Position numbers and translations under genes: made by a program
Assembly: GCF_034424215.1 (NCBI RefSeq)
Contig: NZ_CP139960.1
Span: 930,001-994,000, forward strand
Length of the DNA: 64,000 nt
Direction of reading: 5' to 3'
DNA from: Niabella yanshanensis
GTDB taxonomy: Bacteria; Bacteroidota; Bacteroidia; Chitinophagales; Chitinophagaceae
Notes under the pieces: generated by a model
What the model saw: the letters and a program-made list of their open reading frames with translations, nothing else
The model's database searches: none
What the model was told of the DNA's origin: nothing
Part shown: positions 1 through 64,000 of the stretch, piece by piece
How the letters are laid out: each line of letters begins with the position of its first letter
Numbering within the stretch: the first letter of the stretch is position 1

Positions 1-395
1 GCGAGACTCTGCGCCACAGAAGCATTAAAATCCGCTTCAAAAACCGAACCTTCTTCTTTAAAATCGCTGCCCTCTACCAATACAAAATCGAATTGCTCTT
101 CGAGCTTTTTATATTTGTTGATGATGGTTTCATACACTTCGTTCAGCTTGCCCTGGTTCTCCATCTCGCTCAGCTCCGACCTCGTGAATGCATAAGCATC
201 CTCATAATTCATATTGATCTTAAAATGTGTGAGTATGGTATCAATATGATTGTCTTTAGGCTCATGGCTATCGATCAGCGGTTTGAAATAAGCTACTTTA
301 GTAGTAGTACGCTGCAACATCTGCATCAGGCCCAGGCTGATCAATAATTTCCCGCTCTGCGCAGTAGGAGTTATTACATAAACGGAACGGTTCAT
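1..395 (-). CDS. pta: Phosphate acetyltransferase, N-terminal part (cut by window edge)
   Basis: Only the first 131 codons are in the window; the 3' part lies to the left of base 1. The protein begins MNRSVYVITPTAQSGK, followed by a segment ending AYFKPLIDS. This resembles the dethiobiotin-synthetase-like N-terminal domain of long-form Pta, which converts acetyl-CoA and phosphate to acetyl phosphate and CoA. The reading starts at the ATG at 393-395 and stays open to the edge. The catalytic PTA_PTB domain is not visible, so the call rests on the N-terminal domain alone. A free-standing BioD-like or cobyrinate-synthase-like protein is the alternative. An AckA gene would be expected next to it, outside the window. 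Confidence 0.7.
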   Translation of the reverse strand, partial: MNRSVYVITPTAQSGKLLISLGLMQMLQRTTTKVAYFKPLIDSHEPKDNHIDTILTHFKINMNYEDAYAFTRSELSEMENQGKLNEVYETIINKYKKLEEQFDFVLVEGSDFKEEGSVFEADFNASVAQSL

Positions 396-425
396 TACTA
401 TAAGTTTTGCAGCGAATATGCTGCG

Positions 426-1583
426 TTATTTAATCAGCGTAGCAGGAAAATCATGAACAGTTTCACAACATACCTGTTCCATTACCTGCTTTAACTGTGC
501 CTTGAGCATCGCAATGGTATGATCACCACCTTCCTTTCCTAATGCGCCAACACCGTACATGAACGGGCGCCCCATGAAAGTGAAATCGGCGCCACAGGCT
601 AGAGCGCGGCCAATATCCGGACCCGAACGGAGTCCGCTATCGATCATTACTTTGTATTTGGATTTGAATTTATTGGCCAGGCCTTTTAAAGGTTTGATCG
701 TTGATTCACCCGCTTCAATTTGACGACCACCATGGTTAGAAACAATAATACCATCTACACCTATGTTTGCGCAAATAGTAGCATCTTCTTCGCTTACCAC
801 TCCTTTTATCACCAGTTTGCCTTTCCACTTGTCGCGGATCGCCTGCACTTTTTCTGCATCAACCCTTCCTGTAAAAGTGGCGTTCATAAACTTACCCAGC
901 TGCTTCATATCCATCCCCTTCTTCATATAGGGCTTTAATGTAGCAAAAGATGGAATACCCACTCTTAAGGTTTCTATACCCCAGGTAGGGCACATAGCGG
1001 CCTGTATAAAATTGTTGATGGTTTGTTTGGGCGGCATCGAAAGACCCGCTTTGATCTCACGATAACGAAGTCCGAAAGAAGGTACATCGATCAGTACGAC
1101 CAATACATCGCAATTAACGGCTTCTAACCGGCGTAACAGGTCATCACGCAGTTCATTATCGGTGGGGTGATATAGCTGGAACCAGAATTTACTTTCGGTC
1201 AACTCGGCAATTCTTTCAATACTACTGGTAGATACCGTACTTAATATATAAGGTACATTATGTTTCAAAGCCGCTTTCGCCAGGATCTCGGGAGCATTGG
1301 GCCACATTAAGCCCTGTAAACCTACCGGGGCAATACCAAAAGGTGCATCGTAAGTATGGCCGAACAGCTCCGTTTGCATATTAACACCTCTGTGTTGTTT
1401 TAAGTACTGCGGCATCAGGAAAACGTTCTTAAAATCTTCTTCGTTTCTCCACACATTCAGTTCATCATTGCAGCCACCTTCGAGGTAATCAAAAGCAAAC
1501 TTAGGAACCCTTTTTTTTGCTTTTCTTTTCAGATCCGCTACGGACGGATATTTGGTATTGTATTGTAACAAATTTGTGCTCAT
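426..1583 (-). CDS. lldD: FMN-dependent L-lactate dehydrogenase / alpha-hydroxy acid dehydrogenase
   Basis: This 385-residue protein is of the usual length for the FMN-dependent alpha-hydroxy acid dehydrogenase family, which oxidises L-lactate or a similar 2-hydroxy acid to the 2-keto acid. The N-terminal segment with KFAFDYLEGG, the substrate-side motif WFQLYHPTD and the C-terminal SNHGGRQ block (active-site His and Arg) are all visible. The GADFTFMGRPFMYGVGALG phosphate-binding segment follows. There is no signal peptide. It may be membrane-associated and pass electrons to quinone, as known LldD enzymes do. The start codon lies just downstream of a Bacteroidota-type -7 box. It is likely a monocistronic housekeeping gene. 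Glycolate or mandelate as substrate cannot be excluded. Confidence 0.88.
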   Translation of the reverse strand: MSTNLLQYNTKYPSVADLKRKAKKRVPKFAFDYLEGGCNDELNVWRNEEDFKNVFLMPQYLKQHRGVNMQTELFGHTYDAPFGIAPVGLQGLMWPNAPEILAKAALKHNVPYILSTVSTSSIERIAELTESKFWFQLYHPTDNELRDDLLRRLEAVNCDVLVVLIDVPSFGLRYREIKAGLSMPPKQTINNFIQAAMCPTWGIETLRVGIPSFATLKPYMKKGMDMKQLGKFMNATFTGRVDAEKVQAIRDKWKGKLVIKGVVSEEDATICANIGVDGIIVSNHGGRQIEAGESTIKPLKGLANKFKSKYKVMIDSGLRSGPDIGRALACGADFTFMGRPFMYGVGALGKEGGDHTIAMLKAQLKQVMEQVCCETVHDFPATLIK

Positions 1584-1597
1584 AATAATAGATCGGG

Positions 1598-1605
1598 CAA
1601 ATTTA
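1598..1605 (-). promoter_or_regulatory. Bacteroidota -7 promoter element for lldD
   Basis: On the minus strand the sequence TAAATTTG matches the TAnnTTTG consensus and ends 14 bases before the lldD ATG. A partial TTG lies about 15 bases further upstream, closer than the usual -33 spacing. The surrounding region (1584-1779) is AT-rich and holds no gene. Confidence 0.45.
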
Positions 1606-1779
1606 ACTTTTATAAACCCACAAGATTACTAAACTAATCATTTTTTTGTGTCCTGTACCGTCCGGTGCCGCAATAATATTACTTTATGAGCCTTTATCCG
1701 TCACATTAATATCATGTTTAAAGCAAACATTTACAGCAACTCCGTTTATCAACTCTAACACTGTTTATTTAGTTTATTT

Positions 1780-2661
1780 TTACTCCTGTTCTGGCTGAAA
1801 TACCTTTTTCAGGTAAGCCACATTGGCTCCATAGTTATATTTCACATTAGTAGGTTGACTGGCGTCGCGACTACGCTCTACTACCAGCCACCCCTTCCAC
1901 TTCATTTTGTCTAAAACTTTTTTAACCTTATACAAATCAATCTGCTGATCTTTCTCTAACCAAACACTGTCTTTATTGGTAGCATGGATCATGGCGATAT
2001 TTTTCGCCCCCAAAGTCCTTAGCTCAGCATACAGGTTCCTCCCTCCCTTTAACGGATTTGAAAAATTGAAATAGATCTTAATAGCCGGGGAACCTATTTC
2101 TTTCAACAGCTGTTTTTCCTGTTTAGCAGAAAGCGCTGTTTCGATGGCTATCACAACCCCGGCATTTTGGGCCATTTTGCCTACTATTTTTAAGCGGCTG
2201 ATCACAGAGTCCCTGATACTCTTGCCGGAAGCAATATCGCACTGAACGCCCATAGGAAGGAAAGCCGTTTTAATACCCATCAACTGCATAGTTTTAATAC
2301 AGTCGGATACTGATTGGAGATACTCTTCCCTGCCGCAAAAAGATTGTGCGTAATAGCCCGTCATTGCCAGCGAGAATAGCTCCACACCATTATCCTTTGC
2401 GGCCTTTAAGTATTGCTGCCTGATAGAATCTGTTAATAACTTGTTATCGAAGGTAGGCCGGTTACCCAGGCCGCCCATGTCTACCTCAAGCCCATCTGCT
2501 TTTAATTCTTTAGCCAGGGCAACAGCACTCAGTTTCTGGCGTTTCAATAACATCAGGTCTATTAAACCAATCTTGTAACGGCTTTTTTGCCCCATTGCCG
2601 GCAGTGCCAGTAACGCGATAACGCTACTTAACAAAAACAGCTTTCTAATTTGTTGCTTCAT
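1780..2661 (-). CDS. Exported sugar phosphate isomerase/epimerase-like TIM-barrel protein
   Basis: The protein has 293 residues with a clear Sec signal peptide (hydrophobic stretch at about residues 8-24, ending PAMGQ), so it should act in the periplasm. The rest reads as a xylose-isomerase-like TIM barrel (AP endonuclease 2 family). It keeps a Glu in IAIETALS, a His in AMIHATN and a Glu in WLVVERSRD, at the places of the usual metal ligands. The expected Asp ligand (often YDxGN) reads YFNFSNP here, so the metal site may be incomplete. Such exported paralogs are common in Bacteroidota sugar loci and mostly have no known substrate. It lies downstream of the STN-esterase gene, with a hairpin in between. 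Confidence 0.65.
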   Translation of the reverse strand: MKQQIRKLFLLSSVIALLALPAMGQKSRYKIGLIDLMLLKRQKLSAVALAKELKADGLEVDMGGLGNRPTFDNKLLTDSIRQQYLKAAKDNGVELFSLAMTGYYAQSFCGREEYLQSVSDCIKTMQLMGIKTAFLPMGVQCDIASGKSIRDSVISRLKIVGKMAQNAGVVIAIETALSAKQEKQLLKEIGSPAIKIYFNFSNPLKGGRNLYAELRTLGAKNIAMIHATNKDSVWLEKDQQIDLYKVKKVLDKMKWKGWLVVERSRDASQPTNVKYNYGANVAYLKKVFQPEQE

Positions 2662-2674
2662 TTTTAAATAAAAG

Positions 2675-2706
2675 AGGTCCTGGTTTGCAATGCTAAACTA
2701 GGACCA
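2675..2706 (-). terminator. Hairpin between esterase gene and isomerase-like gene
   Basis: Inverted repeats GGTCCT/AGGACC, extended by GTTT/AAAC around an 8-base loop, form a strong stem on the minus strand. They are followed by the T-rich TCTTTTATTT just before the next ATG. It may end or attenuate transcription after the esterase gene, or stabilise the mRNA. Confidence 0.45.
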
Positions 2707-2757
2707 GTGATGAAAAAAAATTATGATTGTAAACAGGTGTCGGCATGAGTGTACCCA

Positions 2758-4227
2758 TTATTTTATAGCGGCTTCAAACACTTTCTCCAGGTTGGCAAAT
2801 CCTTTTATGGCATGCGCCGGTAATTTTTCGCCCTTATCACCAAACACATACATATCGGTCGTTTTTTCAATGGCAATACCTGATTCATCTATTTGGCCAT
2901 TCTTCTCAATGGCTGCCAGGTTGAGGTTTAGATTTTTCGCCATAAACCGGTATACGGCTGTTCTTTTATTAATACCAAAATCATGCTTCTCATCGGGCAG
3001 ATGCACGTTGGTCACATTCTCTTTTTTGCCGTACCAGCTATACATTTTTTGGAGGTAAGGAAAATCATGTTCCGGCATTCTGTCCGTCCAGTCGCCCCCA
3101 TCAGATACCAATAATTGGGGGTTTGGAGCCGCCATAGCCGCCAGTTCCAGGTTATCCGTTCCGCCCCCGCACATAAATACCGGCATACCACTTTCACAGG
3201 GGCAGCCCCCATACATATAAGACGACACTGAAACCACCGGAGCGGACACTTTAATGCGTTCGTCAATAGCGGTCATTAAAACCGTATGACTACCTCCGCC
3301 TGACCCTCCCGTAATACCTACACGGCTGGGATCGGCTTCTTTCAAGGTTAACAGGTAATCCAGGATGCGAATAGCGCCCAGTGTTTGTATGGTTTGAGAA
3401 AGGCTCTTACGATGGTCGGCATATTCAAACTGCAAACCTGACTCACCCCAGCCAAACAGGTCATAGCTAATGGTGATAGCGCCCATTTTAGCTAGTGCTG
3501 CACAACGTATCTGGCAATCGGCGCGAAAACGATGATCGGCCCAGTGTCCATCAGGGTTTAGTATAATAGGAACTTTGCTCCGCCCGGCTGCGCCATTCGG
3601 ACGGGTCTTGATCTTTGCAGGACGATAAATAGATCCGTTTACCCAAACGCCTTTTAATATTTCGATAGCAATATTCTCTACCGTGTAGCCCTCATGCTTT
3701 CTTTTGGGTGTAATAATAGGCTGACTGATGGGATAAGCGGGCAATTTTGATAACTGTAATGCATCCATGATACAGGGACGTAGCAGTTTCTTACGCGCTT
3801 CCCATTCGGTAAGATTCTTGTATTGCGCGGCAATGCGATCCAACTCTGCCCACCCTTCGGCCACCGGCCAGCGATAGTACTCAAACTCACTTACTTTGTA
3901 TTTTTTATTCCCATCGGGTTTTACTTTCAGATCGAAAGGCGCCAGCACGTTTTTTAATGTTTCATCGACATCTGTACGGTAACGCCATTTAGCATATTTC
4001 AGATTTTTTCCGGCTACCAGTTTCTCATCAGCCCGAACCGTAACTCCAAAATGCTGTTCTATATCTTTCAACACATCTTTTAAAGGCAATTCATAAGCTC
4101 CATCGCTGCTATTGGATTGAGCGAACGATGTGAAAGAACTGACCAGGAGTATTAACACTGGCACCAATGTGCGACCCGCGACGGCAGACAGGCGCAAAGC
4201 CGCTGCTGCATATTCAAAAGACTTCAT
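2758..4227 (-). CDS. Exported alpha/beta-hydrolase (acetyl xylan esterase-like) with N-terminal STN-like domain
   Basis: The 489-residue protein has a signal peptide (hydrophobic core about residues 22-36, ending SFAQ). Residues about 45-112 look like an STN/FecR-C-type domain: LPLKDVLKDIEQHFGVTV, then two short strands and LKNVLAPFDLKV. This domain is normally at the N-terminus of TonB receptors and secretins. From about residue 190 an alpha/beta-hydrolase follows, with a nucleophile elbow GITGGSGGG, an Asp-rich SDGGDWTD and a late DEKHDFG that can supply Asp and His. It resembles acetyl xylan esterase or dienelactone hydrolase families, so an ester-bond role on plant polysaccharide is likely. 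It lies 7 bases downstream of a symporter gene. The substrate is unknown. Confidence 0.7.
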   Translation of the reverse strand: MKSFEYAAAALRLSAVAGRTLVPVLILLVSSFTSFAQSNSSDGAYELPLKDVLKDIEQHFGVTVRADEKLVAGKNLKYAKWRYRTDVDETLKNVLAPFDLKVKPDGNKKYKVSEFEYYRWPVAEGWAELDRIAAQYKNLTEWEARKKLLRPCIMDALQLSKLPAYPISQPIITPKRKHEGYTVENIAIEILKGVWVNGSIYRPAKIKTRPNGAAGRSKVPIILNPDGHWADHRFRADCQIRCAALAKMGAITISYDLFGWGESGLQFEYADHRKSLSQTIQTLGAIRILDYLLTLKEADPSRVGITGGSGGGSHTVLMTAIDERIKVSAPVVSVSSYMYGGCPCESGMPVFMCGGGTDNLELAAMAAPNPQLLVSDGGDWTDRMPEHDFPYLQKMYSWYGKKENVTNVHLPDEKHDFGINKRTAVYRFMAKNLNLNLAAIEKNGQIDESGIAIEKTTDMYVFGDKGEKLPAHAIKGFANLEKVFEAAIK

Positions 4228-4234
4228 AATTATT

Positions 4235-5791
4235 TTATTTTTCGTTTACTTCCCGTTTCCTGTTCTTTTTCCAGGTACTGAATAACAGATTGGGCGCCAC
4301 TTCCGGTTTGGGGAAGAACAGGCTGGCCACATATCCAACTCCAATTAATACCAAATGGCTGTATACGCCCAACATGAGTTTATTATGTGTAAAATTATAG
4401 GATCCTAAATCGAGCAACAACTTAGGATCTTTTAAACCAATAGGCGTAGAGGTGAGAAAGGCATACGCTGTAAAAAGAATACAGGTGATAATCCCAATAT
4501 TAACACCCTGCCGGTTAGCACGTGCACTGAAAAGGCCCAGTAGAAATATGCCCACGATACCACCAGAGAAAATAGCATATATGGTAAATATAATTCCCAA
4601 TACGCCTTCATCCCCCGACAGAATGTAAAGCGCACCAATACCCACTGTTAACAAACCAGAGATCACCACAAACAGTTTACTGGCCTTTAAATACTGCTTA
4701 TCCGTCTTACCCGGAACGATCTTTTTATAGTAGTCTTCCACACCTACTGCTGCCAGCGAATTCAGATCTGCGCTTAAACTGCATATTGCCGCAGATAAAA
4801 GGGCTGCAATAATAAACCCAATCACACCCGGTGGTAACTGTGTCATAATGAAATGCGGGAAAGCAGCTTCTGCTTTCATACCAACCGGTGCACCATTCTG
4901 TTGATAGTATACGAATAAAGCGGTACCAATCAGCATAAACATGGTCCAGATAGGCACTGTTAATGAAATGCCGAGGAAAGAGGCCTTAATAGCATCCTTA
5001 TCTGTTTTCGCAGTCAAATATCTTTGTACCACTGTTTGATCGGTGGCATATTTTTGAATGGCATAAAAAGCTCCGTTGATGATCATAACGATCAATGTAA
5101 GTTGCTTAAAATCGAATTCATAGGGACCGAAACCGGTGCGGTTATTTTCTGTCGCAATCCTTATAGCCTCAGGAATACCGCCTTTAATAGAGCCTAACAG
5201 CACCGTTAAACATACGATACCACTAAAGAAAAGCATAAAGCCCTGGAATACATCCAGCCAGATTACGGCCTGTATACCTCCCTTCAAATTCACAATTATT
5301 AATATAACACCTACTACGGCTAATACAATAAAAGGATTGACATGAATCATCTCTTTAATGGCAATGGCAATCAGAAACAGCACAGTACCCATTCCGGCAA
5401 ACTGCCGTATGATAAAAGATAGAGAACTATAGTATCGTGCGAAACTTCCAAACCTTTTTTCAAAGTATTCATAGGTACTTAACCCAATCGATTTCCTGAA
5501 TAAAGGCACAATAAACCATATACATCCCAACAGTACCACCGGAACCATTAGCCCTTGTACGAGCAGGATCCAGTTGCTGGTATATCCCTGTGCGGGATAA
5601 CCCAGAAAAGTGACACTACTGATCAAAGTAGCCAGCAATGATAAACCTAAGGCCCAGGAGGGAATATTGCCTTTAGATAAAAAGAAGTTTTGAGTGGAAG
5701 TTTGCTTTTTCGAAAACTTAAAGCCCAGGAATACAGTAATTCCCAGAACAAGGATGATAATGGCAAAATCAATAAAGTGCAATCGGCTCAT
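4235..5791 (-). CDS. Sodium:solute symporter (SSS family)
   Basis: The protein has 518 residues, the normal length for the SSS family, with about 13 hydrophobic segments starting at residues 8-24. The stretch LSLLATLISSVTFLGYPAQGY is typical of the first broken helix with sodium-binding residues in these carriers. It should sit in the inner membrane and import a sugar, sugar acid or similar organic acid with Na+. The gene lies between the acid-sugar kinase and the STN-esterase, so a sugar acid is a reasonable guess. A second, different SSS carrier is encoded 7 kb upstream, which suggests that two substrates are handled. Specificity cannot be read from the sequence. Confidence 0.85.
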   Translation of the reverse strand: MSRLHFIDFAIIILVLGITVFLGFKFSKKQTSTQNFFLSKGNIPSWALGLSLLATLISSVTFLGYPAQGYTSNWILLVQGLMVPVVLLGCIWFIVPLFRKSIGLSTYEYFEKRFGSFARYYSSLSFIIRQFAGMGTVLFLIAIAIKEMIHVNPFIVLAVVGVILIIVNLKGGIQAVIWLDVFQGFMLFFSGIVCLTVLLGSIKGGIPEAIRIATENNRTGFGPYEFDFKQLTLIVMIINGAFYAIQKYATDQTVVQRYLTAKTDKDAIKASFLGISLTVPIWTMFMLIGTALFVYYQQNGAPVGMKAEAAFPHFIMTQLPPGVIGFIIAALLSAAICSLSADLNSLAAVGVEDYYKKIVPGKTDKQYLKASKLFVVISGLLTVGIGALYILSGDEGVLGIIFTIYAIFSGGIVGIFLLGLFSARANRQGVNIGIITCILFTAYAFLTSTPIGLKDPKLLLDLGSYNFTHNKLMLGVYSHLVLIGVGYVASLFFPKPEVAPNLLFSTWKKNRKREVNEK

Positions 5792-5878
5792 GTCATTATT
5801 TATTTTTGCTGGTCTTAACCAACTTTTGGCGTATTACTTTAGAGGTCTCTATACGGAAGGCGGCTTCAAGAGTTATCC

Positions 5879-7009
5879 TTACACATCTTCATATAATTTA
5901 TATTGTTGCCTGATGGGTTCCGGTAGGTTATAACTACCCGGCTTAACGGTAATTAACATGTCGCCTGCTTTCATTTGAACTACCCCACGTTCCCATTCAT
6001 ATACCGGCTCAAAACAGTTTATACCAAAAGCGTGGAAAATAGCGGCAGCCGTAGCCCCACCCTCTATTAGTAGTTCATCTATTCTGAATTGACCGGCGAG
6101 CCTTTTTACTTGTTCTGCCATTTTTAAACGCAGGTGTGCAGCTTCAAACGCAGACGGGTTAATAGTTTCATCAAATGCAACAATAAGCTGCTGATGTTGT
6201 TGTAAAATCTGCATCGCCTTTTCAGCCCATATATCCAATCCCCGGCTTCCATTCATTATACTACTGCCTATATAAGCGGTATAACTACTACCAAAATACC
6301 GGATCAGCTCTACACTTTTATTAAATGATGTACCACTAACATATACATGAGCATTGCTTCGAAAAGGCTGGCCTGCTCTTATTTGTTTTTTATAACTACG
6401 CTTTAACAGAGCTTCAAAAAAATCGCCAGATCCTGCGGCAATACAGCACGCATCTACACGCGCCGCCCATTGATCTACTTCTTCACCGCTTGCAGCAGAC
6501 GATACTATGTTTAAGCCCATGAATAGTTCTTCACCTTTATGGAGTACTTTGACAGGGTGATCCAGCATTTCAGCAATATCTGAGGACTGTATGGCAAATT
6601 CAGGATCTTTTGCAAAGCCGGTGTGGCTGATTGCAATACCATCGATCAAATACTGCCCGTTCCTGATTGTTCTGCCTAAGGAAGGATTAGCTGGTAAGAT
6701 CAGGGCTTTCGCTATACCCAGCACTTCCATCTGTATATTCAGCTCATCAGCAACATAGCCTCTTAAAACAGAATCGGTCTTTTTGAATATGAAATCCGGT
6801 TGCAGTTGCACAGCCACCTGTGTAGCTAATTTCACAGCCTGCAAGGCATCATCCTTTTGCATTGACCGGCTATCTGTTGAAATAATATATACATCGGCAT
6901 CACCCTGCAGTGATCCGTCGAGGCAAAGCGAAACCTTTAAGCCGTAGCCCAGGCTTATACCCGCGAGCTCAGCCGCCCCTGTAAAATCATCTGCAATAAC
7001 TACGATCAT
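5879..7009 (-). CDS. Four-carbon acid sugar kinase family protein (DUF1537, OtnK/DtnK-like)
   Basis: The protein starts with MIVVIADDFTGAAE, the family's N-terminal motif. It also carries FKKTDSVLRGYVADEL and, near the C-terminus, the nucleotide-binding IEGGATAA and KPGSY motifs. Family members phosphorylate acid sugars such as D-threonate, D-erythronate, L-threonate or 3-oxo-isoapionate at O4. At 376 residues it is shorter than many members (about 420), with a compact linker. Its gene lies next to a PdxA-family gene apart from an inserted IS element. Kinase plus PdxA2 is a known pair that turns 4-phospho-threonate or -erythronate into dihydroxyacetone phosphate and CO2. It was probably cotranscribed with pdxA before the insertion. 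Confidence 0.82.
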   Translation of the reverse strand: MIVVIADDFTGAAELAGISLGYGLKVSLCLDGSLQGDADVYIISTDSRSMQKDDALQAVKLATQVAVQLQPDFIFKKTDSVLRGYVADELNIQMEVLGIAKALILPANPSLGRTIRNGQYLIDGIAISHTGFAKDPEFAIQSSDIAEMLDHPVKVLHKGEELFMGLNIVSSAASGEEVDQWAARVDACCIAAGSGDFFEALLKRSYKKQIRAGQPFRSNAHVYVSGTSFNKSVELIRYFGSSYTAYIGSSIMNGSRGLDIWAEKAMQILQQHQQLIVAFDETINPSAFEAAHLRLKMAEQVKRLAGQFRIDELLIEGGATAAAIFHAFGINCFEPVYEWERGVVQMKAGDMLITVKPGSYNLPEPIRQQYKLYEDV

Positions 7010-7012
7010 AAA

Positions 7013-7055
7013 GTGAGTGATGAATGGTGAATGATGAGTAGTGAGTGGTGAATAG
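7013..7055. repeat. GTGA/ATGA-type degenerate microrepeat at IS insertion site
   Basis: The short spacer upstream of the kinase gene is built from variants of GTGAATG, ATGAGTA and GTGAGTG. The same style continues on the far side of the IS element (8434-8470, partly inverted as ACTCATTACT). Removing the IS leaves one low-complexity tract between pdxA and the kinase gene. Confidence 0.6.
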
Positions 7056-7086
7056 TGTCATGTCCTGAAAAAAGTGGACATTTTTC
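7056..7086 (+). repeat. IS3 terminal inverted repeat (left)
   Basis: It begins TGTCATGTCCTG and ends in a GGACATTTTT segment. It pairs with the right end at 8403-8433 with about 8 mismatches concentrated in the middle. Confidence 0.85.
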
Positions 7087-7182
7087 TTGTTAATAATATT
7101 GTTTCAAATTTCATTATTTAATAAAAGTTAACCTTAGAATTACACCGCCCGCGCGGCGAGCGCATCTTCCTGGTTTGACATA

Positions 7183-8019
7183 CTATGCTGCATTGTGTAA
7201 CTGTATAGGTATTCTTAAATTTAAAGACCAATGGGGACGGCGGTAATTATAAGTATATATGGCCTCTTTCACTGCTTTAAATGCTTCCTGCTTATCGGCA
7301 AATACACTATCTAAAAGAAATTCCTGTTTCAATATCCCATTTACCCTTTCTGCCTGTGCATTCTCGTAACAATGATTTTCTTCAGTCATGCTAATTTCCA
7401 TTCCGGCCTCCTGTAGTGCTGACACATAAGCATCACAACAATACTGGATGCCCCGATCGGAATGGTGGATCGTTCCCAGCGTCGAAGGATACTGCCGGAT
7501 ACTCATCTCAAGAGCTTTTAGTGCTCCAGCAATACCCAAACTCTCACTCAAATGCCAGCCGGTGATCTTTCGAGACCAGGCATCTGTTTGCAAAAACAGG
7601 TATACAAACCCGCTCGACGTCCTCAAATAAGTAATATCACTTACAATTACCTGGCCGGGTCCTGTAAGTAATTGATCTTTAACCTTATTGTTATACTTGC
7701 GAAAGCGATGATAAGAATCCGTTGTAGTAACATACCTCCTTCTTCTTTTTATCAGCAACTTCTGCTTGCGTAGTATATCAAAGAACTTATCGCGACCAAC
7801 TCTACTGCCCGGTTTTGCCAAATCAGCTTTTAATAACGAATACAGTTTTTTACCTCCTATCATCGGCTGATAACGCCGAACCGAACCTACTAAATCTACC
7901 ACTACAGCCTCTGTTAAATCCGATTGAATAATTGTTCTCAGCGATTTATAATAACCCGAACGGCTGTAACCAAAGTACAAACACAGCCGATTTACTTTTT
8001 GCCCTTTCTCCCCACACAT
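7183..8019 (-). CDS. IS3-family transposase OrfB (rve/DDE integrase domain)
   Basis: The open frame gives 278 residues. The N-terminal part is an HTH_21-like segment (about residues 35-95), followed by an integrase core. The DDE triad is visible as VIVSDITYL, IHHSDRGIQY and NAQAERVNGILKQEF. It would normally be made as an OrfAB fusion by a -1 frameshift from orfA, because the orfB frame is open across an A9 run upstream of its first ATG. It cuts and joins the IS ends. Confidence 0.9.
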   Translation of the reverse strand: MCGEKGQKVNRLCLYFGYSRSGYYKSLRTIIQSDLTEAVVVDLVGSVRRYQPMIGGKKLYSLLKADLAKPGSRVGRDKFFDILRKQKLLIKRRRRYVTTTDSYHRFRKYNNKVKDQLLTGPGQVIVSDITYLRTSSGFVYLFLQTDAWSRKITGWHLSESLGIAGALKALEMSIRQYPSTLGTIHHSDRGIQYCCDAYVSALQEAGMEISMTEENHCYENAQAERVNGILKQEFLLDSVFADKQEAFKAVKEAIYTYNYRRPHWSLNLRIPIQLHNAA

Positions 8020-8384
8020 GCGGATGACTGCTGTGCGAAATTTTTTTTTACATCTGTATCATAATGCTCATCCACTATGTCGATTAGTGTCTCCAAAGCT
8101 TGCTTCTCCAACATGCTGTCTGCCAAGGCCAGCTTCAGCTTTTTTACTTCAGCTTCCAATTCTTTTAAACGGTCTTTTTCTTCAAGCGTCTCCACTCTTA
8201 ACACTTTACTTAATAAATGATGTTTACCAAATTGTCTGATCCAATTTTGAATAGTACTGCCCCCGCCGATATTATACCGCCTGCGAACAGACTCTACTGA
8301 TAACCCTTTCTCCACTTCTCTGACAACTTTTTGCTTAAAGCTAATACTATACCGAACCTGTTCTCTAATGGATATCTTCGTCAT
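7992..8384 (-). CDS. IS3-family transposase OrfA (helix-turn-helix)
   Basis: The 130-residue protein has an N-terminal HTH (FKQKVVREVEKGLSVESV, then IQNWIRQFG) and a Leu-rich coiled coil (LEEKDRLKELEAEVKKLKLAL) at about residues 75-105. This is the classic OrfA layout for binding IS ends and oligomerising. It overlaps orfB by 28 bases in the -1 frame. Confidence 0.88.
   Translation of the reverse strand: MTKISIREQVRYSISFKQKVVREVEKGLSVESVRRRYNIGGGSTIQNWIRQFGKHHLLSKVLRVETLEEKDRLKELEAEVKKLKLALADSMLEKQALETLIDIVDEHYDTDVKKNFAQQSSACVGRKGKK
8041..8049 (-). other. A9 slippery run for -1 frameshift between orfA and orfB
   Basis: On the minus strand orfA reads GTA AAA AAA AAT, while the -1 frame reads TGT AAA AAA AAA TTT into orfB. 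The orfB frame has a stop just upstream (8059-8061), so the shift must occur at or after this run. Such A-rich sites are typical for IS3 OrfAB production. Confidence 0.65.
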
Positions 8385-8402
8385 CCGTCAGTTTTTTAAT
8401 AT

Positions 8403-8433
8403 AAAAACTGTCAACCTATACCAGGACAAGACA
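8403..8433 (-). repeat. IS3 terminal inverted repeat (right)
   Basis: Read on the minus strand it begins TGTCTTGTCCTG and ends with a TTGACAGTTTTT-type segment, the partner of the left end. It is followed directly by the TAG target duplicate. Confidence 0.85.
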
Positions 8434-8457
8434 TAGTGAATGAACACTCATTACTAC

Positions 8458-9501
8458 TTACTGATTACTCATTTTCTTATTGTTCGCCAGCTGGACAGCG
8501 CTTTCTATCGCCAACACCATGGCATCCGGACTTGCGATGCCCTTACCCGCAATTTCAAAGGCTGTTCCGTGATCAACTGATGTTCTTATTATCGGCAAGC
8601 CCAGGGTAATGTTTACACCTTTTACGCTTTCCATCTGCTGCTTCTCAGCGTTCCACTTAAATCCGGCTAATTTGAAGGGAATATGTCCCTGATCGTGGTA
8701 CATAGCTACTACCCCACCGTAAGCCCCCGTAGCTGCTTTGGCAAACATAGTATCCGGGGGTACAGGACCTTCCACATCATAACCACGGCTGCGCGCCTCT
8801 TCAACTGCCGGTAATATTTCCTGGTCATCTTCTGTACCAAACAGCCCGCTATCACCAGCATGCGGGTTTAAACCGGCCACACCAATTTTAAGGTTAGTCT
8901 TACCCAGACTTGTAAGCCCATTACGTAGTAATTCTATTACTTCCAGTATGCGATCTTTTTTAACCAGGTCACAGGCCTGCCTTAATGAAACGTGTGTGCT
9001 TACGTGAATAACATTGATATGATCCTCCACCAGCAACATAGCGTATTTTTTTGTATTGGTGTAGTGCGCATAAATCTCGGTATGGCCGGCAAAATGATGA
9101 CCGGCTTCATTGATCGATTTTTTATTGATCGGTCCGGTAACCGTAGCATCTACTTCACCTGCCAATGCCAATTGTATCGCTTTTTCCACCGACCTAAAGC
9201 TGGCTTCGCCGCACATGGCATCAATCTTACCGTACTCGAGTTTCGACGTATCCACGTTTTTCAAATCCACCACATCGATCGTACCGAAAGCAAAACCAGC
9301 ATCCGCTGGCTTTTCAATACTATTTACTTTTACATCCAGACCTAGTTCAGTAATGATCTTTTCAAATACCCCTGCATCACCAGTAATCAGTGGTCTGCAT
9401 ATCTCGTATATCTTTTTATCTTTTAAAGCTTTTACTGAAATCTCAGGACCAATACTGGCAGGATCGCCCATTGTAATAGCTACTATAGGTAAAGTATTCA
9501 T
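8458..9501 (-). CDS. pdxA: PdxA-family 4-phospho-acid-sugar dehydrogenase (PdxA2-like)
   Basis: The 347-residue protein starts LPIVAITMGDPASIGPEI, the PdxA signature. Metal-binding His residues are seen in STHVSLR (H170), NPHAGD (H214) and YHDQGHIP (H269), with VTGPINKKS before them. Classical PdxA oxidises 4-phosphohydroxythreonine in vitamin B6 synthesis. PdxA2 paralogs next to DUF1537 kinases instead oxidise and decarboxylate 4-phospho-D-threonate or -erythronate to dihydroxyacetone phosphate. The kinase next door, two lyases and symporters favour the catabolic role (inference). It starts 5 bases after the stop of the upstream lyase gene, so the two are likely cotranscribed. A B6 role cannot be excluded if no other pdxA exists in the genome. 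Confidence 0.85.
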   Translation of the reverse strand: MNTLPIVAITMGDPASIGPEISVKALKDKKIYEICRPLITGDAGVFEKIITELGLDVKVNSIEKPADAGFAFGTIDVVDLKNVDTSKLEYGKIDAMCGEASFRSVEKAIQLALAGEVDATVTGPINKKSINEAGHHFAGHTEIYAHYTNTKKYAMLLVEDHINVIHVSTHVSLRQACDLVKKDRILEVIELLRNGLTSLGKTNLKIGVAGLNPHAGDSGLFGTEDDQEILPAVEEARSRGYDVEGPVPPDTMFAKAATGAYGGVVAMYHDQGHIPFKLAGFKWNAEKQQMESVKGVNITLGLPIIRTSVDHGTAFEIAGKGIASPDAMVLAIESAVQLANNKKMSNQ

Positions 9502-9506
9502 TATTT

Positions 9507-10412
9507 CTAGTTGAAATTAATTTGCTGTAAATGTTGAATTAATTGTGTTGCCTGCTCATCGCTCTGTGGCTGCAATGGAGGCATCACCACCGCTTCGCAA
9601 AGTCCGCGTTGCTGCATCAACACTTTTAATGCCCAAAGGCTCTCACCCAGGGTTCTGCCGGATTGGTACAGGTTTCCTCCTGTATCACTATGCTGCTGCA
9701 TTTCATAAGCCAGGTCCTTATTTTCTGCCTCTACAGCTTCCTGCATTTTTTGATAAATGCCTGGAAATACATTACCAGTACTGGGTATCAGGCCATCACT
9801 CCCTCCCAGCAATGCATCTGCCGACCTGGCGGCCCATCCCAGGAAATGGCCAAAGTCGCTGCGATTCTTCCATAACTGCAATGATTGCTGCAACCTTTCA
9901 TCACTGCGTTCAGAATCTTTTGTAGCTACGATGTTAGGATGATGGCTTAATTCGTCTATAACGGATAAAGGAATGCTCATATGGGTAGTAGCCGGTATAT
10001 TGTAGATGATCAGTGGCACGGATATCGCATTGGCCAAATCTTCAAAATATTGTTTCATCTGGCTTTCTGTTAACACATAGTAAGAAGGCAAGGTAGCAGC
10101 CACTGCATCTACCCCCTTATCGGCGCAGTAATTTGCAAAATCAACAGACTCACCGATGACATTAGAGGAGACTCCTGCATAAAGAACAGAGCCTGGTTTT
10201 TTAAATTTCACAGCTGCCATTACATAGTCTTTCTTTTGCTGAAAAGAAAGAGAAGGAGCTTCCCCGGTAGTGCCTAAAATAAAAGGTGATGCATTATGCG
10301 CGTAGAAATTATTAAATATTCGCTCTACGGCAGCTTCATCTATGGCCCAATCCTCTTTAAGCGGCGTTACAGCCGGCACAATTATTCCTTTAAATTTGTT
10401 TTCTATACTCAT
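9507..10412 (-). CDS. DapA/NanA-type lyase (dihydrodipicolinate synthase family)
   Basis: This 301-residue TIM-barrel protein has all family marks: FILGTTGEAPSLS (phosphate/carboxylate-binding loop, residues 45-57), Tyr137 in LIIYNIPATT and the Schiff-base Lys165 in IVATKDSE. The family includes dihydrodipicolinate synthase, N-acetylneuraminate lyase and 2-keto-3-deoxy acid aldolases and dehydratases. Its place between pdxA and an alcohol dehydrogenase, in a carbohydrate region with a second paralog, argues for cleavage or dehydration of a 2-keto-3-deoxy sugar acid to give pyruvate or a related acid. A lysine biosynthesis role is unlikely. It is cytoplasmic, with no signal peptide. Confidence 0.83.
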   Translation of the reverse strand: MSIENKFKGIIVPAVTPLKEDWAIDEAAVERIFNNFYAHNASPFILGTTGEAPSLSFQQKKDYVMAAVKFKKPGSVLYAGVSSNVIGESVDFANYCADKGVDAVAATLPSYYVLTESQMKQYFEDLANAISVPLIIYNIPATTHMSIPLSVIDELSHHPNIVATKDSERSDERLQQSLQLWKNRSDFGHFLGWAARSADALLGGSDGLIPSTGNVFPGIYQKMQEAVEAENKDLAYEMQQHSDTGGNLYQSGRTLGESLWALKVLMQQRGLCEAVVMPPLQPQSDEQATQLIQHLQQINFN

Positions 10413-10468
10413 TGATCATATTTTATTTGTTTCGTGCCGACACGAAACAAGGCTTGGTTTCATGGCTT

Positions 10469-11626
10469 TTACCCCATTGCAGCCTTATAAATAGCTATTG
10501 CATCCTGCTCTGAGATCTCTCTCGGATTATTCTTTAATAAACGTTGCACTTTCATGGCATCTGTTGCCATTTGAGGAATCGCCTCGCCTGGTACATTTAC
10601 CTCTTTTAATGTAAGCGGGATACCACAAGCTTTAATAATCGACTTGACACGCTCCACACCGGCTGCTGCTGTAACTGCATCATCTGCTTGTTTGTCGCAC
10701 CCTAAAGCTACAGCCACTTCAGCGTACTTCTTAGTAGCTGATGGGATATTATACTCCATCACATACGGCAATAACAAGGCATTAGACAAGCCATGTGCCA
10801 GGTGAAACATACTCCCCAACGGATAAGAAAGTGCATGTACGCCCGCAGTATTAACGGGACCAAGGCAGAAGCCTCCCAACAGGCTGCCCATTGCTACTTT
10901 CTCTCTGGCTTCTACATTATCCCCCTGCTTTACTGCCGTTTCGATATGGGCTCCAATTAAACGCATACCCTCGTAAGCCATCATATCTATAAACGGTTGC
11001 GCAAATTTATTAGTATATGCCTCCATGCAATGCGTCAGCGCGTCAATTCCTGTAGCTGCGGTAATTGCAGGTGGAACTGAAATCGTCAGCAAAGGATCTA
11101 CATACACAATATCGGGAACCAGGAAAGGACTAATGATTCCTTTTTTCTGATTATCGGCATCATCTACCAGGATCGCATTAGGAGAAGCCTCGCTGCCCGT
11201 ACCCGATGTAGCCGGTACGCAGATCAGTTTCTTTTTCCTGCCTTTTAATAACCCTATACCAACATACTCTCTTAATTGCTGCTCATTATCCAGCTGGGCT
11301 GCAACCAGCTTGGCAATATCCAATACACTACCACCACCAATGCCAATTACCACATCAGGATTGAACTCCTGAACAGGCTGCATCAGCTTTTCAAAGTCGC
11401 TAAACGTAGGCTCCTGAACAATACTGGTATCCGTCTGTACCGCAATACCTGCATCTTCTAATTGCTTTACAAAACCTGCTATTGCATTCTGCAAAGGTTC
11501 AATCGTTGCAATAAATGCTTTAGACAGCTGTAACCCTTGTACTTCTGCTGCCAGTTGCTCTAAACTTCCATTGGCAAAAACCAGTTTGCCGGGAAAAAAT
11601 ATTTTTAAGTTATTCGTCAGTTCCAC
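10469..11626 (-). CDS. Iron-containing alcohol dehydrogenase
   Basis: The 385-residue protein matches the iron-type alcohol dehydrogenase family. It has the nucleotide-binding GIGGGSVLDIAK (GGGS at residues 97-100), VPATSGTGSEAS, and metal ligands at D195 and H199 (GIDALTHCMEAY), H264 and H278 (FHLAHGLSNALLLP). It likely interconverts an aldehyde or ketone and an alcohol with NAD(P)H. Between two DapA-type lyase genes, it could reduce an aldehyde product such as glycolaldehyde or lactaldehyde, or oxidise a hydroxy acid, at the end of a sugar-acid route (inference). Confidence 0.87.
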   Translation of the reverse strand: MELTNNLKIFFPGKLVFANGSLEQLAAEVQGLQLSKAFIATIEPLQNAIAGFVKQLEDAGIAVQTDTSIVQEPTFSDFEKLMQPVQEFNPDVVIGIGGGSVLDIAKLVAAQLDNEQQLREYVGIGLLKGRKKKLICVPATSGTGSEASPNAILVDDADNQKKGIISPFLVPDIVYVDPLLTISVPPAITAATGIDALTHCMEAYTNKFAQPFIDMMAYEGMRLIGAHIETAVKQGDNVEAREKVAMGSLLGGFCLGPVNTAGVHALSYPLGSMFHLAHGLSNALLLPYVMEYNIPSATKKYAEVAVALGCDKQADDAVTAAAGVERVKSIIKACGIPLTLKEVNVPGEAIPQMATDAMKVQRLLKNNPREISEQDAIAIYKAAMG

Positions 11627-11659
11627 TCTTATAATTGTTCGTTCTTTTAATCTTTTTAT

Positions 11660-12613
11660 TTATGCAAAGTTCTTTGCGGAAACAGGCTCAATATTTAACC
11701 GCTCGCACCAGCATAAAAATTTATCATGCAAGGCATCTACTTCCTTTTTCTGATCGGGTGTTAAATGCAACGCATAAGCACGACTGATCGTTCTCACCGG
11801 CAAACCTCTTTTTTGCAAGAAATATTTAGCGCTCATCGGGTAGGCAATATGGATCATGGGGTCAACTGCAGTTAACTCCTGCTGCAGCCATTGCACTTCC
11901 GCCTGCTTTCCCGGATTATTAGCATTCTCCACCATCCACACCAATACTTCCGGATAAAAGTTACCCGATATAGAAGACATACCTATAGCACCATGCTGCA
12001 TACTAAACATCACATTGGGCGTATGTGCATCATAAAACTCCAGCTTATTAGGTACTCCCTTCAGTATATCCAGTTTCGCTTTCACATTCTCATGTGTAAT
12101 AGATGTGTCTTTATGATAGATCAGACGATCGGCCAGTAATAGTTTCCTGAATACATCGGCTTCGATGATGCGCTTGTATGGCGCAGGACATTCATACATT
12201 CCCAATGGGATGTTGCCTGTAAGCGCAAACATTTTCTCAAAGTTCTGTAACAACACTTCATTACTATCTTCCACTTTAGCATAGTGCCCAGTAATCAATA
12301 TCACCGCATCAACACCTGTGTCATAAATGCGTTTGGTAAAGTCAGCCTTATCTTCGATTGTGAGACCAAATGATCCGGTTGCTACAATGGGAACACGCCC
12401 ATTGACATATTTTACGATATGTTGTGTTAGCTGCAATCTTTCTGCCTCGCTGATGCTGAACATTTCACTGCTCAGGCAATTAGCAAAAATACCTTTCACG
12501 CCTGCCTGGAGGTAAAAATCCAAAAGGGTATTTACTGCATCGAAATCTATATTAGCCTTCAGGTCGAAAGGCGTAATCATTACTGGCACAAATTTTCCGG
12601 CAATCGTTTGCAT
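11660..12613 (-). CDS. Second DapA/NanA-type lyase, divergent
   Basis: The protein has 317 residues with the DapA fold: N-terminal KFVPVMITPFD, Tyr140 in LGMYECPAPYKR and Schiff-base Lys168 in LIYHKDTS. The usual GTTGE loop is replaced by NCLSSE (residues 45-50), so the group that binds the pyruvate-like carboxylate differs from standard lyases. It is clearly divergent from the paralog at 9507-10412, so the two should catalyse different steps. It lies downstream of a sodium symporter gene, which suggests that carrier and lyase handle the same substrate. A sugar-acid aldolase or dehydratase is the best guess. Confidence 0.72.
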   Translation of the reverse strand: MQTIAGKFVPVMITPFDLKANIDFDAVNTLLDFYLQAGVKGIFANCLSSEMFSISEAERLQLTQHIVKYVNGRVPIVATGSFGLTIEDKADFTKRIYDTGVDAVILITGHYAKVEDSNEVLLQNFEKMFALTGNIPLGMYECPAPYKRIIEADVFRKLLLADRLIYHKDTSITHENVKAKLDILKGVPNKLEFYDAHTPNVMFSMQHGAIGMSSISGNFYPEVLVWMVENANNPGKQAEVQWLQQELTAVDPMIHIAYPMSAKYFLQKRGLPVRTISRAYALHLTPDQKKEVDALHDKFLCWCERLNIEPVSAKNFA

Positions 12614-12765
12614 CGCTTTTTGCGTTAAAGTTGAAAGTTTTTATGTATAAACTCATGTAGGAAACTATTATTGTAATGGAAGATTTTGCTATACCATAGA
12701 TCATTACAAAATATTATTTCCCTGCTGTCATCATAACTCATTTGGAACATAGTTATATGTATGTA

Positions 12766-14334
12766 TTAATTAAAGGTTGAGGCCTTCTCTTTTTTAAAAG
12801 CAGTTAACAATACACCTGTCAGGAATATGGTTAACGTGCCAACTACAATAACCATGTTGATATGAAGCACTGATTTAAATGCGTCATATGCAGGAGGCAA
12901 CTGTGGGGAAAAAGTCAACCACAAGATCACCAATATACCCACTATTACAGCTACGATTGCCTGACCACTTTTTGTCTTCTTACTCATAATACCCAGGAGG
13001 AATAATCCAAGCATACCTCCGGCAAAAATACCCGACAATTGCCACCAGATATCCAGCACACTTTTTATGCCCAGCATGGCCAGTCCGGTTCCTAATCCAA
13101 TCAAACCAAATATAACCGTTGTGATATAAAGCAATCTCAACTCACCCTTACCGGCCAGATCCGGTTTAAAATAACGTTGGTAAATGTCTTTGGTAAATAC
13201 GGTGGCACATGCATTCATACCGGAACTGATTGTGCTCATGCCAGCCGAAAGAATGGCAGCTATAATCAAGCCCAAAAATACTTTAGGTATTTTATGTACC
13301 ATAAAATGCGGCATTACTTTATCGCCGTAGTCCGCTGGTTGTAAAGTTGCCGCCAATGCACTAACCTGCTCGTTAGTAGCACCTCCGCCCAGTTTTTCTG
13401 ATGCCACTGTATGTTTTAAGCCGTCTATCAAATCCGGATTTATCTGGTAATAGGAAAACAATGCGGATCCGATAATAAAAAACAATAATGACGCCGGTAC
13501 ATACATGGCTACGCAAAGCCATATAGATTTTTTTGCCTGTGTGGTATCTATCGCCGTATGATAACGCTGCACATAATTCTGGTCCATGCCAAAATTATTA
13601 AGGTTGATAAAAAAGCCATACAGGAACACTACCCAAAAACCGGATGTAGTAAAATCTAATTTCATGGTACCCAGGCTGAACTTATCCTGCGCCATTCCTA
13701 TTTCATAAGCTTTTTCTATACCACCGGGAATTTCCCTGATCACCAGGTATAGGATCAATAATGCCCCCAGCGTTTTTAAAACACCCTGTACCACTTCTGT
13801 CCAGATCACGGCCTCCATCCCCCCCATCACCGTATAAATAATGATGCATACACCCATCACAATCATAATAGATGCCATGGAAAACCCTAACAGCGCCTGC
13901 AGACTTAATGCCATCCCAAAGAAAACCGAGCCCATACGCGCAAACTGTGTCAATACAAAGCATACTACAGCATAGGTACGCGCCCAGGGACCAAAGCGAT
14001 GCTCCAGGTGTGTATAAGCCGAGACCTCACCCGTACTCCGATAAAACGATACAAAATATTTAGCGGCAAAAAACGCGGCAAATGGCATCGAAATGCTGAA
14101 TACAAAAGAGTTCCAGTTGCTACCAAATGCCTTACCTGGTACTCCCAAAAAAGTATTGCTACTTAGGAAGGTGGCATAAATGGACAGGCCTATCGCCCAC
14201 CCCGGGATACGTCCCGAAGCTTTAGTAAACTGGTCGGCATTTTTATTCTTACGCGAGAAATAAAAACCAATCCATACCATACCAATAAGATACAGTACAA
14301 TGATACAAAGGTCGATGAGCGGTATATTTTTCAT
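12766..14334 (-). CDS. Sodium:solute symporter (SSS family), second
   Basis: The protein has 522 residues with about 13 hydrophobic segments. It starts IPLIDLCIIVLYLIGMVWIG and has a LSIYATFLSSNTFLGVPGKA segment typical of the SSS sodium site. It should import a small sugar or sugar acid. It leads the set symporter, lyase, alcohol dehydrogenase, lyase, pdxA. The 152-base spacer to the next gene (12614-12765) is AT-rich, with no clear terminator. It is distinct from the carrier at 4235-5791, so it is not a recent duplicate. Confidence 0.85.
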   Translation of the reverse strand: MKNIPLIDLCIIVLYLIGMVWIGFYFSRKNKNADQFTKASGRIPGWAIGLSIYATFLSSNTFLGVPGKAFGSNWNSFVFSISMPFAAFFAAKYFVSFYRSTGEVSAYTHLEHRFGPWARTYAVVCFVLTQFARMGSVFFGMALSLQALLGFSMASIMIVMGVCIIIYTVMGGMEAVIWTEVVQGVLKTLGALLILYLVIREIPGGIEKAYEIGMAQDKFSLGTMKLDFTTSGFWVVFLYGFFINLNNFGMDQNYVQRYHTAIDTTQAKKSIWLCVAMYVPASLLFFIIGSALFSYYQINPDLIDGLKHTVASEKLGGGATNEQVSALAATLQPADYGDKVMPHFMVHKIPKVFLGLIIAAILSAGMSTISSGMNACATVFTKDIYQRYFKPDLAGKGELRLLYITTVIFGLIGLGTGLAMLGIKSVLDIWWQLSGIFAGGMLGLFLLGIMSKKTKSGQAIVAVIVGILVILWLTFSPQLPPAYDAFKSVLHINMVIVVGTLTIFLTGVLLTAFKKEKASTFN

Positions 14335-14410
14335 ACCTGTTTTTTATATGACAAGATTCAATTTGGTTTAGCAATCCTATATTAATACATAATAGCACCA
14401 TGCCAAACTT

Positions 14411-14518
14411 AACCGCAAAGCCGCCAGGACGCCACGAAATACAATACTATTTCCTATACCGAAATACCTCGCGCCTTGCGTCGTTGCGCCTGCCCGACCT
14501 GCTGGCGGGGCCAAGCTT
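14411..14518. repeat. Intergenic CGCAAAG-type inverted repeat plus GC hairpin
   Basis: The spacer holds AACCGCAAAG with CCGCCAGGACGCC, then, about 45 bases on, GCGCCTTGCGTCGTTGCGCC, an imperfect inverted match to the first part. Directly after comes CCCGACC-TGCT-GGCGGG, a small GC hairpin. Degenerate CGCAAAG repeats of this kind are frequent between genes in Bacteroidota. Nothing else is seen in 14335-14538. Confidence 0.5.
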
Positions 14519-14538
14519 TTGCAAACAATAGGCACCCA

Positions 14539-15657
14539 TTAATCATCTGTAACCACACCCTTACTCACTTTAATCTTTCCAGGCCATTTTTGATCTTTGA
14601 TTTCGGTAAGTTTCAAGTTAGACGGATCAATCCTGACATATTTGATCCGCTGCCTTCTCCAGGTATACACCACGTGAACTATCCCGTCTTTACTTTGAAT
14701 GATTGACGGATAAGAGTACTGGCTTATCGGTGAATCTTCCAGCACCAAAGCTGCATACCATTTTTTGCCATCTTTAGATACCGAAATATTTAAAGGTGTG
14801 CGCGGTCCCTTTCCTTTAACCCACGATGAATCGGGCAACACATGATTGTATACCAGCAAATGCCTTCCATCCTTTAAAGTTACCGCATCGGTACCTGAAT
14901 TGTTATTAGGCATATCGAGCGTCGTCATTTCAGACCAGGTTTTACCACCATCCTTACTCCAGCTCTGGTAAAGCACTGTATTCCTGGTACGCCCTAAGGT
15001 TTGCAGATCCCCGTTTTTATATTTTAAGATAGAAGGCTGAATAGCCATTATTTTTTTACCATCATTGATAGGATCTGACTTGGTCCATGTTTTACCCCAG
15101 TCCTTTGTATATTCAAAATGAACTTTCCAACCATCTTTCTCCGTGCTTGAGGGACAAACTAATACACCATTAATTAATTCAGGTTTATTTTTTACGGGTC
15201 CGAGAAACCCTGAAGGTAAAGCCTCCCGAGCACTCCAGGTATGTCCATGATCCGTTGAACGTTTTAACCAGCCCGTCCAGCCGGCAACATTTGGACCAAT
15301 TTTATAGAACAGGATCAATTCCCCACCTGGCACCTGGTATAAAACCGGATTATAACAGGCATAGCGTAAAGTATCATTCAATACACCGTCCGCTGCCATG
15401 GCTGGCTTCGACCAGTTCCCATTTTTCAAATGACTGGTATAAATACAAACATCCTTATTTCCCTCCTTTGTCCCACCAAACCAGGCGGCTACCAATCCTT
15501 GGGGTGTTTCTGCTATGGTTGCCGAATGACTCGACGGAAAGCTGGCGGTATCGAATATAAATTCGTCTGTAATGATACCCTGCTTCCAACGATCCTTTTG
15601 CGCGTTAGACGATATAGCTAACAATAAAAGGCAAAAAGAAATTAAACTAATCTTCAT
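14539..15657 (-). CDS. Exported BNR/sialidase-like beta-propeller enzyme
   Basis: The 372-residue protein has a signal peptide (residues 1-19, ending SSNAQ) and three Asp-box motifs: STDHGHTWS, TKDWGKTWT and SKDGGKTWS, plus a weaker SKDGKKWY. This fits the BNR_2 sialidase-like propeller family. True sialidase activity is not shown. In pectin-degrading loci, similar propellers include GH33 enzymes acting on Kdo or Dha, and rhamnose-glucuronate-cleaving GH145/PL42 proteins. The GH78 gene 700 bases upstream makes a pectin side-chain role plausible. It is the last gene of the long run starting at the LacI gene and lies 7 bases after the DUF3826 gene. Confidence 0.72.
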   Translation of the reverse strand: MKISLISFCLLLLAISSNAQKDRWKQGIITDEFIFDTASFPSSHSATIAETPQGLVAAWFGGTKEGNKDVCIYTSHLKNGNWSKPAMAADGVLNDTLRYACYNPVLYQVPGGELILFYKIGPNVAGWTGWLKRSTDHGHTWSAREALPSGFLGPVKNKPELINGVLVCPSSTEKDGWKVHFEYTKDWGKTWTKSDPINDGKKIMAIQPSILKYKNGDLQTLGRTRNTVLYQSWSKDGGKTWSEMTTLDMPNNNSGTDAVTLKDGRHLLVYNHVLPDSSWVKGKGPRTPLNISVSKDGKKWYAALVLEDSPISQYSYPSIIQSKDGIVHVVYTWRRQRIKYVRIDPSNLKLTEIKDQKWPGKIKVSKGVVTDD

Positions 15658-15664
15658 TGAAATA

Positions 15665-16330
15665 TTATTTTTTATTCTGGGCTGCTTTTTCAGCGTTTCT
15701 TTTATTCACATAATCTTTGAATAATTGTTTCCAACTGCGTCCGTTACTATTCAGGTATTGTTCGCATTTAGTTTTGTAGATCTCAAAAATGGCCGAGATC
15801 TCTTTCATGCTTTTATAATCGATCGCCTGTTCACGCGCCTGTTTCAGATTTTTCAATATTTCAGTATGCTCTTTATCCGTAAGATCGGGCACTATGGCTT
15901 CATAGCCTTTCAACGTAAAAGCTACTTTACCTATGGTATATTGATCTAAAATGGCTTCAACCTGCTGTGGTGTTAACTCTGCTTTCAGGATATTCATCAG
16001 GTTTTCATGAACCGCTTTCGGTTTTTGCGAACAATAGATTACTTCCCAGTCTAAATTGCTCAAGACATTCCCTGTACCAGGATTGATCCCGCCCGGATTA
16101 TCTTTTACCGGATGCGAATTGTGCCAATCTCTTACTTCCGTAAGATGTTGAGCAATAGCGGCCTGAACTTTTTGTTTTTTACTTTCGTCGGATAACTTTA
16201 AGTCATTCACCCATTCGGTAGCTTTTTTTTGTAATTCCTGGTTGTCGGCAGGCACTTGTGCATAAAGTCGGCCAGACGCCATCGCCACGGATAAAGCTAT
16301 TATGCTGATACTTTTTTTAAGGCTGATCAT
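15665..16330 (-). CDS. DUF3826-like exported protein
   Basis: The 221-residue protein has a Sec signal (hydrophobic residues 8-20, ending RLYAQ). The mature part is helical and charged, with WVNDLKLSDESKKQKV, RDWHNSHP and a Lys-rich C-terminus. It matches what I recall of the DUF3826 family, often found beside GH78 and other plant-polysaccharide enzymes in Bacteroidota. The family has no known reaction. It lies between the GH78 and sialidase-like genes at short spacing (18 and 7 bases), so it is surely cotranscribed with them and probably periplasmic. Confidence 0.6.
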   Translation of the reverse strand: MISLKKSISIIALSVAMASGRLYAQVPADNQELQKKATEWVNDLKLSDESKKQKVQAAIAQHLTEVRDWHNSHPVKDNPGGINPGTGNVLSNLDWEVIYCSQKPKAVHENLMNILKAELTPQQVEAILDQYTIGKVAFTLKGYEAIVPDLTDKEHTEILKNLKQAREQAIDYKSMKEISAIFEIYKTKCEQYLNSNGRSWKQLFKDYVNKRNAEKAAQNKK

Positions 16331-16348
16331 ATGAGCTGTTTATGTAGA

Positions 16349-19099
16349 TTAATTAGTAAACTGATAATTACCGCTGCCTATACGTAGTGTAGCTATTCCA
16401 TTTTCCCATTTTAGCAAAGAAACCCCTTCGGCATTGCTTATAGCTTTCCCCTCCTCTTTTATAGATGTTGCCGTAGCTGCAGGAATATGAATAATTGCGG
16501 AACTGTTAGCCGGTACTTCTATTTGCCATTGTATTTGGTTTCCGTTTCTTTTCCACTGGCTTTTAATATCACCCGCGGCAGATTGATAAGCTGCTTCAAC
16601 ATTATTGAGCTGTTGCACAAAAGAAGGCTTCATCTCTATTTCTTTAAATCCGGGCGCTGCCGCTTTTATACCTCCCAGGTCCTCAAACATCCAAATCAGC
16701 AAATCGCCTAAAAGCATAATATGATTTTGCGAGTTCATTTGCGGATTCGCGGTATTGCCATTCCATAGTTCCCAGATGGTTGTTGCACCATTCTCGATCA
16801 TATACCCCCAGCTCGGATAAGTCTTATTGGACGCCAGCGTTAAAGCAGCATCAGCTTTCCCATGTTGTGTTAATCCACGCATCAGCCACTGCGTACCAAT
16901 AACCCCGGTGCTGATATGCATATTATCTGACTGGAGCTTTTTAACAATATTTTCAAATACCTGCTGCTCTTTGCCATCAGGTGTCATACCAAAATACAAT
17001 GGCAATAAATTGGCGGTTACAGTACCATTGTCATATTGGGAAGTTTGTGTTCGGAAAAATTTTTTGTTGAAGGCTGATTTGATATTGGCTCTCAAAGCAG
17101 TAAACGCTGCAATGTCTCGATCGTTACCTGATATTTTTGCAAACCGTTTCATAATACCCAGCAACCGGTAATAGTAAGCGGTTGCCAGTAACTGCCCGTT
17201 GGTCGTACGTGTGCTATCCTGCGATTTGATCATTTTCAGATCTTCGGGCGGTACACACCAATCTCCATATTTATCCTTAGTTACAATGAAATTTTTCATG
17301 TACTTGCCTTTCATGTAAGCCAACCATTTTTTCATGGAAGGATAATGCTTTTTGATGCTTTGCTGATCTCCGAATTGCTGGTGCAACATATCTGCTACCA
17401 AAATATAAGTGCCGGGCCAGGTAACATTATCACTATAGTAATTCCAATATGCAGGCGCTACATCAGGAATCGCGCCTTCTGTCGTTTGCGACTCTTCAAT
17501 ATCATCCAGCCATTTAGCATATAGCGATGCATTGTTAAAAAGGAAACTTTCACCGTAAGCGCCCTGCGCCCGATCACCCAGCCAGGGCTGCCGCTCGTTA
17601 CGTTGCGGACAATCAACCGGCATACCTTTGTAATTGGAAGCTATTCCCCACCATGCATTTTTGACAATATTATTGACCACTTCATTTGAAGTTTTCAGGG
17701 TTCCGGCAGTTGTCATTTGGTCATACACCAGATGTCCTTCAAAATCGCTAACCGAGGGCGTTCCGGGCCAACCCATAATTTCTACATAACGAAAGCCATG
17801 GTATATAAAGGTTGGATGCCAGGTTTCTTCGCCTTTTCCTTTCAAGGTATATACATCAGTGACACGGGCATCACGAAGGTTGGCAATATACAGTTGTCCA
17901 TCGGGTTGCAGGCTTTCGGCAAACTTCATCTTTACTTGCGCACCTCTTTTACCTTTCACTTTTATTTGCAACCATCCCGATAAATTCTGACCCATATCCA
18001 GTATATATATATCCTCTTTCAATTTATTAATCGACACAGGAGCCAGCTTTTGCATCACTTTCATATGCTTTGTTGGCTGCGGCGTTACTTTGCCTAAAGG
18101 AGCTGCAACCAGTAGGGCTTTCAACCATTGACCATCATTATAACCCACATCTGCCCATCCACTCAATTCTTTCGTGGCATCATATTCCTCTCCGTCATAT
18201 TCGTTATTGGTGCGTATCGGTCCATCAGCTGTAAACTTCCAGCTTTCATCAGAAATGATCGTTTGAGTTGTTCCATCATCATAAATAAGATCCATTTGGA
18301 ACAATAGCTTGGGGAAGCCGAAATTGTTGATTTTTTGAGGCTTGTAGTTCTGCCTCATGGTAAAGAAACGTCCGTTACCCAGCACAACACCAATAGCATT
18401 CTTACCTGATTGAATATGCTCCGTTACATCAAATGTGTTACTCAAAACAGACTTCCTGTAATCCGTAGGTGCTGGTGCTAATACCTGGTCACCCATTTTT
18501 TTACCATTGATGCGTAGTTCATACATGCCCAGGCCCACCAGATTAACAAAAGCCTTTTTTAGTTTTTTTACCGAACTAAATTCTTTACGATAGTAGCGGG
18601 CGGATAATCGAGACCACTGAGAAACGCTGTCCCAGGGAAATGCCTTGTCGTAACCAATCCATTTAGCTTTCCAATCCCCGTTATTTACAAAGCCAAGCGT
18701 GAAAAACATGGGTTTACTCCAGGCCTCTTCTCCTTTATTGGTAACAACTTTTATTTTCGTATAATAATATTGATTAGGCTTCAGTGCACTCCCTTTATAT
18801 GGTATCAATAACGCATTGTCACTGTTGATCTTTCCTGAAGACCAGGCATCACCAATATTTTTCTCCAGGTCGGCCTTAGAAGTTGCTACCAGTATTTCAT
18901 AAGCTACCTGTTTAACAGCTCTTTTGTCAGAGCTGATCTGCCAACTGAAACGTGGCGTTGCGGTACCAATGCCGATGGGATGCGACTGCTGTTCTATCTG
19001 TACATTCTTAACTTCTAAACTCTGTGCGTCAACCTTATTTTGCAGAACAAAAATATATGCGGTTAAAAATAAAAAAGCGTATTTAAAACTGTATTTCAT
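16349..19099 (-). CDS. Alpha-L-rhamnosidase (GH78)
   Basis: The 916-residue exported protein (signal to about residue 25) has the GH78 order: N-terminal fibronectin-like part (residues 27-135), rhamnosidase N domain (about 145-330), a beta-sandwich ending HGFRYVEI (435-441), an (alpha/alpha)6 catalytic domain (about 460-815) and a C-terminal sandwich. The catalytic acid is E502 in DCPQRNERQPWLGD and the base E777 in TTIWELWNG. It should remove terminal alpha-L-rhamnose from pectin side chains or plant glycosides in the periplasm. The start abuts the stop of the DUF1016 gene with no gap, suggesting translational coupling. Confidence 0.93.
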   Translation of the reverse strand: MKYSFKYAFLFLTAYIFVLQNKVDAQSLEVKNVQIEQQSHPIGIGTATPRFSWQISSDKRAVKQVAYEILVATSKADLEKNIGDAWSSGKINSDNALLIPYKGSALKPNQYYYTKIKVVTNKGEEAWSKPMFFTLGFVNNGDWKAKWIGYDKAFPWDSVSQWSRLSARYYRKEFSSVKKLKKAFVNLVGLGMYELRINGKKMGDQVLAPAPTDYRKSVLSNTFDVTEHIQSGKNAIGVVLGNGRFFTMRQNYKPQKINNFGFPKLLFQMDLIYDDGTTQTIISDESWKFTADGPIRTNNEYDGEEYDATKELSGWADVGYNDGQWLKALLVAAPLGKVTPQPTKHMKVMQKLAPVSINKLKEDIYILDMGQNLSGWLQIKVKGKRGAQVKMKFAESLQPDGQLYIANLRDARVTDVYTLKGKGEETWHPTFIYHGFRYVEIMGWPGTPSVSDFEGHLVYDQMTTAGTLKTSNEVVNNIVKNAWWGIASNYKGMPVDCPQRNERQPWLGDRAQGAYGESFLFNNASLYAKWLDDIEESQTTEGAIPDVAPAYWNYYSDNVTWPGTYILVADMLHQQFGDQQSIKKHYPSMKKWLAYMKGKYMKNFIVTKDKYGDWCVPPEDLKMIKSQDSTRTTNGQLLATAYYYRLLGIMKRFAKISGNDRDIAAFTALRANIKSAFNKKFFRTQTSQYDNGTVTANLLPLYFGMTPDGKEQQVFENIVKKLQSDNMHISTGVIGTQWLMRGLTQHGKADAALTLASNKTYPSWGYMIENGATTIWELWNGNTANPQMNSQNHIMLLGDLLIWMFEDLGGIKAAAPGFKEIEMKPSFVQQLNNVEAAYQSAAGDIKSQWKRNGNQIQWQIEVPANSSAIIHIPAATATSIKEEGKAISNAEGVSLLKWENGIATLRIGSGNYQFTN

Positions 19100-20206
19100 T
19101 TATAATAATTCTTTTAATGCTTTAGGATCTGGTAAAATACCTTTGTACTTCGCAGGAAGTTCTTTACTTGTTTTATAAGTGGCAACACCCATAGATTTAT
19201 TAAAATCACGGAAGGAAAACTCCACCACCTTATCTGTTTTGCTTTTGCATAGTACAATTCCTATCGAAGGATTTTCGTGTGGCTGCTTCACCAAGTCGTC
19301 CAAAGCTGACAAATAAAAATTCATTTTACCCAGGTACTCAGGTTTGAACTTACCCTTTTTTAGTTCGAAGGCAACCAGGCATTGCAATTTTCGATTAAAG
19401 AAGAGCAAGTCAATAAAGAATTCTTCATCATCAACGATAAGCCTGTTCTGATTGCCAATAAATGCAAAATCGCTCCCTATTGATAATATAAATTTTCTAA
19501 TGTTACGAACAATAGCATCTTCCAATTCCCTTTCATCAACCAGATCAGGATCTTCTATATTTATAAAATCCAACAAATATTCATCCTTAAAAATCTGGAG
19601 TGCTTGTTCTCTCTGTATTTCATTATTAATAGTAGCAGCGAAGTTATTTTTCAGCTTACCTTGCTTTTTATGAGCCTGGCTTTTAATAGCGTGGATTAAC
19701 GTATCTACAGATAAAAATTCTTTGGCTGTCTTTGCAATATAAAAGACACGTTCTCCGACTGTTTTTGTCTTTATTAGTATTTCATAATGATGGGTAAAGC
19801 CGATAGACAGAAAGTCCTTCCTGAATTCGTCCGTTGACAACGGACCAAATTCATCGGCTTTAACAGTTTTCTTTTTTGTTGCAGTTCTTACTTTTTTTTC
19901 CAATTGGTCCGTTACTAACGGACCAATTGGAAAAAAGAATTCCCATTCCGTATAGAATACACGCATCTTCTTCAAACTGGTAATTGAAAAACCTCTTAAC
20001 CCCGGAAGCTCTTTTTGCAGATCCGTTGCAATTTTATCCAGGGTGCCCGATCCCCATTTTTCACTTTTAGATTTCTCCACAATCAGCTTACCAACAGAAA
20101 AGTACAATAGCAATAATTCCTTATTAGCCAATGCTGCAGCCCGATACCTGCTGGTCAGTATCATGGACTTTAATTCCTTAATGGTTTGTTTGTAGTGGGA
20201 TAACAT
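19100..20206 (-). CDS. DUF1016/YhcG-type PD-(D/E)XK nuclease-like protein
   Basis: The 368-residue protein has the two YhcG parts: an N-terminal helical domain (KQTIKELKSMILTSRYRAAALANKELLLLYFSVG, then GLRGFSITSLKKMR) and a C-terminal PD-(D/E)XK domain from about residue 205. The nuclease motif is seen as FFIDLLFFNRKLQCLVAFELKKGKF, with Asp and E-x-K, and later IGIVLCKSK. Family members are linked to mobile elements and genome defence, but their role is poorly known. It is out of place between GH78 and GH2, with gaps of 0 and 6 bases. The middle (about residues 90-130) carries two in-frame GPL(V/S)TD(Q/E) inserts encoded by palindromes. There is no sign of a frameshift. Confidence 0.85.
   Translation of the reverse strand: MLSHYKQTIKELKSMILTSRYRAAALANKELLLLYFSVGKLIVEKSKSEKWGSGTLDKIATDLQKELPGLRGFSITSLKKMRVFYTEWEFFFPIGPLVTDQLEKKVRTATKKKTVKADEFGPLSTDEFRKDFLSIGFTHHYEILIKTKTVGERVFYIAKTAKEFLSVDTLIHAIKSQAHKKQGKLKNNFAATINNEIQREQALQIFKDEYLLDFINIEDPDLVDERELEDAIVRNIRKFILSIGSDFAFIGNQNRLIVDDEEFFIDLLFFNRKLQCLVAFELKKGKFKPEYLGKMNFYLSALDDLVKQPHENPSIGIVLCKSKTDKVVEFSFRDFNKSMGVATYKTSKELPAKYKGILPDPKALKELL
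19823..19852. repeat. Intragenic palindrome A in DUF1016 gene
   Basis: GTCCGTTG and CAACGGAC form perfect 8-base arms around a single A (19829-19845), extended by GAATTC and CAAATTC with a one-base gap. It shares the GTCCGTT...AACGGAC core with palindrome B. It encodes EFGPLSTDEF. Confidence 0.8.
19894..19936. repeat. Intragenic palindrome B in DUF1016 gene (21-base perfect arms)
   Basis: Arms of 21 bases (TTTTTT, then CCAATTGGTCCGTTA and its reverse complement) flank a single C at 19915. The arms match perfectly. It encodes a FFFPIGPLVTDQLEKK segment in frame. Confidence 0.9.
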
Positions 20207-20212
20207 AGGTTT

Positions 20213-22969
20213 TTATTTATCTCCAAATTTAAACCATAAAACGATTCTCAGCGCCCGTGTAGGATCCTTCTCGTAATCGTAATAAATATTATCCTGGCCC
20301 ATGGGACCGGTAGTTTCCCGGGTTTGCGTTCTGGAACCAATTGACGGGATTGCATTCATAAAAGAGATATCACCTTTTGGAAACCAGGGCTCATAATTAT
20401 GCCATTGATCAGTTTTCCATTTGGCGCCATACAAACGCAGAAACAGATCCTCCGTCTCTGTAGCTATTGCAAAACTCTGTCCTTCGGTGTTAATGATTCC
20501 ACCGTAAAAGTTTGCGTGATAACCTTTAAACTCAGGATAGTCCCATTGCTCACCTGTTTCGGTATTGTTGTATTTTTTATTCCACACATCAAATGCGCCT
20601 CCTTTTAACCGGTTCTTCCATACACGATAAGGTCCTTTACCCATATAAGTTACAGACCGCATCTGGTTCTCAGGCAGATCGAAATTAATACCCAGCATTT
20701 TTGTATGTAATGAATCGGGGAAGTAATTCACTTGTAACTGAATCCAGCCATTGCGATAGATTACCCATTGCAGTGTATTGAAGCTTTTCTTCTTATCAAA
20801 AGCAGAGCTGATCACTAAATTCTTATCCTTGTCATATTTATAAGAAATTTTCGAAAAATTATTCACGCCTTCCTGTATCACCGGGCCATTCGACAATGGA
20901 ACAATGCCCTTATCGTTACGAACGATCTTTAATAGGCCATTGGTTCTATCAAACGACAATTCAATATCTTTTACTTTTACATCATAAGTCTTACTGGTTT
21001 CACGAATCTGTATATCCTGCTCATCTTTATTCAAGGCCACTAACTCTTTTGCCTTTTGTGCAGGCCTGCTAATGGTAAAGCTCCAGGTAAACAACTCCTG
21101 TTGGTATTGGTCCTTTACAGTTATATATAATACATCATAAGATTTCCAGTCTGCTGGTAATATTACCTGCAGCTGTCCTTTGCCGCCAGCAGCTATGTCA
21201 GGCGCTGAGATCTCGCCATCCAATACCTGTTCTTCTTTCATACCTATGCGTTTTAGCTTCCAGGTGTAAGTACAGCTATTTGCATTAGCAAACTGATAGC
21301 GATTTTCTATATTGAATCTGCCGTCAAATCCAGCTGCTATTTCTCTGCGCTCAATTAATATCGGACTCCACACTTCTTTAATCGTAAAAAAGCTGCCTTC
21401 TTTTTCGTGATGAGGTCCTACTATTCCGTCAGCGCCACGATGCTTATCGGTGTCCAGCGAATCCTTCTTATCCTTTCTTACCACACCCTGATCAGCAAAG
21501 TCCCAAAGAAAGCCGCCTGCACTTAAAGGATTATTCCACATTTTATTCCAGTAATCGTCTAACCCCGCGCCATGTCCGCCATCGAACCATCCATGCAAAA
21601 ACTCAGTAGGCATCACTATTTCACGGCCATTTTCAAAATTGCTCACACCATAGTTGTACTGGCGGTAGTGCTGCGTTTCGATACCATTATTCAATTGCCA
21701 GGGATGAATTACCACGCGCTTCTGTAAATCGTATTCACCAAAAAGTTGATCCAGTTCCGGATTACTGCCACCTTCATTACCATTCGCCCAGATAACAATA
21801 GAAGGATGATTACGATCGTGCTCAACCATTTCTTTCACGCGTAATGAACCGGTGGGCGTATCATAGTGGCCATGCCAGCCGGCTAACTCATCAATCACAT
21901 ACAGGCCAAGTGAGTCACAAACATCGAGAAAATGCCCGTCTGGCGGATAATGGCTCATGCGCACTGCATTCATATTCATTTCCCTGATCAGCAATACATC
22001 TTCAACACTGTTTTGATAACTGGTGGTTCTGCCACTTTCCGGTCTGAAAGAATGCCTGTTAACCCCCTTAAACTTCATTTTTACGCCATTCACATAAATG
22101 CCATCCCGCTGTTTAACCTCCACGGTTCTAAAACCAAATTTCTTTTCGACCGTATGAACCGGTTTTCCTCCGCTGGACAGAGTATACACTGCCTTATACA
22201 AATTGGGAAATTCGCTGCTCCATAAGTCAGGTTCCTTAACCGCCAACGCGTACTCCTGCATATTATCCGCTGCGGATTCTTTTTCAGCTACCAGTTTACC
22301 TTTCTTATCAAAAATTTTGATGCTTAGTGTATTTTGCTTACCATGAGCAGTAGCTTTTGTACGGAAGCTTCCGTCAGCTTTTGCATCAATACTGATATCG
22401 TCGATATAAGTTTGAGGTAATACCTCCAGCCAAACGGGTCTGAAAATACCGCCAAAAAGCCAGTAGTCGGCTTCACGCTCAGCAGCATTAACACTTTTGT
22501 TAGATGAATGCTTATCTACCTTTACCTCCAGTAAGTTTTCTTTCCCATAGTTCAATAATTTTGAGATATCATATTTGAAAGCATAGAAAGCGCCCTGGTG
22601 TTTCGCGCCTGCCAACCGGCCATTGATCTTTACTTCAGCATCTGTCATAACACCTTCAAAAACGATATTGATGTTTTTACCTTTCCATGAAACGGGCACT
22701 TTAAATTTCTTTCTATACAACCCTGATTCTTTTCCCCTGACACTGTCCTTTGCAAAACCATAGTCATACTTGCCAAAGCCCTGCAACTCCCAGCAAGAAG
22801 GTACACCTATTGTAGTCCACTTACCAGAATTCATTCCCGCGGTACAATAAAAGTCCCACTGTACCATATCATTGTTACCTCCACCACTCAGGTACTGCAC
22901 TTCTGTTTGCTGAGCCTGTGCCTGTGCTGTAATCACTAAAAGAAAAATATATAAAAAACTACGCATCAT
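20213..22969 (-). CDS. Glycoside hydrolase family 2 (beta-galactosidase-like)
   Basis: The 918-residue exported protein has a signal peptide ending ITAQAQAQ (residues 1-20). It shows the GH2 order: sugar-binding jelly roll (about 40-185), Ig-like domain (about 187-285), TIM barrel (about 288-560) and further beta domains, the last resembling the beta-galactosidase small-chain domain. The acid/base is E399 in IVIWANGNEGG and the likely nucleophile E456 in VMPTEFLHG. It should cleave beta-galactosides or a related terminal residue (glucuronide or arabinopyranoside in some pectin loci). It is in the same run as GH78 and the esterase. Confidence 0.9.
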   Translation of the reverse strand: MMRSFLYIFLLVITAQAQAQQTEVQYLSGGGNNDMVQWDFYCTAGMNSGKWTTIGVPSCWELQGFGKYDYGFAKDSVRGKESGLYRKKFKVPVSWKGKNINIVFEGVMTDAEVKINGRLAGAKHQGAFYAFKYDISKLLNYGKENLLEVKVDKHSSNKSVNAAEREADYWLFGGIFRPVWLEVLPQTYIDDISIDAKADGSFRTKATAHGKQNTLSIKIFDKKGKLVAEKESAADNMQEYALAVKEPDLWSSEFPNLYKAVYTLSSGGKPVHTVEKKFGFRTVEVKQRDGIYVNGVKMKFKGVNRHSFRPESGRTTSYQNSVEDVLLIREMNMNAVRMSHYPPDGHFLDVCDSLGLYVIDELAGWHGHYDTPTGSLRVKEMVEHDRNHPSIVIWANGNEGGSNPELDQLFGEYDLQKRVVIHPWQLNNGIETQHYRQYNYGVSNFENGREIVMPTEFLHGWFDGGHGAGLDDYWNKMWNNPLSAGGFLWDFADQGVVRKDKKDSLDTDKHRGADGIVGPHHEKEGSFFTIKEVWSPILIERREIAAGFDGRFNIENRYQFANANSCTYTWKLKRIGMKEEQVLDGEISAPDIAAGGKGQLQVILPADWKSYDVLYITVKDQYQQELFTWSFTISRPAQKAKELVALNKDEQDIQIRETSKTYDVKVKDIELSFDRTNGLLKIVRNDKGIVPLSNGPVIQEGVNNFSKISYKYDKDKNLVISSAFDKKKSFNTLQWVIYRNGWIQLQVNYFPDSLHTKMLGINFDLPENQMRSVTYMGKGPYRVWKNRLKGGAFDVWNKKYNNTETGEQWDYPEFKGYHANFYGGIINTEGQSFAIATETEDLFLRLYGAKWKTDQWHNYEPWFPKGDISFMNAIPSIGSRTQTRETTGPMGQDNIYYDYEKDPTRALRIVLWFKFGDK

Positions 22970-23034
22970 TATTATTTAATCAACCTCCAAATTCTGTCGC
23001 TAATCCCAGCGCTTATCCATCAACCAGCCTTTAA

Positions 23035-24486
23035 CTATCGAGGATTAAATTGATCCTTTAACTTATTATTGGTTCTAAAGGGCAATGCCGGCAATCCTTC
23101 CGCATTAAACAAATTTGCCTTGGCATCCTCCCTCCAGGCAAAACGAACCGAATGAGGATTTTTTATACCAGCAGCATTTACCCAAACCTTGTTATTTTTT
23201 ATCATCGCAGTCGCCGCATGATAATTACCTTTTTCATCTGCTACTTCAAAATAGCTCAATGCAGCACCGTCGTTGCTTTTGAGCCCTGTTCCTTTATAAT
23301 CAAAATCGATAATAAAGGATTGACCTTTTTTTACAGCCGACTTAAACAGTGGACCCATGGCAGGTTGGCTATCCACCTTGTAAGTATTACTTAATGCAGA
23401 AGTTGCCAATCGTTCGCCTACATCCCATTTATTTACCGGGTGCAGGTCTGCCGGATCTTCAATCAGATCAGTAGTGGCTATCATAACTGTATTAGAAATT
23501 GCAAGCGCCGCAGCCTGTGCTTCCCAAAACTCGGGTTCGCTATACACGGTGTAAGGGCGATCTTTTGCTTTGGAATAATAATAAGGCGCAATCTGCACGT
23601 AATAAAACGGCAGCTTGTTATTCTCCCACTTGGTTCTCCAGTAGTTAATCAGCGATTTCATTTTGTATGTGTACTCTAATCGCTCCTGCAGGAAACAGTT
23701 GTTCTCTCCCTGGTACCATAAAAACCCTTTTAATGAAAACGGGATCAGGGATTCTATCATTGTCGTATAAAACTTACCCGAAGCATCTTTGATCCTGTGT
23801 GTGGAATCACCGTTAGTATTATTGAAGAAGTTTTCTTTCAACATGGCTTCAGCCGGCATCCAGGGCTCTATGCCACTGCCTGGAATGGCAGCGGAGATAA
23901 CTCCAACCGGCACCTTTAATTTTTGCTGAAGCTCCTTGGCAAAAAAATACCCCACGGCAGAAAAACTACCCAAAGCAGGAGCGGTTGCTTCATTCCATCC
24001 ACTGTGCGTAGAATCCGGATTCATTTTCTTTCTTTCTACCAGGAAAATACGCAGTGACTTATTGTTAGCCTCGGCCACTTCATTAACAGGCCAGTTGGCT
24101 CCGGCCGGCGGTTTCAACTTTGCAAGCTTGCGCATGGCGAATTCCATGTTGGATTGTCCGGAACATAACCAAACTTCACCAACCAGGATATGATTTAATA
24201 GTATCTGTTCCTTCCCCGCTTTAATATAAATAGAAGCATTGTCGAAAGAAGCCTTCAGAGGGTTTAAATAAAGCTTCCAGGCTCCTTTAGTATCTGCAAT
24301 AGCTTTTTTATGCTGACCTTTAAACTCAACAATTACCTCCTGTCCTGCATCCGCCCAACCCCATATTGCCACGGAAGCACCTTGTTGCAATACCATATTG
24401 TGCCCTAATATTTTAGGGAGCACCAGTTCTGCATGGCTGCTTTGTGCCAGGAAAAGGATTAAAAATATGGATAAAAAAAGTTTCAT
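23035..24486 (-). CDS. Exported sialate O-acetylesterase-like SGNH esterase
   Basis: The 483-residue protein has a signal peptide (residues 1-19). It begins its mature part with VLPKILGHNMVLQQGASVAIWGWA, as in Bacteroidota sialate O-acetylesterases, then a small beta domain. Next comes the SGNH nucleophile block VWLCSGQSNMEF (GQSN at 110-113), FLWYQGENN, and a C-terminal LHPVNKWDVGERLA with the Asp/His pair. Such enzymes remove O-acetyl groups from sugars. In a pectin locus this fits deacetylation of rhamnogalacturonan side chains as well as sialic acid. It lies between GH2 and the MGH1-like gene in the same direction. Confidence 0.87.
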   Translation of the reverse strand: MKLFLSIFLILFLAQSSHAELVLPKILGHNMVLQQGASVAIWGWADAGQEVIVEFKGQHKKAIADTKGAWKLYLNPLKASFDNASIYIKAGKEQILLNHILVGEVWLCSGQSNMEFAMRKLAKLKPPAGANWPVNEVAEANNKSLRIFLVERKKMNPDSTHSGWNEATAPALGSFSAVGYFFAKELQQKLKVPVGVISAAIPGSGIEPWMPAEAMLKENFFNNTNGDSTHRIKDASGKFYTTMIESLIPFSLKGFLWYQGENNCFLQERLEYTYKMKSLINYWRTKWENNKLPFYYVQIAPYYYSKAKDRPYTVYSEPEFWEAQAAALAISNTVMIATTDLIEDPADLHPVNKWDVGERLATSALSNTYKVDSQPAMGPLFKSAVKKGQSFIIDFDYKGTGLKSNDGAALSYFEVADEKGNYHAATAMIKNNKVWVNAAGIKNPHSVRFAWREDAKANLFNAEGLPALPFRTNNKLKDQFNPR

Positions 24487-24532
24487 ACTGATTTGAAAAT
24501 TGACGGATTCAACCGCGCAAGTTAAGACATGC

Positions 24533-26065
24533 CTATAAAGTACCAGTTACTTTTAAAAGCTTTTTTGAGCTGGCTACCAGCTTACCATCTGCCCATACAG
24601 ATAAGCCTTTGCCTTTCCCGTATTTCTTGCCGTTTTTATCCCAGATAATCGTTACAATTTTCCCATGATATAAAATATTATCCAAAGCAAACCAGTTCCA
24701 CTTACCTGAAGGCAGCAAAGGGTTCACTTCAATGATATTATCAGCCCTCGGACGCAAGCCTATCAGGCCACTTATTACGAGGTCGTTAAAAGTGGAATGA
24801 TTATAATAGCGACCACGCTTATCATCAGTTAACCACTGCCCGGTTTTCTCATCCATGTATTCCCCTATGTAAGGCTTACCGTCTCTATGCTGAGACTGCG
24901 CATACTTTTGCAGCTGCGTATAGTAGTCGTTCTTAGAAACATAGGACTGTTTATAATTATTCAATAAATTGGCCATTGCCGTTAATGTTTGCGCACTGGC
25001 AAAGGGCCATACGGCGCCGTCCCATTCGCATTTGCAACAGCCATGGGTTCTAAAGCCGGGGTGACTACGATCTGCAGTAGTAATACCAACAGGCGCATTA
25101 AAATGTTTGGCATCCATAAGGTTCTTCCATGCAATGCTATATTTTGAATCGGGTAAATTAAAGTACCAGGGAATAAATCCAATCTCTTCCATTACCTGCG
25201 CCAAAGTATCGCCTTGCTCTTTCCGTACTTCGAAAAAATTACTTTTTGCATTCCAAAGCTTTTGCTGCGCATTCACTTTAATGCTATCTGCTTTTCCTGA
25301 GTATAAAATAGCACCGGTTTGATCACCTGCCAATTTTGCAATGGCCGATAATGCCCGGGCATTACCATACATATAACCATTTATAGAAGGTCTGGGGTTC
25401 TTTTCTTTCCGTCCGCCGCTAATGGTCTCTTCCATCGCGTCCCTTACATCAAATTGCCAGAAAATTCCGCGGGGACTACGTTTTTCAGATTCCCATCCGG
25501 CATAATCTGCAGTTAAATCAGGATAGTAATCTTTTAAAAAACTGGCATCGCCATTTACCAGGTAGCGATTATAAATCGCGTCCATATTCCAGCTGCTATA
25601 AGCGCGCAATTTTTTTAATGGCTTACCGTCATTACCCCGGTACCATATACGCAGGTTATCATTCAGATATTGCTGATCGTGCAGCCAACGGGATTCATAG
25701 ATATGATGTCCCAGGCCACTACTGATCAGGTTATACTTATCAGCATAAGAACGTTGCACCAGGAATTCGGTTAATGCATAGCCCTGCTCTGTTTTACGGA
25801 TATGTTTCCTCAATGTCCACCAACGGAAATAAAATATTTCCTCGAAATTCTTATCAGGAGTTTCCAGGAGCGGGATATTTTTTTGCATCCACTGCCAGGA
25901 CTCGCTATTCGGAATCGCCTGTACTATCGGTTCATCCTCCATGGTGTTGAAGCGATCTGCATAATGTTTGAAGTTTTCAAACTTCAATACAGATGGTTGC
26001 GAAAAACCCGCCGTTACTGCAAAAACGCTCACTAATAGTAATATCCGTTCTTTGATCATCTTCAT
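24533..26065 (-). CDS. Exported MGH1-like (alpha/alpha)6 glycoside hydrolase
   Basis: The 510-residue protein has a signal peptide ending VTAGFSQ (residues 1-22). The body is helical. Its key segments are YESRWLHDQQYLNDNL, SPRGIFWQFDVRDAMEETISGG and HGCCKCEWDGAVWPFASAQTL. The last is a hallmark of MGH1/GH63/GH37-like (alpha/alpha)6 hydrolases. Late in the protein LRPRADNIIEVNPLLPSGKW leads into a short beta domain. The family assignment within this clan and the bond cleaved are uncertain. The gene ends the secreted-enzyme group and starts 3 bases after the FGGY kinase stop, so it shares a transcript with the sugar-uptake genes. Confidence 0.72.
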   Translation of the reverse strand: MKMIKERILLLVSVFAVTAGFSQPSVLKFENFKHYADRFNTMEDEPIVQAIPNSESWQWMQKNIPLLETPDKNFEEIFYFRWWTLRKHIRKTEQGYALTEFLVQRSYADKYNLISSGLGHHIYESRWLHDQQYLNDNLRIWYRGNDGKPLKKLRAYSSWNMDAIYNRYLVNGDASFLKDYYPDLTADYAGWESEKRSPRGIFWQFDVRDAMEETISGGRKEKNPRPSINGYMYGNARALSAIAKLAGDQTGAILYSGKADSIKVNAQQKLWNAKSNFFEVRKEQGDTLAQVMEEIGFIPWYFNLPDSKYSIAWKNLMDAKHFNAPVGITTADRSHPGFRTHGCCKCEWDGAVWPFASAQTLTAMANLLNNYKQSYVSKNDYYTQLQKYAQSQHRDGKPYIGEYMDEKTGQWLTDDKRGRYYNHSTFNDLVISGLIGLRPRADNIIEVNPLLPSGKWNWFALDNILYHGKIVTIIWDKNGKKYGKGKGLSVWADGKLVASSKKLLKVTGTL

Positions 26066-26068
26066 TGT

Positions 26069-27553
26069 TTAGTTTTTATTATTGATAGCCTGTAACCAAC
26101 CCCGGTACCATTCCATTGCATTATTCGATTCGCCTGACGGCTCCAGTACTACCTTATCACTTTTGAGATTTTTTAGTGTGGCTATGTTGTGAAATATGCC
26201 TTGCTGCAGACCAGCCATATAAGAGGCGCCTAAGGCCGACACGTCGGGCATACTACTTCTGGATACCGGTTTGGCCAATACATCAGTGAGCAACTGCATC
26301 ACGAATTCATTCGCTGTTAAGCCACCATTGGTCATTAGCTGTTTTAATGGTATACCCGTATCCTTTTCCATTGCTGAGATTACATCAGTGATCTGGTACG
26401 GAATAGATTCCAAAGCTGCACGTACAATATGATTTTTGTTGGTACCGAAAGTCATCCCTGTTATAGACGCTTTTCTATTCATTTCCCAGTGGGGCGAACC
26501 TAATCCGCTGAAAGCCGGCACCAGGTAAACGCCTCCGTTATCAGAGACGGTATTTGCCATGCCTGTCGTTGCTTTCACATCATCAAAAAGACCCAATTCA
26601 TTTTTCAACCATTCGATGGTACCGCCACAGGTAACAATCACTCCTTCCAGCGCATAATCAACTCTGCCTGGAATACTCCAGCAAATAGTTGTAACCATTC
26701 CATTTTGAGATGTAACCGGCTTATTACCGATATTCATAATAATGCTGGAGCCCGTTCCCAATGTGGCTTTGGCAGTACCTGCATCAAAACAACCTTCGCC
26801 AAAAGCTGCGGCATGAGAATCACCGATTAAAGCAGTAACAGCTACAGGATCAGGTAATAATCCATTAATGGTGGAAGCTCCAAAATGAGCCGAAGAGGAT
26901 TTCACCTCCGGCAATTGTAGATTGTTTAAACCAAAGGCCTCCAGCAATTCAGCATCCCACTTTAAATCATGAATATTGAAAAACAGAGTACGGGATGCAT
27001 TGGTATGGTCCGTGGCATAACTCTTACCATTCGTTAATCTATACAACAACCAGGTATCAATGGTTCCGAAAAAAGCTTTCCCGGATACCACTGCTTCCTT
27101 TATGGCCGGATCATTTTCAACCAGCCATATGAGTTTGGTAGCCGAAAAATAGGGATCAATCACCAGGCCTGTTTTAGCCGCAATTGTACTGCTTAGTCCC
27201 CGCTGCGCCAATGCTTCGCATACTTTTACTGATCGTTTGCATTGCCATACAATAGCGGGGTGTAAAGGCCTACCCGATTCATCCCAAAGGACGAAAGTCT
27301 CCCTTTGATTGGATATACCAATCGCGGTAATCTGCCTTTTTGAATATCCGTTGATCTCCAGATCATTCAAACAATTACTAACGGCTGCAATTACGTTGTT
27401 GTAAATGGCTTCCGGATCCTGTTCCACAAAACCTTCGCCAAAATAATTCGTTTGCAAAGGTGCTGCCCCCCTGGCAATTGCCTGCCCCCCTGCATCAAAT
27501 ACTAATGCCTTGGTGCCGCTGGTGCCCTGATCTATAGCGAGAATGAAGTTCAT
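26069..27553 (-). CDS. FGGY-family carbohydrate kinase (GlpK-like; candidate D-apulose kinase)
   Basis: The 494-residue cytoplasmic protein opens FILAIDQGTSGTKALVFD, the FGGY ATP-phosphate motif. It has ITAIGISNQRET, IGDSHAAAFGEG and the signature MTNGGLTANEFVMQLLTDVL. Overall it is close to glycerol kinase. Glycerol kinases normally sit with GlpF or GlpD. Here it lies directly behind a ribose-type ABC importer and in one run with an isomerase and a split transketolase. That is the arrangement described for D-apulose kinase in the non-oxidative D-apiose route. The proposed reaction is D-apulose + ATP to D-apulose 4-phosphate (inference). Xylulose or another ketopentose are alternatives. Confidence 0.85.
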   Translation of the reverse strand: MNFILAIDQGTSGTKALVFDAGGQAIARGAAPLQTNYFGEGFVEQDPEAIYNNVIAAVSNCLNDLEINGYSKRQITAIGISNQRETFVLWDESGRPLHPAIVWQCKRSVKVCEALAQRGLSSTIAAKTGLVIDPYFSATKLIWLVENDPAIKEAVVSGKAFFGTIDTWLLYRLTNGKSYATDHTNASRTLFFNIHDLKWDAELLEAFGLNNLQLPEVKSSSAHFGASTINGLLPDPVAVTALIGDSHAAAFGEGCFDAGTAKATLGTGSSIIMNIGNKPVTSQNGMVTTICWSIPGRVDYALEGVIVTCGGTIEWLKNELGLFDDVKATTGMANTVSDNGGVYLVPAFSGLGSPHWEMNRKASITGMTFGTNKNHIVRAALESIPYQITDVISAMEKDTGIPLKQLMTNGGLTANEFVMQLLTDVLAKPVSRSSMPDVSALGASYMAGLQQGIFHNIATLKNLKSDKVVLEPSGESNNAMEWYRGWLQAINNKN

Positions 27554-27596
27554 TTAAAGTTTAAGATTTTAAATTCAAAATTGGGCATTCCGACCG

Positions 27597-28568
27597 CTAA
27601 TCTTTCTTATCAATTTTATCAATCACCACTGCTAACAGAATTACCCCTCCTTTCACTACCTGTTGCCAGAAGGGCGATACATTTAACAAAACCAAACCAT
27701 TATTTAAAACACCGATAATAATAGCGCCCATCACCGTTCCCCAGATAGTACCGCGGCCGCCACTGAGAGAAGTTCCGCCAATTACTACAGCAGCAATAGC
27801 ATCCAGCTCATAGCTATTACCAGCGTTAGGTTGCGCTGAATCCAAACGGGAGGTAACAATAATACCACCAATTGCTGCCATCGCACCTGCCAGGGCATAA
27901 ACGATCATTTTAATATTGGATATTTTTATTCCGGAGAATTTCGCTGCTGTTTCGTTGCCGCCGATAGCATAGATATAGCGCCCCAGCCGGGTTTGACGGG
28001 TTATAAAAACCGCAAACAATACCACCACCAAAGCAATCCACACCGGAACGGGTATTCCGAAGAAAGATCCCGAACCTATAAAATTAAATTTAGATCCCAG
28101 GTTACTGATTGGCTGCCCTTTAGTGTACAGCATGGTGAAACCACGGGCAATCGTAAGCATGGCCAATGTGGCCACAAACGGTGGCACATTAAACTTAGTG
28201 ATCACAAAGCCATTAAACCAACCCAAAACTCCGCCAATAATAATAGCAGCCAATATAACACCCAAAACAGTAAAGCCGATATAGGTATCAGTTGCAGCAA
28301 TAGGAATTCCATTTTTTAGCAACCCAGCAGCCACTGCGCCGCAAAACGCCAATATGGAACCTACAGAAAGATCAATACCGGCTGTTAACACAACCAGCGT
28401 CATACCTGTTGCAATACAAATATTTACCGCGGTTTGTCTTAACACGTTTAAACCATTATCAGCAGTAAAGAATTTATCCGTAAGTATCGACAGAATAATA
28501 CACAATAACACCAATGCAATCAGGGATTGCAGGCTTTTAATTCTTTGTTTATAGTTAACGGTGGACAT
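27597..28568 (-). CDS. Ribose-type sugar ABC transporter permease
   Basis: This 323-residue membrane protein has about 9-10 hydrophobic segments and the family stretches LTAGIDLSVGSILAF, LGWFNGFVITKFNVPPFVATLA and VVIGGTSLSGGRGTIWGTVMGA. These are typical of RbsC-like permeases of the CUT2 class. It should form the inner-membrane channel with the ATPase encoded 5 bases upstream. CUT2 sugar importers are uncommon in Bacteroidota, which mostly use SusCD plus MFS or SSS carriers. Confidence 0.92.
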   Translation of the reverse strand: MSTVNYKQRIKSLQSLIALVLLCIILSILTDKFFTADNGLNVLRQTAVNICIATGMTLVVLTAGIDLSVGSILAFCGAVAAGLLKNGIPIAATDTYIGFTVLGVILAAIIIGGVLGWFNGFVITKFNVPPFVATLAMLTIARGFTMLYTKGQPISNLGSKFNFIGSGSFFGIPVPVWIALVVVLFAVFITRQTRLGRYIYAIGGNETAAKFSGIKISNIKMIVYALAGAMAAIGGIIVTSRLDSAQPNAGNSYELDAIAAVVIGGTSLSGGRGTIWGTVMGAIIIGVLNNGLVLLNVSPFWQQVVKGGVILLAVVIDKIDKKD

Positions 28569-28572
28569 TAGC

Positions 28573-30078
28573 TTAATTTTTATGGATAGCTTTGGTTAAC
28601 AAACTGGCTTCGGTGGCATCAGCAATGGGAATATCGGCTGTAATCTCGCCTTCACACATTACCAATACCCTGTTAGCCAGTGCTAATATCTCGGGTATTT
28701 CAGAAGACACGACAATAACACCCACTCCACCTGCAGCCAGATCTTTGATCAATTTATAGATTTCAGATTTAGCTCCAACATCTATACCCCGTGTTGGTTC
28801 ATCTAATAATAAAACCTTGGGATTTTTAGCCAACCACTTTGCAATGACTATTTTCTGCTGATTCCCACCGCTCAGGTTTTTGGACAAAGTATTTTGTGAA
28901 GCTGTTTTTATATTTAGCTGTTCGATATAGTCTTTTGCCAGCGCCGATTCTTTACGTGCGTTTAAAAATATCCCGTTTTCTTCCAGCTGCTTTAATACAG
29001 TTACGCTGATATTTTTCTTCACGCCCAAACCCAGGCAAAGGCCTTGTAGCTTACGGTCTTCCGGAACCAGCATAATACCCGAAGCGATCGCCCGAGCAGG
29101 CGAATTGATCTTCTTCAGCTCTCTTTCAACTTGTATTGTACCTGAACCCAGTTTGGGATGTAATCCAAAAATGGTTTCGATCAACTCTGTGCGTCCCGCC
29201 CCCATTAATCCGTACAATCCCAATATTTCACCCTTATGCAAAGTAAATGAGGCGTCTTTAACCAGGAACCCGCTCATATCTTCTCCATTCTTCAGGTTGA
29301 CATTTTTTATCTCTAGTAAAGGCTCATTGAAAATAACATCAGATATATTCTTCTCAATCACAATCTTACGCCCTGCCATTTTCTCTACCAGCTCATCCTG
29401 GGTAATAGTAGCCATATTTCCTGACGCAATCGTAGCCCCATCTCTCAACACCGTATAAGTATCAGCCTTCTGGAACAGTTCCTTTAACTTATGAGATATA
29501 TAAACAATGATCTTTCCCTCTTCTTTTAGCTCGTCAATAATTTCGAAAAGATTGTCGACTTCTTTATCGGTAATCGCCGAAGTAGGTTCATCCATTATAA
29601 TCACTTCAGCATTGGTATGTAAAGCCTTTGCGATCTCCACCAGTTGCTGTTGTCCCACTTTTAATTTGGAGACGAGCGTATCTGGACTGATGTCCAGGTT
29701 TACTTTTTTAAGTAACTGTGTGGTATACTTACGCATGGCGCCCTTGTCCAGGATACCCAGCGCGCTGGTTATTTCACGACCCAGAAAAATGTTTTCAGCA
29801 ATACTCAAATGTGGTACCAGGTTCAATTCCTGGTGAATGATGGCGATACCCGCATCCTCTGCATCTTTGGTTGAATTAAACTGCACTTTATTTCCGTGAA
29901 AGATGATATCCCCATTGTATTGTGTATGTACACCCGACAATATCTTCATCAGGGTAGATTTACCCGCACCGTTCTCCCCTACGATGGCATTTACTTTACC
30001 CGGGTACAATTCCAGGTTTACATTGTTTAAAGCCGTGACGCCGGCGAACTTTTTGGTTATGTTTTTCGCTATTAACAT
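28573..30078 (-). CDS. Ribose-type sugar ABC transporter ATP-binding protein (two ATPase domains)
   Basis: The 501-residue protein has two ABC domains. The first has Walker A GENGAGKST, signature LKVGQQQLVEIAKAL and Walker B VIIMDEPTSA. The second has a degenerate Walker A (YGLMGAGRTEL), LSGGNQQKIVIAKWL and LLLDEPTRGIDVGAK. This is the RbsA/XylG layout that energises CUT2 sugar import. Its ATG overlaps the DUF2291 stop by one base (TGATG), showing translational coupling. Confidence 0.95.
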   Translation of the reverse strand: MLIAKNITKKFAGVTALNNVNLELYPGKVNAIVGENGAGKSTLMKILSGVHTQYNGDIIFHGNKVQFNSTKDAEDAGIAIIHQELNLVPHLSIAENIFLGREITSALGILDKGAMRKYTTQLLKKVNLDISPDTLVSKLKVGQQQLVEIAKALHTNAEVIIMDEPTSAITDKEVDNLFEIIDELKEEGKIIVYISHKLKELFQKADTYTVLRDGATIASGNMATITQDELVEKMAGRKIVIEKNISDVIFNEPLLEIKNVNLKNGEDMSGFLVKDASFTLHKGEILGLYGLMGAGRTELIETIFGLHPKLGSGTIQVERELKKINSPARAIASGIMLVPEDRKLQGLCLGLGVKKNISVTVLKQLEENGIFLNARKESALAKDYIEQLNIKTASQNTLSKNLSGGNQQKIVIAKWLAKNPKVLLLDEPTRGIDVGAKSEIYKLIKDLAAGGVGVIVVSSEIPEILALANRVLVMCEGEITADIPIADATEASLLTKAIHKN

Positions 30079-30704
30079 CAGGGAACAATTTTTATGCTTA
30101 CAGGAATCAATTCAAGGTCATCAAAATGGATATGCTCTTTATTTAACTCGATAGCTGCTGTAAATTCTATCTGATCACCTGTCTTTAAAGCCGGCTTGAA
30201 TGCCGGAACTACTTTTTGCCGGACTGTTTTATTTAATTCTTCAGAAATGCTGTTTAGGTCGCTGGTATTGGGAAATTCTTTTAATTCAACCAGAGCGGAA
30301 GCATCTCTCAAGGCGTTGCCATAAACGAACTCGGTAACCAGGCTGGCTTTAAGTGGTGTATTGCCATTTGTTGTTATTGCTACATCGTCTGCTCCTATTT
30401 TATCTACCCTGGCTGTACCCTTTACCAACGCGTACCGGTAATTACCAATCGCCAAAGCATTCGTATACTTCTCAAAAGCTCCGTCCGCATCTGATGCTAT
30501 AGCTGTTTTTAAGGTATTGATATCAATTGCCGTCTGAAGGCGCGCAGGCAATTTTTCCCTCCACAATTTGGCCACGTAGCTTACTGCGTCAAATTTTTCA
30601 CCGGCAGTGGCTTTTACGTCGCTGAGTTTTTTTATATAAATAGAATTATAACCCAATAGCCCAATGGCCACTAATATAATCCCGTATTTTAAAAACCTGT
30701 TCAT
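30078..30704 (-). CDS. DUF2291 protein of sugar ABC transporter operon
   Basis: The 208-residue protein has an N-terminal anchor (FLKYGIILVAIGLLGYNSIYIKKLS) and a periplasmic part with VSYVAKLWREKLPARLQTAID, as in the DUF2291 family. That family is regularly encoded between the binding protein and ATPase of ribose-type sugar importers, as here. It has no proven function and may be an accessory that helps the binding protein dock or a complex assemble. There is no lipobox Cys, so it is probably held by the N-terminal helix. Confidence 0.8.
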   Translation of the reverse strand: MNRFLKYGIILVAIGLLGYNSIYIKKLSDVKATAGEKFDAVSYVAKLWREKLPARLQTAIDINTLKTAIASDADGAFEKYTNALAIGNYRYALVKGTARVDKIGADDVAITTNGNTPLKASLVTEFVYGNALRDASALVELKEFPNTSDLNSISEELNKTVRQKVVPAFKPALKTGDQIEFTAAIELNKEHIHFDDLELIPVSIKIVP

Positions 30705-30736
30705 TGGAATTGTTTTAAAAGTTCAGCGTTCGTTGG

Positions 30737-31699
30737 TTATTTCTTTCCGTAGGCCACATAGTCCTGCACATTCTTTTTGGTAACCATTTCCACCGCTACC
30801 GGTATTTTTTGAGGAAAGTCCCTTTTGCCTTTTATGTACTCGTCTGCAAATACGGCAGCTGTCTGTGCCATCACCAATGGAAACTGCATACCGGTAGCAT
30901 ATACTTTGTTATCATTAATAGCAGCAATCACATCATCGGCGCCGTCGAAACCAAATACTTTTACCTTATCTGCTTTTCCTGCTGAAAGCAATGCCTGGTA
31001 AGCGCCCATTGCCATGGCGTCATTACCGCAAAAAACACCGTCGATATTGGGATGCGCCTGGAGAATAGATTCCATTACTTCCATAGCTTTATTACGATCG
31101 AAGTCGGCACTTTGCTGTGCCACCATTTTCAGATCTTTATAATTATCTATCACACTATGAAAGCCTTTTGACCTTGCCCAGGTGTTGTTGTCCCCAACTA
31201 GCCCCAATAGTTCAACGTAATTGCCGGTTTTATTCAGCTGCTGTACAAAGTATTTACCAATGGCTACAGAACCAGAATAACTGTCTGAAAGTATTTGTGA
31301 AGTAGCTGCATCCAGCGAATTAATTTCCCTATCCATGCAAAAAACCGGTATGTCTGCAGCTTTAGCCTTTTTAACGTTGGCTACCGAACCGTCTGCATCT
31401 GTGGGATTAAAAAGAATGGCATCAAAACCCTCCACTATGATATTATCAAAATGATCGCTCTCCAGGGCGGAGTTATTTTGCGAATCGAATAATTTAGTTT
31501 CATAACCCAGTTCCTTTGCCTTGGCAGCCGCTTGCTCGCCCAGGAATACAAACCAGGGATTATTTAATGTAGAAATGACTATCGCCATTTTCTTTTGTTG
31601 CTTGCTTCCGGGTTCTTTGCTTTTACATTGTGTCAGCAGCAATCCCATCGTCAGTAACAAAAGTCCGTTGTAGAAAAGCTTTTTCATATTAGGCATCAT
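30737..31699 (-). CDS. Sugar ABC transporter substrate-binding lipoprotein (ribose/apiose type)
   Basis: The 320-residue protein has a lipoprotein signal with lipobox LLTQC at about residues 22-26. It has the periplasmic-binding-protein type I fold: [53 protein letters not shown]-like stretches and [12 protein letters not shown]. This is the RbsB class that binds pentoses and hexoses. It would deliver the sugar to the permease and ATPase encoded downstream. Three D-apiose-binding proteins described earlier belong to this class, so D-apiose is a candidate ligand given the GH140 gene in the run (inference). A start at Met5 (31687) is equally possible. Confidence 0.9.
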
Positions 31700-31734
31700 T
31701 AAATCGTTTTAGGAAAATAGAAGTTCTGCTAAAC

Positions 31735-32697
31735 TTATTTCGAGCGCAACAATTCCTTTGCCGTTGTAGCAATCCCATCCCTACTGATACCATAGTGCCC
31801 CAGGATCTCGCCCTGTGAACCGGTTACTGTGTATTCATCCGGTATACCCATTATTTTAAAGGGCTTGCTGATACCCTTTTGTAAAAGGTAACCGGCACAG
31901 GCTTCTCCGAGCCCGCCATATACGCTATGCTCTTCTACAGTAAGAACAGCTTTAGAAGCACGGGCTTTTTCAGCCAAAAGTTCAGTATCCAAAGGTTTGA
32001 TCGTATGCATACTAACTACAGTAGCCGCAATACCCTCTTCTTTTAAAAGTCTTGCTGCTTCCAACGCGGGATATACCGTTTCTCCACAACCGATAATCAA
32101 TACATCATCTCCCTCGGTTATGATGCGTCCTTTGCCAAAAGCAAAAGCCTCCTCGTTGACCTCTTTTAATGACGGCATCGGCTTTTTGCCAAAGCGCAGG
32201 TAAACAGGCTCTTGGGTTCGTGCAGCGAGTTCAATGGCTTGTTCCGTTTCCCAGTTATCCGCCGGCGCTACCACTGTTATATTATTGATAGCCCTGAGCG
32301 CTGCGTAATCATGCAGACTGTGATGCGTGCTACCTAAAGCGCCATAGCTTACACCGGCACTAATGCCTATCACATTAACAGGGTTGTTACTATAAGCTAC
32401 ATCGTTCTTGATCTGCTCCAACGCACGCGCTGTTAAAAAGCAAGCGGGAGATGTTGCAAATACCTTCTTCCCACAGGATGCCAATCCGGCTGCCACACCC
32501 ACCAGGTTTTGTTCTGCAATACCCACTTCCACAATCTGGTCGGGATATTTTTTGCCAAAGGGAACTAACTTGCCCGAGCCACGGCTATCGCTGGTTACAG
32601 CTATGATATTCGGATCTGTCTCCGCCAGCCTTTGCAGTGTTTCTGAATACACGTCCAGGTTGGCTTTATAAGGTAAAGTGTTGATTTGTTCTGCCAT
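31735..32697 (-). CDS. Transketolase, C-terminal subunit (candidate apulose-4-phosphate transketolase B)
   Basis: The 320-residue protein covers the pyrimidine and C-terminal domains: EVGIAEQNLVGVAAGLAS with the catalytic Glu, GSTHHSLHDYAAL, and the C-terminal IIGCGETVYPALEAARLL and TVEEHSVYGGLGEA. It needs the partner encoded 29 bases upstream to make a full enzyme. Split transketolases are known as DXS-like or sugar-locus enzymes. In D-apiose clusters the pair acts on D-apulose 4-phosphate. It is cytoplasmic and TPP-dependent. Confidence 0.92.
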   Translation of the reverse strand: MAEQINTLPYKANLDVYSETLQRLAETDPNIIAVTSDSRGSGKLVPFGKKYPDQIVEVGIAEQNLVGVAAGLASCGKKVFATSPACFLTARALEQIKNDVAYSNNPVNVIGISAGVSYGALGSTHHSLHDYAALRAINNITVVAPADNWETEQAIELAARTQEPVYLRFGKKPMPSLKEVNEEAFAFGKGRIITEGDDVLIIGCGETVYPALEAARLLKEEGIAATVVSMHTIKPLDTELLAEKARASKAVLTVEEHSVYGGLGEACAGYLLQKGISKPFKIMGIPDEYTVTGSQGEILGHYGISRDGIATTAKELLRSK

Positions 32698-32726
32698 TGT
32701 TCAATTATATAAATGAAAGTCAAAAC

Positions 32727-33551
32727 CTAAATTGCTAATAATGCTTCATCCAGTTCCTTAATAGCCTGCTCATACTCGTCTGCAGAAGGAACACCGTGAT
32801 GCCATTTCAATACGTTCTCCATATAGCTTACACCTTTGCCTTTAGTAGTGTGCGCAATAATAACACTGGGCTTTCCTTCTTCAAAAGGTATCTCCTTCAA
32901 CGTTAATTTCAGCGCCTCTATATCATTTCCATCTACTTCTCTAACTGCCCAGCCAAAAGCTTTCCACTTTTCGTCGAGGGGATCCGTATTACATACATCT
33001 GCTGTTGGCGCTGTAATCTGCAAAGAGTTTTTATCAACAATAGCACAAAGATTGTCGAGCTTATAATGCGCCCCTGTCAAAGCCGCTTCCCAATTGCTTC
33101 CTTCGGGCATTTCTCCATCGCCCATCAGGGTATAAACCTTATAATCCTTTTTATCCAACTTGCCGGCCAATGCAGTACCGACCGCAATGGGCAAACCATG
33201 ACCCAGGGCACCGGTATTCTGCTCTACGCCATTTACTTTACGTGTAGGATGGCCAATATAATGCGACTGGTATTGGCAAAGGGTGTTCAATTCGTCTTCG
33301 GCGAAAAATCCTTTATCAGCCAATACAACGAACAATGCTTCTACTGTATGACCTTTACTTTGAATATAACGATCCCGGTCAGGAGATTCGAAGTTTGCCG
33401 GCGATACGTTCATGATCTCATTGTACAATACATTCAGGATGTCCGTGCAGGAAAGGCTCCCGCCGGTATGCCCAGCTTTTGCCTTTACAATATATTGGAG
33501 TATTTTTTTTCTATACTCAATGGACTTTTGTTGAAGTTCTTTTGTTGTCAT
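32727..33551 (-). CDS. Transketolase, N-terminal (TPP-binding) subunit (candidate apulose-4-phosphate transketolase A)
   Basis: The 274-residue protein is the TPP-binding half: AGHTGGSLSCTDIL, QSKGHTVEALFVVLADKGF, GALGHGLPIAVGTALAG and the TPP motif GDGEMPEGSNWEAALTGA ending in VDKNSLQ. It is encoded directly before the C-terminal half. As a pair they would move a two-carbon (or, for apulose-4-phosphate, a C2 ketol) unit to an aldose phosphate, giving dihydroxyacetone phosphate when the donor is apulose 4-phosphate. Because it sits in a sugar-uptake run, a housekeeping role is unlikely. Confidence 0.92.
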   Translation of the reverse strand: MTTKELQQKSIEYRKKILQYIVKAKAGHTGGSLSCTDILNVLYNEIMNVSPANFESPDRDRYIQSKGHTVEALFVVLADKGFFAEDELNTLCQYQSHYIGHPTRKVNGVEQNTGALGHGLPIAVGTALAGKLDKKDYKVYTLMGDGEMPEGSNWEAALTGAHYKLDNLCAIVDKNSLQITAPTADVCNTDPLDEKWKAFGWAVREVDGNDIEALKLTLKEIPFEEGKPSVIIAHTTKGKGVSYMENVLKWHHGVPSADEYEQAIKELDEALLAI

Positions 33552-33579
33552 ATCAAACTGTTGTTTGAAGTTTAAAATG

Positions 33580-34995
33580 CTAACTGTGTAAATAGGTTTC
33601 CCAGCCCAGATAGTTCTCCATGGCCTCTTTCAAAATACCTGCTGTTTTGCTGGCATTCATTACTACGTGATGCTCAAAACCATTACGACATACATGTTTC
33701 ATCAGCCCTTGTAAATCATCTATCTGTGCTACCGCCCGGTTACCAAAGGTTTTTAATTCATCGTTGGTTAATTCGCCCTCGCCTACGTATGCTTTGATCA
33801 CACCTTTACAGTCATCGGTACTGATACGCCCGTAAGTCAACGGCATCGCAGGCGTGCGGCCATCCAAAGCGCCGTAAGTATTTTCTGTACCCACCGTTGT
33901 TCCTAAGATCGGTGCGGTACTGATACTGATATCCGGCAGGAAGGACTTTGCCCAATTACCACAATGGAACAGTACACACTTGGTATCATCATCAGCATAA
34001 TTATTATTCCAGTCTACCAATGCGCTGGGTGAGCCACTGGCCAATTGCATGGCATACATGCTTAAAGTACCCGTCACATCTACTTCACAAGCGCTGGGCA
34101 ACATATTCTCGCTCATCATGCTCATGCTCGTACATACATTACAACCATAGTTTTGCTGTATCGAGGTCCAGCATTGGATAGCAGTGCAATCCAGTGCATT
34201 GGCTTCCATAAAATCAGCCAACACTACGTCCAATTTTGCTATCTGCACCAGCTTATCACTGGGTGTTTTCCCTACAGAGGTATAAGCATGGATTTTCTCC
34301 AGTTTTTCTTTTACCGACCTATCATCTGCTGTAAGCTTGTTTGCATTACCCAGTATTTCAGAAAGATCAACTGTTGTAACTGAAATGCCATTACGTTGCA
34401 ATATCTTTTCACTATAGCGAACGGTATTAAAAGCTGTAGGTCTTGCACCTACGGCACCAATACGCACTTTCCGTAAACCTTTCACCACGCGACAAACGCC
34501 AACAAAATCGAGCAGGTCCTTCCTGAAAGTCTCATCTTGTAGCCTGTTTACATGTTTGGTAGTCAACGTATATTTAATACCATATTGGTATAGATTATTA
34601 CAAACCGAAATCTTACCACACCAGGCATCTCTCCGGTTAACTACGTCCAGTTTGTTCAAATCATCAGAATACGCCTGTATCAACACGGGAACATTTAATT
34701 CGGCAAGTTTCAAGGTTTCTGCCACGCCTTTTTCATCACCAAAATTGGGCAACACCACGAGCACCCCATCTATGGCATCGCGGTGCTCTCTAAACAGAGC
34801 CGCACATTTCTGTGCTTCAGCAAAAGTTTCTACGCCACCCAGCTTCGAATCGGTATCGCTAAGCATGATGGGAGTGATATTAAGCTCTTTTAAAAAGTCG
34901 AGCACTTCGATACGGGCTTCAGCAACCAGCTTATCAGGAAAAAAATCCCTGTTGCCGATAATGACGCCCAGTGTGGCATTTTTTTGTGATGACAT
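33580..34995 (-). CDS. L-fucose/L-arabinose isomerase family protein
   Basis: I place the start at the ATG at 34993-34995 (MSSQKNATLG), giving 471 residues. An upstream in-frame ATG at 35103 would add 36 residues but would overlap the preceding gene by 104 bases. Family segments are LGVIIGNRDFFPDKLVAEAR, VRIGAVGARPTAFNTVRYSEK, CTAIQCWTSIQQNYG, and LPSACEVDVTG with LVDWNNNY, which may carry metal ligands. Family members interconvert aldoses and ketoses with Mn2+. Located between the propeller genes and the transketolase pair, it is the best candidate in the run for D-apiose to D-apulose isomerisation (inference). L-fucose, L-arabinose or another aldose is possible. Confidence 0.8.
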   Translation of the reverse strand: MSSQKNATLGVIIGNRDFFPDKLVAEARIEVLDFLKELNITPIMLSDTDSKLGGVETFAEAQKCAALFREHRDAIDGVLVVLPNFGDEKGVAETLKLAELNVPVLIQAYSDDLNKLDVVNRRDAWCGKISVCNNLYQYGIKYTLTTKHVNRLQDETFRKDLLDFVGVCRVVKGLRKVRIGAVGARPTAFNTVRYSEKILQRNGISVTTVDLSEILGNANKLTADDRSVKEKLEKIHAYTSVGKTPSDKLVQIAKLDVVLADFMEANALDCTAIQCWTSIQQNYGCNVCTSMSMMSENMLPSACEVDVTGTLSMYAMQLASGSPSALVDWNNNYADDDTKCVLFHCGNWAKSFLPDISISTAPILGTTVGTENTYGALDGRTPAMPLTYGRISTDDCKGVIKAYVGEGELTNDELKTFGNRAVAQIDDLQGLMKHVCRNGFEHHVVMNASKTAGILKEAMENYLGWETYLHS

Positions 34996-34999
34996 AGTT

Positions 35000-36832
35000 T
35001 TATAGTTTCGAGTATTTGAAATAGCTGATATTATAAACGGCTTCTTTATCCTTTTCCCCTGCATTGGGTAAATCGTACATCTGGTCGGTAGGTGTATCCG
35101 CATTAGGAAAACGTCTTACTCCCCCTGTTCTGAAGCTCACATGATGAACCTTATGTATGGGTGCAAATATGATATTATTGTTAGGGTTACTACCGTTGAT
35201 GGAAACCGTATATAACCTTGTAGCGGTATTCAGTTCAATAATAAAATTGTAGGTTTTACCTGCTTCATATTTTGTCAATGCTTTATCGCGGTAACCCGCT
35301 TTGGTTATAATAGTACCGGTAGAATCGAAAGACAAACGCAGACAAGGCGTGTTGCGGGCATCCTGTACTTCAATATCCAGGCGGCCATTGGCTGTTTGCT
35401 GTGGTGTAACGCTAAACTCTATCTTCACCCTGCTGGCTTCCGGCACTACGCGCTCTGCTTTACCCAGGTCAAAAGGATCAAAATCTTTTAAGGACAAAAC
35501 CTTTTTACCACTTTCTTTCACAATGGAAACGGGCGCCCAAAGCGGGCTATACAAATTCCAGTTCTTTAATTCTTCCCCGTCTTTCAATGCAGAAAACTTG
35601 TCATCCACATTTCCTTCTACCTGGCTTTGAACAGGCATGGGAATTTTGGCTACCCACATATCTTCCTTATTGACGCTGTAAGTAACCCAGTTGTTCTTTC
35701 CGGGAGGTATTCCGTTCATTTCCTGGATGCCACGTACATATTGAGGTCCGTAGGATTTATAGTTACCGCCATAACGCATGGAAGTGATCTCGCCGTTTAC
35801 TAAAAAGAGATTCTTATAGTTTAAACCATCATCACTGACAGATAATGCCAGTGGCCATCGGAATTCACTCGGATTATATACCGTCATGTATTTTCCATCG
35901 ATCGTTTTCTGTCCCCAGATCTTGGCATTAGAGTTCACAAAACCCGGCGCTCTTAAAGGATTATATAACCAGGTTTTACCATTGTCCGCAGACATACTGG
36001 TTAAAGCATTTTTCCAGAAACCAATGACACGACCATTCGGCAGGTGATAGTAACTAAACGCCTTTACTTCTTTCTGCAGTGGAATCAAAGGATCATTTCT
36101 ATCCGCCTCTTCTACCCATTGCTGCATCTGCAGAGGTTGCGCTAACAATTCATCACATGCCGCTATAAAGGATTTATCTTTTGATTTTTTATAGAAAGGG
36201 TAACTGGTATTCTTCTCATTAAAGTCGTGGTTGTACCTTATAAAATAGATGGGGCCTAAACTACCATCTTTATTGATTTCCCGCACCACACGCCCCACGC
36301 CATTACCATCATTAGGATCGTCTTTGGCGTACAGCGCAATACCATAATAACCCAATGCCAGCAGCTTATTATTTTTAGCAGTATAAAACCCCATGCGCTG
36401 GTGCATTACTGCATCAATATCTTTGGCGATAGCCGTATCTTCCTTCTTTTTAAACCCGTTGGGCAGGCGATAAACAGGAAACAGGTCGATAGGTTTAGAC
36501 CAGTTGTAGCCATCTTTGGAAGTGAACAAATAAGTTGCACCCGGAGCTATATGCTCCCCTACCGGGTTGCTCAGAAAATGCATGTAAAAAGTATTGTTCC
36601 AATAAGCCAGCATGGGTTGATGATTATAAGTCCAGTTCATACCTCCAGCCCATTCAGGATGCTCCCGGTTGGCCCTGAACACCTGGATATTATGTACTCC
36701 TACCACGGGCGTTAGCTGTCCGTGGTGATAATCTACGTTAGACAAGGTTGGCCCGATATATCGCGCTGTATCCTGCTGCGCGAAACCTGTCAATGCACTA
36801 ATACTTAGTAAATATGTAAAAAGAGTTTTCAT
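35000..36832 (-). CDS. Exported propeller protein with C-terminal lectin-like sandwich, unassigned
   Basis: Starting at the ATG at 36830-36832 (MKTLFTYLLS), the protein has about 610 residues and a signal peptide ending LTGFAQ. The first 400 residues are propeller-like: repeated TSKDGYNWSKP, SADNGKTWLY and SVSDDGLNYKN are degenerate Asp-box or GH43/GH32-like turns. From about residue 420 a beta-sandwich follows (FSALKDGEELKNWNLYSPLWAP onward, with RLDIEVQDARNTPCLRLSFD), similar in outline to GH32/GH43 C-terminal sandwiches. It resembles exo-sialidase-like or GH145/PL42-type propellers, but I cannot assign it. It lies between the GH43-like and isomerase genes, so it probably acts on the same substrate. 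An ATG 7 codons upstream (36853) is possible. Confidence 0.55.
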   Translation of the reverse strand: MKTLFTYLLSISALTGFAQQDTARYIGPTLSNVDYHHGQLTPVVGVHNIQVFRANREHPEWAGGMNWTYNHQPMLAYWNNTFYMHFLSNPVGEHIAPGATYLFTSKDGYNWSKPIDLFPVYRLPNGFKKKEDTAIAKDIDAVMHQRMGFYTAKNNKLLALGYYGIALYAKDDPNDGNGVGRVVREINKDGSLGPIYFIRYNHDFNEKNTSYPFYKKSKDKSFIAACDELLAQPLQMQQWVEEADRNDPLIPLQKEVKAFSYYHLPNGRVIGFWKNALTSMSADNGKTWLYNPLRAPGFVNSNAKIWGQKTIDGKYMTVYNPSEFRWPLALSVSDDGLNYKNLFLVNGEITSMRYGGNYKSYGPQYVRGIQEMNGIPPGKNNWVTYSVNKEDMWVAKIPMPVQSQVEGNVDDKFSALKDGEELKNWNLYSPLWAPVSIVKESGKKVLSLKDFDPFDLGKAERVVPEASRVKIEFSVTPQQTANGRLDIEVQDARNTPCLRLSFDSTGTIITKAGYRDKALTKYEAGKTYNFIIELNTATRLYTVSINGSNPNNNIIFAPIHKVHHVSFRTGGVRRFPNADTPTDQMYDLPNAGEKDKEAVYNISYFKYSKL

Positions 36833-36894
36833 AATAATGTTTTTGTTGTTCATGGTTGATGGTTCACAGATGATAGAAAAGCCATAGCTATGAA

Positions 36895-37821
36895 CTATGA
36901 CCTGTTACCCCCGACCTGCTTCACTAACTGCTTCACTAGTTTCTTCTTCACCGGTACAATAGTGCCGTGTTTATGCCCTTCGGGAATGCTTATCCTGTTA
37001 TTAGCATTTTCAAAGTGAATGAAATCTTTTGTTGCCACCGCTTCGTAAGTTTTCTTGCGGTAAGAGTCAAAATAAATCAGCCATTCGTCTTTTACTTTTA
37101 CGGTGTTGGGGCCTTCTGTAAAATTCTCAGTAAAAGGTTTGGAAATATTTTTCCAGGGGCCCATGGGCGAGCTTCCAAAAGCTACTTTAACATTCCTTTC
37201 CGGCCTGGTGTTGTCTTTTAGAATCAAGACATAGTCATTGGCTTTTCTTTTAACAATTTGCGCATCAATTACACTAAATTTCGGATCCAGGAATAACCGG
37301 GCTGGCGTAAATGTTTGAAAATCTTTGGTAGTGGTGGCATACAGGCGATGATTATTGCTATCTGGTTCAATACCTCTTTCGAAACGGCCAGGTATTGTTG
37401 TAGCCCAAACAATAATATACTGATCTTGTACATCGTCGTAAAACAATTCAGGAGCCCAAACATTTACAGCGCCAGGCTCATGCTCCATTACCGGAACATG
37501 TTTTTGAGCGGTCCAATGAATTAAATCTTTTGAAGAAGCAGTGCCAAATCCCTTATCCTTCTGCCAGCTGCTCGTCCATACCAAATGAAAAACACCGTCG
37601 GGTCCCTGCACCATTGATGGATCCCTCATTACTTTTTGTGTTCCCACTTCAGGTTTCAGAAAAACCGTATCAAAATCCTTCCAGTGATATCCGTCATAAC
37701 TATACAACATCCGTAAACCAGCGTCAGCAGGCTCGTGAAAAGACGTAAACAAGTACGCCTTATTTGAACAGGATACTAACGCGAATACTATCGCAATCAA
37801 TATGGCTATATTTTTTTTCAA
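36895..37821 (-). CDS. GH43-like five-bladed propeller lipoprotein
   Basis: The 308-residue protein has a lipobox FALVSC (lipid Cys18) and so is anchored in a membrane facing the periplasm or cell surface. The three GH43-type carboxylates are seen as D67 in MRDPSM, D186 in VIDAQIV and E236 in FTEGPN, with VWAPELFYD between them. The likely activity is arabinosidase, arabinanase, xylosidase or galactosidase on plant polysaccharide side chains. It follows GH140, from which it is separated by a repeat-like 120-base spacer. Confidence 0.8.
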   Translation of the reverse strand: MKKNIAILIAIVFALVSCSNKAYLFTSFHEPADAGLRMLYSYDGYHWKDFDTVFLKPEVGTQKVMRDPSMVQGPDGVFHLVWTSSWQKDKGFGTASSKDLIHWTAQKHVPVMEHEPGAVNVWAPELFYDDVQDQYIIVWATTIPGRFERGIEPDSNNHRLYATTTKDFQTFTPARLFLDPKFSVIDAQIVKRKANDYVLILKDNTRPERNVKVAFGSSPMGPWKNISKPFTENFTEGPNTVKVKDEWLIYFDSYRKKTYEAVATKDFIHFENANNRISIPEGHKHGTIVPVKKKLVKQLVKQVGGNRS

Positions 37822-37877
37822 ATCGTTTATTTTTTTACTTGTCTGTAAAAAAGATGTCAGTTCAATTCCAAATGTGG

Positions 37878-37921
37878 TTCGTCATGCTCTCCGAGGGAGT
37901 CCTTTGGACACCACGACATCC
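37878..37921. repeat. GTCATGCTC...palindrome-like intergenic element
   Basis: CGTCATGCTCTCCGAGG and a later GGACACCACGACATCC form an imperfect inverted pair (GTCATG/CACGAC with G-T pairing, and GTCC/GGAC in the middle as a second stem around TTT). It resembles REP-like elements common between genes in this phylum. It may also act as a hairpin between GH140 and GH43 messages. Confidence 0.4.
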
Positions 37922-37941
37922 GTTTTTGATTTATCAAGAGT

Positions 37942-39324
37942 CTATTTCTTCAATACCAATACCCAGTCATTACCATTCTTTGGTTGCCCCGGCGGATCAA
38001 AACTCACAATACCTGTTTTTGCTTTTAAACTAACAGATTGTGTAGAACCATCAACAGGACTATACCATTGTGCCGAAGCCAGCTTAAAACCCAACTTTGC
38101 AGTATTTATTTTAAATGTTCTCCCCGTATAAATGTAGGCCATAGCATAAGCAGGGCCCTTTGTGGCTATGATATAATTATATCTTTTCTGGGTATTATCT
38201 GCAATAATTTCCTGGGCAGGCTTACGATCGAAATAGCTGTAAGAGAGCATCAGGTCTTTCAGGTACTTCATTTGCAATGCACCCGGTGCATTGATGGTCT
38301 CTTTCCAGTTATTAAATACACCAAAATTCGCATCGGTATCACCCATTTTGTTGAACTGCATAATGGCGTTCTCTCCATAAGTGAATCCTGCACCACCAGC
38401 AAAAACGCTCCAATATCCATAACGGCGTACTTCTGCAGCGGTCCAACGCGGTTGCAAACTATCATGCAAGCCGTAGGGAATGTTTTCGTAAGAAGGCTCG
38501 CCGTCCAGCACAGGCTTGGCAGGCTTCATATTATAATCTGTAACCACGAATTTCCAGTTATCTTCCCCATGGCGATGTTTCTCTTTCATTGAAGTATCCT
38601 GTGCATAAGAACGATGCCCGCTCTGGAACATATTAAAGTCAAGCCACTTCCTGGTGTGGAACCAATCTGTAGAAGAATAACGGCCTCTCGGGTGATAAGT
38701 CATTAAATGATGAGCATCGTATTTTTTGATGGTGGTCCCTATAGCTTCCCATACATCCGCTTTAGCATTACCTTCAATATCGCCACCGTTCAGCCAGATA
38801 ATATTGGTATTACCTTTATAACGCTCAGCTAAAAATTTAGCAAAAACAGCAGCTTTCGGGGCAGTTACTGCTTTGTCTTTGGCAGCCGATCCCCAAACCG
38901 GCACCAGGGCCATATAAATACCCCGCTTCTCTGCCTCCCGAACAACGAAGTCTACATGGTCCCAGAAATCATAGGCTGCTTTATCTTCAAAAGAGGCTCC
39001 CGGTGTTCTTAGCGGCTGACTGATATCTCCCTCCTTCAGCGCTTTGGCGCCATATACATTCTTTGCTCCCAAAGTATGTAATACCATCGCCTGCACTACA
39101 TTAAAACCCTGTTGCTGGCGTGTATCCAGGTATTGCAAAACTTCTTCCCTGCTGCATTTTATAAAGAGCAGCCAACCGGTGTCACCTAACCAGAAGAACG
39201 GTTTACCGTCAGCCGTCTGGAAAAAGCGCTGATTCTGCGAAATTTTCAACGGCTGCATGGCCTGAGCCACCCCGTCATTACATAAATAAATAACTAAAAA
39301 AAGCAACACAAAGAGTCGTTTCAT
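37942..39324 (-). CDS. GH140-type apiosidase-like glycoside hydrolase (DUF4038)
   Basis: The start is taken at 39322-39324 (MKRLFVLLFL), giving 460 residues with a signal peptide ending NDGVAQA. The body is a DUF4038/GH140 TIM barrel: QNQRFFQTADGKPFFWLGDT, QQGFNVVQAM, IIWLNGGDIEG with D182 and KPVLDGEPSYENIPYG with E276. These two carboxylates are at the places expected for the acid/base and nucleophile of the Bacteroides RG-II apiosidase. A C-terminal collagen-binding-like sandwich (AQWYSPVDGSTQ) completes it. The enzyme should release D-apiose from pectin side chains, in line with the pentose uptake genes downstream in the same run. DUF4038 proteins with other specificity exist, so the substrate is inferred. 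An in-frame ATG 16 codons upstream lacks a signal peptide start. Confidence 0.82.
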   Translation of the reverse strand: MKRLFVLLFLVIYLCNDGVAQAMQPLKISQNQRFFQTADGKPFFWLGDTGWLLFIKCSREEVLQYLDTRQQQGFNVVQAMVLHTLGAKNVYGAKALKEGDISQPLRTPGASFEDKAAYDFWDHVDFVVREAEKRGIYMALVPVWGSAAKDKAVTAPKAAVFAKFLAERYKGNTNIIWLNGGDIEGNAKADVWEAIGTTIKKYDAHHLMTYHPRGRYSSTDWFHTRKWLDFNMFQSGHRSYAQDTSMKEKHRHGEDNWKFVVTDYNMKPAKPVLDGEPSYENIPYGLHDSLQPRWTAAEVRRYGYWSVFAGGAGFTYGENAIMQFNKMGDTDANFGVFNNWKETINAPGALQMKYLKDLMLSYSYFDRKPAQEIIADNTQKRYNYIIATKGPAYAMAYIYTGRTFKINTAKLGFKLASAQWYSPVDGSTQSVSLKAKTGIVSFDPPGQPKNGNDWVLVLKK

Positions 39325-39400
39325 AACACAAGCAAATATGAATTCGTAAATTAAAATCCTGCCGGTACCCAACCCAGGTATTCGGCGTTTCTAAGGTAAA

Positions 39401-39473
39401 GCAGATGGGGAGAGAAATTGTATATCTAACAATTATTTCCATCATCTTGGAAATTTATTCCATCTCCCCCTGC
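39401..39473. other. Branched stem-loop between SusD and GH140 genes
   Basis: An outer stem (GCAG, then GGGGAGA with TCTCCCC, then CTGC, with a 2-base bulge) encloses two small hairpins. These are AATTGT/ACAATT at 39416-39434 and TTTCC/GGAAA at 39436-39453. Together they form a three-way-junction shape. As a transcribed spacer it could act as an RNA processing or stability element that sets SusCD levels above downstream enzymes. Confidence 0.5.
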
Positions 39474-39506
39474 TGCTCAACGAATTATTCCCATTTCTTT
39501 CCGGAT

Positions 39507-40934
39507 TTAATAACCTGTATTCTGTGTAATCTGGCTGTTTTGCAAACGCACGATATCAGGGATAGGCAGTACCAGTTTTTCTTCTGTAACCGGCTTCCCT
39601 TTTGCAGTAAGTACGGGTATCGCCCGATTCAATCGCTTCAGCAAAAACCATCTTTTAAATTCGCCTGCCAGCTCCATACGCGCTTCGTGCTCAAGGGCCA
39701 GCGCCACGGTTCCGTATTTGCTTACAGGGTAGCCGGCGGTGCCCCATAATGGCAACCCCACTCTACTCCTAACCTGGTTCATGTACTGAACATCGCCGGT
39801 GGCTTCAGTTAACATCAACAATACATCTGCAAAACGGTACACCATAAAATCATTATTGGCTAATAAGGTAGTACCGTTAATAGCAGCATTGGGATGTGCC
39901 CATTTCTGGAAATGCTTCTGCTGCAGAAAAGTAGCACCACTTTGATAACCCAGCGCTATAGTGATATCCCTTCTTGGGTCACCTGATTCATATTCATTAT
40001 ACAGGTCATCAGTAACCTGGTTCATACCTACACCCGAAAATCCGAGAGCGTTTACGTTTGGAAAAAAGAATTGGTGATAAGGACTATGAGTACCCGTGGC
40101 AGCATTGGCTGCATATTGAATCTCGAAAACAGCCTCTTTTGTATTTTTAACCGTAGGCCCCCAAACACCGGCAAATGTGGATTGCAACGCATACTGTCCA
40201 CTATTATACACTTCAAGTAAATTGCTTGCAGCAGCCTGCTTATCCCCCAGTGTCAGGTACACTTCTCCCAATACAGTTTGTGCGGCGCCCTTGGTTGGAC
40301 GACCCACTAATTTTACATTGGCCGAAACGGGCAGGTTATCCACCGCGTATTGCAGATCAGCTTTTACCAGGTTGTACACTTCCGCCTCAGAAGACCTCAA
40401 AATACTATAGGCTTCCTGCGCAGCAACAGCTTTGGTTACTAACGGAACTCCTCCCCACAAGCGAGCCATATTAAAATAGTAAAGTCCCCTTAAAAAACGC
40501 ATTTCTGCTTCGGCTACTCTTTTGTATTCTACATCCAGTTGAGTAGCAGCGGGAAGTTTATCCAATACTGTATTCACGGCGAATAAAGCACTATAAAACT
40601 GTCTCCAGAAAGCGTATACCATAGTGTTGGGAGTTTGAATGGCATAGTCTCTAAAAGCATGCTTATCTGCTTGCGCACCCGCTATGATATACAAAGTGGC
40701 ATTATCACCCATCAACTCTCCTGTATAGGAAACCGGGCCTTCCGGCGCATATACTCCATACAAGGTATTCATGGCGGCGGTTATACCCGACTCAAAATCG
40801 GCTTCTGTCTTATAAAAATTATTGGTATTGGCATTGGAAATAGGCGCCAGATCAGTAAATGATTTTCCACAACTGACAAAAAGAACAACCAACAGCGGTA
40901 ATGCTATTTTATTGAAACATAGTATCCTTTTCAT
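39507..40934 (-). CDS. SusD/RagB-family outer-membrane glycan-binding lipoprotein
   Basis: The 475-residue protein has a lipobox LFVSC (about residues 18-22) followed by GKSFTDLAPISNANTNNFYKTEADFESGI, the standard SusD N-terminus. It has the TPR-like middle MRFLRGLYYFNMARLWGGVPLV and a C-terminal region with FADVLLMLTEA and HEARMELAGEFKRWFLLKRL. It caps the SusC channel encoded 30 bases upstream and captures oligosaccharide. Its operon mates suggest pectin-derived, apiose-containing glycans (inference). Confidence 0.95.
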   Translation of the reverse strand: MKRILCFNKIALPLLVVLFVSCGKSFTDLAPISNANTNNFYKTEADFESGITAAMNTLYGVYAPEGPVSYTGELMGDNATLYIIAGAQADKHAFRDYAIQTPNTMVYAFWRQFYSALFAVNTVLDKLPAATQLDVEYKRVAEAEMRFLRGLYYFNMARLWGGVPLVTKAVAAQEAYSILRSSEAEVYNLVKADLQYAVDNLPVSANVKLVGRPTKGAAQTVLGEVYLTLGDKQAAASNLLEVYNSGQYALQSTFAGVWGPTVKNTKEAVFEIQYAANAATGTHSPYHQFFFPNVNALGFSGVGMNQVTDDLYNEYESGDPRRDITIALGYQSGATFLQQKHFQKWAHPNAAINGTTLLANNDFMVYRFADVLLMLTEATGDVQYMNQVRSRVGLPLWGTAGYPVSKYGTVALALEHEARMELAGEFKRWFLLKRLNRAIPVLTAKGKPVTEEKLVLPIPDIVRLQNSQITQNTGY

Positions 40935-40964
40935 AATTGATTTTTTAAACGTTGTTGAAGATTT

Positions 40965-43900
40965 CTAAAATGAAGTTTTCAAACCAAAAGTGACTACAAG
41001 CGGCAACGGGTAAGAACCATAATCTACGCCCAGCATCGAGCCTGATGGCAAAGAAGAACTGGATACCCCTGTATTAGCGGCCGTGGTGCCGGAACTATAA
41101 TTGGTAGCTTTATAGGTGGTATTCTCCGGGTCGTACCCTGTATACTTGCTAAACAACTTCACATTGTCGGCGTTTACATATACCCTTAAATTATTGAAAG
41201 GTGTTTTACGTAGAACCGTTTGCGGGATATTATAAGACAAAGTGATATTCTTTACCCTGAGAAAAGATGCATCTTCTACCCAAAGTGTAGAAAAGCCCTG
41301 CTGAAACGGACGCCTGTTTGCGGAGGGCCGGGGATTAACGCCATCGCCCGGGTTTTGCTCAGATTCCCAGAAGTTAGCAGCGCCTGCATATAATCCTCTG
41401 CCGCTATTCCAGAACCCGAGGAAGCGGTAATTTTGATTTACAATTTCTCCCCCGTAACGACCTTGTAGTAAAACAGACAATTCAACGCCTTTGTATCCAA
41501 AGCGATTGGTAATGCCCGCAATAAACCTGGCCTGATTGTTTCCTATAACCGTTCTGTCATCAGTTGTGATCTTACCATCTCCATTAACATCCACTATAAC
41601 CGGATCGCCGGGTCTGGTAGTGGCTTCGTGAGGACTATTCTGTATTTCAGTTGCGTTATTATAAACGCCGTTAAATACATAGCCATAGAAATCTGAGATG
41701 GGTGAGCCAACAGCCGTGCGTACGGTAGTTTCCCAATCGGTATAATAAATAGGCGCATTGCCGGGGCCCAGCTGCAATACCTTATTCCTGTTCAGGCTAA
41801 AGTTTACATCCGTAGCCCAGGTAAATTCCCGTTGTATATTCTTGGATGATACCAGTACTTCTAAACCCGTGTTGCGCATTTTACCAATATTGGTCAATTG
41901 GCTTGAGAAGCCAGTAATATCAGGTATGGGCACATTTAACAACATATCCTGTGTAATGGACCGATACACCTCGATAGTAGCAGAAAGCCTGTTCTTTAAA
42001 AAAGCTATATCAATGCCAATGTTGGCCTGGTTAGTTTTCTCCCAACGCAAACCAGAATTATCCAGGGTGATCGGCTTTAAACCTGCTATAATATTTCCAT
42101 TCGATACATAGTTCACGCCTCCCAGCAAGCCAATAGCACCATAGTTGGGTATCTGGTTATTACCCACGCTACCATAGCTCGCTTTCAGTTTTAAAAGATT
42201 CAATGCACCTGCTTCTTTCAAAAAGTTTTCGTCAGATATCACCCATCCCGCCGAAACCGATGGAAAGTAACCCCATTGATTATTGCGGCTAAACCTTGAA
42301 CTGCCGTCGCGACGTATACTGGCCGATAAAAAATACTTATTACGGAAGTTATAGTTTACCCTTCCCAGATAACTTTGTATCGCCCATTCGGTTGCTGTAG
42401 AAGTACCGCCGGTAACCGTACCTGCGTTTATTGTTTGTACCAGGTCGTTAGGGAAATTAGCTGCTGTCAGCGATTGAAATTCGGTACGTTCTTTTTGAGA
42501 GGTATAACCCGCCAACACGTTGAAATTATGTTCGGCTACAGAGAAATCATATGTGGCTGTGTTTTCCCAAAGCCAGTTTAGCTTATTGCCGGCACTGGCA
42601 GTTGCAGTTGAAGTTGCCAGGTCCTGGTTATAACCATATCCCTGGTTTTTGAACCGGTAATAATTGTATGAGTTATTAGAGACATTAGCACTCAGGCTCG
42701 ACTTAAATTTCAGGCCTTCAATAATATTATATTCAAGATATCCTAAAGCAAAGGTGTTATAAGCCTTATTCTTTTTATTGGTAAACCTGGTGGTAGCATA
42801 AGGATGCCAAAGATTTACAGGGTTATACTGCAGATAACGGTTCCACACCGAATTAGGATCTACAATCCCCAGGTTTCCATTTTCATTGTATATAGGAAAA
42901 ATGGGATCACTTTGCAAAGCCAGGCTAATCACATCACTCTTTCCGTCAACACCATCTGTCCTGTCATGGATGCCTGTTAAACTCAGGTTTAAGCCAACGG
43001 ATATTTTCTCCGACAGTTTTTGACGGATATTGGATCTCAAAGCCAATCTGCGATAATAATTCTGATCCAGCACCGCATCCTGGTTGAGTAAACCGGCAGA
43101 GAACAGGTACTGGGTTTTGTCGGTACCACCTGATACAGACAACTGCGCGTTAGCCATGGGTGCTGTTCTGAACATCACATCCTGCCAATTAGTACCTGTG
43201 CCAAACTGCTCAGGGCTGTTGATAAACTCTTCAGGTATCTTATATAGGGTAGAGCTGCCGCGGGCGCTATTAGGATCTGTGGCCTTATTGACTGCAGGAT
43301 TCAGATCCACCCAGGCATTATTTTTGGCAGCTACAAAATAGCGGATCCATTGCTGTGCATCCATCATATCGATCTGGCGTGTTACTTTTTGAATGCCGTA
43401 TTCGAAACCAGCGGTAACAATGGCTTTACCCGGCTTACCTAACTTAGTGGTAACCATTACTACGCCGTTCGCGCCTCTGGAGCCGTAGATAGCCGCGGAC
43501 GAAGCATCCTTTAATATTTCTACTGACTGAATATCCTGCGGGTTGATCATATTCATATTAAAATCCTCGAGTGGTACACCATCAACTACAAACAAAGGGT
43601 TCGTGCCGGCCGTAATGGAGCTAATGCCCCTGATCTGAATGACCGGCGCCGCGCCGGGCGCGCCCTGTGACTGGGATATATTCACTCCGGGAACTGTACC
43701 CGTAAGCGACTGTACCACATTGCTGAAGGAGCGATCTTTAAACTGGTCGTAATTAACTGAAGCCACCGACCCCGTGATCGATTTCTTTCTTTGGGTACCG
43801 TAACCTATTACCACCACTTCATTAAGATTGCCGCTGGTGCTAGCCAGAAGGATATTCAAACTGGTTTCCCCGCTAACGTTTACTTCCTTTGTTACATACC

Positions 43901-44141
43901 CGACATAACTAACCATTAAAACAGTACTGGCATTAGCCACCTTGAATGTAAATTGTCCGTCTGACGCAACGGGAATATTCTGATTGGTACCTTTTATCAC
44001 TATGTTGGCCCCGGCCAAAGGCTGTCCGCTCGTTTCATCGAGCACCTGGCCCGTCACCGTTCTTTCCTGGGCTATAGCCGCAAGGGAGCCAAAACACAGC
44101 AATAACAGTAATGCTTTTCTAAAAAAGTGTAGATATTTCAT
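40965..44141 (-). CDS. SusC/RagA-family TonB-dependent outer-membrane channel (no STN domain)
   Basis: I take the start at 44139-44141 (MKYLHFFRKALLLLL), giving 1058 residues with a signal peptide ending AAIAQ. A carboxypeptidase-like domain (RTVTGQVLDETSGQPLAGANIVIKG) comes first. The plug domain follows, with NEVVVIGYGTQRKKSITGSV (TonB box area) and NPLFVVDGVP, then the barrel with the final Phe (GLKTSF). The absence of an STN domain fits control by the LacI regulator next door rather than by sigma/anti-sigma signalling. It imports oligosaccharides together with the SusD encoded downstream. Confidence 0.95.
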   Translation of the reverse strand: MKYLHFFRKALLLLLCFGSLAAIAQERTVTGQVLDETSGQPLAGANIVIKGTNQNIPVASDGQFTFKVANASTVLMVSYVGYVTKEVNVSGETSLNILLASTSGNLNEVVVIGYGTQRKKSITGSVASVNYDQFKDRSFSNVVQSLTGTVPGVNISQSQGAPGAAPVIQIRGISSITAGTNPLFVVDGVPLEDFNMNMINPQDIQSVEILKDASSAAIYGSRGANGVVMVTTKLGKPGKAIVTAGFEYGIQKVTRQIDMMDAQQWIRYFVAAKNNAWVDLNPAVNKATDPNSARGSSTLYKIPEEFINSPEQFGTGTNWQDVMFRTAPMANAQLSVSGGTDKTQYLFSAGLLNQDAVLDQNYYRRLALRSNIRQKLSEKISVGLNLSLTGIHDRTDGVDGKSDVISLALQSDPIFPIYNENGNLGIVDPNSVWNRYLQYNPVNLWHPYATTRFTNKKNKAYNTFALGYLEYNIIEGLKFKSSLSANVSNNSYNYYRFKNQGYGYNQDLATSTATASAGNKLNWLWENTATYDFSVAEHNFNVLAGYTSQKERTEFQSLTAANFPNDLVQTINAGTVTGGTSTATEWAIQSYLGRVNYNFRNKYFLSASIRRDGSSRFSRNNQWGYFPSVSAGWVISDENFLKEAGALNLLKLKASYGSVGNNQIPNYGAIGLLGGVNYVSNGNIIAGLKPITLDNSGLRWEKTNQANIGIDIAFLKNRLSATIEVYRSITQDMLLNVPIPDITGFSSQLTNIGKMRNTGLEVLVSSKNIQREFTWATDVNFSLNRNKVLQLGPGNAPIYYTDWETTVRTAVGSPISDFYGYVFNGVYNNATEIQNSPHEATTRPGDPVIVDVNGDGKITTDDRTVIGNNQARFIAGITNRFGYKGVELSVLLQGRYGGEIVNQNYRFLGFWNSGRGLYAGAANFWESEQNPGDGVNPRPSANRRPFQQGFSTLWVEDASFLRVKNITLSYNIPQTVLRKTPFNNLRVYVNADNVKLFSKYTGYDPENTTYKATNYSSGTTAANTGVSSSSLPSGSMLGVDYGSYPLPLVVTFGLKTSF

Positions 44142-44177
44142 ATGCTTTACAATTATTAATGACAAATTATTCAATCG

Positions 44178-44191
44178 TGTAAACGTTTACA
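44178..44191. promoter_or_regulatory. LacI-type operator before the SusC gene
   Basis: TGTAAACGTTTACA is a perfect 14-base palindrome in the 67-base gap between the LacI gene and SusC. It lies about 10 bases before a TAATTTG element that could be the -7 box, so a bound repressor would block RNA polymerase. A second near-copy is found in front of the LacI gene. Confidence 0.75.
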
Positions 44192-44208
44192 TAAATGGTT
44201 AAAAAAAA

Positions 44209-45228
44209 TCAACGTGTGCCACATGATTTTCTAACCATCAATTCGGGCTTTATAATAAGACTTGCCGGCGGGGCCTGCGGACTGGACAATCGTTTATATA
44301 GAAGCTCAGCTGCCTGCTGTCCCATTTCGTAGCCGAATTGTTTTACAGCCGTTAAAGCAGGATTCAGCGAGGTGGCCCAATAAACATCATCAAACCCAAC
44401 TATAGCTACCTCCTTTGGAATCTTAACCTTATGCCGGTGCAAAGTTTCCAGCGCACCCAGTGTCAGCAGGTTATTCGCCGTAAAAATTGCGGTGGGCCTG
44501 CTTTTGGGCGCCAGTATCTTTTCCGTGAGCGCTACCCCACTTTCATAATCAGATTTTCTGCTGAGGATAAGTGAGGGGTCGATCTTTAGCTTATGTTTCT
44601 TTAAAGCTGCCTTATAACCTGCAATACGTTCGTGAGTAGTGGGAATCTCCATATCACCAGCAATATGGGCAATGCGCTGATGGCCAAGGCTGATTAAATG
44701 CTCTGTTGCCATGATAGCACCCAGTTCATTATCTGTTTTCACTACATCAGCTTTCAGGCTTTTCAACCCCCGGTCAATACAAACAACGGGAATACCATCT
44801 TCTATTAATTGCTCTACTTTTTCCTCTGTAACCGGCGTAGTGGCTACAATCAAACCATCCACTGACTCACTCCGCAAAATATCAATATATAATTCTTCCT
44901 TGGTAGGATCCTGGGAAAAATTCCCGATGATCACCGTTGTGTTCTGGCTGTAAGCGAACTCTTCCACTCCCCTGATTATATCTACATAATACGGGTTTTG
45001 TATATCGGGTATTAAAAGTCCCACCAGGCGCCGCCGGGCTGTTGTTGCTCGCAGGCGTTGCGCTACCCGGTTGGGTCGGTAACCCAACTCTTTGATGGCC
45101 TTCTGCACAGCTAAGGCTGTCTCTCCCTTTACCTTGGGGTCTGCATTGATCACCCTTGATACAGTGGCGATAGATACAGCAGCACGGCGCGCTACCTCCT
45201 TTAAACCGGATGAAATAGTTTTCGGCAT
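44209..45228 (-). CDS. LacI-family transcriptional regulator
   Basis: The 339-residue protein has an N-terminal LacI HTH (GLKEVARRAAVSIATVSRVINADPKV) and hinge GYRPNRVAQRLR. The ligand-binding domain follows (VGLLIPDIQNPYYVDIIRGV, VVCIDRG, LISLGHQRIAHIAG, VAIVGFDDVYW). It likely represses its own gene and the SusC operon through the two palindromes at 44178-44191 and 45248-45260, and responds to a sugar or sugar phosphate from the pathway. It is the first gene of the long apparent transcription unit. Confidence 0.93.
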   Translation of the reverse strand: MPKTISSGLKEVARRAAVSIATVSRVINADPKVKGETALAVQKAIKELGYRPNRVAQRLRATTARRRLVGLLIPDIQNPYYVDIIRGVEEFAYSQNTTVIIGNFSQDPTKEELYIDILRSESVDGLIVATTPVTEEKVEQLIEDGIPVVCIDRGLKSLKADVVKTDNELGAIMATEHLISLGHQRIAHIAGDMEIPTTHERIAGYKAALKKHKLKIDPSLILSRKSDYESGVALTEKILAPKSRPTAIFTANNLLTLGALETLHRHKVKIPKEVAIVGFDDVYWATSLNPALTAVKQFGYEMGQQAAELLYKRLSSPQAPPASLIIKPELMVRKSCGTR

Positions 45229-45247
45229 GAGAACAATCGTTGAAAAA

Positions 45248-45260
45248 TGTAAACGTTACC
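45248..45260. promoter_or_regulatory. LacI-type operator, autoregulatory
   Basis: On the minus strand GGTAACGTTTACA matches the SusC operator except for one base missing in one arm. It directly follows the -7 element of the LacI promoter, which suggests negative autoregulation. Confidence 0.6.
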
Positions 45261-45290
45261 AAATATAACACTTTAATGCACAAACCACAA
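45260..45290 (-). promoter_or_regulatory. Promoter of LacI gene
   Basis: On the minus strand, TATATTTG (45260-45267) is a perfect TAnnTTTG -7 box. A TTG lies 20 bases upstream, at the expected -33 spacing. The operator overlaps its downstream end, and the start codon is about 31 bases further on. Confidence 0.65.
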
Positions 45291-45346
45291 GCTTTTGTCA
45301 ATTAAAATTATGAGCCCTTACTCCAGGGTTCTTTTTAATTTTACCG

Positions 45347-46999
45347 TTATCTATCCGTAACTTCTGTGATCGCCTCGCCAATGCACCCACTGGGCGCCTG
45401 TATATGTAAAAGAGCTGCAATTGTAGGAGCAATAGCGGTCATTCCGGTTTTCCTGTTGGTGAAGCCAGGCTTTATGCTCCATCCCATCCAAACCAAAGGA
45501 ATATGAGTGTCATAAGTATACCAGGTACCATGAGTGGCACCCTTAACACCTCCCATCACCCAGGTAGGTTGTAAAATGATCATATAGTCGCCACTCCGCC
45601 TGGCATTAAAACCGTTTATCAGCATGGTCTTGGGCAGTCCGGGTAAAGATGCCCCGGATAAATCATCGGAAGGCTGCACACGCGCAATTCCCCGTATGGG
45701 CCGTAAAGCTGATACAATAACATCGGTTATACTTTTCCTTTCGAATGATTTGCTTTTAAATGCGTCCCAATTGATATAGATCTGTGAATTGCTGATGGCA
45801 AGGACCGCATCTTTTACATCAAACTTTTCCTGCAGTGCCGTTGTAACAAGCTTGTACACCTCTTTATCCGACACCGCCCCTGATGGCATCCTATTCTCCA
45901 TATAAAAGCCCGGTGATTCAGCTACGCCATGATCTGCAGTAATAAAATACAGATAATTACCCTTACCAAACTTATCGTCCAGATATTTGAAAAAAGACGC
46001 GAGCTCTTTATCAAGCCTAAGGTAATTATCCTCCATTTCAATCGAATTGGGGCCATAAGTATGACCTATAGCATCTGGGCTGGAAAAACTAACTGCTAAA
46101 AAATCGGTAACGGTTTCACCACCCAGGTTATACCCTTCGATAGCAGCTTTTGCAAATTCAAAAGTCAGCGTGTTACCGTAGGGTGTTGTTTTTACGGCAT
46201 TGTAATTTTTCCCGGCAAACTGCGTTAGCTGATGTGGAAAAACGGGTTTCGCCTCTCCGTTTGCAGTGCCCTCGTACCCTTTATCATCAGCAGTACTTAA
46301 TGCATAAGTGCTGATGGGATACAATGTGTTCCAGTTATTTTTATAGTAACGATCTACTATTTTTTGCTGGTTAAACTTAACTGCCCAATCCGGCAGCTTG
46401 TCCATATAAAAAGTGCTGGTCACAAAGCGTCCTTCATCTCCTTCATACCAAAATGCCCCGGTAGCAGTATGTCCTGCCGGTAAAATGGAAGCCCGGTCTT
46501 TGATTGCTACGCCTACCGTTCTGCTCTTAAAATTTGTGGCAATACGCAACTGGTCTGTTATGGTTGTAGCAAGATTCTGACGCGGCGATTGCCCTTCAGC
46601 AGATCTTAATGTACCCACCAGTTGTACCTCTTTATCATCTACACAACCCACGTTCCGCCCCAGGCTTTTGTCGTACCAGGAATTACCAATAATACCGTGT
46701 ATAGCCGGAACCGATCCTGTATACACGCTGGTATGACCACAAGCTGTAATGGTAGGTGAATAGTCGATATGCGTGTTTTCGCAGGAAAAGCCATCCCTGA
46801 GCAATCTTTTGAATCCACCATCCGTATACCGGTCCCTGAATTTGTATAAATAGTCCCAACGCATCTGATCAACCATCATACCCACTATAATTTTAGGTTG
46901 AGCCCTGGTATTCGCTTTTATATTGCTTTGACCTTTTAAATGAGCCGCGCTTAAAAGAATGGCGAAGCCCAAGCAAAATTTTAATTTCATTCTTATCAT
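45347..46999 (-). CDS. PafA-like alkaline phosphatase-superfamily enzyme
   Basis: I start at the ATG at 46997-46999 (MIRMKLKF), giving 550 residues with a signal peptide. A GTG four codons upstream is less likely. The fold is alkaline phosphatase/nucleotide pyrophosphatase type: metal Asp in VGMMVDQMRWD, nucleophile Thr in SPTITACGHTS, Asn in IHGIIGNSW, DAIGHTYGPNS and TADHGVAESPG for the second metal. PafA enzymes of Bacteroidota are periplasmic phosphate-monoester phosphatases. Behind SusD of the sigma/FecR module, it may remove phosphate from the imported substrate (inference). A phosphodiesterase role is possible. Confidence 0.85.
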   Translation of the reverse strand: MIRMKLKFCLGFAILLSAAHLKGQSNIKANTRAQPKIIVGMMVDQMRWDYLYKFRDRYTDGGFKRLLRDGFSCENTHIDYSPTITACGHTSVYTGSVPAIHGIIGNSWYDKSLGRNVGCVDDKEVQLVGTLRSAEGQSPRQNLATTITDQLRIATNFKSRTVGVAIKDRASILPAGHTATGAFWYEGDEGRFVTSTFYMDKLPDWAVKFNQQKIVDRYYKNNWNTLYPISTYALSTADDKGYEGTANGEAKPVFPHQLTQFAGKNYNAVKTTPYGNTLTFEFAKAAIEGYNLGGETVTDFLAVSFSSPDAIGHTYGPNSIEMEDNYLRLDKELASFFKYLDDKFGKGNYLYFITADHGVAESPGFYMENRMPSGAVSDKEVYKLVTTALQEKFDVKDAVLAISNSQIYINWDAFKSKSFERKSITDVIVSALRPIRGIARVQPSDDLSGASLPGLPKTMLINGFNARRSGDYMIILQPTWVMGGVKGATHGTWYTYDTHIPLVWMGWSIKPGFTNRKTGMTAIAPTIAALLHIQAPSGCIGEAITEVTDR

Positions 47000-47077
47000 T
47001 TTTTTGACCACCGCACAGTTGATATTAATAAAAGTGCATACAGGCTAACATTTTGCTGGAACGGTAATTTTCAAGAG

Positions 47078-47101
47078 CGGTCTGGATAAATCATCAGACC
47101 G
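47078..47101. other. Stem-loop between SusD and PafA-like genes
   Basis: CGGTCTG and CAGACCG form a perfect 7-bp stem with a loop of about 10 bases, just after the SusD stop on the minus strand. No U-run follows, so an mRNA-stability or processing role is more likely than termination. Confidence 0.5.
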
Positions 47102-47112
47102 GACACTGATTT

Positions 47113-48870
47113 CTAATACCCAGCATTTTGTCCAAATTCCGCAGCATTGGTAATCGCATCCATGAACATCTGCGGTATGGGTCTCAGTGTATGAAAGGTT
47201 TGGATCAGTGGGATGTCTTTATTAAATGCCTTTACGTAATCAAATAGCTTACCAGCTCTTTTCAAATCGAACCATCTTAAATGCTCACCACACAACTCCC
47301 TTCCTTTTTCTTCCAACAGAAAATCATAGGTAAGCTGCGATTCCGTAATTAACATGTCATTTTCTTTGCCTGCAAGCGCCGACCTTTTCCTGATAACATT
47401 AATTAATTCAGTTGCTTTTGCTTTGGAACCGCCCGACATCAGCAATTCGCACTCGGCGGCAATAAAGTACATTTCGGGTAAACGCATTGTAATTACATCC
47501 TTGGTTCCGAAGCTTGAATTAGCCGTAGGCAGGTTTGGATCGTCAAATTTAGTTAAAGCCGGAAAGCAGATATTAAACCTTGCATTAGAAGAAACCCTGT
47601 CGCCTGTATATATATCATCAATATCTACTACAGCATAAGGCTTGTTCCGTTTATCCGCTATCTTTTTCTTGGTGTATAGTAAAGCCAGTTGCCCTGAGGC
47701 GATTGACGTTCCTATCATGCTGGAGGGTTTTTCGAATGCAGCCAGATCATCTGATGTCCACGAATAGCTTGCCTTGTTAAGATAATACTCTTCCCTGAAC
47801 CAGGCCTTGTATCTTGCATCTATCTCATCATTATACAATTCGAGCAGGTGGCGTGTGGGCATCAGGCACATACTTCCCGACCGGGCATTATTGTCGTTAC
47901 CATAGTTGAAATCCTGTACCATACCAGCTTTTGCTGAGTATTTGGCTTTATACCACATATGAAGCCGGTTGGGATTATTCGGTTGCGGGTTGAGTGAAGA
48001 AATGGTAGAATGTGTTACTACAAAAAGCGCTTCTTTATTTGTTTTGTTATTTGCCGGTGCAAATACCTCTGCCGGAGTATTGTATAATGAGATTTTAAGG
48101 CTTGCCTGGTTATTGATCACATACATAGCAGCATCTCTGGCTATCTGATAATATTTGTCTTTTTCTGCAGGTGACGACTCATAAGCAACCCTTGTAAGAG
48201 CAATACGTGCTTTTAAGCCATATGCCGCTTTTAGCGTGGCCCTGCCAATATCTGTTACCGGATAAGGATCTACCGGAAGATTTTCTATCGCTGCATTCAC
48301 ATCCTGTATCATGAGGTCATAAAAAGCAGCTACCGGACTACGTTGCGCTGTTAATACGGCTGTTTTGGTTTCAGTGGTTCTCAAATCCACGCCTCCATAC
48401 ATCTCAACTATATGCCAGTAGGTATAGGCCCTTAAAAAATGTAGTTCCCCTTTACGCGATTTCTTCTCTTCGGCGGAGCTGTAAACCACATTATCGATCC
48501 TTTCTATACCGGTATTACAGTAATTAATGATTTCATAAAGACGGTTCCAGGTATTTCTTATTTGTCCTGTGCTGGCAGTTAGCTCTTCATATTTGGTCAT
48601 TTGACGTCCATAACCACTATTGGCGATATTGATCCACAAATCTGTCCCCCCCTCTGTTAACATTACAATATCTTCACGGCCATAAAATTGTCCGCCATAA
48701 TTTACATAGGCGGCGTTAACGAGCCCATTCATTCCCTGCTGACTGGCAAATACGACATCGGCGGTTGTTCCGCCCGGGTTGTACTCTTTCAAACTGCAGG
48801 AACACAAAAGCGCTATACACCAAAAGTGCACCAGTTTTATTTTTGGAAAAAAGTGAGTAAAACTTTTCAT
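47113..48870 (-). CDS. SusD/RagB-family lipoprotein, module 2
   Basis: The 585-residue protein has the lipobox LLCSC, with the mature N-terminus CSLKEYNPGGTTADVVF. The SusD TPR core includes LHFLRAYTYWHIVEMYGGVDL and LNPQPNNPNRLHMWYKA-type surface loops. The C-terminus has MYFIAAECELLMSGG and LLEEKGRELCGEHLRWFDLKRAG. It is the partner of the STN-type SusC encoded upstream. The mature start matches that of the SusD at 54531-56600, so the two modules are paralogous. Confidence 0.95.
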   Translation of the reverse strand: MKSFTHFFPKIKLVHFWCIALLCSCSLKEYNPGGTTADVVFASQQGMNGLVNAAYVNYGGQFYGREDIVMLTEGGTDLWINIANSGYGRQMTKYEELTASTGQIRNTWNRLYEIINYCNTGIERIDNVVYSSAEEKKSRKGELHFLRAYTYWHIVEMYGGVDLRTTETKTAVLTAQRSPVAAFYDLMIQDVNAAIENLPVDPYPVTDIGRATLKAAYGLKARIALTRVAYESSPAEKDKYYQIARDAAMYVINNQASLKISLYNTPAEVFAPANNKTNKEALFVVTHSTISSLNPQPNNPNRLHMWYKAKYSAKAGMVQDFNYGNDNNARSGSMCLMPTRHLLELYNDEIDARYKAWFREEYYLNKASYSWTSDDLAAFEKPSSMIGTSIASGQLALLYTKKKIADKRNKPYAVVDIDDIYTGDRVSSNARFNICFPALTKFDDPNLPTANSSFGTKDVITMRLPEMYFIAAECELLMSGGSKAKATELINVIRKRSALAGKENDMLITESQLTYDFLLEEKGRELCGEHLRWFDLKRAGKLFDYVKAFNKDIPLIQTFHTLRPIPQMFMDAITNAAEFGQNAGY

Positions 48871-49032
48871 ATAAATATTATTATATTTTTTGAGTATAAG
48901 GAATTCTATAAAAAGTCCATCAAAGAAGTACTGTTCTTTTAAATGGAGACAGCTATAAATTCCGATAAAATTTTCATCCTTTGCAAATCAATCCCCTGAT
49001 GCAGCCAGATATCCGGCTGTACCTGGCCGGTA

Positions 49033-52000
49033 TTATAAACTAACATTAAGTCCCAGTACAAACTGACGTTGTAACGGAGATTTGGCAGAGCCCCCTCTTT
49101 CAGGATCATAATTCTTTACAAAGTGGCTTCTGGAATATGTAAAAAGATTATTTGCCGAAGCATAAACGCGCAAGTCTGACATCCCCCATTTACTGACCAC
49201 CGGTGCGGGGAAGCTGTATCCCAACGCAATTGTTTTAAGCTTTATATAAGATGCATCAATATAATTTAAAGCCTGGTAGCCAAGGTAGTTGTAAAAGTTA
49301 GTTCTGTCGGGACGAGGAAAATCATTGGTAGGGTTTTCCGGTGTCCAATAATCCAAATAGGCAGGCTGATTTCCTTTCCCGGAAGGATCATACGCGCCGG
49401 TAAAATCGTAGGTCATCATGTGTCCCCACCTGCTAAGAATATAAACCGTCAGATCAATATTTTTATAACGGAATGTATTGTTCAAACCTGCTGTCCAGCG
49501 AGGAGAGGTTGTACCAATGTACTGCACATCATTGGTTTCATCGATGATAAAATCGCCATTCAGGTCAGCCAGCTTTATGTCGCCTGGTTTAAAGGGCTGC
49601 GTTTTTCCGGCGTCTTTAAAATATTTTGCGGCCTCCTCAGCTTCATCCAGCTGCCATATACCCAGTCGCTTGAAAGTATAAAAGCTGGTCAACGGCCTGC
49701 CGATCAGAAGACTTTCCGTAGACCTGGAAGAGGCACCGATAATATCCCGACCATCAATAAGGTCGACAATCTTTTCCTTATTATAAGCGAACGTTATATT
49801 AGATTGCCAATTAAAACGTTGCTTTCTAATATTTACGGTATTTATATTTACTTCAACACCCTTGTTGTTAGTTGATCCTATATTCTGATAGATCTTGAAC
49901 GGCGTATTATTGCCACTTCCCAAAGAAGTTGGAAGCGTTCTGGGCAAAAGTAAATCTGTAGTTTTGGTATTGTAAAAATCAACACTTCCGGAAATCCTGT
50001 TGCTAAAGAAACCGAAATCTAAACCGATATTAGTTGCAGCCGATCTTTCCCATCCCAGGTCTACATTACCCAGAAATGGATTGAACACATAATAAGAGTA
50101 TCCGTAATCCTGGAATGCAGAGTTAGATAGCGAATTGAGGTAAGACTGCGTACCATACTCACTGATTCCCGAATTACCCGTCATGCCCCAGCTAAGCCGG
50201 AATTTTAACTCGTTGAGATTTTTAGCATTTTCAAACCAGTTCTCATCAATTACCCTCCACGCAAAAGCCGCCGAGGGAAAAGCTGCCCATTTATGCCCTT
50301 CAGCCAACCTCGAGGCTCCATCCCACCTGTTAGAAACCGTAACAAGATATTTACCCAGGTAATTGTAATTCAGCCTGGCTGCATAAGAAAAAGTCTGACT
50401 TTGAATATAATCGGACTGGATTACATAGGAAGACTTTGCATTCGCTTCGAGGTTATGCCAAAGCTGTTCAGGAATTAACTGACCGGAGCCCTCGCTGTAG
50501 CTGCTCCGGAATTTCGACTGCGTCCACGATGTCAACCCTGTAAAAGCGAAGGTATGATCGTTTACTTTTGTCGTATAACTTAGAATATTATCCCAGGTAA
50601 TAAAAGTCTTATCACTTGCCAAAACAGAAGCTAAGGCGCCTGCAAGTCCATCCTGAGCCCTGTCTATAGATGTAGCATCTTCAAAATCTGAGTTTCGGCG
50701 AAAGCTAAAGTTAGTTCCGAGATTAGAGCGCAGGGACAATCCTTTGAGCGGTTTTAGTTCAGCATATCCGTTGGCCAGAATATTAGTGGTTAAACGTTGG
50801 TGTTTAGCGGTGTATTCCGTTGCCTCATCGGCAAGAGGGTTTACCTTGGCACTGCGCCCTACGGGCCATAAAACAAGCTGCCCGTTTTCATCAAATACCT
50901 TTCCGAGCGGCTCATTGGTTGCGGCGCGCCATAGAACGTTTTCGGCTCTTTCATAACCGGCATAATGTGTAAGGTTCATCGAGGCACCGGCCTTAAAAAC
51001 ATTTGTAAAGCTGTGGTCAACCGCAGTTCTCAGATTATACTTACTTAACAGGTCGTCTTTAAGTGACCCTTTTTCTTTGTAATAACCCGCAGACAATAAA
51101 GCGGATGTTTTTTCTCCACCGCCGGATACGCTCACCTGATGATTTTGAACCATTCCATTATGAACTACCTGGTCCACCCAGTCTATCCACTCATTGTTTT
51201 GTATTGCCGTCCACTCTTCTGGAGTAAATAGTGTCTGATCATCATCAGGAGAAGACCACTGCCCGGTTGTTTTAGCTGCCTCCCTCCGTAATTTTATATA
51301 GTCTTCTCCCATTCGCATCTTGGGGTACTGAGCCCAGCCATTCACCCCTACGTAGCCGTTGTAAGATATCTTGGCTTTGCCGGATTTAGCTCTTTTGGTG
51401 GTTACGATAATTACCCCATTGGCTCCCTGCGAACCATAGATAGCAGTTGACGATGCATCTTTCATTACATCAATGGATTCAATCTCCTGGGGTGGAATGT
51501 CCGTAATGTTTCCGCCCTGTACTCCATCAATGATCACTAAAGGGTTGTTCGCAATTAAATTACCATATTCATCTTTGGCAGTGGATAAAGATCTTTTACC
51601 GCGGATATTCATAGTTACACCAGAGGTTGCTTTCCCCGAATTACGTACAATATCCAATCCCGGCACCTGGCCTTGCAATGCTTCCATAGCATTGTGTGCG
51701 GGTGAACGAACAATATCATCTGCTTTTACACTCGACACAGCGCCGGTAAGATCTTTTCTTTTCGCAGTACCATAACCAATCACTACCACCTCATCCATTT
51801 TATTTTCAGCGGGGTAAAGTGTTACCTGCGAATAATTGTTATCTTTTACTGAAACATCGATGGCGCTATAACCGACTATAGAAAAAGTTAATACAGCGTT
51901 TTCATCTTTTACCGTGATCTTATAGCTACCGTCTTCACCGCTTAATACACCGTTAGTAGTACCCTTTTCTGCAACACTCACTCCAGATAAAGGATTACCT

Positions 52001-52425
52001 GCCGGATCTGTTATTTTACCTTCAACCGATATACTCATCATTTCTCCCGGTTTACCGATGATAACCACCAACCCTTTATTTATTTTTTTATAAGAAAATG
52101 TAGTGGCTTTCAGCATGTTTTGCATCACGTAGTCCAGTGTGGCATTCCGGGCATATAAGTCCAGCTTTACATTGCTGTATTTCAGCTCAGGATTATAAAC
52201 AAACCGGTACTTGTAATCTTTTTCTATTTTCTCTATGATCTGCGGTATGGAAAGGCTTTTCACATCCAGGTTGATCCTTTGTTGCGAAGCAGCATCAAAA
52301 GCTATAGCCTGGAATGAGGAAAGTAAGATAATAAAAACAACCAACTTCATTAATAACAAGTATTTTACAAGCGATCGGGACGGACAAGAAAGTCCCCTGC
52401 AAGCATATTTTTTCATATATTGCAA
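49033..52425 (-). CDS. SusC-family TonB-dependent receptor with N-terminal STN domain, module 2
   Basis: The 1130-residue protein has a signal sequence (KLVVFIILLSSFQAIAFDAAS). An STN domain at about residues 50-118 (KSLSIPQIIEKIEKDYKYRF) is followed by a carboxypeptidase-like domain and the plug (MDEVVVIGYGTAKRKDLTGAVSSV). The barrel ends VLGLNVSL. The STN domain signals to the FecR protein encoded just upstream, which frees the ECF sigma factor. Substrate import and induction are therefore linked. A start at 52416 (MKKYACRG) is equally good. Confidence 0.95.
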   Translation of the reverse strand: MQYMKKYACRGLSCPSRSLVKYLLLMKLVVFIILLSSFQAIAFDAASQQRINLDVKSLSIPQIIEKIEKDYKYRFVYNPELKYSNVKLDLYARNATLDYVMQNMLKATTFSYKKINKGLVVIIGKPGEMMSISVEGKITDPAGNPLSGVSVAEKGTTNGVLSGEDGSYKITVKDENAVLTFSIVGYSAIDVSVKDNNYSQVTLYPAENKMDEVVVIGYGTAKRKDLTGAVSSVKADDIVRSPAHNAMEALQGQVPGLDIVRNSGKATSGVTMNIRGKRSLSTAKDEYGNLIANNPLVIIDGVQGGNITDIPPQEIESIDVMKDASSTAIYGSQGANGVIIVTTKRAKSGKAKISYNGYVGVNGWAQYPKMRMGEDYIKLRREAAKTTGQWSSPDDDQTLFTPEEWTAIQNNEWIDWVDQVVHNGMVQNHQVSVSGGGEKTSALLSAGYYKEKGSLKDDLLSKYNLRTAVDHSFTNVFKAGASMNLTHYAGYERAENVLWRAATNEPLGKVFDENGQLVLWPVGRSAKVNPLADEATEYTAKHQRLTTNILANGYAELKPLKGLSLRSNLGTNFSFRRNSDFEDATSIDRAQDGLAGALASVLASDKTFITWDNILSYTTKVNDHTFAFTGLTSWTQSKFRSSYSEGSGQLIPEQLWHNLEANAKSSYVIQSDYIQSQTFSYAARLNYNYLGKYLVTVSNRWDGASRLAEGHKWAAFPSAAFAWRVIDENWFENAKNLNELKFRLSWGMTGNSGISEYGTQSYLNSLSNSAFQDYGYSYYVFNPFLGNVDLGWERSAATNIGLDFGFFSNRISGSVDFYNTKTTDLLLPRTLPTSLGSGNNTPFKIYQNIGSTNNKGVEVNINTVNIRKQRFNWQSNITFAYNKEKIVDLIDGRDIIGASSRSTESLLIGRPLTSFYTFKRLGIWQLDEAEEAAKYFKDAGKTQPFKPGDIKLADLNGDFIIDETNDVQYIGTTSPRWTAGLNNTFRYKNIDLTVYILSRWGHMMTYDFTGAYDPSGKGNQPAYLDYWTPENPTNDFPRPDRTNFYNYLGYQALNYIDASYIKLKTIALGYSFPAPVVSKWGMSDLRVYASANNLFTYSRSHFVKNYDPERGGSAKSPLQRQFVLGLNVSL

Positions 52426-52445
52426 ATGGTTTAAGATAAATAAAT

Positions 52446-52505
52446 AGCTGGTTCCAACAGCTTTTTGTCTTTTTCAGGGCGAAAGATGGTTCCAACATTT
52501 TTCGC
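52446..52505 (-). promoter_or_regulatory. Tandem stem-loops with repeated loop motif in SusC leader (module 2)
   Basis: Two hairpins lie between FecR and SusC. At 52446-52462, AGCTG/CAGCT holds a GTTCCAA loop. At 52479-52505, GCGAAA/TTTCGC holds a longer loop. Both contain the same 11-base direct repeat TGGTTCCAACA (52449-52459 and 52487-52497). In mRNA each loop would show GUUGGAAC. The rest of 52426-52577 is AT-rich. Confidence 0.55.
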
Positions 52506-52577
52506 TCTTTATATTATATGTCGGATTTTTATTTGTTCATAATGGCTTTATTTTATTGAAGTGAGCAATGCGTTAGT

Positions 52578-53627
52578 TTAATAAATCACAACTTTATCTT
52601 TCTGGATCGTATAACTAAAATTCCCGATCATTTTTAAAGACTCCAGTACGTCTTCGAGAGAGTCATTCTCAAATTTACCCCGGTATAATACACCGGCATC
52701 CTGCTTATTTTTAAGCTCAATGGTTATGTTATACCATCTTTCCAAAACCGGAATAATATCAGTCAATTTCTCCTGTTCAAACACCAGGCGGTTATGCGTC
52801 CATTCCGTTTCAACAGACAAAGAGTCTATTTTGCGGGGGGCCAATTTCAACAGCTCTATTTCAGGCAAACCTCCTTCAGGCATTTTTTTCAGATGCGATT
52901 GAGCTGCAGTGTTACGCACAATCATTTTTTCGTTGGGAGCCAACAAAAGTGTTTTATTATTATCTTTTAGTAACACTTCTATTGAACCTCTTAACAAGGT
53001 TGTTTGTATATTTTTCTCATCATCATAAGCCCGCACATTAAATGCCGTTCCCAGTACCTTCACTTCGATATTATCCGTATGCACAATAAACGGCCTTTTC
53101 TTATCTTTCACCACATCGAAATAAGCCTCGCCTGTCAGATATACTTCTCTTCTATTAATGCCGAACTCCTTATCATAAGACAGTCTGGAATCGGCGTTGA
53201 TCCATACTTTGGTTCCATCCGGCAACACCAGGTTGGTTTTAGAGCCCTTCTTTGTCACTACGATATTAGCAGCATGTCCTGCCGGCACTCCGGACTGCAT
53301 CCAGTAAAAAAATGTACATCCCAGCACCAAAATAACTGAAGCTGCAACCGCTAAATAAACCCTAACGGGCCTGGATTTCGCTGCTAAAGGAACCGGTTCC
53401 GATGTCTTAATTCTTTCCCGGATTTTATCGAGGGCCTTATTAACAGAGCCGCCCCTGGTCTCCGATGGATAACTAAGGGAACTATTCAACACTTCGTTCA
53501 TTCCCTCAACCAATAACCCGCTGTACTCACTATTCTTTGTAAGATCTGATAACTCAAGCTGCTCTTCCAGCGTTGTTTCACCGGATTGCTTTTTTATCAA
53601 TAAGTATATAAGCCTTTCATTGTGCAC
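52578..53627 (-). CDS. FecR-family anti-sigma factor, module 2
   Basis: The 349-residue protein has an N-terminal cytoplasmic sigma-binding part and a single membrane span (VYLAVAASVILVLGCTFFYWMQ, about 89-110). The periplasmic FecR domain follows (LVLPDGTKVWINADSRLSYDKEF, VYLTGEAYFDVVKDKKRPFIVHT). The C-terminal DUF4974 domain (RLVFEQEKLTDIIPVLERWYNI) has an STN-like fold. It holds back the sigma factor encoded 90 bases upstream until the STN domain of SusC signals substrate. Confidence 0.95.
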   Translation of the reverse strand: MHNERLIYLLIKKQSGETTLEEQLELSDLTKNSEYSGLLVEGMNEVLNSSLSYPSETRGGSVNKALDKIRERIKTSEPVPLAAKSRPVRVYLAVAASVILVLGCTFFYWMQSGVPAGHAANIVVTKKGSKTNLVLPDGTKVWINADSRLSYDKEFGINRREVYLTGEAYFDVVKDKKRPFIVHTDNIEVKVLGTAFNVRAYDDEKNIQTTLLRGSIEVLLKDNNKTLLLAPNEKMIVRNTAAQSHLKKMPEGGLPEIELLKLAPRKIDSLSVETEWTHNRLVFEQEKLTDIIPVLERWYNITIELKNKQDAGVLYRGKFENDSLEDVLESLKMIGNFSYTIQKDKVVIY

Positions 53628-53717
53628 GTGTAGAACCTTGAGTTATTAGTATAGACGCAAACGGGTAAGCAATACCCCCAAGAAAAAATAATATTTTTTT
53701 GAAAAAAATAAAAGAGA

Positions 53718-54302
53718 TCAGGAAACGCTTCTTTTATAGCCTTTAAGAACACGATCCAGAATAGCCGATAGTTTTTTGACCGCAATGCTCATTTGATTTT
53801 CAACGGTTTTCACAGAAATTTCCAATAGTTGGGCTACCTCTGCGTATTTAAGTCCGTCTTCTTTGATCAGCTTAAAAATAAGCCGGCATCGGTCTGGCAA
53901 TTCATTAATAGCCGTATTGATTTCCTGTAATGTTTCTTTATTGATGAGCTTCAACTCGTGATTACCCAGTTCATAGGCTAAGGTTTCTCCTACATCACCA
54001 AGGGCTGTATTCTTTTGCGATTCTTTATATCCCCTGCTCCTTGTATAGCTGATAGCAGCATGTTTGGCTGATATATATAGATAATGAGAAAGATTCTTTA
54101 TGGTGGGCAGCGTCTTGCGATTTTGCCAAAGATTGAATAACACATCCCCGCATATTTCTTCTGCAACATAGCTATCTTTTAACAAAGAAGCCGTATACGA
54201 AAGCAATGCAGGGTAATATATCCTGAAAAGCTCCTCAAAAGCCTGTTCATCACTGTTATGGGCAATAGCGTGAACCAGATATGGCAATCGTTGATTATGC
54301 AT
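53718..54302 (-). CDS. ECF sigma-70 factor, module 2
   Basis: The 194-residue protein has sigma region 2 (FEELFRIYYPALLSYTASLLKD, EEICGDVLFNLWQ) and region 4 (INELPDRCRLIFKLIKEDGLKYAEVAQLLEISVKTVENQMS). This is the Bacteroidota ECF type that works with FecR. It should switch on the SusC/SusD genes downstream when freed. A -7 box and a LacI-like palindrome lie directly upstream. Confidence 0.95.
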   Translation of the reverse strand: MHNQRLPYLVHAIAHNSDEQAFEELFRIYYPALLSYTASLLKDSYVAEEICGDVLFNLWQNRKTLPTIKNLSHYLYISAKHAAISYTRSRGYKESQKNTALGDVGETLAYELGNHELKLINKETLQEINTAINELPDRCRLIFKLIKEDGLKYAEVAQLLEISVKTVENQMSIAVKKLSAILDRVLKGYKRSVS

Positions 54303-54311
54303 TTGCTACAG

Positions 54312-54319
54312 CAAAGATA
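54312..54319 (-). promoter_or_regulatory. -7 promoter element of ECF sigma gene
   Basis: TATCTTTG on the minus strand matches TAnnTTTG. It ends only 9 bases before the ATG, which would give a very short leader or point to a downstream start codon. Confidence 0.4.
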
Positions 54320-54337
54320 GCTATAGTAAAAGGGAAA

Positions 54338-54353
54338 ATGATAACGTTTTCAT
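54338..54353. promoter_or_regulatory. LacI/CcpA-like palindrome over the -33 region of the sigma promoter
   Basis: ATGATAACGTTTTCAT is an imperfect 16-base palindrome with central AACGTT, similar to the LacI-family operators at 44178 and 45248. It covers the place of the -33 element for the -7 box at 54312-54319. Confidence 0.4.
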
Positions 54354-54469
54354 AATTGGGCGCATAAAATTTTTCCGCACTACAATATTTTTTATCCCGG
54401 AAAAGATGCAAAGGGTGCCATGTAATGACAAAAAACTTACAGGCTCCTTATCAATTTTATCAATCATCG

Positions 54470-54508
54470 AAAAATAAAAAAGCCCGCATTGAACAATCAA
54501 TACGGACT
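54470..54508 (-). terminator. Rho-independent terminator after module 3 SusD
   Basis: On the minus strand AGTCCGTATTGA and TCAATGCGGGCTT-type arms form a stem with a short loop, followed by TTTTTTATTTTT. It lies 23 bases after the SusD stop and separates module 3 from the sigma gene of module 2. Confidence 0.8.
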
Positions 54509-54530
54509 CAGTTGTCAGAGTAGAAATATG

Positions 54531-56600
54531 TTAATACCCGTTATTGCCGAAATTATCAGCATTATTGATCTGGTTTAAAAAACCAAACGGAATAGGACGG
54601 TTGTAATGTTTTTCTTTTATAAAGTTGACGAAGGCCGTTCTGTTATACTTCTGCAAACGGCTTTCAAAGGCTTTATTACGTTTCAGGATAGCCCAACGGT
54701 TATACTCTCCACAAAGCTCCCTTGCATATTCGTCAAACACATCGTCCATAGTGGCAACGCTTAATTGCATACCCGTACCAAAATTAAAATCAGCCGGGTT
54801 GCGGCAGGCACGCTGGCGTAGTTTATTTAAGTATGCAGCGGCGGCAGCTCCATCGCCGTTAATATGCATGGCCGCTTCGGCGGCAATCAAATAAACTTCG
54901 GCCATCCGCATGATCATAATATTACCAAGCTTCTGCTGGAAGTTACCTCCTAACCAGCCTCCATCGAAATTATGATTAAACTTCATCATAGCCGGAAACA
55001 GGTTGGCCAGACTGTTCGGCACCAATCCATTCCCTGACACTACGGCCTTATAGGTACTTCCCGTTGGATCTGAGGGGTCGAAAAGATCGTCAATGTTAAC
55101 CGTTACATATCTACGTGCTTTTTTCTCTTCAGCCGTTAGCGGATCTTTACTCAGATAAACAAAGAACCTGTCTTCGTCAGCCTCCAGCGGATAAGGGTGT
55201 ACGTTGGCGTTAGCCGGAACCGTTAATGCGGCGGTAGACCCGGAGTAATCACCTTTGTTCCATATTTTGGCTATATATTGCCATGTTGCATTCTGAGAAG
55301 CATTTTTAGCATCTACGTCGGCATAAGGATAGATTTTCTGTCCGATATGCGATGCATCAATACCATATTTTGTACAAATAGCCGCATTGAGTGTTATGGT
55401 TGCATCTGCATACTTAACATTAGCCGGCGCGGGCGTTCCGGACCCGCTTCCATTGCTGGCAATAGCCTGTACACCCGAGTAATTGGCATATGCGGTTACA
55501 AATGTGTTTTCCCAGCGCTTGTCATATTTTGCATTAAAGCAATTGATCAGGTACTTGGTTGGTCCTATAAACTGTTGGTTTAGCCGGCCATAATAGGCAT
55601 TACTGGTATTGGAGTTGACACTTCTTCCCAGCAGGTTGTTGTTAGAAATACCCGATCCTACGGCATCATCCAGTTTGGGATAATAGTGCAGGTAGATATT
55701 AGGCTTTCCATTACCTGTAAAATAATCATAAGAAGCATTATACGGGTTAAGACCGTAAGCAGTAAATAGTACTTCCGTATTTATGCGGTTATTGGCGGCA
55801 GCAAATACTTTTGAAAAATCATCGTACATCGCAGCGCCATATGCTCCCATATTACTGATCAGGCTATCTGCGACTTCTTTAGCGCGTACCCAATAGGTTT
55901 TACCACCCTCGCTCAGGCCCTCTCCTGCACCCTGGGCATATACACGGGCCAACAACCCCAATGCAGATTTTTTTGTTACCCTTGCGGCGTTACCATCCAA
56001 CGGTGTAACGCCCAGATTATTAAAGGCATCTCTCAGATCGGAAACAATCTGTGCATAAATTTCAGATACTTTATTGCGGGTGGGAGTAAGCGTACGCTCA
56101 GCACCGGATGAGGTTATCAATGGCAAATCTCCAAACTGAGTAACCAGCACAGAATAATAATAGCCTCTAAGCAGCTTGGTTTCGCCTACCAACACTTTTA
56201 TATTAGCTTCATTAGCGTTGGCATCGGTAAGCTGACCGGAAAGATCGATTGTCTTATTACAGGCATAAATAGAGCTCCAAGCCAGGTCCCACACATTTTT
56301 TACAACACCGGAGCTTGATGTAAATTGTTCGTAAGCCAACAGATCCCTATACTGGTTATGATTGTTGTAGGGGAATGTCCACAGATCGGTACCCGCTTCG
56401 GACACGATACCATAAGGCATGCCAATTAATGAGCCCCACAGACCCGAGTAACAGTTCGACTGAAAACCTTTCCAGCCGGCGAAATTTTGTATGGTATCTT
56501 CTTCAGTTAAGGAAACAGGATTATATTCTTTCAGGCTACAGGAAATAACTGCCAGCAGTATTCCTGCCATATATAGCGTTCTCTTTATATTGATTTTCAT
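54531..56600 (-). CDS. SusD/RagB-family lipoprotein, module 3 (long)
   Basis: The 689-residue protein has the lipobox AVISC and mature N-terminus CSLKEYNPVSLTEEDTI. It has the SusD core (LLRGYYYSVLVTQFGDLPLI) and a C-terminus with MRMAEVYLIAAEAAMHING and DEYARELCGEYNRWAILKRN. At 689 residues it is longer than the other two SusD proteins here. Added loops in the middle (about residues 330-500) may shape glycan specificity. It is the partner of the SusC encoded 27 bases upstream. Confidence 0.95.
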   Translation of the reverse strand: MKINIKRTLYMAGILLAVISCSLKEYNPVSLTEEDTIQNFAGWKGFQSNCYSGLWGSLIGMPYGIVSEAGTDLWTFPYNNHNQYRDLLAYEQFTSSSGVVKNVWDLAWSSIYACNKTIDLSGQLTDANANEANIKVLVGETKLLRGYYYSVLVTQFGDLPLITSSGAERTLTPTRNKVSEIYAQIVSDLRDAFNNLGVTPLDGNAARVTKKSALGLLARVYAQGAGEGLSEGGKTYWVRAKEVADSLISNMGAYGAAMYDDFSKVFAAANNRINTEVLFTAYGLNPYNASYDYFTGNGKPNIYLHYYPKLDDAVGSGISNNNLLGRSVNSNTSNAYYGRLNQQFIGPTKYLINCFNAKYDKRWENTFVTAYANYSGVQAIASNGSGSGTPAPANVKYADATITLNAAICTKYGIDASHIGQKIYPYADVDAKNASQNATWQYIAKIWNKGDYSGSTAALTVPANANVHPYPLEADEDRFFVYLSKDPLTAEEKKARRYVTVNIDDLFDPSDPTGSTYKAVVSGNGLVPNSLANLFPAMMKFNHNFDGGWLGGNFQQKLGNIMIMRMAEVYLIAAEAAMHINGDGAAAAAYLNKLRQRACRNPADFNFGTGMQLSVATMDDVFDEYARELCGEYNRWAILKRNKAFESRLQKYNRTAFVNFIKEKHYNRPIPFGFLNQINNADNFGNNGY

Positions 56601-56627
56601 ATCTAATCTTTTTAAATTACCCGGTAA

Positions 56628-59600
56628 TTAAAATGTAATATTCAGGCCCAGTACTACTTGCTTGGTTAATGGATACTCCAGGCTACCGTTCATTTCGGGA
56701 TCGTATTCCTTTAAAAAATGACTTCTGGCAACAATCAGCGGATTAGTAACAGTCCCATAAAAGCGTAGCTTTTCAATGGAGGCTTTCCTGGAAATATTTA
56801 CGGGGAGGGTATAACCAAGGGTGATATTTTTTATTTTAAGGAAGGAGCCATCAACATAATTAAGGCCTGTAAAACCCAGGAAACGGTTCGTTCCATAATC
56901 ATAGTTCATTACCGGAAAATCGTTTGAAGGATTGGTGGGTGTCCAATAATTAAAAGAGGCCGGGAATGTCCTGGAAGGACTTGCATTGATGGCAAATGCA
57001 TTAGGCTGGTACCAGCCCATCAGGTTGTAATTGATCATCTGTCCCCACCTCATATACATATAAATACCGAGGTCGAAATTCTTATATTTAAAGCTGTTCT
57101 GCAACCCAAGCGACCATTTGGGTACATTACTTCCCAAAACCTGAAAATCATTATTGCTATAGGTGTATTTAGAATTGGCTGCTGTGAGGGAAGGATCAAA
57201 CTGTTGTGCATCCGCCAGGTTCGTATAATAATACTTTCTGACTGCATTACTACCGCTCCCTGTTTCTTTCATATATACACCCTCAGCCAACCGGGTCATT
57301 CCGGGAACATTTACTTTGAGTGTGCCGGGGATGGCTCCGAATACTGCCGCATCGGCTTCCTCTCCGATTTGCCATACCCCATCCAATTTATAATTCCAAA
57401 AGGTCTTAACGGGCTGCCCCAATACCAATGTGTGCACATCAAACGGAATAAAATTAGAAGTACCTCCTATCAGGTTAAGGACTTTTTCTTTATTGGTCGA
57501 AAAAGCAATAGCCGAAGTCCACTCAAAATTATTAGTAACAACGTTCTTGGTATTCAATGCCAGTTCAAAACCGGTATTCATAGTTTCACATAGATTGATG
57601 TTCCGTGCATAAGAAACCCCCGGAGTATAGGCACCATAGATGATCGGCATATTTACTTTGTAAATGACATCTTTGGTTTTGGTTCTGTAGTAATCGAAAG
57701 ACAGATCTATACGGCCATTTAAAAAGCTGGCATCCATACCATAGTTGGTATTGTACGATTTTTCCCAACCCAAAACAGGATTGGCAATCAGGGCAGAATT
57801 CCGGAAGATAGGCGTAGTGATACCACCGAGAGAAGTATTGGCATTTTCTACCATTGCTACGGAACTGTATGGATCGATCTTAGCCGACCCTGTAATACCC
57901 CAACCAATACGAAATTTCAGGTTATCCAGCCAGTCCCGGGTAGCGTCCATAAACTTTTCGTCGGAAATCCTCCAACCCATAGATGCGGCAGGAAAGTTAT
58001 CCCATTGGTGGTCTTTATCCAAAACTGAAGAACCGTCGCGGCGAACGGAAGCCGAGAACAGGTATTTGCCCAAATAGGAATAATTAATTCTTCCTAAGAG
58101 TCCAAATGTCCTTGACATGTTGTATGAAGAGGTAGCAATAGTATTAGTAGGATCATTTTTAATATTGTGCCACTTGAAGTTATTGGAATAAACATTATTC
58201 TGCGTGATGTTATTGCTGGAGTTCTGGTTATCATAATAAGAGCTCACTGCCGTTAATGTAAGATCATGATCACTGGCTATCTTTACATTATAGGTCAGTA
58301 TATTTTCCCATTGATATCCTATGAAGCGATTTTGCTGTATCTGCGCCTTCGTAACGTTGGCATTATTATAAGTATAAGCAACAGAGCCCTTGCCATCAAA
58401 CCGGTAGTTATTGGAATAGGCCAGTGTGGCTCCGGCACGCGATAAGATACTCAACCCCTTCAATGGTTTAATTTCTACATAGGGATTCAGGAACATCCTG
58501 AAATTATTATCCAGGTTTGAATATACTCCCGGCTGATAATCAAGCAACAGGTTATATACGTTATTGCCCAGATCGGGATTCAAAGTTCCGTCTGCCTTAT
58601 AGGGTTGCGCCAGGGGATCGGTAGTGATCAGGTTTTCCAGCTTGTCCTGTGCTTTATTTCTTATAACATAGGACGATTGCAGGTTGGCACCTACATTGAT
58701 CCACTTTCTTAGTTTATGATCGATACGCATGCTGGTAGTTAAGAGCTTGTAATCATCGCCTGAATACTGGCTCTGCTCATTGGTATAGTTCACCGACAAG
58801 TAAGCTTTTGTTTTTTCGTTACCACCTGAGATACCCACGCTGTAGTTTTGTGTAGCCGCATTTTTGCGAAGCAAAAGACCAGCCCAATCTGTAAATTGTC
58901 CTTCCCTGTAAGCATCATATCTGGATCCAAAAATAGCCGAATCATTTACCGGCGACTGCCAAAGCGCATTTGTAGTTTCCCATTTATTGGTGGCAGCATT
59001 CCACAGGTAACTATATGCGTCGCGTTTGGTTTGCAGGTAGCTGTCACCATGACGCATGGTTGGGGTGATCGACCAGCCATTATAACCATAGTAAGAATTC
59101 ACATCGATATTTACCTTGCCGGCTTTCCCACTTTTGGTGGTAATTATGATTACACCATTGGATCCCGCGGAGCCATAAGCAGCGGTAGAGGAAGCGTCTT
59201 TCAATACCTCAATCGACTCAATATCGTAGGGATTAAGAGTGGCATAATCTCCTGGTAAGCCATTGATGATGAATAAGGGATTACCACTGGCATTAAAAGA
59301 CCTCGTGCCACGTAGCTGTATATTTACTCCGGCTCCCGCCTGGCCTGAAGGGCGGGTAATATCCAACCCGGCTACCCTTCCCTGTAATGATTCCATTGGG
59401 TTGGGGCCAGGGCGAGCGGTGATCTCTTCGCTCTTCACCGATACTACTGCACCAGTCAAATCCCTCCGTTTAGTTGAACCATAGCCAATCACTACCACTT
59501 CATCCATTTTGGATTCGCTGGCCTTCAAAGTTATTTTGAGGTCGCTTGTACCATCTATAGCCACTTCCTGATCGATATAGCCAACGTTCGAAAAAACCAA

Positions 59601-60110
59601 AATATCGCCCGAATCCGCATCGATAGAGAACTGCCCGGCAGCATTGGTAACAGTTCCTATTTGCCGGCCTTTTACAGTTACGGATACATTTTCAAGAGGA
59701 CCTCCATTTTGATCTGTAACAATTCCTTTTATTGTTTTCAGCGGGCTTTGCACCGGCTCTCCGGCAGCTGAAAGAACGACTTTATTATTATCAATCACTT
59801 TCCAGGCTACTTTTGTTCCCTGGAAAACTTTAGACAATACCGCATCCAGTGAAGCATTGACTGCGCTGATATATACCGGGCGGTTTAACTCTAGCTGATT
59901 GCTGCTGTAAAAAAAGGAATACGATGACTGTTTCTCTATTTGTTTAAAAATATTCAATACCGTAGTTTCCTGCGCCCTGATATTGATCACGGACTGGCCA
60001 TAATTGGCCGCCGAAACATGGAGCGCGAGAACAAGCATGATGCACATTAATTTCATAACAAGCAGGGGTTCCCGGAGGCTATACCGCCCCGAAAGAGTAG
60101 ATTTTTGCAT
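56628..60110 (-). CDS. SusC-family TonB-dependent receptor with STN domain, module 3
   Basis: The 1160-residue protein has a signal sequence (MKLMCIMLVLALHVSAA) and an STN domain at about residues 42-110 (ETTVLNIFKQIEKQSSYSFFY). A carboxypeptidase-like domain (GIVTDQNGGPLENVSVTVKG) and a plug follow (MDEVVVIGYGSTKRRDLTGAV, NPLFIINGLPGDY). The barrel ends VLGLNITF. It forms a lidded channel with the SusD encoded downstream and signals to FecR through the STN domain. Confidence 0.95.
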   Translation of the reverse strand: MQKSTLSGRYSLREPLLVMKLMCIMLVLALHVSAANYGQSVINIRAQETTVLNIFKQIEKQSSYSFFYSSNQLELNRPVYISAVNASLDAVLSKVFQGTKVAWKVIDNNKVVLSAAGEPVQSPLKTIKGIVTDQNGGPLENVSVTVKGRQIGTVTNAAGQFSIDADSGDILVFSNVGYIDQEVAIDGTSDLKITLKASESKMDEVVVIGYGSTKRRDLTGAVVSVKSEEITARPGPNPMESLQGRVAGLDITRPSGQAGAGVNIQLRGTRSFNASGNPLFIINGLPGDYATLNPYDIESIEVLKDASSTAAYGSAGSNGVIIITTKSGKAGKVNIDVNSYYGYNGWSITPTMRHGDSYLQTKRDAYSYLWNAATNKWETTNALWQSPVNDSAIFGSRYDAYREGQFTDWAGLLLRKNAATQNYSVGISGGNEKTKAYLSVNYTNEQSQYSGDDYKLLTTSMRIDHKLRKWINVGANLQSSYVIRNKAQDKLENLITTDPLAQPYKADGTLNPDLGNNVYNLLLDYQPGVYSNLDNNFRMFLNPYVEIKPLKGLSILSRAGATLAYSNNYRFDGKGSVAYTYNNANVTKAQIQQNRFIGYQWENILTYNVKIASDHDLTLTAVSSYYDNQNSSNNITQNNVYSNNFKWHNIKNDPTNTIATSSYNMSRTFGLLGRINYSYLGKYLFSASVRRDGSSVLDKDHQWDNFPAASMGWRISDEKFMDATRDWLDNLKFRIGWGITGSAKIDPYSSVAMVENANTSLGGITTPIFRNSALIANPVLGWEKSYNTNYGMDASFLNGRIDLSFDYYRTKTKDVIYKVNMPIIYGAYTPGVSYARNINLCETMNTGFELALNTKNVVTNNFEWTSAIAFSTNKEKVLNLIGGTSNFIPFDVHTLVLGQPVKTFWNYKLDGVWQIGEEADAAVFGAIPGTLKVNVPGMTRLAEGVYMKETGSGSNAVRKYYYTNLADAQQFDPSLTAANSKYTYSNNDFQVLGSNVPKWSLGLQNSFKYKNFDLGIYMYMRWGQMINYNLMGWYQPNAFAINASPSRTFPASFNYWTPTNPSNDFPVMNYDYGTNRFLGFTGLNYVDGSFLKIKNITLGYTLPVNISRKASIEKLRFYGTVTNPLIVARSHFLKEYDPEMNGSLEYPLTKQVVLGLNITF

Positions 60111-60142
60111 ACCTTTGAATTGGTTTTTTATTTAAAATGGCA

Positions 60143-60201
60143 TTTAAGACGGCAAGTTTGTCTTAAAGCTGTTGAACGGGGAGAATGTTGGCGCATTCTC
60201 C
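60143..60201. promoter_or_regulatory. Two hairpins in SusC leader (module 3)
   Basis: TTTAAGAC/GTCTTAAA (60143-60167, 9-base loop) and GGAGAATG/CATTCTCC (60180-60201, 6-base loop) are perfect 8-bp stems between FecR and SusC. The second is followed by a T-run on the plus strand, so it looks like a terminator for plus-strand transcripts. On the minus strand it is a leader hairpin after an A-rich stretch. It parallels the two hairpins in module 2. Confidence 0.55.
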
Positions 60202-60258
60202 TTTTTTTATTTGATTTTTTAACGCTTTTTCTTTTTCATCTGCAATCGTTTTTAAGAA

Positions 60259-61332
60259 TTATTGAATAATCAGTTGGTTTTCTTTCAATTCATAATCGAT
60301 AGGATTTGATAAATCGAGTATCTCCAGAATTTGCTGCAGGTCATCGTTTTTAAAAGCACCCGTATATCTGTTATTGCCTGACTTATCAGACTTAAAATGA
60401 ACTGTAACACCAAACTCACGCTCTAATTCTTTAGCAATTTCCTGTAAAGGCTGATCTACAAATACCAATTTATTCTCCATCCAGGCCGTTTCTGCAATAT
60501 CGTCCTTTAGTGGTTTTATCTTCGTTACTGAAATTTTGAAATCGCCTAAATGCGATCCCGACTGCTCTTCAAGAGCGGACACCGATACTTTCTGGGAGGG
60601 CTCGAGTGTTAATTTATTTTTAGGCTTATTGTTTAAATACATTTCAATCTTGCCTTGTAATAAAGTTGCTTCCCATGTAGCATCCGCATAATTCTTTACA
60701 TTAAACCGGGTGCCCAATACCCTTATCGTGGCTTTTGATGTATGCACAATAAAAGGTTTTCGGGGGTTATGCGCCACATCAAAATAGGCTTCACCAGTAA
60801 GTATAACATCGCGCGCAGCCGTATTAAAATCCTGGCCATACTCCAGGTGACTATTGGCGTTCAGATATACCAAGGTGCCATCCGGCAGTGTTAATTTAGA
60901 TTTTCCGCTTGTAACCGTGTCTTTCTGTGTTGCAGGCTTTTCAGATAAGCTTGCTTGTTCATCAGAAAAAAAATCAGCTTTAAAAAATGTAAAAAGTAAT
61001 ATTATCGACGCGGCAATAGCTGCCGGCTTTAAGAATACCCGTTTTGAGCGCTTCAACCGGGTTGCAGGTCCCTGTGAAACAAGCGGCGCCACCTGATGCT
61101 CCTGTTGGGCGTAGAGCATTTTTACATACTGGGTTGCAAATGCCTGGTCGGTTATATCTTTTGTTACCGATTCATCAATTCGCGGAAAATGACCCAGGAC
61201 ATCATCCAATTGTTTGAATTCAGGATACAGTTTCAGCAATTGTTCCAATTCCTGTAACTGCTCAAAATCGGCGCTTCCCGCCATTTTGAGGGCTATTAAA
61301 CCATATATTTTGTCCTGTAATTCCTTCTTCAT
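60259..61332 (-). CDS. FecR-family anti-sigma factor, module 3
   Basis: The start is taken at 61330-61332 (MKKELQDKIYG), giving 357 residues. The upstream in-frame start adds an unlikely hydrophobic stretch. There is an N-terminal sigma-binding part, a membrane span (VFLKPAAIAASIILLFTFFK) and a FecR domain (LTLPDGTLVYLNANSHLEYG, ILTGEAYFDVAHNPRKPFIVHT). The C-terminal DUF4974 domain is LVFVDQPLQEIAKELEREFGV. It restrains the sigma factor encoded upstream and receives the SusC STN signal. Confidence 0.95.
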   Translation of the reverse strand: MKKELQDKIYGLIALKMAGSADFEQLQELEQLLKLYPEFKQLDDVLGHFPRIDESVTKDITDQAFATQYVKMLYAQQEHQVAPLVSQGPATRLKRSKRVFLKPAAIAASIILLFTFFKADFFSDEQASLSEKPATQKDTVTSGKSKLTLPDGTLVYLNANSHLEYGQDFNTAARDVILTGEAYFDVAHNPRKPFIVHTSKATIRVLGTRFNVKNYADATWEATLLQGKIEMYLNNKPKNKLTLEPSQKVSVSALEEQSGSHLGDFKISVTKIKPLKDDIAETAWMENKLVFVDQPLQEIAKELEREFGVTVHFKSDKSGNNRYTGAFKNDDLQQILEILDLSNPIDYELKENQLIIQ

Positions 61333-61392
61333 GATGAAGTGTCTATTCTTAAAGACAAGAATAAAAGCAATCACCGTGAATGAATCTAAAAA

Positions 61393-61956
61393 TTATTTTT
61401 GAGTATTTTGGTATCTGTCTATGGCGGACTTGAGTTTTCTTAAAGCCAGCTTCATATGGGTTTCTATAGTGTTTTGAGAGATCTCCAACACTTCTTTTAC
61501 CTGTGCATAGCTCAGGCCATATTCTTTAATAAGACGAAAAACCATCTGGCACTTTGGAGGTAATTGGTTGACAGCATCCGCGATTATTTGCTGAATCTCA
61601 GAACAACTGTACTCTGATTCTGTGAAATTATGTACAGCATCCTCTTCTCCTATCTGCCCGGTAAGCTGGCTGTTACGATGTGTTGCACTTTTTAAATAAT
61701 TCAGGCAGGCATTTTTAGTGGCTTTAAAAAGATAGAGTTTGAGATCCTGCACCAGATCCATCTTTCCACGCATGATCCATAGCTTCAGCAAAACATCAGA
61801 TACAATCTCATCTGCAACTTCCGTATTGCCCAGCAAATTAAAAGCAAACCGGCGCAGCAATGGATGAAAATAGTAAAACAGCTGCTTATAGGCAACTTCA
61901 TCTGATTCCCGGCTGACGCTGGTTTTGAGCGATGCTATTTGTTGGCTATCTATCAA
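61393..61956 (-). CDS. ECF sigma-70 factor, module 3
   Basis: The 187-residue protein has region 2 (YKQLFYYFHPLLRRFAFNLLGN, DEIVSDVLLKLW) and region 4 (VNQLPPKCQMVFRLIKEYGLSYAQVKEVLEISQNTIETHM). It is the same FecR-linked type as the module 2 sigma but clearly divergent. Upstream, 61957-62209 is AT-rich, with one small hairpin (CAGGCA/TGCCTG at 62072-62091) and no clear promoter match. Confidence 0.94.
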   Translation of the reverse strand: MIDSQQIASLKTSVSRESDEVAYKQLFYYFHPLLRRFAFNLLGNTEVADEIVSDVLLKLWIMRGKMDLVQDLKLYLFKATKNACLNYLKSATHRNSQLTGQIGEEDAVHNFTESEYSCSEIQQIIADAVNQLPPKCQMVFRLIKEYGLSYAQVKEVLEISQNTIETHMKLALRKLKSAIDRYQNTQK

Positions 61957-62209
61957 TTTCTTTTCTTTCTGCTAATTATACAGACCTGGAAATCGTCGCT
62001 GAAAACAACTATTTGTTCGGGAATATCAATGGCAAACAAACAAAAATGAACTCAGCAAGGTCGTTAAAATACAGGCATTCAACATTGCCTGAAACGCATA
62101 TCAGAAATTGAAAATAGATTTTTAATTTTTAGCAAACACGACGATAGTAATTTTTTACATTATTATAAGAAATAGTTCCATCAGGAGCAGCGCCCTGTTA
62201 CTCATCTTA

Positions 62210-64000
62210 TTATTTTTTCAACCACAAGATGGCGCCCTGTTTGGAAAGCGGTATGGTAACAGCTTTTCCTGCCGTAACTGTTTGGGCACCGGGGATTAAT
62301 TTACCTGAAGCCGGGTCTAAAAAATCAGCTTTGTAATTACCTGTATAAGCTGAGAGATCAACTGTAACAGCTTGTTTATTATCAGACATTAGAATTACAC
62401 CTTCCTTACCAACCAGTGCATAATCACCTGCTCTATCTGAAGGCTTCATTGTAGCAGCAGCTCTCAAAAATTCCTGATCGGTACCTTCAGGCAATGCAGG
62501 CATTGAGCCTCCGGCCATAAAAATAGCCCAGGCAAAGCGATCTGCTCCTTCTGAAGAGTACATTACTGCTTTACCCGGATACTTTAAACGATACTCTTTC
62601 ACGGCTCTATACACCTGTTCAAAGGAAGTTCCTTTGGATTTCATCTGGCGGGCCCATTGACGCGGCGCCAGGTTCTTACCACCTTCCGGTGCGTAAGGCG
62701 TGCCATCTGACTGGTAGTACCAGTAACGTATATCTATCAAATCCACCACCGGTGCATATTTTGGGTTTTTCAAAATAGCATCCTGTACATCTTTAGTAGT
62801 GCTTAACCCAATAATTGGTTTTGCCTGGTTTTTCTTTTCCCAGCCTGCAATAGTTTGCAACCAAAACTCTACAAAATGCAGAGGTCCGGTAAACTCTTCG
62901 CTCGTTAGCTGAATAACATTGGGCGTATTCTTAAAATTATCCAGGCATTTTTCAATGTACAACTGATGTAGCTTTCTTCTTACCGGGTTGGAAACATCAT
63001 AAAATTGCTCGGCATAAAAGATTCTTTTATCTCCTGCATAGTTAACGGGTTCGTTAAAACCTGTATTGTTGATATTATTGGCCGAGCGCCATGGAAAATC
63101 GGCGTAGTGCGCGCCGGCTTCTATAATGTTATGCTGAAAGTAATTCTGATGAATCAGTACTAACTTATTCAATGAAGCCAGCGAAGCAAAGCCCCGAAGT
63201 CTGTCCCAATACCAATCGTTGTATTTAGTGAGATCATATTTGCTCAAACCATCCCAGGCAGAATCCTTTCCACTTCGGGCAAACGGCAATTCGTAAAACG
63301 GCGGCCATACTTCACCGGTCATACGGCGTATACGTTCGTGATCATCGCGTCTCCTATCATACCAAAGGCCATAATTATGCTCCAGTGCAACAATATTCTT
63401 GTTTTTCATGGTTTGTATCACCTCATCCAACTCATCCGTAAGACCTGCTCCGACCCTGCCCGGGACAAACCTGGTAACGGATAACTTGTCCTTAGCTTGT
63501 TGCAGGGCTTTTCCCTCTACACCTCCTGTCCACCAGGGAACGCTTTGCCGTCTTCCAACTGCCACTTCCGGGCCCAGCATTAACCAGCCATTATTTAGTT
63601 TCAGCCCCGTAGCTGAAAGCGGTGGGTAAACGGACCAACCATCATGCGTTCTTGCCGTTGCCGTTTCTACACCTTTGGCATCTGTGCTGATAGGGTTTCG
63701 TTTTGCAGCCTGGCCAATCCATTCGTACATGGTTCGTTTGGGTTTTGAGGCTTCTGCGGTCAGGTCCTGTGCTACCGCAACCGTAGGACTACTGGACGCT
63801 TCTCCTCCAATGTCCAGTATTGCGGCTCTCCGGCTTACATCTTTACCCAATCGTTGAGCCAGCTGGAGGTAATAAAAACTTCTGGGATTAACGTGATTAT
63901 TTGACTCTGCCCAAAACCCTTTTCCTGCAAATTCGCTCCAGGAGCCGTAGGACCAGTTTTGCGCAGTGGGCGGTTTATCGCATTCGATCAAAGAAGCCGT
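62210..64000 (-). CDS. Large TIM-barrel-like secreted glycoside hydrolase candidate (5' end beyond window)
   Basis: The frame is open to the right edge (597 codons in view), so the N-terminus is missing. A TTG at 63989-63991 is not a convincing start. The visible part has long segments with many aromatic residues: VALEHNYGLWYDRRRDDHERIRRMTG, LIHQNYFQHNIIEAGAHYADFPWRSANNINN, QLTSEEFTGPLHFVEFWLQ and VVDLIDIRYWYYQSDG. These fit a TIM-barrel hydrolase with a Glu pair at the active site. The last 90 residues resemble the collagen-binding-like sandwich seen at the end of GH140 (YKADFLDPASGKLI). I cannot place it in a known family. Confidence 0.55.
   Translation of the reverse strand, partial: TASLIECDKPPTAQNWSYGSWSEFAGKGFWAESNNHVNPRSFYYLQLAQRLGKDVSRRAAILDIGGEASSSPTVAVAQDLTAEASKPKRTMYEWIGQAAKRNPISTDAKGVETATARTHDGWSVYPPLSATGLKLNNGWLMLGPEVAVGRRQSVPWWTGGVEGKALQQAKDKLSVTRFVPGRVGAGLTDELDEVIQTMKNKNIVALEHNYGLWYDRRRDDHERIRRMTGEVWPPFYELPFARSGKDSAWDGLSKYDLTKYNDWYWDRLRGFASLASLNKLVLIHQNYFQHNIIEAGAHYADFPWRSANNINNTGFNEPVNYAGDKRIFYAEQFYDVSNPVRRKLHQLYIEKCLDNFKNTPNVIQLTSEEFTGPLHFVEFWLQTIAGWEKKNQAKPIIGLSTTKDVQDAILKNPKYAPVVDLIDIRYWYYQSDGTPYAPEGGKNLAPRQWARQMKSKGTSFEQVYRAVKEYRLKYPGKAVMYSSEGADRFAWAIFMAGGSMPALPEGTDQEFLRAAATMKPSDRAGDYALVGKEGVILMSDNKQAVTVDLSAYTGNYKADFLDPASGKLIPGAQTVTAGKAVTIPLSKQGAILWLKK

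Follow-up and report, generated by a model that had tools for sequence, protein, structure and literature searches.

A carbohydrate operon containing a nuclease gene

The window analysed here, a stretch of 64,000 nucleotides from Niabella yanshanensis, contains a tightly packed minus-strand run of carbohydrate genes (16349-24486): an SASA esterase, GH2, yhcG and a rhamnosidase, with intergenic gaps of 6 and 0 bp. Within this operon yhcG has no separate promoter region, and a yhcG ORF occupies the GH2|rhamnosidase junction in six Niabella genomes and is absent from nine. The window gene (19100-20206, minus strand) encodes a protein of 368 aa composed of DUF1016_N and YhcG_C. Its scores against Pfam PF17761 (E=3.6e-26) and PF06250 (E=2.1e-55), 92.3 and 187.3 bits for cut-offs of 32.8 and 32.5, place it in the YhcG/DUF1016 family, and by HMM match alone it also resembles the candidate phage defence family PDC-S02 of PADLOC (E=9e-124). 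The C-terminal part carries a PD-(D/E)XK active-site core, D266...E281-x-K283 (19358-19411, minus strand), that is conserved in the family: D266, E or D281, and K283 are each present in 240/240 proteins, and the best Foldseek matches are PD-(D/E)XK nucleases such as NucS/EndoMS. Between the window protein and its relatives, divergence is much quicker in the N domain than in the nuclease domain (for example, 39% against 73% identity with the relative L021).

Two palindromes lie within this gene. The larger is a perfect inverted repeat at 19894-19936, with 21-base arms around a 1-base centre, and the shorter relative has perfect 8-base arms at 19829-19845; both had been noticed in a first-pass annotation of the window, and both are borne out. 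With the edges that hold across the family, they correspond to two 27-bp sites that have no strand: site 1 at 19902-19928 (AATTGGTCCGTTACTAACGGACCAATT) and site 2 at 19824-19850 (perfect arms GTCCGTTGACAACGGAC), matching each other at 84% across 25 nt. They are indeed coding and in frame in the minus-strand ORF, specifying the peptides GPLVTDQ and GPLSTDE. Other details of that annotation need correction. A shared core with a single central N has zero matches in the window, and the true core is GTCCGTT-NNN-AACGGAC. The sites had been placed in a linker between the two domains; both fall inside DUF1016_N (residues 11-181), where they encode part of a disordered stretch between N-domain helices (pLDDT<50 at residues 99-122 of the AlphaFold model).

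In the 5.54-Mb genome the exact core has two copies, both in the window gene, so the palindromes are not a product of chance. A search of 99 relatives, as proposed at first pass, recovers the core in three congeners only, as a pair in the orthologous yhcG and always upstream of the rhamnosidase gene. The same genome holds a yhcG paralog with a core of its own, GTCAGAC..TGTCTGAC, present exactly twice and both times inside that paralog. A broken yhcG paralog in this genome (L012, C1:3797746-3798200) retains the palindrome CATTTGTGCAGCAGGTTGCTGCACAAATG.

A palindrome at one position throughout the family

The survey covers 254 distinct YhcG/DUF1016 genes of nearly full length. Most weight falls on Bacteroidota, viral contigs and E. 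coli, to which plasmids from several phyla are added, and whole-genome coverage is mainly of Bacteroidota and E. coli. Used as a direct query, the window protein has no match among the viral contigs, whose members are found with a family profile. A symmetric site is present at the same protein position in 94.5% of the 254 genes, as against 5.1% of synonymous-codon shuffles (83% against 5.6% in an earlier set of 156 genes), and by a looser test 253/254 genes have at least one site and 168 at least two. In the 156-gene set, 124/130 strong palindromes have their centre at the first position of a codon. In homologs of other genera and phyla, palindromes with different sequences occupy the equivalent protein position, as in E. 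coli K-12 yhcG (palindrome AAAGATTTGGCAGACGCTGTCTGCCAAATCTTT, embedded 27-bp site AATTCGCCAGACAGTGTCTGGCGAATT) and in plasmid-borne genes of Rhodococcus, Collinsella, Arthrobacter, Vescimonas, Acidisarcina and Anabaena. The Anabaena plasmid gene (L207) adjoins a HepT-like gene and cas10d.

What had looked like inserts peculiar to the window gene is therefore a feature that fills the same position across the family. The encoded peptides vary widely (GPLVTDQ, GQTVSD, GTLSQ, QQPVAQ, ALRSK) and lie in the low-confidence AlphaFold loop 99-122, while palindromy is kept; this is the opposite of residues conserved in all orthologs without palindromic DNA, the pattern named at first pass as fatal to the idea. 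At the embedded site, conservation appears to act on the DNA rather than on the peptide.

Anatomy of the 27-bp site

Arm symmetry across the 254 genes is 0.83 at ±13, falls to 0.40 at ±14 and 0.24 at ±15, and has reached background by ±15. As symmetry is high to ±13 and then drops, the unit is 27 bp. Its layout consists of an outer AATT shell common to the family, a variable half-site, and a central C-R-N-Y-G. Among 240 genes there are 108 distinct six-base cores, and core similarity declines as protein divergence grows. Two copies within one gene agree at 83-89% per base at ±3..8, compared with 26-53% between genes, and a further copy of a gene's own core is present in 26/127 loci, against 0.4 with swapped cores. 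The spacings of paired sites range from 24 to 183 bp, and a search for helical phasing found no evident period in them. Few sites lie in non-coding flanks (4 in 240 loci), which means that the usual arrangement is not that of an ordinary upstream operator.

Sites of the same locus do not always agree in their outer bases. Those that share the inner core yet differ at ±7..9 stay symmetric in 93, 78 and 79% of cases at these positions, where a swapped control gives 7, 10 and 13%; the inner core was held fixed in this comparison, as looser site calling is biased. Such symmetric divergence within a locus argues against a fixed reader as the whole account. Perfect sites, in addition, extend past ±13 at about 50% per base over a background of 28%, the 21-base arms in the window being an example, and because they run on in this way arm-to-arm copying may contribute to them. 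Such copying may polish the palindromes; it would not replace the selection that fixes position, length, shell and code.

N-domain residues covary with the bases of the site

What could read a site of this kind? Mutual information was computed between the bases of the half-site and the columns of the protein alignment, with the residues encoded by the palindrome masked. The top covarying residues, 76, 79, 80, 138, 141, 167 and 168, are all in N-domain helices: AlphaFold helix 75-88 (19943-19984, minus strand), in which residues 76, 79 and 80 covary with bases -7, -8 and -5; helix 137-146 (19769-19798, minus strand), with residues 138 and 141 matched to bases -3 and -4; and helix 167-175 (19682-19708, minus strand), with residues 167 and 168 matched to bases -3 and -2. 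The latter two were likewise defined from the AlphaFold model together with covariation. Z scores reach 11.1 (76 with -7), 10.1 (167 with -3), 9.7 (138 with -3), 7.7 (80 with -5) and 6.9 (79 with -8), while shuffles within protein families reach 4.3-5.7, and DNA of the flanks or the shell reaches 5.2-6.1; in the C domain all columns stay at a covariation Z of 4 or below. The order of reading is spatially sensible, as helix 75-88 goes with the outer half-site and helices 137-146 and 167-175 with its inner part. A search by sequence found no PDB relative of the N domain.

The covariation can be written as a code. Arg76 goes with G at -7 (106/110), Arg168 with C at -2 (124/125), Arg or Lys167 with C at -3 (85/90), Tyr, Asn or Gln80 with A at -5 (118/122), Lys or Arg80 with C at -5, and Glu79 with C at -8 (27/31). 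These pairings follow known side-chain chemistry (Arg-G, Glu-C) and the logic of the DNA major groove. Among proteins of <45% identity, residues 138 and 167 together predict base -3 in 167/175 cases, where guessing the majority base succeeds in 11%; for base -5, prediction from residue 80 succeeds in 86% and the majority guess in 68%; residue 168 for base -2 and residues 76/80 for base -6 bring no gain over the majority base at this level of divergence. Applied to the window gene, the code gives the right base at -3, -7 and -8 and also at -5, there from two informative genes only; at -2 it fails, as D168 does not predict the base present.

Because residues and bases covary, YhcG very probably binds the palindromes embedded in its own gene as duplex DNA. 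The suggestion at first pass that the nuclease might recognise its own gene gains strong support from this covariation, which carries over between unrelated families. The site, its edges, the gene-specific core, its absence elsewhere in the tested genomes, the residue-base code and the intact active site were computed directly; physical binding and dimerisation of YhcG at the embedded site are what we infer. In the proposed mechanism, the palindromes would be cognate double-stranded sites of the protein encoded by the same gene. A YhcG dimer would read the 27-bp site with its common AATT shell, and the inner half-site (-2 to -9) would be read by the three N-domain helices acting like the recognition helices of helix-turn-helix proteins. 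The linker that holds the site is disordered and permissive and belongs to the same ORF, so that reader and target would be inherited together and drift together, which would explain why palindromy and position are conserved and sequence and peptide are not.

What binding might do

Within the cell, good sites are confined to the nuclease gene itself, so accumulated enzyme would be expected to bind, and perhaps to cut, its own gene. We infer that binding may serve the self-directed control of a dangerous nuclease, with the enzyme occupying its own gene and, once free enzyme accumulates, probably cutting it, a proposal whose chances we put slightly below even. In a rival reading the site would be an intragenic operator at which bound YhcG blocks transcription of its gene and so limits the nuclease. 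Almost all of the genes contain at least one site predicted to be of high affinity, the rest of the tested genomes has none, and I-TevI, both a homing endonuclease and an autorepressor, provides a precedent. However, a roadblock in Niabella would also stop the downstream rhamnosidase gene of the same operon, promoter-proximal copies are rare, and the rarity of flank sites together with the lack of a promoter belonging to the window gene speaks against self-recognition at an ordinary upstream operator. An intragenic operator is thus a serious candidate that falls a little short of an even chance.

A broader reading, held tentatively and with somewhat less assurance, is that YhcG forms a large family of long-site self-targeting nucleases, each cutting its own gene and any DNA that bears its site.

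Could the gene be a homing-type selfish element? YhcG would then cut gene-less alleles at the site and repair would copy the yhcG segment in, with embedded and flanking sites representing target copies and insertion edges. The E. coli locus offers the best case for this. The gap between gltD and nanQ lacks yhcG in 944/5426 E. coli genomes, and in the one strain read, Ec55, the empty gap contains one perfect 27-bp site; in K-12, a single site borders the island gltF..yhcG to the left and another to the right, and the sequence of the empty locus is that of the left flank as far as the site, continued by that of the right flank from beyond it. The nuclease residues are intact in all 240 genes, and Niabella yhcG is a clean single-ORF insertion. 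However, deletion between two flanking sites would yield the same E. coli pattern, and the nine Niabella genomes with an empty GH2|rhamnosidase junction have no site at the locus. The gene-bearing allele, moreover, retains all of its sites, which sets it apart from classical homing alleles; at the K-12 locus five sites still match the core, although one is degenerate, so that the target is not disrupted there. Homing in this sense is less likely than not, and the same holds for homing-like spread at alleles that bear a site, which could accompany or replace self-control as the outcome of binding.

Explanations without a DNA reader

A hairpin in the yhcG mRNA, acting in autogenous translational control or processing, would account for arms that covary within a locus at ±7..9. 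The mismatches are of the wrong type: at ±2..9 there are 56 GT and 104 AC, with no excess of the G-U type, and an RNA operator hairpin was rejected on this ground. The same site also occurs in a non-coding context (the empty gap of E. coli), and the fixed 27-bp edges and a residue-base code with major-groove logic fit poorly with RNA. Such a hairpin is very improbable.

A mutational by-product, in which palindromes in an unconstrained linker arise and persist through template switching from one arm to the other, is more improbable still. Symmetric extension of the arms beyond ±13 and symmetric divergence of same-locus sites are what it would produce, but it leaves the fixed edges, the AATT shell, the shared core of distant copies and the residue-base code without explanation. 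Mutational arm copying may act on top of selection.

Rickettsia palindromic elements, selfish units of about 100-150 nt dispersed over many genes (PMC4316617), resemble YhcG sites in being in-frame palindromes in coding DNA, and at first pass a spreading element of this type had been considered; YhcG sites are unlike them in measuring 27 bp and in being confined to the gene of their reader, with two copies per genome in the same gene (as for the window and paralog cores) and one gene family across phyla with a sequence that differs by gene, so that a mobile protein-coding element is the least credible of these readings and a dispersed one is refuted. REP/RAYT or IS200-like systems were likewise rejected, as Pfam gives DUF1016_N and YhcG_C only and no Y1 (HUH) transposase domain.

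Relation to known systems

DNA-binding proteins with a target inside their own coding sequence have precedents. Phage small terminase has pac within its own gene, the origin of pT181 lies within repC, which encodes RepC, and phiX174 gene A holds its cognate site within its own coding sequence. The sites of terminase, RepC and gene A serve the packaging or replication of one replicon, whereas YhcG is a whole nuclease family with gene-specific palindromes and a co-varying reader. To our knowledge, there is no other nuclease family in which self-embedded sites with a co-varying, readable code are the rule. Homing endonucleases, among which I-Ssp6803I is a PD-(D/E)XK enzyme, share with YhcG this type of domain and a long rare target, and a site is present at the empty locus of E. 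coli, though at none of the nine empty Niabella loci; unlike in these enzymes, the gene for YhcG itself contains the target, uninterrupted and in repeated copies. YhcG may, like I-TevI, be a nuclease and a self-regulator at once. A literature search, covering neither bioRxiv nor most subscription journals, found no report linking DUF1016/YhcG with palindromes and no description of a function, DNA target or embedded site for the family; within that literature, self-embedded cognate palindromes in a nuclease family seem unreported.

For a widespread family without an assigned function, of which E. coli yhcG is a member, self-recognition would supply from sequence alone a predicted DNA-binding activity together with its target and recognition code. 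The palindrome of each gene would predict which DNA its protein binds, and the co-evolution of protein and target in one ORF would leave specificity free to drift without external constraint. If YhcG does cut, this would amount to a large natural catalogue of long-site nucleases with their targets written in their own genes; and if the self-targeting reading holds, to a new selfish or self-limiting genetic logic, in which a one-to-one code for DNA binders or cutters with long sites, hundreds of them distinct, could be read from the genes.

Sites outside intact yhcG genes

Among the matches listed for the E. coli site in 5426 E. coli genomes, all are at the yhcG locus. The sites were also considered as phage targets, a candidate that was rejected, as the E. 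coli site has one weak match in 50,697 phage records. Viral contigs that contain the two Niabella cores have no DUF1016 gene and mostly miss the AATT shell; viral contigs L370, L372 and L376-L379, without DUF1016, carry AAAAGGTCAGACANTGTCTGACCTTTT, a terminator-like sequence that shares a YhcG core. The plasmid matches that were opened lie inside yhcG genes or remnants, with one exception, an orphan perfect site, AAATTAGTCAGACAGTGTCTGACTAATTT (L383:1501-1529), on a Cetobacterium plasmid without detectable yhcG.

Remnants and deletions are seen as well. Viral contig L375 holds two near-identical yhcG remnants (4705-4860 and 6025-6180; two sites plus ...EDINARNFYEIEAFF) as direct repeats, which flank a two-gene pair resembling an antitoxin and a PemK-like toxin. 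The yhcG genes of E. coli O157 (L196) and 2015C-3101 (L194) have deletions of 78 bp and 80 bp with nearly identical end points, about 20 bp to the right of site 1 and of site 2, and the 80-bp deletion breaks the frame.

Follow-up and report, generated by a model that had tools for sequence, protein, structure and literature searches.

A putative apiose arm with a FucI-family isomerase in a predicted RG-II utilisation locus of Niabella yanshanensis

A run of genes carried by the soil-type bacterium Niabella yanshanensis very probably is that part of a locus for using the plant pectin RG-II which deals with D-apiose: the release, import and catabolism of this rare branched sugar would be encoded there side by side, by a seemingly complete gene set. 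The run is located in a window of 64,000 nucleotides, the whole stretch of DNA that was analysed. Since its kinase and transketolase fall together with apiose-cluster enzymes, and homologues of its FucI protein occupy the isomerase slot in clusters of that kind, it would encode a known pathway in which the isomerase is of a different, unexpected type and which is joined to an RG-II locus. The pathway in question is the D-apiose transketolase pathway reportedly described by Carter et al. in 2018, which involves ApsI, AplK and AptAB. D-apiose had already been proposed as the substrate in a sequence-only reading of the same DNA, and this proposal gains support from the grouping of the kinase and transketolase with the E. 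coli apiose cluster, from the GH140 enzyme and from the RG-II context.

All the parts listed in that reading, namely GH140, the importer, FucI, the FGGY kinase and the split transketolase, were found, together with DUF2291, in a single minus-strand run between lacI and the GH142 gene. Starting from its downstream end, the run consists of the FGGY kinase (26069..27553), the RbsC-type permease (27597..28568) and RbsA/XylG-type ATPase (28573..30078) of an ABC importer, a DUF2291 protein (30078..30704; PF10054, 2.7e-54), a CUT2 sugar-binding lipoprotein (30737..31699; PF13407), the AptB-type C subunit (31735..32697) and AptA-type N subunit (32727..33551) of a transketolase, a FucI-family isomerase (33580..34995), a GH143 enzyme (35000..36853), a distant GH43-type, BT_3657-like protein (36895..37821; PF22847 and PF04616, with one weak PDB match at 7e-4) and a GH140 apiosidase predicted to release apiose (37942..39372). 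Upstream lie a SusD-type glycan-binding lipoprotein (39507..40934) and a SusC-type outer-membrane transporter (40965..44174), both recognised from their sequences and from clustering with loci L040 and L041, and a LacI-family regulator (44209..45228; PF00356 and PF13377), all on the minus strand. From the kinase through SusD, the intergenic gaps range from -1 to 134 bp, except that the longest FucI ORF, reaching 35103, and the GH143 gene share a 104-bp overlap. The locus extends beyond the interval 26069-39324 initially delimited, with the SusD, SusC and LacI genes upstream (39507-45228) and the GH142 gene (24533-26065), then esterase, GH2 and GH78 genes, downstream; inside that interval, the GH143 half (35000-36853) and the GH43-type protein (36895-37821) had been left unnamed. 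For GH140, the start formerly placed at 39324 is an alternative ATG in the same frame, after which comes a stretch resembling a signal peptide. The SusC gene possesses a further in-frame ATG 11 codons inside.

With respect to its gene content, the whole locus is predicted to be an RG-II utilisation locus because GH140 is accompanied by GH143, GH142, a BT1017-like methylesterase and a DUF3826 protein. The GH140 protein displays a PF13204 domain (2.9e-111), matches the BT1012 structures 3kzs/5msy at 2e-120 and the apiosidase 8t9w at 1.1e-66, and aligns D198 and E292 to the catalytic acids D187/E284 of BT1012, features that together characterise it as a putative apiosidase. GH143 (5mqr residues 24-610, E 3.4e-225; PF24067, 3.6e-122) and GH142 (24533..26065, minus strand; 5mqr residues 618-1096, E 2.3e-201) correspond to the two halves of BT1020, a DHA hydrolase and a beta-L-arabinofuranosidase, respectively. 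Further downstream on the same strand occur a SASA-type carbohydrate acetylesterase (23035..24486; PF03629), a GH2 protein (20213..22969; PF02836/PF02837), a GH78 alpha-L-rhamnosidase (16349..19099; PF17389; 6i60, 7.7e-184), the DUF3826 protein (15665..16330; PF12875, 1.3e-69) and a BT1017-like RG-II pectin methylesterase domain (2758..4227; 6goc, 9e-117). According to the architecture of BT1017 given in part of one report, DUF3826 forms its C-terminal part and 6GOC is BT1017-CM (PMC7939467). No Pfam family matched the esterase at 2758..4227 at 1e-8. From the Bacteroides thetaiotaomicron RG-II loci, BT1012, the two halves of BT1020 and the two domains of BT1017 have homologues in the window. 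BT1020 and BT1017 are each split into two genes here, and the window in addition builds in sugar-catabolism genes and an ABC importer.

The closest reference for the catabolic genes is the region of E. coli SE15 treated as an apiose cluster in the excerpted source, where the cluster-positive strains tested grew on D-apiose, SE15 not being named among them in that part (PMC13001218). This region contains a permease, an ATPase, an annotated DUF2291 gene, a binding protein, a GlpK-like kinase and a split transketolase, and shows no annotated sugar isomerase. Six of the window proteins share 34-51% identity with those of the SE15 cluster, e.g., 44% for the permease, 41% for the ATPase, 41% for the transketolase C subunit and 51% for the N subunit; a blastp comparison of the two DUF2291 proteins gave no match at 1e-3. 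In a joined N+C transketolase tree, built quickly and with long-branch and composition warnings, without bootstrap, 26 of the 34 rows, all of the apiose type, stand apart from 8 other split transketolases (SH-aLRT 99), and the tree assigns the two-subunit transketolase of the window to the apiose-cluster type.

The FGGY kinase is of the apiose-cluster type and is proposed to be a GlpK-derived D-apulose kinase, on the basis of its Q246S + F270S signature and of its position in a tree. It scores 551 with the GlpK subfamily model NF000756, above the cut-off of 498, but 548 with the GlpK equivalog TIGR01311, under the required 590. At the GlpK pocket residues Q246 and F270 (E. coli numbering), the window kinase has S and S; the same pair occurs in 71/71 apiose-type kinases (62 from cassettes and 9 references), against Q and F in 30/30 GlpKs. 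A quick kinase tree, without bootstrap and subject to the same warnings, splits 23 apiose-type rows from 15 GlpKs (SH-aLRT 99) and leaves the window kinase on the apiose-cluster side. By raw score, the GlpK of the same genome (398 bits) outranks the E. coli apiose kinase (334) as a match to the window kinase, which counts against the apiose reading; that separate GlpK retains both pocket residues and adjoins a gene which resembles an aquaporin by eye. The sequence-only reading would have counted against itself a clustering of the binding protein and the kinase with ribose, xylose or glycerol proteins: such clustering was indeed observed at the family level, whereas for the kinase the pocket residues and the tree point the other way. 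A family-level likeness to GlpK does not weigh against the apiose assignment because it is shared by the kinase of the E. coli apiose cluster.

The genomic evidence for a D-apiose isomerase of the FucI family is strong. The protein contains a PF02952 domain (4.6e-28) and conserves the E, D and H metal-type residues in 6/6 aligned sequences, which places it in the L-fucose isomerase superfamily; its structure model is poor (mean pLDDT 47). The ATG at 34995 is its likely start because the overlap with GH143 then vanishes and the starts of its relatives agree. Klebsiella pINF102.2, Sodalis and Rahnella possess apiose-type clusters of the E. coli kind in which the isomerase slot is occupied by a FucI homologue sharing 55-56% identity with the window isomerase, and the two SDRs are absent from that place; the Sodalis cluster shares 78% (N subunit) and 72% (kinase) identity with that of E. 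coli. Elsewhere, the same slot is filled by two SDRs in E. coli and by ApsI in Pectobacterium. An identification of the window isomerase with ApsI, which has a xylose-isomerase-like fold, was rejected, the isomerase of the run being PF02952; a PF01261 protein (1780-2661) lies outside the run, elsewhere in the window. No report of a FucI homologue active on apiose was found in the literature searched.

The gene set recurs more often than by chance because its eight-gene order is repeated in other genomes, identically in 4/4 others with fully read flanks and, apart from gaps where contigs end, in the majority of 80 additional loci; the isomerase occurs in 6/395 Bacteroidia genomes and keeps similar gene company in several bacterial phyla. 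That all parts stand in one run holds for the present locus but is not unique to it, since GH140 and GH143 accompany the cassette in 9/80 loci, in two different arrangements and with GH140 identities of at least 49%. Against the apiose reading, GH140 was not seen in 69/80 cassette loci within the flanking DNA examined, and in 4 Bacteroidia genomes besides this one blastp gave no match for it in the vicinity of the cassette. Clusters from Listeria and Monoglobus also combine a distant FucI relative, only 25-26% identical to that of the window, with a split transketolase, a GlpK-like kinase and a PF13204 protein; the Monoglobus isomerase matches no Pfam family at 1e-5, not even PF02952. The Listeria monocytogenes cluster (L123) resembles the window also by its LacI regulator but differs from it by a PTS importer and a PF13204 protein devoid of an evident signal peptide, so that cleavage probably takes place after uptake. 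Its gene order fits that of lmo1031-1035 as given in the available part of PMC2996996, to which it may be equivalent.

With the D-apiose transketolase pathway, the window has in common the kind of importer (ribose-type ABC, accompanied by DUF2291), of kinase (FGGY, GlpK-like) and of transketolase (two subunits). It differs in that it has a FucI-family isomerase instead of ApsI (Pectobacterium) or an SDR pair (E. coli), adds GH140 and other RG-II enzymes, and has a LacI regulator instead of the PF04198 type. We infer as follows what each enzyme catalyses in N. yanshanensis and which ligand the binding protein takes. SusC/D would take in RG-II fragments from which GH140 would free D-apiose, and the ribose-type importer would carry the sugar into the cytoplasm. 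The FucI-family enzyme, metal-dependent, would convert D-apiose to D-apulose, the glycerol-kinase-derived kinase would yield D-apulose 4-phosphate, and the two-subunit transketolase would transfer the C1-C2 unit onto glyceraldehyde 3-phosphate, so that xylulose 5-phosphate and DHAP are formed, in accordance with the reaction chemistry of the apiose pathway.

Other readings of the cassette have been weighed against this one. The run could serve D-ribose or D-arabinose, FucI being a D-arabinose (or ribose) isomerase, the kinase a ribulokinase, the transketolase an ordinary enzyme of the pentose-phosphate pathway and GH140 an accidental neighbour, which we consider unlikely. Among solved structures, the ribose-binding protein of T. 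maritima (2fn8, 3.3e-106) comes nearest to the binding protein of the window, followed by 2ioy and then 4ry0/5ibq (5ibq, 9.2e-60). With the RbsB equivalog NF007936, the window protein scores 225 against a cut-off of 337; the R. etli protein of 4ry0/5ibq was reportedly crystallised with ribose and with apiose. Nucleoside-hydrolase-like genes, found in 36/80 loci, also fit a ribose cassette, and the T. maritima ribose operon probably matches it gene by gene. In the available part of its description, this operon, induced by ribose and xylose, unites a ribose-type binding protein, a transketolase and two sugar-catabolism enzymes, two genes being assigned to D-arabinose catabolism; it is interpreted as serving ribose and D-arabinose, and RG-II enzymes are not described there (PMC3750489). 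Against a ribose or D-arabinose cassette, the kinase and transketolase side with the apiose cluster, which allows growth on apiose in the carriers tested and for which no sugar isomerase is annotated in E. coli, GH140 and GH143 are found again beside the cassette in other loci, two Bacillota clusters contain apiosidase-family proteins, and no ribokinase is annotated inside the reference clusters as shown.

An even less likely role for the isomerase and kinase is the use of intracellular D-arabinose, arising from aldolase splitting of Kdo, which is part of RG-II according to the excerpted PMC12282258; two DHDPS-type genes of the window are consistent with it, but an ABC importer would be superfluous for a sugar arising within the cell, as would a dedicated transketolase for D-ribulose 5-phosphate, and no Kdo enzymes are annotated in the stretches seen of the enterobacterial and Listeria clusters. 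A sulfoquinovose-type pathway, in which the FucI-like isomerase and the two-subunit transketolase would act on an unphosphorylated ketose beside an ordinary glycerol kinase, is barely credible: the SftI sulfoquinovose isomerase model NF048012 is the sole NCBIfam match of the isomerase at 1e-5, but its score of 87 lies far below the cut-off of 700, the kinase lacks the two pocket residues which the separate GlpK keeps, and we noted none of the run's genes as being of the sulfoquinovosidase type.

Besides the apiose arm, a second catabolic module, proposed for DHA, occurs on the minus strand at 4235..14334. It comprises two SSS symporters (12766-14334 and 4235-5791), two DHDPS-type proteins (11660-12613 and 9507-10412), an Fe-ADH (10469-11626), a PdxA-type dehydrogenase (8458-9501) and a DUF1537/SBD_N kinase (5879-7009). 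A transposase-like gene lies among them. By a hitherto unassigned route, DHA freed by GH143 would be split by a DHDPS-type aldolase into pyruvate and D-threuronate, which the Fe-ADH would reduce to D-threonate before the DUF1537 kinase and the PdxA-type dehydrogenase give DHAP and CO2. Moreover, Sde182 nucleoside-hydrolase-like proteins sit inside 26/80 cassette operons, and their founding member is described as lacking activity on nucleosides and as a module that may interact with furanoses (PMC8910321). Such proteins could be furanosidases freeing apiofuranose, a sugar with a cis-diol similar to the one in ribose. That a two-arm RG-II rare-sugar locus, with a FucI-type apiose isomerase and a DHA route, and an unrecognised family of Sde182-like furanosidases should all hold jointly is a tentative and rather doubtful proposal.

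Apiose carries the borate cross-link joining RG-II molecules, according to an excerpt of PMC12282258. The fate of apiose freed by GH140 in such Bacteroidota is a gap that the locus makes testable by one enzyme assay. If correct, the assignment would offer a candidate function for many genes named fucose isomerase or glycerol kinase (at least 561 isomerase relatives were confirmed in the genome collection) and would explain how some enterobacteria devoid of the SDR pair could use apiose; the locus also points to a possible DHA catabolic route and to what the nucleoside-hydrolase-like proteins of the Sde182 family may do.

With regard to regulation, a perfect LacI-operator-like palindrome, TGTAAACGTTTACA, occurs directly ahead of susC (44178..44191) and a copy with 2 mismatches directly ahead of lacI (45248-45261), positions which suggest an operator. 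A pattern search returned 1 exact match and, allowing up to 3 mismatches, 7 matches against 4.1 expected, a count not significant by itself because 12/100 shuffles reach 7.

The features described here for the window (930001-994000 of a 5.54 Mb genome) all lie on the minus strand. In the order of transcription, a LacI-family regulator (44209-45228) is followed by SusC and SusD, both assigned by eye and by clustering, a GH140 protein (37942-39372), a distant GH43-type protein and GH143. The cassette then comprises a FucI-type isomerase at 33580-34995, the N and C subunits of a split transketolase, a binding protein, a DUF2291 protein, an ATPase, a permease and an FGGY kinase (26069-27553), and is followed by GH142, an acetylesterase, GH2, a YhcG-type nuclease gene, GH78, DUF3826 and a BNR protein. 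The YhcG-type gene, of the PDDEXK class, occupies 19100-20206 in the RG-II run, with GH78 and GH2 as its neighbours. The genes named in the sequence-only reading were thus found in one minus-strand run, and its interpretation of that run as a complete locus for D-apiose release and catabolism is very probably right, in view of the kinase, the transketolase and the occurrence of FucI genes inside apiose clusters. The locus represents the known apiose pathway with another isomerase, built into a locus for the plant pectin RG-II, and not a new kind of system; its interest lies in the FucI-type isomerase and the cross-phylum gene company of this protein.

The RG-II context is provided by likenesses to enzymes of Bacteroides thetaiotaomicron. 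The GH140 protein matches BT1012 (E 2e-120) and an apiosidase structure (E 1.1e-66), and its residues D198 and E292 align with both catalytic acids of BT1012, D187 and E284. BT1020 (5mqr) is matched in two parts, residues 24-610 by the 35000-36853 protein and residues 618-1096 by the 24533-26065 protein; its two halves, GH143 and GH142, are thus encoded separately in this locus, one gene on either side of the apiose cassette. The 2758-4227 protein matches the methylesterase module of BT1017 (6goc, 9e-117), and the remaining domain of BT1017 is of the same family as the DUF3826 protein (15665-16330). Two matches to PF13204 occur in the window genome, including one strong match inside the window, and two to PF24067, strong in the window and weak (1.1e-5) for the second. 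A xylose-isomerase-like TIM-barrel protein (PF01261, 1780-2661) with a signal-peptide-like start adjoins the RG-II esterase, and relatives of it (54-57%) occur at the same place in three of the eight other regions read. With respect to regulation, a perfect palindrome, TGTAAACGTTTACA, directly precedes susC, and a version of it that differs at two positions directly precedes lacI, an arrangement that would fit LacI control; matches with up to three mismatches are no more numerous than expected by chance.

The isomerase was detected in 6 of 395 Bacteroidia genomes, and the eight-gene order from isomerase to kinase is kept in all four other genomes whose flanks were read, the sixth match being located at a contig edge. 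The closest match among named genomes (96% identity, locus L040) belongs to Niabella hibiscisoli, another member of the Chitinophagaceae. At least 561 relatives were confirmed in the species genome collection (tblastn, E ≤1e-3), of which the best 80 were kept as loci, several of them cut by contig ends; the set is therefore biased towards close relatives, and all its carriers are, by their names, Bacteroidota. Among these best 80 of at least 561 (blastp, 1e-12), transketolase N occurs in 79 loci, C in 78, the binding protein in 72, DUF2291 in 69, the ATPase in 67, the permease in 63 and the kinase in 61. Within flanks of up to 10 kb, 54 of the 80 loci encode a DeoR-type regulator and two a LacI resembling that of the window.

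Apiose clusters of Enterobacteria serve as the reference for the pathway. According to PMC13001218, the tested strains of E. coli and E. fergusonii with the cluster grow on D-apiose and K-12 does not, and Pectobacterium possesses the apiose isomerase ApsI, instead of which Escherichia has two putative oxidoreductases. The region of E. coli SE15 consists of two such oxidoreductases (SDRs), a permease, an ATPase, DUF2291, a binding protein, an FGGY kinase, a regulator and transketolase N and C. Six of its proteins share 34-51% identity with their window counterparts; the DUF2291 proteins show no mutual match at 1e-3, and the SDRs have no match among the 16 window proteins compared.

The strongest evidence for the role of the isomerase is the replacement of this SDR pair by a FucI homologue in enterobacterial clusters. 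Among 15 plasmid records matching the window isomerase (tblastn), those of Klebsiella (pINF102.2, a record of only 11.6 kb), Sodalis praecaptivus and Rahnella encode FucI homologues 55-56% identical to it, each inside an E. coli-type cluster devoid of an adjacent SDR pair; in Rahnella, one SDR gene lies just beyond the cluster. The transketolase N, C and kinase of Sodalis are 78, 73 and 72% identical to those of E. coli. In a DNA search of 5426 E. coli genomes, the Klebsiella transketolase pair has matches in 629, at 60-80% identity, and the Klebsiella FucI gene has none. Across clusters that are orthologous in other respects, the first step falls to SDRs, to ApsI (PMC13001218) or, seemingly, to a FucI homologue. 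More distant FucI relatives (25-26%) are encoded in Listeria and Monoglobus pectinilyticus, in each case together with a split transketolase, a GlpK-like kinase and a PF13204 protein (PF13204 at 3.6e-93 in Listeria; DUF5060 type, with PF13204 at 3.2e-16, in Monoglobus). The Monoglobus isomerase is 71% identical to that of Listeria and has no Pfam match at 1e-5. The Listeria locus (L123, 4004-13086) consists of LacI, the FucI relative, transketolase, the GlpK-like kinase, a PTS and the PF13204 protein, which lacks an evident signal peptide; this gene content is perhaps suggestive of the uptake of a glucoside that contains apiose and is then cleaved inside the cell. The Glu, Asp and His residues expected at the FucI metal site are conserved in all six aligned sequences. 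The FucI-type protein has no sequence match in the PDB, and its AlphaFold model, based on five close sequences, was set aside (mean pLDDT 47). No FucI-family protein assigned to or assayed on apiose was found in the literature searched, in which subscription journals are poorly covered.

The transketolase and the kinase, which had been likened to a two-subunit apulose-4-phosphate transketolase and to D-apulose kinase, both group with the proteins of apiose clusters. Among the matches listed, the identity of the window transketolase N is 46-58% to the nine from apiose-type clusters and 36-44% to six other split transketolases. In a tree of 34 rows, 17 of them from the cassette (the window and one locus in five), 26 apiose-type rows stand apart from the 8 others with an SH-aLRT of 99, the tree being a quick one without bootstrap and with long-branch warnings. 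The split transketolase of Apilactobacillus (L156, 7980-9708) has a long branch and is not part of the apiose-type clade; its 'aptA/aptB' annotation, not trusted by itself, is therefore doubtful.

An ordinary glycerol kinase was considered as an explanation for the FGGY protein, which exceeds the cut-off of the glycerol kinase subfamily (551 bits vs 498) but remains below that of the equivalog (548 vs 590); the apiose kinase of E. coli likewise resembles glycerol kinase. That explanation was discarded on account of the pocket residues and the tree. Q246 and F270, in E. coli numbering, are both replaced by Ser in 62/62 cassette kinases (the window, four Bacteroidia genomes and one per locus from the 80, leaving out fragments of up to 440 residues) and in 9/9 reference kinases (five enterobacterial, two rhizobial, Listeria and Monoglobus), whereas Q and F are kept in 30/30 Bacteroidia GlpKs of the same alignment, a uniform set because they were chosen as best matches to the GlpK of the window genome. 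A quick tree likewise sets 14 of the 62 cassette kinases, along with the 9 references, apart from 15 of the 30 GlpKs (SH-aLRT 99). The loss of the phenylalanine would widen the glycerol pocket, as needed for a branched C5 ketose. A sulfoquinovose pathway was also discarded, on the basis of the model score and the kinase. The nearest solved structure to the binding protein is the ribose-binding protein of T. maritima (3.3e-106), ahead of the R. etli protein 4ry0/5ibq (about 9e-60), which was reportedly crystallised with ribose and with apiose. The T. maritima ribose operon is probably close to the window cassette, and a PF13204 match is present in the T. maritima control genome. That operon, according to PMC3750489, contains a transketolase and two predicted D-arabinose enzymes and is induced by ribose and xylose. 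Both the likeness of the binding protein and this operon count against apiose, and so does the absence of GH140 from most cassette loci within the DNA covered: a GH140 match occurs in 11 of the best 80 of at least 561, several cut by contig ends, and reaches at least 49% identity in nine. GH143 is present in the same nine loci, seven of which are arranged like the window, the two Dyadobacter loci being different. The assignment to apiose rests on more than GH140.

Other hydrolases accompany the cassette. Sde182-type proteins, related to nucleoside hydrolases (e.g., L061 13377-14786, L069 13887-15284 and L046 11385-12890), were detected by phmmer with PF07632 seeds in 36 of the best 80 of at least 561 loci, and in 26 of the 80 their genes are flanked by cassette genes of the same orientation. 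PF07632 is found in 10 of 149 Bacteroidia genomes, once below the family cut-off: in 4/4 cassette carriers (G000, G001, G065 and G110) vs 6/145 others (Fisher p 1.1e-5, genome relatedness being ignored). The two remaining carriers, outside this sample, also possess it, and the PF07632 gene of the window genome is located 340 kb from the cassette. The founding Sde182 protein is described, in PMC8910321, as inactive on nucleosides and as a possible furanose-interacting module. The AlphaFold model of a Sde182-like protein (pLDDT 74) matches by far best 2yhg, a nucleoside-hydrolase-related protein of S. degradans, which confirms family membership, not activity. Like ribose, apiofuranose possesses a cis-diol; an apiofuranosidase is therefore a reasonable guess by analogy, and these proteins are candidates for a new furanosidase family. 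The best 80 of at least 561 loci include 10 with a DUF5060-type relative of the apiosidase family; one of these proteins and that of Monoglobus were checked with Pfam. Possible distant apiosidases are the DUF5060-DUF5605 proteins encoded close to the cassette in these 10 loci and in Monoglobus (e.g., L057 19446-21065 and L165 14682-16217), which PF13204 matches weakly.

A second catabolic module (4235-14334, minus strand) consists of two symporters, two DHDPS-type proteins, an Fe-ADH, a PdxA-type dehydrogenase and a DUF1537-type kinase. It could convert DHA (3-deoxy-D-lyxo-heptulosarate), the sugar freed from RG-II by GH143, into pyruvate and DHAP via D-threonate: aldol cleavage, as derived by hand, would yield pyruvate and D-threuronate, and reduction of the latter would give D-threonate, the substrate of the known kinase/PdxA2 route. 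NCBIfam yields a single match for the kinase at 1e-15, to D-threonate kinase (120 bits vs a cut-off of 450), and the PdxA-type protein passes the biosynthetic PdxA cut-off (347 vs 290) and remains below that of D-threonate 4-phosphate dehydrogenase (332 vs 583). An Fe-ADH match at 1e-30 occurs in 11 of 16 genomes searched, twice at just 52% and 33% identity. In five of the eight such places read, the 20 kb that contain the module also include GH142 or GH143, two of these five genomes having the Fe-ADH match on a different contig from the apiose cassette; a sixth place runs on into locus L050, which has both GH142 and GH143. The module of L047 adjoins the apiose cassette itself. Against this DHA route count the PdxA scores, the two of eight places with neither GH142 nor GH143 within reach, and the lack of an Fe-ADH match at 1e-30 in three of the six GH143-bearing genomes searched (L044, L108 and L111). 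Literature joining threonate, rhamnogalacturonan and heptulosarates was absent among the matches listed. An integrase-core (transposase) gene with a short ORF (7183-8384), located between the kinase and PdxA genes, is apparently an insertion in this module.
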